This document shows positions 1-30,869 of a DNA stretch of 30,869 nucleotides, piece after piece. How positions within the stretch are numbered: the first letter of the stretch is position 1; each line of letters starts with the position of its first letter. Where the stretch lies: positions 1 to 30,869 of the IMG/VR virus record IMGVR_UViG_3300032293_000477; one strand, 5' to 3'. The notes beneath the pieces are model-generated. The model was not told the DNA's origin, did not search any database, and saw only the letters and a list, made by a program, of their open reading frames with translations. Both the position numbers and the translations under genes were made by a program. This DNA is from a virus.

Positions 1-123
1 ACATCATCACCACTAAACACCATTCCTGAATGTTCGTAGTTGATAAGGTTTTTAGGTTTCAATCTTGATAGTTTCATCAACATCTTTCTAATCGTATCAC
101 GGGACATAAAGACATAGTAAGGG
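1..123. repeat. Left copy of 123-bp terminal direct repeat
   Basis: The first 123 bases are identical to the last 123 (30747-30869), reading from acatcatcaccact to catagtaaggg. The repeat lies inside a coding frame that is continuous over the join. It is therefore most simply the overlap left when a circular or terminally redundant genome is assembled, and not two separate functional repeats. The unique length would be 30,746 bp. Confidence 0.95.
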
Positions 124-1466
124 GATTTTGTTTCAGTATCCCATCTGTAAATCTTTTGGTTTGGTTGGAATACAACTGCGGTAATATCACCCTTGAACTC
201 GTTGCTTGAAAACATCACATTCATTTCGGTTGCCTTCTTCATTTCTCTTTCAGCCCAACCTAACGCAGCATCACCACCCCAACTATCATACATAAGTTTT
301 CCACAACCATCATCGTAAGATTTGGAACTTTCCAAATCTACTTTATGTCGGGATAAATAACTAAACATTCTTGTAATGGTTTCAAGGGATATGTTGTCGC
401 CTTTTGCCAGTTGGTTCGCTCTAATCTTACCAACTTCAGTCCCACAACTTCCCCAACCATTTTCTTCTACCCAATCTAAAACCCTTTGGGCTGTGTCTTG
501 GATTTCTTGTGTAGGAACAGCGAACGCTTCCCTAACATTAAATCGTTCTAAAACCTCACCAGTTCCTTCGTAATAGTCGTCCATTATATCAACGGGACAA
601 TACCCTTCCAATATACCTAACTTCACTTTAGAAATCGTCTTTGCTGTTGGTTCGGCAACCAAGGCTGCGAACCTTGATGGATAAACAAACAAACCCATAT
701 GGAAACCAATAGGTTTTAATTCGTCTTGAGCCGACATATTTGTTGGCATTCTGTTTAAGTATCTGGCTTCACTAATGAACGGACGACCAGACCCACCGAC
801 ATTTTGACCCTTACCCAAAGCCGCCTGTGCTTTAACAGGGATTTTCGCTAACGCCTGTTCGTAAGTTTCATTTATGCCTATAGGAAAATCAATTTGTTGC
901 CAGCGATGTCGGCATCGGTTGCCCGACTTGAAACTCCAGAAATCCACATTTGGTGCTGTCTTTGCTCTTGGAACTAACTTGAATGTATCAGGTTGTGCGG
1001 TTAGTTGTAATGAAAACGCCGCCATATCATCTTTAGACCATACCCTTTGAGCCAATAACATCTTTCTACATAGTTGTCTTGATGTTCTCATCAGGGGTGC
1101 TCCCACACCAGTATCTATCGTGTAGATGTATCTTGTAATAACAGATGCGTTATTACTATTGTCGTCCCAAATACTTTGTTTTCTTGGGTCAGGATTGATT
1201 GATGGAACAGCAAAGTTTTCCACAACCAATTCATCAATATCTTTTATTTCAGCGTTGAAGAATGCTTCATCGCTTACTTCCATTCCATAATTATCAATCA
1301 AAGCCAAGGCTTCATCAGTTAAATCGTCTTTATGCGAACAGGAAACTTCTTCCTGATTGTTGAAAACTTCCCAACTGATTTGTGTAGCAGGGTCTTTTAC
1401 AATACTAATGTATTGGATACCTGACATGTCATCTTCTTCGTCTATTTTTAACTCAAATATTTTCAT
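1..1466 (-). CDS. XkdF-like prohead protease, 5' part (runs off the left edge; continues at 30746)
   Basis: My own translation from ATG 1466 is open to base 1 and continues in frame at 30746 down to the stop at 30302, giving 636 residues. The start overlaps the tape-measure stop as TAATG. The N-terminus (MKIFELKIDEEDDMSGIQYI...SIVKDPA) matches the opening of prohead proteases of Bacteroidota phages. Around residues 170-200 is a CRHRW segment. Residues about 290-425 hold a domain with GTEVGKIRANQLAKG, a TRMFSYLSRH-like motif and DSWGGDAA, which recurs in phage morphogenesis proteins. From about residue 430 the XkdF-type serine protease domain begins and crosses the edge. Expected job: cleaving scaffold and capsid precursor during head maturation. 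Family assignment is from motif memory; the activity is inferred. Confidence 0.8.
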   Translation of the reverse strand, partial: MKIFELKIDEEDDMSGIQYISIVKDPATQISWEVFNNQEEVSCSHKDDLTDEALALIDNYGMEVSDEAFFNAEIKDIDELVVENFAVPSINPDPRKQSIWDDNSNNASVITRYIYTIDTGVGAPLMRTSRQLCRKMLLAQRVWSKDDMAAFSLQLTAQPDTFKLVPRAKTAPNVDFWSFKSGNRCRHRWQQIDFPIGINETYEQALAKIPVKAQAALGKGQNVGGSGRPFISEARYLNRMPTNMSAQDELKPIGFHMGLFVYPSRFAALVAEPTAKTISKVKLGILEGYCPVDIMDDYYEGTGEVLERFNVREAFAVPTQEIQDTAQRVLDWVEENGWGSCGTEVGKIRANQLAKGDNISLETITRMFSYLSRHKVDLESSKSYDDGCGKLMYDSWGGDAALGWAEREMKKATEMNVMFSSNEFKGDITAVVFQPNQKIYRWDTETKSPYYVFMSRDTIRKMLMKLSRLKPKNLINYEHSGMVFSGDD

Positions 1467-4400
1467 TATAGTCGTGCTAATTGTTCTATTTTTTTATTTA
1501 ATTTTGTTGTGTCCTGAATGTCGTTATACAGAACATAAGCCTTTAATGGTGTTTTTGTAGATAAGTTTTGTTTTGCGATTGCTTGAACTATTCTACTATC
1601 ATCAATAGACATCGGTTTTCCACCCGTTGCCGTATTGATTGAACTGATTTGGTCTCCGTAGGCTCTAACGGCTTCCCTGTTTAAGATGAACTCCCCACCT
1701 TCCAACATAGTTGGAACACCACCACCATAGGTGTCATGCGATGAACCTTCAACCAATCCACCCGTTCTACCGATGTAAGCCTTGTTCTGTGTGAATTGTA
1801 ATTGGTCGTTGATTACCCCAACTTGAAATGCTGTAAGTCCTGCCAACACCAACGAAAATGGTATTGCCGCAGGTATAGGTAATGTTGCGTATGCGTTGAT
1901 AATTGCCTGTGCTCCTTGTGCGATTGAATTGGCTAGAGCGAATTGTAATTCTTGGACTCTGGCTTTCTTTTCAACATCAAACCTTTTCTTTTGATATTCT
2001 TTTTCAACCTTCAATTTTTCAGCGTCTCTTATCTTTTGTCCTTCCACACTTTCATCACCCAATTCTTCAACCGCTTTAAGTGCTTGTGCTTGTTGGTAAT
2101 CTATCTGTTCCAACAACAAACTATTTTGTTGTTGGACTATATTTGATAATTGTGTTGATACCTGACTGAACGCCTGAAGAACTTTGTCCGCAACATCTTT
2201 AATATTACTAAAAGATTTGTTAAAACTTTCTTGAGTTTCTGTTGGTAATTCTTTTAGTTTCTTACTAATGGCGTTGAGTGTTTTTAAGAATGGGTTTTCA
2301 GTAAGTCCAAAATCTTTAGCGAACTCGTCCCCAAATAATTTTAAGAACTTTTGGATATTTTCAAGTTCCTCTCTCGTCTTGTTTTCAACATCTTTTAATC
2401 CTTCATCAATACCACTAAACAATGCCTTTATACCATCTTCACCTAATTTGTTGAAATACTTTTCTTCGTTGTCTAATACATCTGTGAATATCGTTAAATA
2501 ATCTTGAGCGTTTTGTTTGAAGTATTTTTTAAGACCTTCCGCCTGTTCGGGTGTAAATGTCTTATCAATTTCAGCACCTAATAATTTTATCTTACTAACA
2601 TTCTTATCACTCTCCTTATTGATTTCCTTTAACCCATTTACAAAGTCATCAGTTCTAATAACACCTGTTAAAATTGACTTTGCGATTTCTTGGTATTTAT
2701 TTCCCTCCTCTTCTAAAGCATCGTATCTGGCTTTAAATCCTTCAGCGGCTTTAGTATTACCTCTTTCTTCCGCCTGCATCTTATTATCTAATAATTCAGC
2801 CTGTTCTTTCGCAATTTTTATTATTTTATCTTGGATACCGAATTGTTGTTTAATAATGTATAAACTAGTATCTTCTAATTGTTTGTCGGTTAAACCTAAT
2901 TTTACTCTATCGGCACGAAGACCAGCAATTTTTTCTTCAACCTCTAACAAACCAAGTAATGTTTCGTTATCAGGTTTCCTATCAAACACTCCTAAAAACA
3001 AACCTTCAATACTATTTTTTACAGCAACAACCCTTTCGTCCAAATTGTTAAAGTATTCAACAAATGACTTTTTACTTTCATCACTAACATTCTTTAATGT
3101 TTCACCAATCGTTGGTATTGCTTTTTCAGCGACTTTAACAAATCCGTCCCAACCAGTGGTTGCTGTGAAACTCAAAGCACTATCCGTTTTTTTAATCTCT
3201 TCACGAATGTTGATAAATAATTGGGTATAACCATCACTCAATTTTTTTACATCACTTTCATTCGGTATTGTCTTGAATAAGTAATTGTTTAATTCATCAA
3301 GGAGTTTTTTACTTTCTGTTTTTAGAAACTCCGTTCTTTCTTTAATGTAATTTTCTTGATTAGTAATAATCTCTTTTTGATTATTTAATAAATCACTCGT
3401 ATATCTTATTTCCGCCTTTTGTGCTTCGTCAATTTTTTTAGCCAAACCATCTAACGCTTTAATCCTCGCAGTTATCACCAATAAGTTTTTATCAACGGCG
3501 TCTGTGGCAGTATCGGTTGCCTTTGCGGCATTCTCTTCCGCATTGGCTGTGTCTTTTAATGTCTTGTTTAGGGGTTTTAATTGAACTAAAGTATTCTCAA
3601 GTTGGGTGGTGTATTTTTGTTGAACCGCAGCCAAACCAGCCGTCTTTTCATTATACTTGTCGGCTATTCTTCCATACGCAATTTGGTCTGCGGTAAGGAA
3701 CCCGTTTGTTAAAGCCAGTGCTTTAGTCAATACACTAGGTCCGTTAGCACGAAGGTCAGCCAATGCTGTTTCTCTTTCTATTTCAGCCTCAAGTCGTGTT
3801 TCGTTTATTTTATTGATTGCTGCTCGTGCCTCTTCCGCCTGTATCTGTAGATTGATAAACTCTATACCTTGTTTGGTTAGTTGATTGTTTTCATCTATGA
3901 ATGCGTTTAATCCTGGATATGTTTTCTTCAATTCTTCTAATGTTTGTATCTCAAGTTCTCGGGTTGTGATACTATCAGTTAGAATTGTAATTTGTTGTTT
4001 GAGTTCAATTGCTGCTTTTCTTTTAACATCAATCAATCCACTCTCAACTTTTATTTGGTCTTTTATTGCTTGGGCGTTGGCTTCAGTCGCTTCTGTGTCT
4101 TCTTCTTGGGCTGTAATCAACAAATAAATCGCACCTGTTAGGGCTGCGATTGCTGTGATGAATAATACAACAGGGTTAGCATTTAGGACTGCGTTATAGG
4201 CGGCTTGGGCTATTGTTGCGGCTTTGGTGGCTGCCTCATTTATTTTAGTTGCCACAGACGCTCTTAAAGTAGCACTCTCAACTAATGCGGTGTTGATGGC
4301 GTTTATACCCAACGCAATATTCACTACATTCAGTGCCGCAGCCTCCGCTCTTTGGACTTCCTCTAAAGTTTGTTCGTTAGAAATAAACAAACTCAAAGCA

Positions 4401-4687
4401 CCTGAAGCAACCTGAAACGCACCAGTAACGACATTGATGGCATCACCTAAAGCACGGAACTTTTTTTCCGCTCCAATACCTTCACTAGCCTTATCAACTT
4501 CATCAAGTTTGGTTTTTAGTTTTGATATGTTGGAAATTGCTTCCTTATATGCTGGTGTCCCAAAATCTAATGTCTTTAAGGTATCTTGTAATATCTTTAA
4601 CTCACTTTCTAATTCGTTTAGATTACTGATTACCTTTTCTTCACCCTGACTGGTGATTTTTAATTTTAATGCGATTTCTTGTGCCAT
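1466..4687 (-). CDS. Tail tape measure protein
   Basis: The product has 1073 residues. It is mostly helical and coiled-coil-like, with alternating charged heptads. A hydrophobic stretch lies near residues 165-195 (NANPVVLFITAIAALTGAIY) and another near the C-terminus (a PIPAAIPFSLVLAGL segment). The C-terminal motif GGLVEGSSHDTYGGGVP followed by LEGGEFILNREA is typical of phage tape measures. The tape sets tail length; at about 1.5 angstrom per residue this predicts roughly 160 nm. It starts 3 nt after the preceding tail gene stops, and its TAA overlaps the ATG of the protease gene, so it belongs to the late tail operon. It does not sit next to the chaperone gene, as it usually would; six other genes come between. 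Confidence 0.93.
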   Translation of the reverse strand: MAQEIALKLKITSQGEEKVISNLNELESELKILQDTLKTLDFGTPAYKEAISNISKLKTKLDEVDKASEGIGAEKKFRALGDAINVVTGAFQVASGALSLFISNEQTLEEVQRAEAAALNVVNIALGINAINTALVESATLRASVATKINEAATKAATIAQAAYNAVLNANPVVLFITAIAALTGAIYLLITAQEEDTEATEANAQAIKDQIKVESGLIDVKRKAAIELKQQITILTDSITTRELEIQTLEELKKTYPGLNAFIDENNQLTKQGIEFINLQIQAEEARAAINKINETRLEAEIERETALADLRANGPSVLTKALALTNGFLTADQIAYGRIADKYNEKTAGLAAVQQKYTTQLENTLVQLKPLNKTLKDTANAEENAAKATDTATDAVDKNLLVITARIKALDGLAKKIDEAQKAEIRYTSDLLNNQKEIITNQENYIKERTEFLKTESKKLLDELNNYLFKTIPNESDVKKLSDGYTQLFINIREEIKKTDSALSFTATTGWDGFVKVAEKAIPTIGETLKNVSDESKKSFVEYFNNLDERVVAVKNSIEGLFLGVFDRKPDNETLLGLLEVEEKIAGLRADRVKLGLTDKQLEDTSLYIIKQQFGIQDKIIKIAKEQAELLDNKMQAEERGNTKAAEGFKARYDALEEEGNKYQEIAKSILTGVIRTDDFVNGLKEINKESDKNVSKIKLLGAEIDKTFTPEQAEGLKKYFKQNAQDYLTIFTDVLDNEEKYFNKLGEDGIKALFSGIDEGLKDVENKTREELENIQKFLKLFGDEFAKDFGLTENPFLKTLNAISKKLKELPTETQESFNKSFSNIKDVADKVLQAFSQVSTQLSNIVQQQNSLLLEQIDYQQAQALKAVEELGDESVEGQKIRDAEKLKVEKEYQKKRFDVEKKARVQELQFALANSIAQGAQAIINAYATLPIPAAIPFSLVLAGLTAFQVGVINDQLQFTQNKAYIGRTGGLVEGSSHDTYGGGVPTMLEGGEFILNREAVRAYGDQISSINTATGGKPMSIDDSRIVQAIAKQNLSTKTPLKAYVLYNDIQDTTKLNKKIEQLARL

Positions 4688-4690
4688 AGT

Positions 4691-7195
4691 TTAACAGGTT
4701 GTAAAGTTTGTTAGAATACCATATTCTATCACTTGATAAATAGTATTTAACCCCACTTGTTTTAGGAATGTCCCTTCAGCAATCGGTATTGTTGCCCCTG
4801 TATCACTAAATACAGAACAACCTGCCGATAAAGTAGAGCAGTTAGAATACACTACTATTTGTGAAGCACTTTCACTACACATCGTATTTATGTTGTTGGA
4901 ACTAAACATAACATATTGATATGTTGAACCAGTTGGGGTCGGTTGTGGTATGAATGGTGCCTGACGATATGTTGGTGGTATTAAAGGTAATTCCTGATTA
5001 TCAAAAGGTATTTTAATGAACGAACAAGAAACCAAACTAGTATCGGTTATGTCCGCATCGTTCATAGACAATAATCTCCACCAAGCATTTAAGAAATAAA
5101 CCTTATCATTATATCCCAAATCATTTATTTCAGTTGGGGTAAGTTTGAATATTCCGTTGAATATTTTAACACTACTATCGTAAAGTTGTTCTACCCTCCC
5201 AATCCAAAAGTTATGGTAGTTATCGTTTATCGTATAACCAACATAACTATTATTCATCGGTTGCCAGTAGTCATACTGATTTCCAAAGTTCAAATCACTA
5301 AAGGTTGATTGTGTATATTCGTAAGATGATAAGTGTGATATGGCGGGATATGTCGTGTGTGAAATTGCGGTTAAACCTGATAAGATATAGTAAGGAGTTG
5401 TTGTCCCTGTGATTTTACTATCTAATAATCCATTATAAAAACCTAATATAATCTCACTTCCTAATGGTGTGTATTGTGCTGTATCACCTGTAGCCCCAAA
5501 GTTCCAAGTATAGATGTGTGGAACTAAAATATTACTTTCTGTTTTTCCATCAAAGGTAGAAATTGGTAATGGTGGAAATGGACTTTCAATCGTCTTGGTT
5601 CCTGTATGATATGCTAGATTACTAATGTTTCTGTATGTCCCGAATTGTTGGTTTCTATCTTGTTGGTTGATTAAACTAAATCTGTCGGTGCTGTCTTTAT
5701 ATTTCAATACATATTCTTTGGTTAAAGAATTGGTTGGTTCAAGTGTGTAGTCCTGTGAAATATCTAATTTCTGGCTCCAATCTACTTCTCTTCCTGAATT
5801 GAAATAAGTGTCCCACCTTTCAATCAAAAGTGAGTTATCACCATTAGGTATCACCACTAGGTTAAAAGTATCTACAATCCCCTTAAAGAAGTCCAAACAG
5901 GTTGTTTCATCAGTTAGGTTGTCTTGTAATAATAATTCTTTATCACCAATCAATACAGGTGAAGACCAAAGTTCCCAAGCCTGATAGGTAAATCTAATTC
6001 TGGCGTTGGGGTCATAACCTTCGTTCTGTCTTGTGTAATAAAGTGCCACTCTTCTACCACCAGGTATTGTAGCATTTAGATACATATTTTTAACTTCTGT
6101 TCCCTGTGTAATAATCGCAATACCCCTAACTTGTGAATATAAAGTTCCGTTATCAACATCTTTAACCGCAATATCCAAGATACACGGAACAGATGTATTA
6201 TCAACTTGTGCGTTAAAACTAACCTTGAACTTATACAGACCAGCGACCGCAGTTGTAAAGAAGTTTCCCCTACCAGCGGCACCACCATTACGAGCGGGAC
6301 TAAAAATATTCAAGGGGTCATTTAGTTCATTTACAAAAACAAATCCCTTATAGAAATTAGGATAGAAGTTTCCATCGGCATCGTCCAATAAAACCCTCGT
6401 GTAATTCACACTAAAGATGTTGGCGTTTTTACTTGTTCCTGAAACAACTTGTCCCCCTTGTGATTGGTTTGTTTTGGCTAAACAGAATATCCCGTTGAAG
6501 TATTCGCTATTCAAGAAATTACTATCGTAAGTAAAACCCGCTTTTGAGAACATACTATCAATAAGATACTTGGCTGAAACCCAAGGCGCAAATTGTAAAG
6601 GGGATAGTGGAGCACCTGAAAAAGTGAAACCTGATGTGGTTAAATCAAATCTGGAGTAGTATTGTTCGTCATCATATCCGTAGAACCCTAATGGATAAAC
6701 GATTGAACCAGTAAGTCCTGTGTAGTTCGTGTAAGACCCACCTGTATAAGACCAAGTTGATACAATATTATCATAACTTAAAGTGTGGGTTAAACCTGAA
6801 TAATTCAAGTCGGTTAGTTTGATTTCCTGAAGTGTTAAAGCCAAGTCAGGTAAATTTTCTGTAAGGAAAATTTCATATGAACTACCTTGAACCGAATTGA
6901 TGATTTTGTTTAATCTACAAGAACCATTAAAGACATCTGCCCCACCATATTTTACAACAGCAGGGACTACAACATCATCACTAAAATTGGCACTATTCAC
7001 ATTATACGCTGCGGCGAAGAACCTGTTGTTCTTCGCTGTTTGTGGTATATTAAATGTCTTGGAATACGATGATGTCCTTGTTTGGAAATCTTCTATTTCC
7101 TGAAACGATTTGGTTATTGAAATGGATACATCTGCTCCTGTATCTAAACTTTCCCATACCCCCGTCTTGTTTGATTTTAACCATAGTTCAATCAT
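4691..7195 (-). CDS. Large tail-tip / baseplate hub-like protein
   Basis: The product has 834 residues. The first 120 (IELWLK...ITKSFQEIEDFQTRTSSYSK...FNIP...NNRFFAAAYNVNS) match a common family of tail proteins in Bacteroidota phages, found beside the tape measure and believed to form the tail tip or hub. The remainder is rich in aromatic residues, Gly and Thr, as expected of beta-structured virion proteins. A short Pro-rich linker (FIPQPTPTGSTYQYV) near residue 755 precedes a small Cys-containing C-terminal module (MCSESAS...YSNCSTLSAGCSVFSDTGA). One base separates it from the upstream gene (TAATATG). The structural role is well supported by position; the exact place in the tail is inferred. 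Confidence 0.75.
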   Translation of the reverse strand: MIELWLKSNKTGVWESLDTGADVSISITKSFQEIEDFQTRTSSYSKTFNIPQTAKNNRFFAAAYNVNSANFSDDVVVPAVVKYGGADVFNGSCRLNKIINSVQGSSYEIFLTENLPDLALTLQEIKLTDLNYSGLTHTLSYDNIVSTWSYTGGSYTNYTGLTGSIVYPLGFYGYDDEQYYSRFDLTTSGFTFSGAPLSPLQFAPWVSAKYLIDSMFSKAGFTYDSNFLNSEYFNGIFCLAKTNQSQGGQVVSGTSKNANIFSVNYTRVLLDDADGNFYPNFYKGFVFVNELNDPLNIFSPARNGGAAGRGNFFTTAVAGLYKFKVSFNAQVDNTSVPCILDIAVKDVDNGTLYSQVRGIAIITQGTEVKNMYLNATIPGGRRVALYYTRQNEGYDPNARIRFTYQAWELWSSPVLIGDKELLLQDNLTDETTCLDFFKGIVDTFNLVVIPNGDNSLLIERWDTYFNSGREVDWSQKLDISQDYTLEPTNSLTKEYVLKYKDSTDRFSLINQQDRNQQFGTYRNISNLAYHTGTKTIESPFPPLPISTFDGKTESNILVPHIYTWNFGATGDTAQYTPLGSEIILGFYNGLLDSKITGTTTPYYILSGLTAISHTTYPAISHLSSYEYTQSTFSDLNFGNQYDYWQPMNNSYVGYTINDNYHNFWIGRVEQLYDSSVKIFNGIFKLTPTEINDLGYNDKVYFLNAWWRLLSMNDADITDTSLVSCSFIKIPFDNQELPLIPPTYRQAPFIPQPTPTGSTYQYVMFSSNNINTMCSESASQIVVYSNCSTLSAGCSVFSDTGATIPIAEGTFLKQVGLNTIYQVIEYGILTNFTTC

Positions 7196-7196
7196 A

Positions 7197-9479
7197 TTAT
7201 TCGTGATTTTGTCTTATTGTATCGTAAGCCGATTTATATTCAATTTGGATTTGGTATTTTGATGAATTGATTTGGTAGTTCGGTTTGATGATTTCTGTAT
7301 TGGTTATTACCACAGGTTCTAATACCCCATTATCACCCACCAAATAAACTGAAGGTGATTGGACTAGTTCTTCACTCAACCATAAACTCTCCGCTTGTGG
7401 TAAGTAGTCAGTATAAAGAACCCCACTTGAACTTACAAGTTGGCTCCATACTGAACGCTCACTATTCCAACCAAAGTAAGACGATGTATCCCAACCCGCA
7501 GAATACAATTCAGGATTGGTTTGGACTACTTGTTTTTCAACTGAATAACCCACATCTTCACGAGCCCTGAAATTATAACTATCCCAAGCACCTAATTTAT
7601 TCAAGAAGAAGACAACCCTATTTCCTTGACTACAAACTTCATCGTAGTAGAAATAGAATGGCTCACTAATGATAGCCGTTGTTAAACAAGAACCAGTTGT
7701 AGTAAGGGGACAAGGGAACGATGATAGTGCCGATGCTTCAGTATCAAATACAAAAGGGTCTGTAAGTTGAATAAATCCACCACCACCAATTTCGGTAATT
7801 TCATAAATGGTATTTTCATAATTGATAAATTGACCCACAATGATTGTATCACCTGAATAACGGAAGAACATTACACCACCATCACACACATTTACACCCA
7901 CGATTGGTTGTCCTGTTGGGATACTTTCGGGAGTAGGTAATGGTGTTGGTGTAGGACAAGGAGGAATACTGATTGCTCCCAAGTCAGTTGAGTTCCATAG
8001 AATAGATGTAGGAAATGGATTGTTCGCTTCAATATACACATTTGTTGAAGGTGGCATGGAAATCGTAAGTTCGTTTCCACAACAACCCGTATAAGTAATA
8101 TTCAACACATATCCTACATTTGTGGATACTTCGTAAGTATGGCAATCTTGAACGAATGGTGTAGGACAATCCCCAACCAAACTAATAACCAAAGAACCTG
8201 TTATTCCACTAATAGTATTTTCACAACCACAAACTAATATTGTTGTATCCGCAGATACTGAACCTGTGAATGATGTTGCTCCCGAACAAGTAAGTCCTGT
8301 ATATTGGTAGGCATTATCAGGGTCGCTGTTTGATATTTGATATGTCTTACAAACACAATCATTACAAATACCAATATAAATTAAAAGTGCTTCATTACCA
8401 TCAAGAATAATGTTTGTGTTTTGACACGCACACCATCTACCAGTATCACCAGGATTGATTGAAATGGTTTGTAAATCACCAAGACAATCAAGGTATTCAA
8501 TAGAAGCAATCGCTTCAGCCAATGGTGGGTTTGAGTATTCATAATCACCACAACTACAACCATCAAAATTATCAATTTCAGGGGTCGGTGGTGTCGGTTG
8601 TTCTAGTGTCCCTTCCAATTCAACCTTATAGTATTTCGTAGTTGCTGGAATGTTTATTCCGTGTTCTTCAAGGTTAGGACTTCCTACCCCCAAATAAACT
8701 ACTTGTTGTTCCGTCCAATTTGTAGGAGTGTCCCAAAATCCATCGTAGTAAGAACAATTAGGTCTTGTTCCACATAGGCTTTCTACATTATAGGTTCTAC
8801 CTGTTGAAATTACAGCATCATTTTCATTATAGAATGTGAATAACCCTGAATAGATTTCACGAGCGGGTAATACCTCTGTAGTATCAAACCAATTCACAGC
8901 CGCTAGTAATGCGTAATCACCCTGACGAATGTATCGGGTTCTTGGGGAATTGGTTAAAAATCTTGATGTGTATTGTGGAAAAGTTCCTGTCTGTCCTGTT
9001 AAATAAAACGGGTCAAAGTCATAGGACTTTCCGTTGAACCATTCCTTCACACCATTTGTGGCATAACATACATCACTTCTTACAGCGGGGTTTCCAACAT
9101 TACCTTCACCATCATAAATGACTACCACACCTGTTGGTGTGGTTGAGTATTCTTCACCTACGATGATGTCGTAGATAATCATATTGTTTCTCAAATAACC
9201 CCACGCCGCTCCTTGAATTGCTGTATCACCCGAACACCCTATATTTACGGGTTTAGATGATGTGTAGTTCAATAGAATTGGGGAAAGGTCTATCTGTCCC
9301 CACCCTTGACTTGATGGTGTAATCTTGAGTTCGGCAATCAGTCCTTCTTGTGTATAAACATTTACAACATATCTGTATTTGTATAATGACGGGTCAGTCG
9401 CTGCTGTTGATATAAATTGATATACCAAATTGCCATATACTGGCTGTATTGTTTCTGGTTGTGATAAAAATGTAATCAT
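7197..9479 (-). CDS. Tail protein with Cys-rich central insertion
   Basis: The product has 760 residues. The N-terminal part (about 1-300) and the C-terminal part (about 600-760, with VVFFLNKLGAWDSYNFRARE and SLWLSEELVQSPSVYLVG) resemble the two halves of a tail protein seen beside the hub protein in Bacteroidota phages. Between them lies a variable region of roughly 300 residues with many Cys pairs (CSCGDYEY, CACQN, CNDCVCKTYQIS, CGCENT, CCGNE) and a short PTPTPLPTPE linker. This looks like a string of small surface modules added to a conserved frame. It starts by TAATG overlap with the upstream gene. Likely at the tail tip and perhaps in contact with the host surface; the binding role is inferred. 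Confidence 0.7.
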   Translation of the reverse strand: MITFLSQPETIQPVYGNLVYQFISTAATDPSLYKYRYVVNVYTQEGLIAELKITPSSQGWGQIDLSPILLNYTSSKPVNIGCSGDTAIQGAAWGYLRNNMIIYDIIVGEEYSTTPTGVVVIYDGEGNVGNPAVRSDVCYATNGVKEWFNGKSYDFDPFYLTGQTGTFPQYTSRFLTNSPRTRYIRQGDYALLAAVNWFDTTEVLPAREIYSGLFTFYNENDAVISTGRTYNVESLCGTRPNCSYYDGFWDTPTNWTEQQVVYLGVGSPNLEEHGINIPATTKYYKVELEGTLEQPTPPTPEIDNFDGCSCGDYEYSNPPLAEAIASIEYLDCLGDLQTISINPGDTGRWCACQNTNIILDGNEALLIYIGICNDCVCKTYQISNSDPDNAYQYTGLTCSGATSFTGSVSADTTILVCGCENTISGITGSLVISLVGDCPTPFVQDCHTYEVSTNVGYVLNITYTGCCGNELTISMPPSTNVYIEANNPFPTSILWNSTDLGAISIPPCPTPTPLPTPESIPTGQPIVGVNVCDGGVMFFRYSGDTIIVGQFINYENTIYEITEIGGGGFIQLTDPFVFDTEASALSSFPCPLTTTGSCLTTAIISEPFYFYYDEVCSQGNRVVFFLNKLGAWDSYNFRAREDVGYSVEKQVVQTNPELYSAGWDTSSYFGWNSERSVWSQLVSSSGVLYTDYLPQAESLWLSEELVQSPSVYLVGDNGVLEPVVITNTEIIKPNYQINSSKYQIQIEYKSAYDTIRQNHE

Positions 9480-10048
9480 TATGATAATGCTAAATTGTAT
9501 TGTTGTGTTCCAAATAAGTTTATTCTATCAAATATGTCTCCCAACACCAATTCTTGATATTGTGGTTGTGATAATAAACCTTCAACATACTTACCAGTTT
9601 CAGTTTGGAACTCATCAGTAAATATTCTGTATCCCTTGTATCCCGCCTTAAATAAGTTCTTTCTAACAGCGAATGCCATACCTTTTGCTTTGGCTCCTTG
9701 AAGACCTATCTTGGCTTTTACCCATTTTTCTAATTCAGTAATAAGTTGTGATGTGCCACCCTTACTACCTTTGGGTCTTTTATCAGGATAATATGCTCCA
9801 CCACCAGGAAAAGACCCTTCACCAAATACAAAATCAACCCCATAATCTTCCATTAGAATATCTATCTCCCCTTCCCTAATAATATAAGATACTGAATTGT
9901 ATAATCTACCCGTAGCACTAAAATTATATGGACTACTTCGTTTAGTCATTTCACCCCTTTTAGTGTATCTTGGTTTAGGTGTTTTAATAAGTTCTTTTAC
10001 TTGTTTAACCAAGTATTCACCAATAAGATTTAACAATTCTTCTTCCAT
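9479..10048 (-). CDS. Tail-completion / neck protein (HK97 gp10-like)
   Basis: The product has 189 residues. It is basic at the N-terminus and contains the pattern LYNSVSYIIREGEIDILMED...VDFVFGEGSFPGGG followed by ITELEKWVKAKIG and GMAFAVRKNLFKAGYKGYRI. That order (small-molecule-like beta segment, FVxxG loop, a helix ending in KW, then AFAVRKxxFKxG) is what I associate with gp10-type head-tail joining or tail-completion proteins. Both ends are coupled to neighbours by TAATG overlaps. It sits within the tail block and not beside the connector and portal. The assignment is by pattern only; it could be another minor structural protein. Confidence 0.6.
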   Translation of the reverse strand: MEEELLNLIGEYLVKQVKELIKTPKPRYTKRGEMTKRSSPYNFSATGRLYNSVSYIIREGEIDILMEDYGVDFVFGEGSFPGGGAYYPDKRPKGSKGGTSQLITELEKWVKAKIGLQGAKAKGMAFAVRKNLFKAGYKGYRIFTDEFQTETGKYVEGLLSQPQYQELVLGDIFDRINLFGTQQYNLALS

Positions 10049-10239
10049 TATTCTTCTTCAGGTTCGGGGACTAATTCAAGGTTGAAATATTCTAATGCTG
10101 TTTCAAGGTTTTCTAATTCAGTCCAACCCACATTTATACCTTCAGGAGTGTAAGCAATTTCTCCCTCAAGTAAGTTTCTTGGTTCTTTTGTATCTTTGTC
10201 TTGATACAATCCTTCTTCTATAAATAATTTATACACCAT
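10048..10239 (-). CDS. Small acidic protein of tail operon, unknown
   Basis: The product has 63 residues and is strongly acidic at its C-terminus (ELVPEPEEE). No family is recognised. It has a good AGGATAAAATT leader just before ATG and ends with TAATG overlap onto the tail-completion gene, so it is translated as part of the tail operon. Similar tiny genes often lie next to tail-completion genes in phages of this group, and a minor structural or chaperone role is possible but not shown. Confidence 0.6.
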   Translation of the reverse strand: MVYKLFIEEGLYQDKDTKEPRNLLEGEIAYTPEGINVGWTELENLETALEYFNLELVPEPEEE

Positions 10240-10243
10240 AATT

Positions 10244-12427
10244 TTATCCTACTATAGTCCAACCCTTACCTGTTGCGATTGCTCTTTCTGCGGGGGTCAG
10301 TAATGCTGCTCCAACATTAGCCGTTATGTCTATTGTCTTTGCTGTTATTGTTGGTAAGTCATTAAATACCTGAACCAACGCAGCCTGACCTAAACTATTG
10401 AACTTTATATCAATCTGTGGTGATGTTCCTGCGTATTGTCCCGCACCATTATTTCGTAATCGTAGTGATGATAGTGGAGACCTGGCGTTGGTGTTATATC
10501 CTGTGGCAACAAACTTGGAGAACTTTGTGTATAAGTCAAAACTTGCGGTTTGGTTAAACTTGGCGAAATTAGTTCCATCTACATAAATCGTTGATGCTGT
10601 TGAGGTATTACCCAACTTATCTGCGTTCGTTATTCCTGTTAAACTAATCGCACTATCCACCATACCATTTACAGATGTAAGTGAGGTCATCTGTGTATTA
10701 GGTAATGTTAAACTAACCAATGAATAACAACTTGTAAATGCTGCTTGGAATGTTGTAATAGCGGCCGTGGCGGTGGCAGGTAAAACACAAGACCTCAAAT
10801 TAAAGCAGTTTGTAAAAGCATTACCCCAGTTAGAACAACCAGTCATAGATGTTGGTAATGTAATTTGTTGTAGTTGAGAACACCCGTTAAATGAAGCGTT
10901 CATACTTGTAATTGAGTTAGCAATTGACGGCATTGTTAAACCTGTTAAATTAGAACAATTATTAAAAGCACTTCCAAAAAGTTGAGTTGAGGTCATATTT
11001 GTTGGCATAACAACCTCTTCTAACGACACACAACCACTACACATATTTACGAAACTTGTTGGACCATTAGTTGGTAATGAAATCCTTTTAAGACCAACAC
11101 AATTTGTGAATGTTGAATTAAAAGAAGTCGGGTTCCAACTTGGCGGAATTACAATTTCACTCAAACCAGAACAAGCATTAAATGTGGATGCCATATCAAT
11201 ACTCGCACCTATTGTCGTTGGTAATGTTATTTTTGCTAATTGAAAACAACCAGTAAAACAACTAGCCATATTTGTTAAACTTGGTATTGATGTTGGTAAT
11301 GTTATTACACCTAATGAAGGACAAGTTCCAAAAGTATTATTTAAGGAAGTAGTATTAAAATTGATTGGAAATGATGTAAAACTCTTTAATGAGGGACAAG
11401 AAGCGAATGTAGAAGTCATAGTCATAGTAGCCCCTGATGTAATTGATGGTGGTAATTTAACATCTTCTAATGACGAACAACCATTAAATGCCGAAGCCAT
11501 ATTGATAGTTGTAATCGCTGAACTCCAACTTTTTATTTCCACATTTAACAACATACGACAATTTGAAAAGATTTGTTGAAAATTAGTTGCGGAGTTTGTT
11601 TGGGGTAATTGTATTGAACCTAATGAGGAACTATTAAAGAAAGCAAAACCAAAATCACTACAACTATTCATAGTTGGTGGAAAAACAACATTTACTAACA
11701 TAGGACAAGTGGTCGCCATACTATTTGCGGTTGTAATATTTATCATATCCTGTGGTAATATGATTTCTTCAATAGAATTACAACCACTTATCAATCCTAA
11801 AATTGATGTTGCGTTTGGTGCTGATATTGGCATTACAATTTTTCTCAAGGCGGGACACTGATAATAAGTAAATTCAAACATAGTCGTCGCACTCGTCATA
11901 ACTGATGGTAATTTAGAATATTCCAAGTTATTAAATCTTGGAGTATTCGTTGTATCTATGTAATGTAAATAACTCGCAGTTTCTATTGTCCCATCACCAT
12001 AATACTCTTCCAATAATCCTGCTGAACCTCTTAAGGTTGATAACACATAATAAGTTGGACGAACAAATAATGCCTCGGTAATCTGTGCTCCCGCATCTAC
12101 ATAAACCCTTACCTTCCAAGTTTCATATCCTCTACTACAAGGTGTTCCTGTTCCTCCTGTATAAGTGTGATTTGTTGTCGTTGATGTAGATGTTGTAATT
12201 GTATCTATAATCCCATCACCCCAATCAATATACAGATTTTGAGTTGATGGTTTTACAAATGCGGTTCTTAACGCATAAATTGGAAATACAACACTACTAA
12301 CTAAAAATTGAACTTCACCTGGTGTATCCGTTATTGAAATCCAATCGGCAGGTCTAACCCAAGTTGAACCTGAATATGTCGGTTTCGCAATTGCGAATGA
12401 TGTTTGATTTGGTAATTGAAATGGCAT
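10244..12427 (-). CDS. BspA-like leucine-rich-repeat tail/adhesion protein
   Basis: The product has 727 residues. Near residues 85-100 is a YIDWGDGIIDTI strand with a following HTYT, the opening usual in BspA-like surface proteins. From about residue 150 to 600 there are at least fifteen imperfect repeats of about 24 residues built on F..C..L..I.LP (for example AFNGCSSLEDVKLPPSI, TFNACSGLSEIVIPPSW, AFNNCSNLTGLTMPSI). This is the LRR_5/BspA pattern with a Cys at a fixed place in most units. Bacterial BspA proteins bind extracellular matrix and other cells. Here, in a tail operon, the protein is best read as a host-recognition fibre or tip adhesin. It starts 3 nt after the collagen-like gene. 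Confidence 0.8.
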   Translation of the reverse strand: MPFQLPNQTSFAIAKPTYSGSTWVRPADWISITDTPGEVQFLVSSVVFPIYALRTAFVKPSTQNLYIDWGDGIIDTITTSTSTTTNHTYTGGTGTPCSRGYETWKVRVYVDAGAQITEALFVRPTYYVLSTLRGSAGLLEEYYGDGTIETASYLHYIDTTNTPRFNNLEYSKLPSVMTSATTMFEFTYYQCPALRKIVMPISAPNATSILGLISGCNSIEEIILPQDMINITTANSMATTCPMLVNVVFPPTMNSCSDFGFAFFNSSSLGSIQLPQTNSATNFQQIFSNCRMLLNVEIKSWSSAITTINMASAFNGCSSLEDVKLPPSITSGATMTMTSTFASCPSLKSFTSFPINFNTTSLNNTFGTCPSLGVITLPTSIPSLTNMASCFTGCFQLAKITLPTTIGASIDMASTFNACSGLSEIVIPPSWNPTSFNSTFTNCVGLKRISLPTNGPTSFVNMCSGCVSLEEVVMPTNMTSTQLFGSAFNNCSNLTGLTMPSIANSITSMNASFNGCSQLQQITLPTSMTGCSNWGNAFTNCFNLRSCVLPATATAAITTFQAAFTSCYSLVSLTLPNTQMTSLTSVNGMVDSAISLTGITNADKLGNTSTASTIYVDGTNFAKFNQTASFDLYTKFSKFVATGYNTNARSPLSSLRLRNNGAGQYAGTSPQIDIKFNSLGQAALVQVFNDLPTITAKTIDITANVGAALLTPAERAIATGKGWTIVG

Positions 12428-12430
12428 ATC

Positions 12431-14458
12431 TTATGGTGTTGTTGTGAATATGTATATGTCCCCTGTGATGTTTGATGTTGGGGCGTATTGAGCGTAAAAT
12501 GTTGATGTTCCTGAACCTACGGCATTATAGGCTTGGACTCTGGCAACCTGTGCTGGATATGCTGTGTTATTATACGGAACAAAATCCACCCTTGAAGAAG
12601 AAGTGATTGCCGAATAAGAATAAACATAATCGTAGAAAGTTGTTCCGGTATTGTAAGTCCAACCTGAAAACGATAGTGTTTGATTTAAGACACGGATAGG
12701 TTGTGAGCCTGATGAACCACTAGAACCTGATGTTCCAGACGAACCTGAAGTTCCATTTATACCTGATGTTCCGCTCGTTCCATTTATACCACTACTTCCA
12801 CTTGTTCCTGAACTACCCGATGTTCCGCTACTTCCTGATGAACCTGTGCCACCTGAAGTCCCTGACGAACCTGATGTTCCACTACTTCCTGAAGTTCCTG
12901 AACTACCAGTCGCTCCAAGTGTTGCTAATATGATTTTATGATTGTTGGGGAATTGCGCTGTTCCCGCAGCACTAACCAAAGATACAGGAACTTCCCAATA
13001 GTTAGATGCTCCTACGATTTGTGTTGTCGCACCTGTTATAGTCCATACCTGATAATTTCCACTATTAGATTGGTCTTGAATTGTAATCTGTTGTCCTACT
13101 TGTAATAAAGCCAAGAATATATCTATGTCTGTTATTGGTGTGTCTGTAAGATGGTTGATGTTGATTTGGGTTGATGCGGTCATCGTAATATTATTCCAAA
13201 GAATATGTCCCGCACCAGGATTACCTGATTGTGAGTTGTCCTTTGCTTCATAATAAAATACACTTGACGATACACCATTTATTCCTGATGTTCCGCTACT
13301 ACCACTAGTCCCCGATGTTCCTGAACTACCAGAAGTCCCTGAAACCCCACTTGAACCTGATGTGCCTGAACTACCACTTGTTCCCGAACTACCCGATGTT
13401 CCACTAACACCACTTGAACCTGATGTGCCTGAACTTCCTGTCGCTCCGTCAGTTCCACTACTACCTGAAGTTCCTGAACTACCTGATGTCCCACTTGAAC
13501 CTGATGAACCTGTCCCACCACTTGTTCCCGAACTTCCGCTCGTTCCTGATGTGCCACTACTTCCTGACGAACCACTAGTCCCTGAACTACCTGATGTTCC
13601 GTTGGTTCCTGAAATCCCACTTGAACCTGATGTGCCTGAACTTCCACTGGTTCCTGAACTACCTGATGTTCCGTTGGTTCCTGAAACCCCACTTGAACCT
13701 GATGTGCCTGAACTACCTGATGTGCCTGAAACTCCACTTGAACCTGATGTTCCGTTCTGTCCTGATGTTCCACTACTACCTGATGTTCCGCTCGTGCCTG
13801 AATTACCCTTGAGGTCATTCACATTTATTCTATAAGTGATTGTATTACCTGAATTGTTAAACACTACCCAACCACCAGTATAGTCCCCTGTAAAGATTGG
13901 TAATTGACCTATGGTTTCATTAGGACAAGCAGGGGAAGCATAATTCACCACTTCACAATCTTCACTAGTCATAATGTTTCCGTTTTCGTATAACAAGAAA
14001 CCATTTTGTAATACGAAGTCAGGGATACATGCTGTCTGTTCTACTCTTATTGTAATGGTCGCTTCAACCCCACAAACATCTTCCTTGAACCTATCCATAA
14101 AGGGTGTGTAATTTACACTTGTAGTCAGGAAGTATCCGTATTGAGTAAGTTGGTTTGTGAAGAATGCGTAGAAGTCATTTAGGATAGTTTCGGTCAAAGC
14201 CAAACTATCCAACTGATTTGAATTGATGGGGTCTCCATCTATGTATTCATTCAACAAGTCATAGATTAAAATGTTGAAGTTGAAATCGGCAAAGTTCTTA
14301 TCCACTACTGATGGTTGTGGAACTGCGTGGAACGCAGGGTATAATGTAATATAATCTTCCCTTGAATAGTCAGCCAAGTTTCCCCAACTAAAAGTTCGTA
14401 GTATTGGGTGTTGTGCTGTAAAATAACCGAATAGTTGTATGATGTCTTTAATAGTCAT
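12431..14458 (-). CDS. Tail-terminator-like domain fused to collagen-like shaft
   Basis: The product has 675 residues. Residues 1-150 (MTIKDIIQLFGYFTAQHPIL...TFSWGNLADYSRED...LYDLLNEY...TPFMDRFKEDVCGVEATITI) resemble a small stand-alone protein common in Bacteroidota phages and likely to act in the tail terminator or completion. After a short domain come two Gly-X-Y blocks (about residues 216-392 and 515-583) made mainly of GTS, GSS and GVS triplets, split by a folded domain (about 393-514) and followed by a roughly 90-residue C-terminal domain. Collagen-like blocks form trimeric shafts in phage fibres. The start overlaps the -1-frame stop of the chaperone gene as TAATG. Confidence 0.75.
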   Translation of the reverse strand: MTIKDIIQLFGYFTAQHPILRTFSWGNLADYSREDYITLYPAFHAVPQPSVVDKNFADFNFNILIYDLLNEYIDGDPINSNQLDSLALTETILNDFYAFFTNQLTQYGYFLTTSVNYTPFMDRFKEDVCGVEATITIRVEQTACIPDFVLQNGFLLYENGNIMTSEDCEVVNYASPACPNETIGQLPIFTGDYTGGWVVFNNSGNTITYRINVNDLKGNSGTSGTSGSSGTSGQNGTSGSSGVSGTSGSSGTSGSSGVSGTNGTSGSSGTSGSSGTSGSSGISGTNGTSGSSGTSGSSGSSGTSGTSGSSGTSGGTGSSGSSGTSGSSGTSGSSGTDGATGSSGTSGSSGVSGTSGSSGTSGSSGTSGSSGVSGTSGSSGTSGTSGSSGTSGINGVSSSVFYYEAKDNSQSGNPGAGHILWNNITMTASTQININHLTDTPITDIDIFLALLQVGQQITIQDQSNSGNYQVWTITGATTQIVGASNYWEVPVSLVSAAGTAQFPNNHKIILATLGATGSSGTSGSSGTSGSSGTSGGTGSSGSSGTSGSSGTSGSSGINGTSGTSGINGTSGSSGTSGSSGSSGSQPIRVLNQTLSFSGWTYNTGTTFYDYVYSYSAITSSSRVDFVPYNNTAYPAQVARVQAYNAVGSGTSTFYAQYAPTSNITGDIYIFTTTP
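12712..12912 (-). repeat. Shorter collagen-coding DNA repeat block
   Basis: Short repeats built on 9-nt (three-codon) units encode a second Gly-X-Y block (GSSGTSGSSGTSG and similar). The codons vary more than the protein, so the repetition is stronger at residue level. It probably exchanges units with the larger block at 13279-13815. Confidence 0.8.
13279..13815 (-). repeat. Main collagen-coding DNA repeat block
   Basis: About 530 bp of degenerate 9- and 18-nt repeats encode roughly 176 residues of Gly-X-Y triplets. Several longer stretches recur nearly exactly (for example ccacttgaacctgatgtgcc at several places), the mark of recent unit duplication or slippage. The repeats keep the frame and create long shadow frames on both strands. 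Confidence 0.85.
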
Positions 14459-15233
14459 TATTGTATGGATTTTTGGTTTCTTTGGTTTTCTTTATGTGCC
14501 TTGTCTAACCTATAAGATAAATACCCCATCACCTCATATAGTTCAAGTTTCAACACAGGATTTACCTTCAGTATATCGTCTTGAGCGCACAACATTAGTG
14601 ATTGATAATAGAAGTCAATTACGGATTGTTGGACTTCTTTTGGCGTAATATCTTTGGACTTACTTTGTTTTTTACTTTGCTCTCGGTCATTTTCGTCTCC
14701 ATAGATGATAGGGAAACTTTCATAAGTTCTTGAACGAAAGTTGTTAAAAAAAAAAGGGCTGAAAACAAGTTTGTAATTGGGAACTGCTTAAAGTGATTTA
14801 CACGACCCATACATTCGTCCAATGAATATGGGATAAGTTCCCTGTCTTCCCCAATCTTATCGTTGGATAGTGGTTTGTATAAATGGGTTGCCATCTTGGT
14901 TAAATCCAAAGGACTTTCAGCCATAAACACTTCCAAGTTTATCCATTCTTCATAACTGATTTGTGATGGTTTAATCAATCCATATTTCTTACCCTTGAAA
15001 TCAACAACAAGGTTTAACGGAGTTGCGTCTGTGTTAGACCATTCACTCATCAACATCTTTGATACAAATGATACTTGTGCGAATGGTGCTTGTTTGATTT
15101 CTTCAATCGGTGCTCCCGTCATCATAGTAATCAATTCCGTTGGTTTAATCTCGGGGTTGTCTTTCAGTAATTCATACTGCTCTATCGTGATGGGTAATAA
15201 CCCATATTCTTTTTTACCTAATACTACTTTCAT
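14458..15233 (-). CDS. Tail assembly chaperone, -1 frameshift fusion (lambda GT-like)
   Basis: After the T10 run at 14746-14755 the -1 frame is open from AAC at 14745 to a TAA at 14458-14460. It encodes 95 residues (NNFRSRTYESFPIIYGDEND...VIDFYYQSLMLCAQDDIL...LYEVMGYLSYRLDKAHKEN). The stop forms TAATG with the next gene, exactly the junction used elsewhere in this operon. Together with the first 163 residues of the zero frame this makes a 258-residue fusion. In lambda and many siphophages a small fraction of ribosomes slips to make such a GT protein, which recruits the tape measure and tail tube subunits. A sequencing error of one T in the run would produce a single unshifted gene instead; this cannot be excluded by reading alone. 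Confidence 0.75.
14619..15233 (-). CDS. Tail assembly chaperone, unshifted form (lambda G-like)
   Basis: The product has 204 residues. The opening VLGKKEYGLLPITIEQYELLKD, the middle FKGKKYGLIKPSQISYEEWINLEVF and the helix NLFSALFFLTTFVQEL follow a known pattern of tail chaperone-like proteins. The gene contains a slippery run in the FFL codons; the last 41 residues after the run look poor (Lys/Ser-rich), as expected for the tail of the unshifted product. It lies two genes downstream of the large terminase and overlaps the preceding 54-codon gene by 20 nt. The function is inferred from sequence pattern and the frameshift signature. Confidence 0.75.
   Translation of the reverse strand: MKVVLGKKEYGLLPITIEQYELLKDNPEIKPTELITMMTGAPIEEIKQAPFAQVSFVSKMLMSEWSNTDATPLNLVVDFKGKKYGLIKPSQISYEEWINLEVFMAESPLDLTKMATHLYKPLSNDKIGEDRELIPYSLDECMGRVNHFKQFPITNLFSALFFLTTFVQELMKVSLSSMETKMTESKVKNKVSPKILRQKKSNNP
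14715..14756 (-). promoter_or_regulatory. Programmed -1 frameshift site (U UUU UUA) with possible hairpin
   Basis: In the minus strand the zero-frame codons read CTT TTT TTT TTA, which contains the heptamer T TTT TTA in the correct phase for -1 slippage (the same heptamer as HIV-1 gag-pol). Two bases later, AACTTTC (14742-14736) can pair with GAAAGTT (14721-14715), with an inner GTT/AAC pairing. The spacing is shorter than usual for a stimulatory hairpin, so the hairpin is tentative. The heptamer is clear. Confidence 0.75.
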
Positions 15234-15378
15234 AATGTTCTATCAATATACCTATCATTTTACCGAAGGGTAGTTTATGTTGTTTGGATACTTTTTCTAA
15301 TGCTCTGTGGTATTCACCTTTAATGACTATCGCTTTGTAATCATAATTATAGTTCTTCCCGTTTCGTTTTAATTTCAT
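15214..15378 (-). CDS. Small ribbon-helix-helix-like protein (54 aa)
   Basis: This frame opens 2 nt after the large terminase stop (TAATTATG) and ends inside the chaperone gene with 20 nt of overlap. The product is MKLKRNGKNYNYDYKAIVIK then GEYHRALEKVSKQHKLPFGK and MIGILIEHYESSIR. A Lys/Arg-rich arm, a beta strand (YKAIVIKGEY), a first helix (HRALEKVSKQ), a turn (KLPFGK) and a second helix (MIGILIEHYES) are the layout of Arc/CopG DNA-binding proteins. Tight coupling on both sides argues that it is real. It may regulate late transcription or act with the terminase; the role is inferred. Confidence 0.7.
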   Translation of the reverse strand: MKLKRNGKNYNYDYKAIVIKGEYHRALEKVSKQHKLPFGKMIGILIEHYESSIR

Positions 15379-15380
15379 AA

Positions 15381-16556
15381 TTACATAAAACTATATTTCA
15401 CTTTTGGTTTATGGGTCATCTCTGTAATCAAGTATCTACTAGCATCTAATAAGTGGTCTCTACCTGTTGTCTTACTTGTGATGTTTCCTGACCTGTCCTT
15501 GAACCATTTGTAGTTCTTTAATTCTTCTATCAGGTTGGTTGATGATGCGTCAATCTGTAGTTTGTATTTTTTCATTTCGGTTATACCATACAGGACTGAA
15601 CCTGCTTCCTTCTTTACCCCACGAGATTTGGAATATCCACCCTTCTTTAACTCGTCAATCATACGGGGCTCACTACTATCACAGATGACCTCAAAGGTTT
15701 TCTGTAGTCCCCCTTCTTTCATCTTGAATAATATATCATCACTAGACAATCCCTTTTCATAGAATACTTCCTTCAGGTAGATTACATTATCAGGTTCGTT
15801 TATAAGTCCCCATACACACGCACACTCGTCATTACTATAACCCCAGTCAATTCCAACACCTAACATCTTGGAATATCTTGGTGCTTCTTTAACCACCTCC
15901 CAATTTATAAAGATGGTCTCTCTTGGTTTAATCTTCTTACCCAACGCATACACCTCATACATTTCGTAATCTATGGTTTTTAGGTTTTCAATAGATTTTA
16001 CAATCCTTTCATCAAGGAAAGGATTTTGTAAGTAGGTTGAAATGATTAGTTGGTTTTCAGGTCTTTCTTCCAATTCATAGACATACCAATCTTCACTAGC
16101 CGATGGGTTGTAATCTGCGATGATGAACCCACTAGTCCTGATGTCTAACTGAAGGAACGCTTCATAACTTACTGATGTAATTTCGTTGATGAATACTATG
16201 TCTTGTTTCATACCACGAAGTTTGGCTGAACCATCATCTGCTCCCAAGAACCTAACCATACCACCATTATCAAAACGATACACCACTTCACTCTTGTTGA
16301 ACTGCTCGGGGTTATACATTCCCATTTGGTTCATCACTTCCTGAAAGTCCAATAGAACGGAATTACGGATTGATACAAGTGTGTCCCTTACTATCGTGAT
16401 TGTTGTGTTAGGGTTCTGTAGAACATACAAAATCAAGTAGGATATGGTTTGATATGTCTTACCACTTCTTGATGAACCACGAAGGAATATATGTCTTTTA
16501 CCTTCCTTGACTGCCTTGTCTATATCCAAGTATAATGTTGATACTTTAACTTCCAT
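15381..16556 (-). CDS. terL: Terminase large subunit
   Basis: The product has 391 residues. The ATPase half shows Walker A GSSRSGKT (27-34) and Walker B DIVFINEIT with the catalytic Glu (119-127). The nuclease half shows GIDWGYSND (Asp 237), ICDSSEP (Asp 293) and DHLLDASRY (Asp 367, Asp 371), the RNase H-like acidic set of terminases of the PBSX/Terminase_3 type. It packages DNA into the prohead through the portal, powered by ATP. Its start lies about 65 nt after a terminator that closes the early block, so it is the first gene of the late transcription unit. The small subunit is 3 kb away in the early block, an unusual split. Confidence 0.95.
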   Translation of the reverse strand: MEVKVSTLYLDIDKAVKEGKRHIFLRGSSRSGKTYQTISYLILYVLQNPNTTITIVRDTLVSIRNSVLLDFQEVMNQMGMYNPEQFNKSEVVYRFDNGGMVRFLGADDGSAKLRGMKQDIVFINEITSVSYEAFLQLDIRTSGFIIADYNPSASEDWYVYELEERPENQLIISTYLQNPFLDERIVKSIENLKTIDYEMYEVYALGKKIKPRETIFINWEVVKEAPRYSKMLGVGIDWGYSNDECACVWGLINEPDNVIYLKEVFYEKGLSSDDILFKMKEGGLQKTFEVICDSSEPRMIDELKKGGYSKSRGVKKEAGSVLYGITEMKKYKLQIDASSTNLIEELKNYKWFKDRSGNITSKTTGRDHLLDASRYLITEMTHKPKVKYSFM

Positions 16557-16587
16557 ACGAAAAATGGGATAGTCCCCCAGAATAATA

Positions 16588-16624
16588 TAAATATAGTTTA
16601 TGTTGTAAAAAGATACATAACAAA
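16588..16624 (-). promoter_or_regulatory. Possible late promoter before large terminase
   Basis: The minus strand carries TTTG (16624-16621) and a weak -7-like TATATTTA (16595-16588) 25 nt later. Neither the last base of the box nor the spacing fits the Bacteroidota consensus well. The segment TTTTACAACATAAA between them recurs before the gene at 19071. A small GGGA-CTA-TCCC hairpin lies just downstream, before the ATG. A promoter is expected here because the early terminator lies directly upstream. Confidence 0.3.
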
Positions 16625-16646
16625 AAACCCCGACTAAAAGTCAGGG
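16622..16646 (-). terminator. Intrinsic terminator ending the early small-gene block
   Basis: On the minus strand a 7-bp stem (CCCTGAC with GTCGGGG, one G-U pair) with loop TTTTA is followed by TTTTTT. It lies 42 nt past the stop of the gene at 16688-16960 and before the large terminase. Confidence 0.85.
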
Positions 16647-16687
16647 TCTTCCGTTTTATATGGAGCATCACTTATTTTGTGCTGTAG

Positions 16688-16960
16688 TTAGAATGTATAA
16701 AAGGTCTCAAAGTTTTCAGTATCAATCTGTATATCATCTATCCTATGTTGGTTTGTTGGAAACCCAATACCTCCACCAACCTCTAAAGGTTCATCAAAGT
16801 ATTCATTTAATACATCAATAAACTCTTGGTTGTTTTCATCATACTCTCCTTCATAACCATAATTGACTTTAAGTTGGTTCATTAAATCTTCAACACTATC
16901 AAACTCCTTGACGATGTCGTAGTCGGCTTTCACCTTGATTGTTTTAATTATCTGTATCAT
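16688..16960 (-). CDS. Very acidic 90-aa early protein, unknown
   Basis: The product has 90 residues with about 21 Asp/Glu against about 6 Lys/Arg, a net charge near -15. It has no recognisable motif, signal or membrane segment; the text runs IQIIKTIKVKADYDIVKEFD...GYEGEYDENNQEFIDVLNEYFDE. It is the last gene before the early terminator and follows the gene at 16972 after 11 nt, so both probably share one promoter. Small, highly acidic early phage proteins include DNA mimics that block restriction or CRISPR enzymes; that is a possibility only. The family is unknown to me. Confidence 0.75.
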   Translation of the reverse strand: MIQIIKTIKVKADYDIVKEFDSVEDLMNQLKVNYGYEGEYDENNQEFIDVLNEYFDEPLEVGGGIGFPTNQHRIDDIQIDTENFETFYTF

Positions 16961-16971
16961 ATCTATATTTT

Positions 16972-17220
16972 TTAGTTTGTTGAATAAAAAGTTGTGATGT
17001 GTTTTTTACCTGGTAGAAGTTCAGCCCATAATCCATTACGGGTTTTTGATTTAAGGTTTCTTGATGTATTACGCAACCAAGTTAAATAACCCATCTTGTC
17101 GTTTTTGTAATACTTTTCTTCAACAGCGATTACAGGGTCTCCCCCAAAATAAACTGCTAGTTCGTCATAAAGTCCTAAATACTCTTGTTGTTGTTCCTGA
17201 TTTAATTTTGTGTTTTTCAT
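16972..17220 (-). CDS. Small early protein (82 aa), unknown
   Basis: The product has 82 residues, basic in its second half (LRNTSRNLKSKTRNG...LLPGKKHITTFYST) and Gln-rich near the start (KLNQEQQQEYLGLYDELAVYFGGD). The aromatic and basic C-terminal half would suit nucleic acid binding, but no family is recognised. The ATG lies 7 nt after a strong TAACTTTG box, so the message should begin at or just before the start codon. It is the first gene of a two-gene unit with 16688-16960. Confidence 0.75.
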   Translation of the reverse strand: MKNTKLNQEQQQEYLGLYDELAVYFGGDPVIAVEEKYYKNDKMGYLTWLRNTSRNLKSKTRNGLWAELLPGKKHITTFYSTN

Positions 17221-17227
17221 AGTGATA

Positions 17228-17259
17228 CAAAGTTAGTGTTTTGTTTTTAATCTACCAAA
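17228..17259 (-). promoter_or_regulatory. Early promoter P1 (Bacteroidota -33/-7)
   Basis: TTTGG (17259-17255) and TAACTTTG (17235-17228), with 20 nt between TTTG and the -7 box. The box is followed by TATCACT and then ATG 17220. Confidence 0.85.
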
Positions 17260-17266
17260 TCTTTTT

Positions 17267-17479
17267 TTACAATTCTTCAATTGCTTTACCCATACATTCA
17301 TTATCAATCTTCAAGATGTCTTTGTCCCCGAACAACCACAACTGGTCGTCAATCACATCACCATCTTCGTTGAATGCTGATATAGAAAAATTGATGATAC
17401 AATTACTCCCGTGCTTAATGATGTAATCATTTAGAGCCTTTTCAATTCTTTTGATTTCTTTAGATTGTTTGTCTTTCAT
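17267..17479 (-). CDS. Small early protein (70 aa), unknown
   Basis: The product has 70 residues and is mildly acidic. An N-terminal Lys-rich helix (KQSKEIKRIEKALNDYIIKH) is followed by a beta-rich part (NCIINFSISAFNEDGDVIDD, QLWLFGDKDILKID). No family is recognised. It has its own promoter with ATG 7 nt after the -7 box, and stops just before the -33 box of the next promoter. One of a row of single small genes each with a copy of the same promoter. Confidence 0.75.
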   Translation of the reverse strand: MKDKQSKEIKRIEKALNDYIIKHGSNCIINFSISAFNEDGDVIDDQLWLFGDKDILKIDNECMGKAIEEL

Positions 17480-17486
17480 AGTGATA

Positions 17487-17518
17487 CAAAGTTACTGGTT
17501 TGTTTTTAATTTACCAAA
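17487..17518 (-). promoter_or_regulatory. Early promoter P2 (Bacteroidota -33/-7)
   Basis: TTTGG (17518-17514) and TAACTTTG (17494-17487) with a 20-nt spacer, then TATCACT and ATG 17479. The -33 box overlaps the last codons of the upstream gene (AAT TTG GTA AAT TAA). Confidence 0.85.
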
Positions 17519-17718
17519 TTATGTGATTGTATTGTTGAAAACAATTTGTAATCAACAATCTCCCCTGTGTCTTGGTTGTATCCAATATTGTCCTTAAACT
17601 GAATACACCACATAGCATCATCATCTTCCTTCTCACTACGAACATAAATGTATGTGTCAAAATCAAGGTGAAAAACACCGAACATTTCTAATAGTCCTAT
17701 AATATCTGTTTTTTTCAT
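17506..17718 (-). CDS. Small acidic early protein (70 aa), unknown
   Basis: The product has 70 residues with an EKEDDD patch near residue 30 and a net negative charge. It begins KKTDIIGLLEMFGVFHLDFD and looks like a compact alpha-beta domain. No family is recognised. Its own promoter starts the message 7 nt or less before the ATG. Its last codons (N-L-V-N-stop) double as the -33 box of the next promoter, so gene and promoter have evolved together. Confidence 0.75.
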   Translation of the reverse strand: MKKTDIIGLLEMFGVFHLDFDTYIYVRSEKEDDDAMWCIQFKDNIGYNQDTGEIVDYKLFSTIQSHNLVN

Positions 17719-17725
17719 AGTGATA

Positions 17726-17757
17726 CAAAATTACTGGTTAGTTTTTAATCTGCCAAA
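17726..17757 (-). promoter_or_regulatory. Early promoter P3 (Bacteroidota -33/-7)
   Basis: TTTGG (17757-17753) and TAATTTTG (17733-17726) with a 20-nt spacer, then TATCACT and ATG 17718. The -33 box lies in the final codons of the upstream gene (GAT TTG GCA GAT TAA). Confidence 0.85.
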
Positions 17758-17969
17758 TCTTTTTCAATCTTTTTTTCCAAAAGATAGTTCAACAAATATT
17801 CATAGTCGTCAGGACGAACGATTAAAACAAGTTCTTCGTGTTTGTCTTTCTTGGAATTATACACATTCATTCCAAGATACAAGTTTGTCTCTTCGTCATT
17901 ACTAATCATAAGTGTATGGATTTGTTCTACACCCATATAGGTCTCTTTGGTTTTTTTAATGTCTTTCAT
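17745..17969 (-). CDS. Small early protein (74 aa), unknown
   Basis: The product has 74 residues: a Lys/Glu-rich start (KDIKKTKETYMGVEQIHTLM), a middle that reads as beta strands (TNLYLGMNVYNSKKDKHEEL then VLIVRPDDYEYLL) and a C-terminal charged helix (LLEKKIEKDLAD). No family is recognised. Its promoter has the TTACTTTG form of the -7 box and the same TATCACT leader. The terminal D-L-A-D-stop encodes the -33 box of promoter P3. Confidence 0.75.
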   Translation of the reverse strand: MKDIKKTKETYMGVEQIHTLMISNDEETNLYLGMNVYNSKKDKHEELVLIVRPDDYEYLLNYLLEKKIEKDLAD

Positions 17970-17976
17970 AGTGATA

Positions 17977-18008
17977 CAAAGTAAGTGAATATTTTTGATA
18001 CTGCCAAA
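17977..18008 (-). promoter_or_regulatory. Early promoter P4 (Bacteroidota -33/-7)
   Basis: TTTGG (18008-18004) and TTACTTTG (17984-17977; one mismatch to TAnnTTTG) with a 20-nt spacer, then TATCACT and ATG 17969. The -33 side reads TTTGGCAGTAT, shared with P5 and P6. Confidence 0.8.
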
Positions 18009-18140
18009 CTATTTTTGATAATATTTTATATTTCCTAACTGGTTCTGTAATTGGATAGACCACTCTATCGCTTGAAGAATAATATAGACCCTGTCCTTTC
18101 TTCTTTGGTGTCCTGATTTTCTTTGTCTTGGGATTTTCAT
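18009..18140 (-). CDS. Tiny basic protein (43 aa), unknown
   Basis: ATG 18140 overlaps the stop of the upstream HTH gene as ATGA, and the TAG at 18009-18011 falls directly before the -33 box of P4, as in neighbouring genes. The product is MKIPRQRKSGHQRRKDRVYI then ILQAIEWSIQLQNQLGNIKY YQK: a strongly basic arm followed by one helix. A competing frame over the same bases (..KKGQGLYYSSSDRVVYPIT..) also looks protein-like but has no start codon after its last upstream stop; a one-base frameshift could have switched frames. I favour the ATG frame because of its junctions. Confidence 0.5.
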   Translation of the reverse strand: MKIPRQRKSGHQRRKDRVYIILQAIEWSIQLQNQLGNIKYYQK

Positions 18141-18535
18141 TTAACTATCTTTTTAATAAACTTGTTATGTTCTTCCTTGAATATATCATAATCAGGTTCG
18201 GTATGGAAGATTTTTGATACCTCATAAAACACATCATCAAATATGTAATGTAGAATAATGAATAACCTACCCTGTGTCGTTTCTACGGGTGTTATTTGTG
18301 ATGAGTAATGATTACCACCAATTATAGTAGTCGTCTTCGTATATCGTTTAATTGCGTCTTTCATTACAAATGACCTTTTATTATCATTCCATCTTTTTCC
18401 ACTACGGATAAGGTTTATCAGTTCCCTTGAAACCTTATACATATCTGCGATGTCCCCATCACATAACATCGTGGTTGCGAATAGTCGTTTGATTTCTTGA
18501 ACCTGTTGTTCGGTTAGTTTTGATGCCCCTATCAT
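18137..18535 (-). CDS. HTH DNA-binding early protein
   Basis: The product has 132 residues. Residues about 6-50 (KLTEQQVQEIKRLFATT...DGDIADMYKVSRELINLIRS, then GKRW) form a helix-turn-helix of the kind found beside HNH homing enzymes and in resolvase-like binding domains, but no nuclease motif follows. The remaining 80 residues (TTIIGGNHYSSQITPVETTQ and a Phe-rich end) are unfamiliar. It overlaps the upstream gene by 4 nt and the 43-codon gene downstream by 4 nt, so the three form one unit from promoter P8. Its HTH resembles that of the protein at 22812-22997. Likely a phage regulator. Confidence 0.7.
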   Translation of the reverse strand: MIGASKLTEQQVQEIKRLFATTMLCDGDIADMYKVSRELINLIRSGKRWNDNKRSFVMKDAIKRYTKTTTIIGGNHYSSQITPVETTQGRLFIILHYIFDDVFYEVSKIFHTEPDYDIFKEEHNKFIKKIVK

Positions 18536-19071
18536 ACTTCTTCCTTTCTTTCTATTGGGGGTTTTTCGTCCTTACAATCACAATCGTTTAATCCGTATTC
18601 AATATCATCAACCCACTTATTTACATTGGTGATGATTGGAATGATTTGTTGTATATTCCAATACCCTTTTAATTCATAGGTCTTTTCGTGTCCGTTGTAG
18701 ATTACTTTGATTTTAACCTTATCAGTAGTGAAACGAACTTCATATGTGTATTCAGCCCATATACCTTCGTTTGTTAGTTTCTTATCACTTAAAGGAATGT
18801 CCCAAAATAACACATCACAACTAGTCATACCTTCATCGTTCATTTGACGACTGAATGGATTTTTCTTATCACCAAACATAACACCATAATCACCATCTTC
18901 TATGAACTGATTGATGCTGTTGTAAATGGATTTCTTATCCACATCATACTTTAGTGTCTTTAGAAAGTAAGGAAATATAGATGTTGTTTCCACACCCCCA
19001 TCGTGTCTAACCCACGAACCGATTACAAACTTATTGTTATTGTATATCTTGAAAATCGCTTGTGTTCCCAT
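18532..19071 (-). CDS. Early protein of 179 aa, unknown
   Basis: The product has 179 residues. It begins MGTQAIFKIYNNNKFVIGSW then VRHDGG, which faintly recalls a group of phage proteins opening MGTRG with an early aromatic/His pattern; I do not know their function. Further on come SCDVLFWDIPLSDKK and an acidic, Cys-containing end (GLNDCDCKDEKPPIERKEEV). No membrane segment. It is the first gene of a three-gene unit and the only one in the early cluster with a normal-length leader (14 nt from -7 box to ATG). Confidence 0.7.
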   Translation of the reverse strand: MGTQAIFKIYNNNKFVIGSWVRHDGGVETTSIFPYFLKTLKYDVDKKSIYNSINQFIEDGDYGVMFGDKKNPFSRQMNDEGMTSCDVLFWDIPLSDKKLTNEGIWAEYTYEVRFTTDKVKIKVIYNGHEKTYELKGYWNIQQIIPIITNVNKWVDDIEYGLNDCDCKDEKPPIERKEEV

Positions 19072-19085
19072 ACTAATAAATATAC

Positions 19086-19120
19086 CAAAGTTATTTATGT
19101 TGTAAAATTATTTAACCAAA
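19086..19120 (-). promoter_or_regulatory. Early promoter P8 (Bacteroidota -33/-7, long spacer)
   Basis: TTTGG (19120-19116) and TAACTTTG (19093-19086) with a 23-nt spacer; 14 nt then lead to ATG 19071. The spacer holds TTTTACAACATAAA, also found before the large terminase gene. Confidence 0.65.
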
Positions 19121-19293
19121 TCATTTTTAATTAAACCTCGTGTTGCTAAAATAGCGATTACACATTCAATAGATTTAACATCTTCATTCGCTTCTTCATT
19201 AGTTTTTGTAAGTTCCTTAAACTCGTCAAGAATGCTTTTCATAGTTTCAAGTGATACTTGTTTCATCGTGTTATTGTTTTGTGTGTTTTCCAT
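19108..19293 (-). CDS. Small early protein (61 aa), unknown
   Basis: The product has 61 residues, probably all helical (MKQVSLETMKSILDEFKELT then KTNEEANEDVKSIECVIAIL and ATRGLIKNDLVK). No family is recognised. The start ATG lies 7 nt after the -7 box of P5. Its last codons (AAT GAT TTG GTT AAA TAA) carry the -33 box of P8, again joining gene end and promoter. Confidence 0.7.
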   Translation of the reverse strand: MENTQNNNTMKQVSLETMKSILDEFKELTKTNEEANEDVKSIECVIAILATRGLIKNDLVK

Positions 19294-19300
19294 AGTGATA

Positions 19301-19331
19301 CAAAGTTAAGGATTTTTTTGATACTGCCAAA
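19301..19331 (-). promoter_or_regulatory. Early promoter P5 (Bacteroidota -33/-7)
   Basis: TTTGG (19331-19327) and TAACTTTG (19308-19301) with a 19-nt spacer, then TATCACT and ATG 19293. Confidence 0.85.
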
Positions 19332-19332
19332 A

Positions 19333-19548
19333 TTATTTTTTAGAAAATCTCATAGAAACCATTTTTTCAATTACACGAACTTTTCGTTCCGCTGAAAATG
19401 GGTTGTATTCAGTCCAATCAACCTTATCACAGATTTTATCAATAAGTAATACCCGTTCAAGTTTGTAAGAACTATTCAAGTCAATATTGTTTTCCACGAT
19501 GGCTTCTTCCATCATACTATAAACCGATTGTTTCATTTTGATTTCCAT
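19333..19548 (-). CDS. Small early protein (71 aa), unknown
   Basis: An upstream in-frame ATG at 19587 exists, but it overlaps the -33 element of promoter P6 (ATG TTT GGC AGT ATG), so translation must start downstream of it. I use ATG 19548, 4 nt after the -7 box; ATG 19536 is the alternative and would give 67 residues. The product is helical and charged (EIKMKQSVYSMMEEAIVENN...LLIDKICDKVDWTEYNPFSA, then ERKVRVIEKMVSMRFSKK). No family is recognised. It is a one-gene unit directly after the terminator that follows the small terminase gene. Confidence 0.65.
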   Translation of the reverse strand: MEIKMKQSVYSMMEEAIVENNIDLNSSYKLERVLLIDKICDKVDWTEYNPFSAERKVRVIEKMVSMRFSKK

Positions 19549-19552
19549 ACCA

Positions 19553-19584
19553 CAAAGTAAGGTAATATTTTCCATACTGCCAAA
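19553..19584 (-). promoter_or_regulatory. Early promoter P6 (Bacteroidota -33/-7)
   Basis: TTTGG (19584-19580) and TTACTTTG (19560-19553) with a 20-nt spacer. Only TGGT separates the box from ATG 19548. It lies immediately after a terminator, which restarts transcription. Confidence 0.8.
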
Positions 19585-19592
19585 CATATCAC

Positions 19593-19624
19593 AAAAAAAA
19601 AGGAAGATTTTTTACATCTTCCTT
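19593..19624 (-). terminator. Intrinsic terminator after small terminase gene
   Basis: On the minus strand AAGGAAGAT and ATCTTCCTT pair around a GTAAAAA loop and lead into a run of eight to nine T. It closes the helicase-to-small-terminase unit 41 nt after its last stop. Confidence 0.85.
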
Positions 19625-19664
19625 TTTCCTATCCCGTAGAACCGATTTTTAATAATGGCAGTAA

Positions 19665-20111
19665 TCAATGAACTTCTGGTTCATCAGGGGTAGTATCTTG
19701 GTAATTTGTCGGTAGTATAACACGCACTTCAATTTTGTCTAATCCGGTGTGGTTCAACTCTATTGATTGTTTAACCTTGTATTCGGGGTGTCGGTGTTTT
19801 AAGAAAAATTGTAATAAGTTTGGGTTTTCAGCGATAGATTGTTTTAAGATTTCTTCTGCCAGTTCCAATTCAATCTGGAAGTATTCTTCAATCTTTGACT
19901 TAAACTCCTCGTCATATTTTTTCCATCTATAATAAGAAACCTGACTACAACCGCATATGGTGGTCGCTTGTTTTACCGATTTACCTTCGGCTAGTTTGTT
20001 GATGATACAATTTTGTTTTTGGGTTGTTGCGTGTCTATTCTTGGCATCCCTTGAATAAACATAATTCCCGTGTGGGCTCTTCGGTTTATTTGGTTGATTT
20101 GGCGTTTCCAT
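19665..20111 (-). CDS. terS: Terminase small subunit (probable)
   Basis: ATG 20111 (METPNQPNKP) is preferred to an in-frame TTG at 20120; 148 residues. Residues about 30-65 hold a helix-turn-helix (IINKLAEGKSVKQATTICGC then SQVSYYRWKKYDEEFKSKIE). After that a helical stretch (FQIELELAEEILKQSIAENP, NLLQFFLKHRHPEYK) matches the phBC6A51-type small terminase/HTH proteins, followed by a short beta tail (KIEVRVILPTNY). It would recognise the packaging site and load the large subunit. It is the last gene of the helicase unit, separated from the large subunit by a terminator and about ten genes. Confidence 0.8.
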   Translation of the reverse strand: METPNQPNKPKSPHGNYVYSRDAKNRHATTQKQNCIINKLAEGKSVKQATTICGCSQVSYYRWKKYDEEFKSKIEEYFQIELELAEEILKQSIAENPNLLQFFLKHRHPEYKVKQSIELNHTGLDKIEVRVILPTNYQDTTPDEPEVH

Positions 20112-20274
20112 ACATATCAATCCTTTCCTGTTGGGTAGATGGTCTTACCCCTAATTTACTGAAAATAAACTCGTCTATTAAACGAAGTTCGCTGTTGGCT
20201 ATACTACCCCAACCACGACTACCAATTCTTCCTTCTACCTTCTGTAAAGGATTTTGCTTACAGCCACACCCCAT
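20086..20274 (-). CDS. Small Cys/Gly-start protein (62 aa), unknown
   Basis: The product has 62 residues. It starts MGCGCKQNPLQKVEGRIGSR then GWGSIANSELRLIDEFIFSK. The CGC at positions 3-5 could bind metal, or Cys could be lipid-modified, but no signal peptide is present. It overlaps the upstream gene by 17 nt and the small terminase gene by 26 nt, so all are co-translated. Unknown family; similar short genes next to small terminase genes occur in Bacteroidota phages, but the role is not known to me. Confidence 0.65.
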   Translation of the reverse strand: MGCGCKQNPLQKVEGRIGSRGWGSIANSELRLIDEFIFSKLGVRPSTQQERIDMYGNAKSTK

Positions 20275-20560
20275 CGTTTTTTTTCCTTAAATCATCTAAT
20301 CGTTTATTGGTTTCCCAAAATACTTCGGTAAAGTAATAACACAACTCAAAGTTATCGTTTTCAGTATGATACTTGATTTGGTTTTCCATAGATACCAAAG
20401 TGTTATTTAGAAGTTGTGATGGTAGCATATTCCCAATCTGTGCGGTGATTAGGATTTGTTGAAACAATACATCTACACCCAACTCTATAACCTTCTTCCT
20501 ATCTTCTATTGTAAGGTTAAAGAACTCTTCCACTTCTATTTCTGTGTAATCAATTATCAT
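20258..20560 (-). CDS. Helical protein (100 aa), unknown
   Basis: The product has 100 residues, mainly helical and acidic at the start (IIDYTEIEVEEFFNLTIEDR then KKVIELGVDVLFQQILITAQ). A conserved-looking core IGNMLPSQLLNNTLVSMENQ is followed by an aromatic helix (LCYYFTEVFWETNKRLDDLR). No family is recognised. It overlaps the upstream membrane-protein gene by 4 nt (ATGA) and the downstream gene by 17 nt. Confidence 0.7.
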   Translation of the reverse strand: MIIDYTEIEVEEFFNLTIEDRKKVIELGVDVLFQQILITAQIGNMLPSQLLNNTLVSMENQIKYHTENDNFELCYYFTEVFWETNKRLDDLRKKNDGVWL

Positions 20561-20838
20561 ATCTTCTTTGTTTTTAATTGAGGGTTCATTTGACTTCTTA
20601 AAGTATAGAGTTCTGTTTCCAATTTCTCAATATGAACTTGGTATTTTTCTACCTGTTCCTTGAGTTCTTTTACCTCTGCCTTCAAGTCGTTTATTGCCAT
20701 CGTATAAACCGATATTACTTCTTTAACATTTTCAATTTCCAAAGCATTCGCTTCCGCTCTACTTTTTCTATTACCAGCCACATATCCAGCAATCGTTGAA
20801 ATGAAACCGATTACTGCTGTCGTTATTACTTCATTCAT
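20557..20838 (-). CDS. N-terminal membrane anchor plus coiled coil (holin/spanin-like?)
   Basis: The product has 93 residues. One membrane helix (residues about 4-22, VITTAVIGFISTIAGYVAGN) is followed by a basic KSR and then a long coiled coil (ALEIENVKEVISVYTMAIND, LKAEVKELKEQVEKYQVHIE, KLETELYTLRSQ). Such proteins are common in Bacteroidota phages and are sometimes called holin-like or cell wall anchor proteins. It is the only membrane protein outside the tape measure and so the only lysis candidate here, but there is no recognisable lysozyme beside it. The location would be the inner membrane with a cytosolic or periplasmic coiled coil. Confidence 0.7.
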   Translation of the reverse strand: MNEVITTAVIGFISTIAGYVAGNRKSRAEANALEIENVKEVISVYTMAINDLKAEVKELKEQVEKYQVHIEKLETELYTLRSQMNPQLKTKKI

Positions 20839-20850
20839 ATTCTATAAATA

Positions 20851-21168
20851 CTACAAGTCCTTATCTTTTATTGGTAAGTTGTGTCTTTGATGAAATTGGT
20901 GATGAACCGGTATTTCTCCTGATATGTCGTATCCCAATTCTTTTAACATATAATCAACTTGGTTTCGTGTGTTTTCCTTTTGGGTCATTTGAGCCCTTGA
21001 GGCTCTACAACTAGAACACATTAAACAATTACCATACGCATCAACATACTCAATACAACCACGAAATCTGTTTTGTCCCAACCATTTCTCACATACATTA
21101 CATTCAAACTCCCATTCACCATCATTATCAATGCGCTTTCGTCTTACAAGTAAATTATCATTTTCCAT
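20851..21168 (-). CDS. Zinc-binding Cys-rich protein (105 aa)
   Basis: The product has 105 residues. Cysteines at about 23, 26, 38, 48, 51 and 54 (FECNVCEKWL, RGCIEY, GNCLMCSSCRA) form paired CxxC motifs of a zinc ribbon or treble clef, followed by an Arg-rich turn and a His-rich end (PVHHQFHQRHN). This could be a DNA- or RNA-binding regulator, or an HNH-like remnant; no complete nuclease motif is visible. It begins about 18 nt after the structured element at 21186-21262, which is thus its 5' leader within the helicase unit. Confidence 0.7.
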   Translation of the reverse strand: MENDNLLVRRKRIDNDGEWEFECNVCEKWLGQNRFRGCIEYVDAYGNCLMCSSCRASRAQMTQKENTRNQVDYMLKELGYDISGEIPVHHQFHQRHNLPIKDKDL

Positions 21169-21185
21169 ATATGTTGGATTACAAA

Positions 21186-21262
21186 GGGGGGGTTGAAAAT
21201 ATATCAGGACTAAATAATAACCTGATGTTTATGGGAACATCATTAGAAAACAAAACCCCCCC
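21186..21262 (-). ncRNA. Structured leader RNA element closed by a G7/C7 stem
   Basis: In the minus-strand transcript seven G (21262-21256) and AA/TT pairs face seven C (21192-21186), making a 9-bp closing stem about 75 nt apart. Inside are GATGTT/AACATC (21241-21236 with 21229-21224) and ATCAGG/CCTGAT (21226-21221 with 21208-21203), which share three bases and so compete. The element fills the whole gap between the genes at 21264 and 21168. It lacks a T-run, so it is not a simple terminator. It may be a switch, an RNA stability element or a protein binding site; no known class fits. Confidence 0.55.
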
Positions 21263-21263
21263 G

Positions 21264-21473
21264 TTATTCATAAATATATCCATACTTCTCATTTTTATCT
21301 ATCATATCTTCATTTAACAAATAAAATAAGACATCGTCTTTTTCTTTACGGGTTAGTTCTCTTCCAAAAACTTTTTGGAACATTTCATAAACATCATCAG
21401 TTTTCCATTCTTTCATTTTTCTTTTGGTTGAAGACACATCGTGTCTATCAAACCATCTTTCTATAATATTCAT
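21264..21473 (-). CDS. Small helical protein (69 aa), unknown
   Basis: The product has 69 residues, charged and helical (IIERWFDRHDVSSTKRKMKE, VYEMFQKVFGRELTRKEKDD then VLFYLLNEDMIDKNEKYGYI). It overlaps the helicase stop by 4 nt, so translation is coupled. It might assist the helicase, for instance as a loader or modifier, but I recognise no family. Confidence 0.7.
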   Translation of the reverse strand: MNIIERWFDRHDVSSTKRKMKEWKTDDVYEMFQKVFGRELTRKEKDDVLFYLLNEDMIDKNEKYGYIYE

Positions 21474-22669
21474 AATAAAGGTGTTTCTTTAATAGGTAGT
21501 TCAATCTTCATTTCAGCCGGAGCCCATACACAATTATACGAACTTCTTTTCACACCAAATCTGTTTTTTATTACAGACATCGTTGCTCTGTTCTGTTCTT
21601 CTTGTTCGGGACTTCTGGTTAAAGCCAAGATGAATGATGCTTTCTGTGCTTTGGATATTGAACCTGAAATATTTTCAATAGATAGTTCTTTGTTTATTCC
21701 ACTTCTGTTCGCTTGAACCGCAGACCATAATGCGATGTTATACTTTTGACTAATGTGTTCTAATTCATTTACGATTGAAATATCATTCTGCCATATTTCC
21801 TTCTTGTTTGAACCAACCAAACAATCCACATAATCCAACACAATCACATCAGGAATAAACCCGTCTTGAATTGTATGATTGATTAGTGCCTCAATATCTT
21901 TGGTTGTTGTGTGGTTTGATTTCATTTGGACTAAACGAAGGTTGGAAATGGTTTTCCCCCTTCGTAAGTTTTCAGTTGAGGGATTACCAAGTTTGGTTCT
22001 GTGTGCTCTTAAATAAGTGTTTCTATGACCCTCAAATACTATATGTAATGTCTTGTATCCATTCAACATAAAATTATTCGCCAGATAGGTTAGAAATACG
22101 GATTTACCCACACCTGTTCCTGCCAACAACAATCCCAATTCACCTTTTGCTATTCCGTATTCATCAATCAATTCCAATTTGGTTGGAATTGGTTGTCTTG
22201 TTTCTTCTTCAAGTTCTTCCCAAAGGAATATGGTTTCGTAGTTTGGATTATCTTGTTGAAGATTATTCACATCAACAATCACTTTTTCCAGTTCTTCAGT
22301 TGAGAGATTTTCAATCTTGTTCGCAGTTTTGGAAACAATATTGTCCTTCAATCTTTTCTTGATGTTGTCTTCCAAATAGTTCATTTCACCTTCGGTAAGT
22401 TCTATTGGGTCAATCATCAAAAGTAGATGGTCTATACAGATTTTAGTAATCTGTGGATTTATACCTTCGTTGATAATCATATCACAAACAAAATCTATAC
22501 TTGGGACTTCCTTATACTTCGTGTAGTATTCTATAATGTGTTGAAGGATATACTTGTTATACTTCTCAACAAATATCTCATCACGGGTAATGTATTCAAT
22601 ATTCTTGATTAGAATACTGGGTTTGTTGAAAATGGATTTCAACATCTTATTCTCAAAATCTTTTATCAT
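21470..22669 (-). CDS. DnaB-type replicative helicase
   Basis: The product has 399 residues. The N-terminal 150 are helical, like the DnaB primase-interacting domain. The RecA-like core shows GELGLLLAGTGVGKS (Walker A, about 183-190), DVIVLDYVD (Walker B, about 274-282), and WSAVQANRSG with SIENISGSISKAQKA (motifs H3/H4), then VIKNRFG. It would unwind the phage fork. No phage primase, polymerase or clamp is present, so it presumably recruits the host replisome. It is the first gene of the unit from promoter P7, with only 5 nt from -7 box to ATG, and ends with the small terminase gene seven genes later. Confidence 0.92.
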   Translation of the reverse strand: MIKDFENKMLKSIFNKPSILIKNIEYITRDEIFVEKYNKYILQHIIEYYTKYKEVPSIDFVCDMIINEGINPQITKICIDHLLLMIDPIELTEGEMNYLEDNIKKRLKDNIVSKTANKIENLSTEELEKVIVDVNNLQQDNPNYETIFLWEELEEETRQPIPTKLELIDEYGIAKGELGLLLAGTGVGKSVFLTYLANNFMLNGYKTLHIVFEGHRNTYLRAHRTKLGNPSTENLRRGKTISNLRLVQMKSNHTTTKDIEALINHTIQDGFIPDVIVLDYVDCLVGSNKKEIWQNDISIVNELEHISQKYNIALWSAVQANRSGINKELSIENISGSISKAQKASFILALTRSPEQEEQNRATMSVIKNRFGVKRSSYNCVWAPAEMKIELPIKETPLL

Positions 22670-22674
22670 ATCGT

Positions 22675-22706
22675 CAAAGTTAAAACTTTTTTTTCACATT
22701 TCCAAA
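22675..22706 (-). promoter_or_regulatory. Early promoter P7 (Bacteroidota -33/-7) of the helicase unit
   Basis: TTTGG (22706-22702) and TAACTTTG (22682-22675) with a 20-nt spacer, followed by ACGAT and ATG 22669. The predicted message is near-leaderless. Confidence 0.85.
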
Positions 22707-22727
22707 GGTTTATTATTTACTAATATA

Positions 22728-22782
22728 GAATATGGTGTTATTTTTTGTTTCACAAGAAAAAAAAATCACACCATTTATATTC
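22728..22782. repeat. Long AT-rich inverted repeat (possible terminator)
   Basis: ATGGTGT at 22732-22738 faces ACACCAT at 22768-22774, and between them TTTTTTGTTTC and GAAAAAAAAA pair around an acaa loop; GAATAT and ATATTC extend the base. It lies between the HTH gene at 22812 and promoter P7, where the late transcript from around the circle should end. The T-run sits within the stem and not after it, so it is not a textbook terminator; it could also be an operator. Confidence 0.6.
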
Positions 22783-22811
22783 TTATATTATAATAAACCC
22801 TTTAGGACTTA

Positions 22812-22997
22812 TTACAATTCTATATCTCCCCACCTTCCGTTTTTATCCATTGGGTTCTTCAACCCAAGATTGATTTTGGTGATTTGTGTTCGTGATACAG
22901 AATACTTGTCTGCGATTTGTTGATGAGTGTAATCACCTGTTTCCAACAGCATTTTAATTCTACGGACTTGAGTTGCCGATAATTTTGGTCTAGACAT
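22812..22997 (-). CDS. Small HTH DNA-binding protein (61 aa)
   Basis: The product has 61 residues. LSATQVRRIKMLLETGDYTH then QQIADKYSVSRTQITKINLG is a complete helix-turn-helix, followed by NPMDKNGRWGDIEL. It resembles the HTH of the protein at 18137-18535 (LTEQQVQEIKRLF...IADMYKVSRELINLIRSG). It lies alone just upstream of the inverted repeat and promoter P7. That suggests it controls the helicase operon or the switch between early and late expression. Such domains also occur in homing endonucleases, but there is no nuclease part here. Confidence 0.75.
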   Translation of the reverse strand: MSRPKLSATQVRRIKMLLETGDYTHQQIADKYSVSRTQITKINLGLKNPMDKNGRWGDIEL

Positions 22998-23001
22998 AAT
23001 C

Positions 23002-23160
23002 TTACTTATTTAAGTTGAAATAAAAGTTTATGGACTTTTCAAGGGATAATTCCCTATACCATTCTTTTTCTTTAATCTCTAAAAGTTGTTTGTTGGTGAG
23101 TTTGTCGTGTAAGGGGCGTTCCTGAACTGGTCGCACTTCTTTCTTATTATTGTTTCCCAT
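23002..23160 (-). CDS. Tiny charged protein (52 aa), unknown
   Basis: ATG 23160 (MGNNNKKEVRPVQERPLHDK then LTNKQLLEIKEKEWYRELSL) is preferred to an in-frame TTG at 23208 because it is the first strong start. The product is 52 residues, helical and charged, with no recognised family. A short GTTCC-ATCA-GGAAC hairpin lies just upstream. It stops 4 nt before the HTH gene start, suggesting that the two are co-transcribed. Confidence 0.5.
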   Translation of the reverse strand: MGNNNKKEVRPVQERPLHDKLTNKQLLEIKEKEWYRELSLEKSINFYFNLNK

Positions 23161-23217
23161 ATACAATAAATAGTTCCTGATGGAACAAAAGTCAATCAGG
23201 TAAGACAATAAGTTAAA

Positions 23218-23412
23218 TTATTTTTGACCCAACTTTCTATCGGGTTCTGTAAAGGGTTGTCTAATAGCAACCCTGATTTGTTCTGCGTGTTCCTTACAGA
23301 TGTTTCTACGAACCGAAATACTATCAACATTATTTACCATATCGGCAGTTGTAGAACAACGGGCTACATAACCCGATATACTCTCACCTCTATTATACTT
23401 CGGTAGATACAC
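23218..23412 (-). CDS. Small protein (64 aa), GTG start, unknown
   Basis: The product has 64 residues (YLPKYNRGESISGYVARCST then TADMVNNVDSISVRRNICKE and HAEQIRVAIRQPFTEPDRKL). The start is GTG at 23412, with an A-rich leader; no better ATG exists near it. Two Cys and a basic C-terminal half are visible. No family is recognised. It follows the connector gene by 25 nt. Confidence 0.55.
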   Translation of the reverse strand: MYLPKYNRGESISGYVARCSTTADMVNNVDSISVRRNICKEHAEQIRVAIRQPFTEPDRKLGQK

Positions 23413-23437
23413 TTTATTTCGTGTTTAAGACACTTTA

Positions 23438-23998
23438 TTAGTAGCAGCACATATTGTTATAACTGAACCTTCTACGAGCCCCTAAAACAACACCACCAAA
23501 TCTAAACTTATCACGAGGGTTAGCAGGTTGAAGACCATTAGTCAGCATGTAAGTATAATATGGGACATAGTCATTCTGGTTCCAAAACAACCAATCATTC
23601 GCTCTTTGGGAATAATAGGTCGCTAAATCTGTAAATTCGTTTTTCAAGGTTCTCCAAACAGACAAATCCACATTATTACTGAACTCTCCTTGTTGTGATT
23701 GAATACCCCTGTTAGCATATTTCGCTAGTAGGTTAGTTGTCATATAAACCATCGTCCAATACAACACCACATTCTGTAGATATTGGTCTAATAAGAACTT
23801 GAACCTTTCATTCACGAGTAAATCAATATCACCCGTCAAAATCAATTCGTTTATCTTATCAAATAATCTATCACCCAATATATCACGAGCGTTGATGAAG
23901 TGAGCCTGTTGTAAGGCGGGTAAGATGTTTCCACTTAAAAGGGAATATTCTACAGGTAAATTATCACGAACATAACTTTCGTCTATCCAATATATCAT
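23438..23998 (-). CDS. Head-tail connector / adaptor protein (DUF6712-like)
   Basis: The product has 186 residues, mainly helical (ILPALQQAHFINARDILGDR, LFDKINELILTGD...LLDQYLQNVVLYWTMVYM). The text LGDRLFDKINELI resembles the head-tail adaptor family frequent in Bacteroidota phages. The gene overlaps the end of the portal gene by 4 nt, which agrees with a role in the neck. C-terminal FGGVVLGARRRFSYNNMCCY is unusual in ending with two Cys. Confidence 0.65.
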   Translation of the reverse strand: MIYWIDESYVRDNLPVEYSLLSGNILPALQQAHFINARDILGDRLFDKINELILTGDIDLLVNERFKFLLDQYLQNVVLYWTMVYMTTNLLAKYANRGIQSQQGEFSNNVDLSVWRTLKNEFTDLATYYSQRANDWLFWNQNDYVPYYTYMLTNGLQPANPRDKFRFGGVVLGARRRFSYNNMCCY

Positions 23999-25119
23999 AA
24001 TTCGGGGTTTCTAAACTTGTTTATCAATTTGATTGGTTGATTGTATTTCAACGATAATATGTTTTCAATAGATGCGTTTGCTTTTCTAACCATCGGCTTA
24101 ATTGTTGTTTCCATCATCAAGTTCCACGCTACATTTATTTCTTCTGCGTTTTGACTGAATGCCGAATTGTTTAATGTGCTAATCCCAAGAAGAAGCGGAC
24201 TGGCTATTTGCTGACCCGTAAGAATGGCTTGGACGCACATTTGTAATATTTCAGTATAGAATGTATCATTACCCGTATTACTGATTGGTTCAATAACAGG
24301 TCTTTCTTCACTTGAATTACTGAATGCCAACATAAGTTTCTGTCCCTGTTTTCCTTGATAAGACCTAACCAATTCTTCGTAGGTTTCAAGTTTTTCTTCA
24401 GGGGTAGGGTCTCCTATCAAACTTACAAATAAGTTCGGCATAAGTGATGCTGCTAGGTTTGTCTTGTGAAACTCATACACTTCTGCTTCCAACACACAAC
24501 TATCTATTGATGATTGGTATGGTGTAAGTGGGTAATGTCTATTCATCGTTGGGGTGTAATCTTTCCAATATACCATTTCCCTTCCTTCACGGCTTTCCAT
24601 ATTCAAGGAATTAAACTTTACAACTAATCTTCTTTGTTGTGTATTTTGCCAATCTTCACAAAAATAAAAAGTTCCTTCTTCCCTATTATGAATATCCACA
24701 TCGCTTTTTCCAACACGAACATCTTGGAATGGGATATGGTAAATACTTTCAATTCTGCTGCCATCACGGGACTTTATCGTCTCAAGGCTATAACCTCCAA
24801 ATAACCAAATGTCGTAAAAAATCTTGTAATATAATTCACTAATGGTCTCAAACTTATTCACAAGAACATTACCAAGACCTTCTATTTCAACCCCATCACC
24901 ATAAGTCATATTTACCTTCGCATCAATCGCAACCGACATCGTAGGTGAATGTTCTTTTACTTGAAGGATAAATTGTGGGTAATCATTTTTTAACCCCCAA
25001 AGAACCCACGGCTTACTGCGTTCTGTTGCTTCCCTGTTTTCACGGGTGTCTAATCTGTTGATTTGGTAATCAACATTAAACGAATGTATCTTTGGTTCTG
25101 GATTTTTTCTGTTTTCCAT
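23995..25119 (-). CDS. Portal protein
   Basis: The product has 374 residues. The opening region reads YDINRLDTREN-like, then KPWVLWGLKNDYPQFILQVK and EHSPTMSVAIDAKVNMTYGD, followed by ELYYKIFYDIWLFGGYSLET and later a GNDTFYTEILQMCVQAILTG-QQIASPLLLGI stretch. This order (N-terminal wing, FGGY, long helix, C-terminal QQI...P.LLG) is that of phage portals. Twelve copies would form the DNA entrance and bind the terminase. It lies downstream of the capsid and surface-protein genes and far from the terminase, unlike most siphophages. Confidence 0.85.
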   Translation of the reverse strand: MENRKNPEPKIHSFNVDYQINRLDTRENREATERSKPWVLWGLKNDYPQFILQVKEHSPTMSVAIDAKVNMTYGDGVEIEGLGNVLVNKFETISELYYKIFYDIWLFGGYSLETIKSRDGSRIESIYHIPFQDVRVGKSDVDIHNREEGTFYFCEDWQNTQQRRLVVKFNSLNMESREGREMVYWKDYTPTMNRHYPLTPYQSSIDSCVLEAEVYEFHKTNLAASLMPNLFVSLIGDPTPEEKLETYEELVRSYQGKQGQKLMLAFSNSSEERPVIEPISNTGNDTFYTEILQMCVQAILTGQQIASPLLLGISTLNNSAFSQNAEEINVAWNLMMETTIKPMVRKANASIENILSLKYNQPIKLINKFRNPEL

Positions 25120-25161
25120 ATTCTATAAATATAAGTTATTCCTTTATTGTTTGTAGTTTTA

Positions 25162-26304
25162 TTATGATGGCGTTATTGTCGGTGTTGGCGTCGGTGTTGG
25201 CGTCGGTGTCGCTGTAGGACAACTTATAGGATATGATAAATTATAATAATTTACTAATGGGAACGCACCAAAACCATATCGTCCTGTTATTGGGTAATAA
25301 ACACTACCATCATATAAATTACCTGTATTTACAAATTGAGGTCCAAATGCGGCAACAACACCACCTTCATACAAATACCCACCACTCGTAATATATTGTA
25401 TCCAACCATTATTTGTAGTATTACTGAAAACTCGTGCGAACATATATGATGCCCCTCCTGATTGAAAACCAAACGCAGCGTAATTATTTCCATCAGGTGC
25501 CACACCAAAAACAAAAGTATCAGGGTTGGGTGCTGTTTGGATATAACCTGATGTAAATGTTTGTGTTGGAGCAACAGATAATCTACTATATGTTCCTGTA
25601 AAACCTGGTTGGGCTGGACTACCAATTATGTCTAATTGTTGAGGACATAAAGGATTTGGAGTATTACTTGGTGTTTGTGTTGGGGTCGGTGTAGGTGATG
25701 ATGTGTTCGTAGGGGTAATTGAAGGGGTCGGTGTAGGTGATGATGTATTTGTTGGGGTAATTGAAGGGGTCGGTGTAGGTGATGCCGTGTTTGATGGGGT
25801 AATTGAAGGGGTCGGTGTAGGTGATGCCGTGTTTGATGGAGTAGGTGTTATACCATTACCATTCTTATAGTAGATTTTATTAGGCTCAAAGTTCGCAGTA
25901 TTACCTGTATAGAAGTCGTTATTTGTATCAACAAATACAAACGCCAAACTATTTAACAACTTCGCACTTGAAGGGTTATATGATGTTGAACCTGATGGCA
26001 TTTCATACACACCCAACCAATACTGGTTTTCATTTTCTAACCAAATATTACAAGGTGTTCCCCCTGTATAGTTAAAGTTCTGTGGAAGGTTCTTGAATGT
26101 ATCAAAACTAAAAACATCATATCTGTTGGCATACATAGATGGATAAGTAGATGTCGCATTTTCAGGGTAGAAACTTACAATGTTTCTACCTTGAGAGTTC
26201 TGTAATCTCCACAAGTATCTTGGATTGGCACCAAAGTCCCCCGTCTTGTATTGGGATACATTTACGAAGATGTTGTTAGTTGCGTTTTGTTCTATGTATA
26301 TCAT
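25162..26304 (-). CDS. Virion surface protein with PT-rich repeats
   Basis: ATG 26304 is preferred to an upstream in-frame start at 26376, because it gives the usual N-terminus ([20 protein letters not shown]) of a structural protein family seen in Bacteroidota phages; 380 residues. Residues about 1-160 form this domain. A 14-residue repeat ([14 protein letters not shown] type) then runs about five times, followed by a domain ([20 protein letters not shown]...[14 protein letters not shown]) and a second PT linker ([18 protein letters not shown]) that ends directly at the stop TAATAA. A protein ending in its linker suggests that a C-terminal domain has been lost or exchanged. Likely an exposed head or tail protein. 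Confidence 0.7.
25657..25853 (-). repeat. 42-bp tandem repeat encoding PT-rich linker
   Basis: About five near-identical 42-bp units encode [14 protein letters not shown]-like segments. Several units share ggggtaattgaaggggtcgg on the plus strand. High identity marks a recent expansion. Confidence 0.85.
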
Positions 26305-26320
26305 ATTTTTAATTCTAAAG

Positions 26321-27787
26321 TTATATCCAAGCGGCGGAAGTAATTGCGTATGAGTTAGAAGCCGACCAAGACGCACTTATATTAAATGTTCCTGATGCTG
26401 TTCGTTTTATACTCGCAGCGGATGCTCTAACTCCTTCTTGAATTACATCATAATCCTCTGTTGGACCAGTCCAAGTTATAGCACTACTTCCTTGAACTAT
26501 TAGAGAAGACACAACACAAGCGTTAGCACCAAGTGAGGTTAAACCAGCACTTGCCGATGTTCCACTTCCACCTGATGAATTAGTTAGATTTGCCGTATCA
26601 CTTGAAATATCTTGTAATCTATAGACACCTATTCTACACGCAACACCGATATTACTTGATAGTGTAATTACGATATTTGTTGATGTTCCTCCTGTTATTC
26701 TTCTTGAAGCAATACAACTTATAAGTGAATTGTTTTCTGTTATTTGGGTTGCTATCACTCCATTTGTTCCACCAATACTTACAGATGATATACTACCCGG
26801 ATTAAGGGTATCACATTGAACCACAACAACAATTAAACCAGGTCCTCCAATGTTAGCCCCATTGAATGTATATGTTTGTTGATTGTTATCATCTCCACCA
26901 CTTGTAATGTAAGTTATTGAACTAACCAAAGGTGATGATGTTGGTGTTGGGGTGATAGTTGTGGTTGGTGTAATCGTTGGGGTGATGGTTGGAGTAGGTG
27001 TTATTGTAGAGGTAATGGTTGGGGTAGGTGTTGGAGAAGGACAAACCGAAGAACCTAAAATAACCCCACCTGTTCCAATTTGTAATACCTCACCACCATT
27101 ATTTATGTATCCTGGCGGATAAGGATTTAAGGTATATGGGTCTGTGTATAGATTAGTATTAGAAGACCATACAGGGTTATTACCCCAAGCGTCAGGTGTT
27201 GAAATACCAGTACAAGCACCTATCGCAGATGAACCATCAAATAGTAATCCTGTGAATTGTGTATAACCAATACAAGTAGGACAATCAGGGAAAGTCCCAA
27301 GAACTAAATTTTGACCTATTGGATTAAATGGTGATGGTGATTGGATTGTATAACAACGATTATTTACCGAAGATTTTACAATATCACCAGGAACCAATAA
27401 CGAAGTAGTGTAGTTTCCTAACGCAGTTCCACCCGTAATACAATCACTCATTCCGTAAGTAAATAACAATGGGGTAGGTGTTGGTGTCGGTGTGGTTGTT
27501 GTCGTTGATGTGGGGGTCTGTGTGCTCGTTCTGGTTGGTGTTGGGGTCTTGGTATTTGTCGGTGTATTTGTATTGGTTGGAGTAATCGTAGGTGTCGTGG
27601 TGTTTGTTGGTGTTGGGGTCTGTGTCCTTGTTAAAGTCGGGGTGATTGATGGCGTAGGCGTTGGACTTGGAGTGATTGAAGGAGTAGGTGATGGAGCGTC
27701 AGGAAACAAAATTGGTGGAACTTGTCCCCCGTAGTTATAGACCTGTTCGCCCTGAAAATATTGTGTAAGTAATGATTTAACCTTCAT
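26321..27787 (-). CDS. Modular surface protein with PT-rich linkers
   Basis: The product has 488 residues: a short N-terminal region, a long Pro/Thr linker (about residues 30-108), a small Cys module ([20 protein letters not shown]...[15 protein letters not shown]...[10 protein letters not shown]) of a type repeated in phage fibre proteins, a second PT linker ([20 protein letters not shown]), and a beta-rich C-terminal domain of about 195 residues ([15 protein letters not shown]...[10 protein letters not shown]). Pro/Thr linkers give extended flexible arms, as in decoration proteins. Its position between tail tube and portal genes suits a head decoration or fibre. It overlaps the upstream small gene by 11 nt. 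Confidence 0.7.
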
Positions 27788-28016
27788 TTTGTATTTGTTG
27801 ATGAACCTGTTTGATTAGGTCATTCACATTTGTATCACCACATTTACCCATATTAAATAACTTGGTAAATATTAGGTCATCGTTCCTGTAGAATAGAACC
27901 TTTATTGTAATTATTTCACTATCTAAATCAAGTCGTAAGTTAGTCAATTTATATCGGGTTATTGGGACATAAGTATTGTCCTTTCTTATCCTTAAATCTT
28001 TTCTAACTTCCAACAT
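27777..28016 (-). CDS. Small structural-operon protein (79 aa), unknown
   Basis: The product has 79 residues (LEVRKDLRIRKDNTYVPITR then YKLTNLRLDLDSEIITIKVL FYRND), basic and beta-rich, with a helical C-terminus. No family is recognised; genes like it lie next to virion protein genes. It starts 10 nt past a strong terminator and overlaps the surface-protein gene by 11 nt, so its expression depends on readthrough or on a nearby promoter I cannot see. Confidence 0.6.
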   Translation of the reverse strand: MLEVRKDLRIRKDNTYVPITRYKLTNLRLDLDSEIITIKVLFYRNDDLIFTKLFNMGKCGDTNVNDLIKQVHQQIQNEG

Positions 28017-28025
28017 ATTTGGCTT

Positions 28026-28053
28026 AAAAAAATGGGGGTTTCTACACCCCCAT
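28026..28053 (-). terminator. Strong intrinsic terminator after the tail-tube gene
   Basis: On the minus strand ATGGGGGT pairs perfectly with ACCCCCAT around GTAGAA (8 bp), followed by six or seven T. It lies 21 nt after the stop of the gene at 28074 and 10 nt before the next ATG. Confidence 0.9.
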
Positions 28054-28073
28054 AAAAAATTAGTTTTTTTTGA

Positions 28074-28655
28074 TTAGTTAGTGTATAAACCAAAACCTGT
28101 TCCTGCGATAAACGCAGCCAAGGTAGTTGGAACTAACATTTCAGGAACACTGATTGAACCATTAGATGTTAAACCTAATGAATACAACTGGTCGTCGCCT
28201 GGTAATGAACCTGATACAATCGCAGCAGTTTCAATAAACATTCCCCCGTCAGCACCCGCCAAGAAATACTTACCTGTCTTCAACTTCACGATGAAGTAAG
28301 ATTGGGTATTCTTTACGATTTGTTGATAAAGGTTTGTGTTTTCCTGTGAATAACCAGGAATGGTAAATAATAGTTTAGTGTTGAAAGTGAAACCTAATGA
28401 AGGAATATTCACAGATGTCTCTTCGTTCAACGCAGCACTACTATTTCTAACAAGGTCTATTTGTTGCCAAGTTAAACCTGTAGTTGCCGCAGAAAATGTA
28501 GTGATGTATCCGTCATTATCATAAGTGATAGTAGCGAATTGTGCGTCTGTAGATGAACCTGTTGAAGTCAATACATATAAAGTATCAATACCAGGGACAT
28601 TATTCACACAACTAGCAAGTGCTAGTCCTGAAGTAATTACGCAATTAGAAGCCAT
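28074..28655 (-). CDS. Probable major tail (tube) protein
   Basis: The product has 193 residues. It starts MASNCVITSGLALASCVNNV then PGIDTLYVLTSTGSSTDAQF, an opening I associate with small abundant structural proteins following the capsid gene in Bacteroidota phages. It contains SYFIVKLKTGKYFLAGADGG with a GSLPGDDQLYSLGLTSNGSI end, a beta-rich pattern suitable for a tail tube. An A-rich leader (AATTAAAAATATAAAATT) precedes the ATG, as for capsid and scaffold genes; this, the hairpin upstream and the terminator downstream suggest high, separately set expression. A second capsid or decoration protein is the alternative. Confidence 0.55.
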   Translation of the reverse strand: MASNCVITSGLALASCVNNVPGIDTLYVLTSTGSSTDAQFATITYDNDGYITTFSAATTGLTWQQIDLVRNSSAALNEETSVNIPSLGFTFNTKLLFTIPGYSQENTNLYQQIVKNTQSYFIVKLKTGKYFLAGADGGMFIETAAIVSGSLPGDDQLYSLGLTSNGSISVPEMLVPTTLAAFIAGTGFGLYTN

Positions 28656-28697
28656 AATTTTATATTTTTAATTTTGTTTTATATTTTATTTCCTTCT

Positions 28698-28725
28698 AGT
28701 TTATAGTCCCGAAGAACTATAAACT
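28698..28725 (-). promoter_or_regulatory. UUCG-capped hairpin between capsid and tail-tube genes
   Basis: On the minus strand AGTTTATAGTTC and GGACTATAAACT pair over 12 positions (one G-U) around a TTCG tetraloop with the favoured C(UUCG)G closing pair. No T-run follows, so it is unlikely to terminate; it could protect the 3' end of capsid RNA or be a processing site. Confidence 0.75.
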
Positions 28726-28745
28726 ATTAGGAATGGATTATTTAA

Positions 28746-29681
28746 TTATTTTGCGAAAACTACCTGTGAAGGAATACCTACAGCAGAACCAATTTTCATA
28801 GCCAATTTCAATCTAGTCTGTTGAAAATCAAGGGAATACCAACTTATGGGACTTGAAATATCACTCAACAAATCTGTTCCCATCAACAAGTTTTCAGCGT
28901 TAGTCAAGACCATTTTTGATGACCCAATCTCGCAAGAAATTGCGATAACATTGGTGAAAGGAATTTGGATAGCCATTTGTCCGTTCGCCAAAGTAATTGG
29001 GTTAAAGTTAAATAAGTTTTGGTTTCTCAAAGCCAACTGAAGTGCTTGGAAATCTTGGTGGTTCAACGCCATAATAGTATTGATTACTTTTAATGGGTCA
29101 GGAAGAGCCAAGATGTAAGCATCACTCACAGCAACCGCATTAGATGGGGTCATTGCTGTATAAGTTCTGTTGATACATTCAGCAGAAAAAGTAGCACTTT
29201 CCAACTGCTCTACAACACCAGAACAACCATCAGTAGCCGCTTCAGCATTCCAAAACTTTCTTGAAGCATAAACCGAAGCCTTCTTTGCGATGTCCGCCAT
29301 AAACGCTTCTTCTACAGAAGGAGCCAAGTTTGGAGGGTAAGAACCTGGTGATAATCTAATAGACATAATTGTTCGGTTCAGTTCATCATCACACCAGTTC
29401 TTTTGGATATTGTATTGACATACCTTCAATTCTCTTTCGGTAAGGTCAATTGTTCCGCCTGTGAAAGAACAAGAATTACCAGGGAATGCGATATCATCAA
29501 TAGCACCTGTTTCATATACAGGGATAAGTTCGCCGAACTTTATGTTAGGAACTACTTTGTAAGTTGAACTTTCAATAGTATCCATAACGATTTTCGTAAG
29601 TAAAAGGTCGGCGTTAGCATTTAAGTAATCAACCATACCAGTTGTATCAAAATCAAAATTGAAGTTTTTTAGATTTTTCAT
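28746..29681 (-). CDS. Major capsid protein
   Basis: The product has 311 residues. The pattern (NFNFDFDTTGMVDYLNANAD, LLLTKIVMDTIESSTYKVVP, NIKFGELIPVYE, WCDDELNRTIMSIRLSPGSY, LKLAMKIGSAVGIPSQVVFA) is that of HK97-fold capsid proteins from Bacteroidota phages: an N-terminal helix, spine helix with a DDEL turn, and a compact axial end. It follows the protease and scaffold genes in order and has a strong A-rich leader (AAAAAAAAATAATT) for high translation. The fold is inferred from order and pattern; no single diagnostic motif exists for capsids. Confidence 0.8.
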   Translation of the reverse strand: MKNLKNFNFDFDTTGMVDYLNANADLLLTKIVMDTIESSTYKVVPNIKFGELIPVYETGAIDDIAFPGNSCSFTGGTIDLTERELKVCQYNIQKNWCDDELNRTIMSIRLSPGSYPPNLAPSVEEAFMADIAKKASVYASRKFWNAEAATDGCSGVVEQLESATFSAECINRTYTAMTPSNAVAVSDAYILALPDPLKVINTIMALNHQDFQALQLALRNQNLFNFNPITLANGQMAIQIPFTNVIAISCEIGSSKMVLTNAENLLMGTDLLSDISSPISWYSLDFQQTRLKLAMKIGSAVGIPSQVVFAK

Positions 29682-29705
29682 AATTATTTTTTTTTAGTTT
29701 TTGTT

Positions 29706-30254
29706 TTATTTATTTTTTAATTTCATCTGTTTCAAGATTTCATATCTACTATCGCTTGAAAAAGCGTTAGACATCAAAGTATCTTCTTTTAACGGATTAT
29801 GTTTCGCTTCATTCTTGAAGGCTTGTAAGTCAGCCTTTAGTTCAGCAATTTCTTTAGTGTTAGCCTCAAACGCAAACAATACATCGTGAATTGCCGCCTT
29901 TAATGCGTCTAATTGTGTGCTTTCCATTTTCTCTTTTTCAGCATCAACAATTACCACACCTTCGTCTTCAACTTCGTCTTCCATAGCGTCTTTGATTTCA
30001 ACCAACTTTCCTTCTTCATCAGTGATAAAGATTTTCATTCCGTCAGCCAATCTGTGTGTTCCAGAACCTACCTGTGTGTATGTTCCATCTTCGTTTTTAA
30101 CACTAATAGTATCACCTAAAACAAACTCACCTTCAGTTGAATTGGTGATGATTACACCACCATCTAATTCTACTTCTGCGAATGTATAGGGAACACTTGA
30201 AAACTTGAAACCGACTAGGTCAGCAACTTTTTTTAGTAATTCAATATTTTTCAT
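29706..30254 (-). CDS. Scaffold-like protein
   Basis: The product has 182 residues. Residues 20-90 form a beta-rich domain (VELDGGVIITNSTEGEFVLG then DTISVKNEDGTYTQVGSGTH). A very acidic linker (AMEDEVEDEGVVIVDAEKEK) leads to a coiled coil (ALKAAIHDVLFAFEANTKEI, AELKADLQAFKNEAK) and a basic end (EILKQMKLKNK). An acidic coiled-coil protein with a basic C-terminus between protease and capsid is the usual form of a scaffold that is cut by the prohead protease. It has an A-rich leader before ATG. The beta domain is larger than in most scaffolds. Confidence 0.75.
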   Translation of the reverse strand: MKNIELLKKVADLVGFKFSSVPYTFAEVELDGGVIITNSTEGEFVLGDTISVKNEDGTYTQVGSGTHRLADGMKIFITDEEGKLVEIKDAMEDEVEDEGVVIVDAEKEKMESTQLDALKAAIHDVLFAFEANTKEIAELKADLQAFKNEAKHNPLKEDTLMSNAFSSDSRYEILKQMKLKNK

Positions 30255-30301
30255 AGTTTTTTATTTTTTAATTGTTTATCATAAATATATCTACAAAATC
30301 T

Positions 30302-30869
30302 TTAAGACATAGATTTATCCATTTCTTTTAATAACGCTTCCAACTTCATAACAAGTTGTGCTGCGTTGTAATCCATCGCTTCTTCACTATTTTCTTCAAC
30401 ACACTTGTATTCACTCTTATCACCTATCTTGAAACCAATAGCGGTATAACCATCATCACAATTACAATACTGCTCTGCCAATTCGTCATAGGGGATATAC
30501 TCTGTGATGAAATCTTCGTTAGTCATTTCTTCTTTAACATCAAAGAAATTGAATGGGACTTCCTCAAACATACCTTCTAATGAAATTGAACTAGCCTTTT
30601 GGGATAATACGAACTCATCAAAAATCCTTCTGTCCTTGAAATGGATTGTTGTAATCCAAGTTCCGGGTTCAAACTCCCTACCGAATATTTCATACGATTT
30701 ATCCATCTTTGGATTGTCCCCAACCAACCAGTTTTCATAGGTATAAACATCATCACCACTAAACACCATTCCTGAATGTTCGTAGTTGATAAGGTTTTTA
30801 GGTTTCAATCTTGATAGTTTCATCAACATCTTTCTAATCGTATCACGGGACATAAAGACATAGTAAGGG
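30302..30869 (-). CDS. XkdF-like prohead protease, 3' part (enters from the right edge)
   Basis: This is the end of the gene that starts at 1466; bases 30747-30869 duplicate 1-123. Combined residues about 430-575 are the XkdF protease domain: FQPNQKIYRWDTETKSPYYV, then NLINYEHSG (His about 479), ENWLVGDNPKMDKSYEIFG, EPGTWITTIHF, and SSISLEGMF (Ser about 544 in the place of the family SIEG serine). The last 60 residues are acidic and helical with CNCDDG. The gene is followed after 47 nt by the scaffold gene, its likely substrate. A frame beginning at Met 30853 is not the true start, since upstream sequence codes continuously. Confidence 0.8.
   Translation of the reverse strand, partial: PYYVFMSRDTIRKMLMKLSRLKPKNLINYEHSGMVFSGDDVYTYENWLVGDNPKMDKSYEIFGREFEPGTWITTIHFKDRRIFDEFVLSQKASSISLEGMFEEVPFNFFDVKEEMTNEDFITEYIPYDELAEQYCNCDDGYTAIGFKIGDKSEYKCVEENSEEAMDYNAAQLVMKLEALLKEMDKSMS
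30747..30869. repeat. Right copy of 123-bp terminal direct repeat
   Basis: Identical to 1-123. It joins the two ends of the window and restores the protease gene without any frameshift. Confidence 0.95.

Follow-up and report, generated by a model that had tools for sequence, protein, structure and literature searches.

A likely recoded tail assembly chaperone with a conserved run of nine to eleven T behind the terminase of Bacteroidota phages

A short product made together with a -1 fusion from the same gene is a hallmark of tail chaperones. Lambda needs its two products, gpG and gpGT, at about 30:1; the tape measure protein is bound by the part common to both, the tail tube protein by the extension (PMC5009743). 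In two HK97-like chaperone genes the measured shift is 6-7% (PMC3711429). Lambda G/GT and HK97 gp13 with its -1 fusion have extensions of about 100 residues, lie in the tail block between the major tail protein and the tape measure gene, and shift at G GGA AAG. The E/E+E' pair of P2 (Phage_TAC_7, phrog_166) shifts to -1 on a U run (TTTTTTG); E is a 91-aa protein encoded directly before the tape measure gene. Across phage sets, the mean distance from slip site to stop is 26 and 36 nt (PMC10885494). Bacterial polymerases can themselves slip on A or T runs of at least 9 (PMC5009743), and genes that use transcriptional slippage, such as dnaX, carry such a homopolymer at the shift point and do not need an RNA stimulator.

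The gene compared here with these systems lies on the minus strand of IMG/VR record IMGVR_UViG_3300032293_000477, of which a stretch of 30,869 nt, hereafter the window, was analysed. The features at the slip site and immediately upstream are:

15381..16556, minus strand: terminase large subunit, the upstream anchor of the block
15214..15378, minus strand: small ORF of 54 aa between the terminase and the putative chaperone gene, retained in several relatives
14619..15233, minus strand: zero-frame ORF encoding the short, G-like product of 204 aa (ATG at 15233, stop at 14619)
14746..14755, minus strand: T10 slip site, near codon 160 of the zero-frame ORF
14458..14745, minus strand: T-like -1 frame extension of 95 codons (14745-14461), stop at 14460-14458

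On the minus strand the T10 context reads GCC CTT TTT TTT TTA ACA ACT in the zero frame, and the -1 frame continues with AAC AAC TTT. Two heptamers are in frame: T_TTT_TTT (14754-14748), which lies inside T10 and is common to the entire family, and T_TTT_TTA (14751-14745), which is present in the window and most of its closer relatives. The predicted fusion of zero frame and extension is 258 aa long. About 41 zero-frame codons follow the slip site, differing in length and sequence between relatives, a tail that is long for this class against the means of 26 and 36 nt (PMC10885494). The first-pass annotation had described a -1 frame open for 95 residues after T10, whose stop codon and the next gene's ATG share bases in TAATG at 14458, a junction also found at 1466, 9479 and 10048; all of these coordinates are correct. 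The open frame is also exceptional within the window. The 37 window genes tested contain 23 in-frame XXXYYYZ heptamers (Y = A or T). Behind those of the putative chaperone gene the -1 frame stays open for 98, 97 and 71 codons, against at most 17 behind any other; the median is 5. T10 is the longest A/T run anywhere in the window. An A_AAA_AAC at 14673 was considered as the shift site and rejected: its A6 run is not common to the relatives, and selection on the -1 frame begins earlier.

The zero frame and the extension were searched separately, and both searches returned relatives from IMG/VR only. None was found in bacterial genome contigs, and neither half of the window gene gave a pairwise match among named phages. 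After removal of duplicates these relatives (subfamily 1) comprise 49 distinct junctions, all with a run of T9-T11 (mostly T10, with two T11 and three T9), and in 48 of them the two halves stand in a -1 relation. The sole exception, L225, combines T9 with a +1 relation; since its relative L216 has T10, this is likely a homopolymer length error or a true indel. Contigs carrying one half only end within or beside the other half. The codons across the run vary (CTT TTT TTT TTA, CTT TTT TTT TTC, GTT TTT TTT TTT C, GCT TTT TTT TTT and GCT TTT TTT TTC), and despite this variation an in-frame T_TTT_TTT is present in every junction.

A tail protein common to the window and Nonlabens phage P12024L provided a route to the P12024L genome. 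Its gp40 lies directly after the terminase and has a T9 run at the position equivalent to the window slip site; no other T run of 9 occurs between 22.7 and 33.1 kb, the part scanned. The last part of gp40's -1 frame is gp41, for which an ATG inside this frame had been annotated as the start. A search with gp40 yielded subfamily 2, which comprises 63 contigs including P12024L (45 distinct junctions), with T9 in 62 and T10 in one; the -1 extension measures 82-94 codons in all 59 contigs that reach its stop. Profile comparison of the two subfamilies gave E 1.1e-15 for the zero frame and E 2.1e-9 for the extension, and on these profiles both halves are homologous. Furthermore, a fold search independent of the profile route placed a P12024S protein among its matches (E 2.8e-8). 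The two Nonlabens phages, P12024L and P12024S, both cultured on the host Persicivirga, resemble the window in having a T run (here T9) at the equivalent place, a -1 extension, a position behind the terminase and homology in both halves; they differ in that gp40 and gp41 are on record as two separate hypothetical proteins, which PHROGs places in two unknown families. The first-pass annotation had expected plain ORF calling to leave the extension as a gap, which holds for the window (160 bp between the zero-frame stop and the next gene) but not for P12024L, where the end of the extension was annotated as gp41. Judging by the terminase relatives and P12024L, the host of the window phage would belong to the Bacteroidota.

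Further from these two subfamilies, Flavobacterium phage 6H (L097:10047-10927, reverse strand) is a weak fold match (E 1.6e-3). It has a 191-aa ORF and, behind it, a gap of 305 bp that holds an extension-like open stretch in another frame; the frames are difficult to read at this locus. In phages of gut Bacteroides/Parabacteroides whose terminase is related, something else occupies the same place:

L099:1180-1770 and L100:15146-15733: unrelated single ORF of about 195 aa beside the related terminase, without a T run

This ORF is possibly a non-frameshifted counterpart.

Every locus that reaches the slip site, in either subfamily, has a T run. The codon before the Phe codons ends in T without exception, and both Phe codons of the run are kept as TTT, although Phe is encoded by TTC in about 37% of cases in subfamily 1 and in 52% in subfamily 2. 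The first-pass annotation had named two observations that would overturn the arrangement, namely an eleventh T, which would make one plain gene, and homologues lacking a slippery run. Neither is borne out by the independent contigs, 48 of whose 49 junctions still need a -1 shift at T9-T11. Because it is kept across about a hundred related virus fragments and a cultured marine phage, the recoding arrangement is, on comparative grounds, real.

Selection across the run was followed through the mean pairwise difference at each codon position among 11 close relatives of equal length. Before the run, zero-frame codon positions 1, 2 and 3 differ by.120,.061 and.287; after the zero-frame stop, the -1 codon positions give.103,.028 and.256. 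Within the overlap the -1 positions give.090,.072 and.173, with no rise at the third position of the zero frame itself (.090). Among these 11 relatives the T run is invariant. The frame under selection thus switches from 0 to -1 at the T run; the extension is conserved and under selection, and the earlier impression that it is a real protein is right. A strong case of dual coding comes from one subfamily 2 group (L262:3474-3758 and sister loci), in which the overlap, about 250 nt read in two frames, hardly varies in either, suggesting a role for both C-termini in that group.

How would the two products be made? Most translation would end in the 204-aa zero-frame product, and a minority would slip back one base on U10 and read 95 more codons, giving the 258-aa fusion that ends at the start of the next tail gene. 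By analogy with lambda gpG/gpGT, the shared N-terminal part would coat the tape measure protein and the extension would recruit the tail tube protein. The first-pass description of the site as an HIV-type U UUU UUA does not hold for the family. The heptamer occurs in the window but is missing from L033, L056, L066, L069 and all of subfamily 2, and no conserved downstream RNA stem was found (mean z near control, no consensus fold). Alignment of homologues, which that annotation had proposed as a check, shows T_TTT_TTT just upstream kept in all and T_TTT_TTA not kept. On this evidence, what never varies is a stretch of at least 9 U that contains U_UUU_UUU in frame.

Such a feature without conserved structure leaves transcriptional slippage as a serious alternative, in which RNA polymerase makes the transcript of T9-T11 one U too long (or two too short) and normal translation then yields the same fusion. 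Runs never fall below 9 in either subfamily, the length on which bacterial polymerases slip (PMC5009743), so that, as in dnaX-type genes, whose proteins are unrelated to this family, at least 9 A or T stand at the shift point in both. The length of the T run is constant while its register varies, and neither a conserved RNA structure nor a conserved Shine-Dalgarno-like element that could stimulate ribosomes was found at the slip site. On the other hand, a run of at least 9 always includes an in-frame U_UUU_UUU, most of the additional T's follow from the flanking amino acids, the tail chaperones described in PMC5009743, PMC3711429 and PMC10885494 shift on the ribosome, and P2 E has only T6 before its G. 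I therefore lean, by a modest degree, towards ribosomal -1 frameshifting, because the known tail-chaperone cases are ribosomal and the in-frame heptamer is always present, and regard polymerase slippage on the same run as the less probable but substantial option; both could contribute.

Downstream of the extension lies a block of putative tail genes, and a candidate partner of the extension lies elsewhere in the window:

12431..14458, minus strand: next gene, made up of a conserved tail-block protein (N-terminal ~175 aa) and, for the rest, collagen-like repeats
10244-12427: insertion in the tail block encoding a 727-aa protein with BspA-like repeats, present in L088 and missing from most relatives read
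9479..10048, minus strand: conserved tail-block protein of 189 aa (best PHROG lead 'tail completion or Neck1', at E 0.2 only)
7197..9479, minus strand: conserved tail-block protein of 760 aa, from synteny
4691..7195, minus strand: conserved tail-block protein of 834 aa that Nonlabens phages P12024L/S match locally
1466..4687, minus strand: tape measure candidate of 1073 aa
28074..28655, minus strand: putative major tail protein of 193 aa (phrog_19091, as P12024L gp03 and gp09), assumed partner of the extension

Read in 15 relatives, the order begins with the terminase, in many cases a small gene, and the putative chaperone gene; a protein of about 150-175 aa, the 189-aa protein and two long proteins follow, and the tape measure candidate ends the block where a relative's locus extends that far. 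The six genes that the first-pass annotation counted before the tape measure are there in the window, but two reflect accessory material (the collagen-like fusion and the BspA-like gene), and L055 and L071 have four. In both of these the N-terminal part of the 12431..14458 product is a stand-alone protein. By this comparison the collagen-like repeats and the BspA-like gene are additions to the block; the tail protein seems to have gained a stalk, and the BspA-like protein is a possible receptor-binding part. P12024L has two phrog_19091 paralogues, gp03 and gp09 (L096:2149-2694, 5953-6552), possibly twin tail tube proteins. Two overlapping ORFs at 25162-27787 of the window carry long Thr/Pro/Ser-rich repeats (TPTPSITPT type).

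As a whole, the explanation that I consider probable is that a slip on the U10 tract gives two products forming a tail chaperone pair of the gpG/gpGT kind. By analogy the gene is most likely a recoded tail assembly chaperone of Bacteroidota phages, with a G protein and a GT-like fusion that would work like the lambda pair. At the level of sequence it shares with lambda and HK97 the short product plus -1 fusion from one gene, the extension of about 100 residues and the setting in a tail block. The slip site lies near the end of the first frame, as in frameshift tail chaperones generally, and is conserved among homologues (T9-T11 in 49/49 junctions and 63/63 contigs of the two subfamilies). The lambda G/GT arrangement proposed at first is therefore retained as a two-product layout and as the best functional reading, but neither kinship nor place agrees with it: the window gene follows the large terminase at four to six genes from the tape measure, the family slips on U9-U11 and not on G GGA AAG, and the search for kinship did not raise lambda G or HK97 gp13 above the other proteins of the two phages.

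Direct sequence matches to lambda G, HK97 gp13, P2 E or Mu gp41 were not found, nor was a significant named family match for either half. The best Pfam lead, Phage_TAC_7 (E 0.018, 15.5 bits against a curated cut-off of 25), and the best named PHROG for subfamily 2, phrog_166 (4/12 members, best E 0.0049), both below accepted cut-offs, concern the N-terminal parts, and together the two libraries point weakly to the P2 gpE type. P2 gpE itself matches phrog_166 at 4e-7 but gives no direct match to the family profile, and the window's zero-frame product is about twice as long as E. The zero frame and extension were folded separately. The zero-frame model is fairly confident (mean pLDDT 82.5); it has no fold match in the PDB, where sequence matches were not convincing either, and among viral models it matched nearly all unnamed proteins, with one weak match named tail assembly chaperone (E 0.054). 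Several unnamed proteins of 240-260 aa recur in the fold matches of both halves, a weak hint that the halves may sit on one chain in other phages. Because the lambda G/GT comparison failed on place and on sequence, this is an unrecognised family within a known kind of system, the frameshift tail chaperones.

One point against a chaperone is that the gene does not adjoin the tape measure gene. It adjoins the terminase in all relatives whose neighbourhood was read, and this position and the lack of a significant named family would also suit a recoded protein of another kind, such as a head-tail connector or a packaging-linked factor. I consider such a protein unlikely, since the downstream block terminates in a tape measure candidate, the existing leads are to tail-chaperone families, and a short product with a -1 fusion is typical of tail chaperones. 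Far less probable is an extension that is a separate, translationally coupled gene with its own start and no fusion: it would agree with the annotation of gp41 from an internal ATG, but the extension frame of the window has no ORF of at least 50 aa starting with ATG, GTG or TTG, the first Met of the extension falls within its conserved region, and selection on -1 starts at the T run, which a separate gene would not need to conserve. Finally, long homopolymers are error-prone and L225 has one odd length, but a missing T in the window or a decaying gene with a relic second half is hardly credible when the extension is under selection and the -1 relation recurs in 48 of 49 distinct junctions and throughout a remote subfamily including cultured P12024L; the homologues rule out a base-call error.

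There is a smaller but substantial chance that, in this widespread and unrecognised chaperone family of Bacteroidota phages, the ratio of short to long product is set by RNA polymerase slipping on the strictly kept T9-T11 and not by ribosomal frameshifting. Because the run is so strict and has no RNA stimulator, the two mechanisms can be told apart by direct test, and the cultured P12024L and P12024S have been described. The analysis gives a likely function to genes listed as unknown in PHROGs, and would add a tail-chaperone family located away from the tape measure gene. It also offers a rule for spotting such genes in Bacteroidota phages: after the large terminase, nine or more consecutive T with the -1 frame open.
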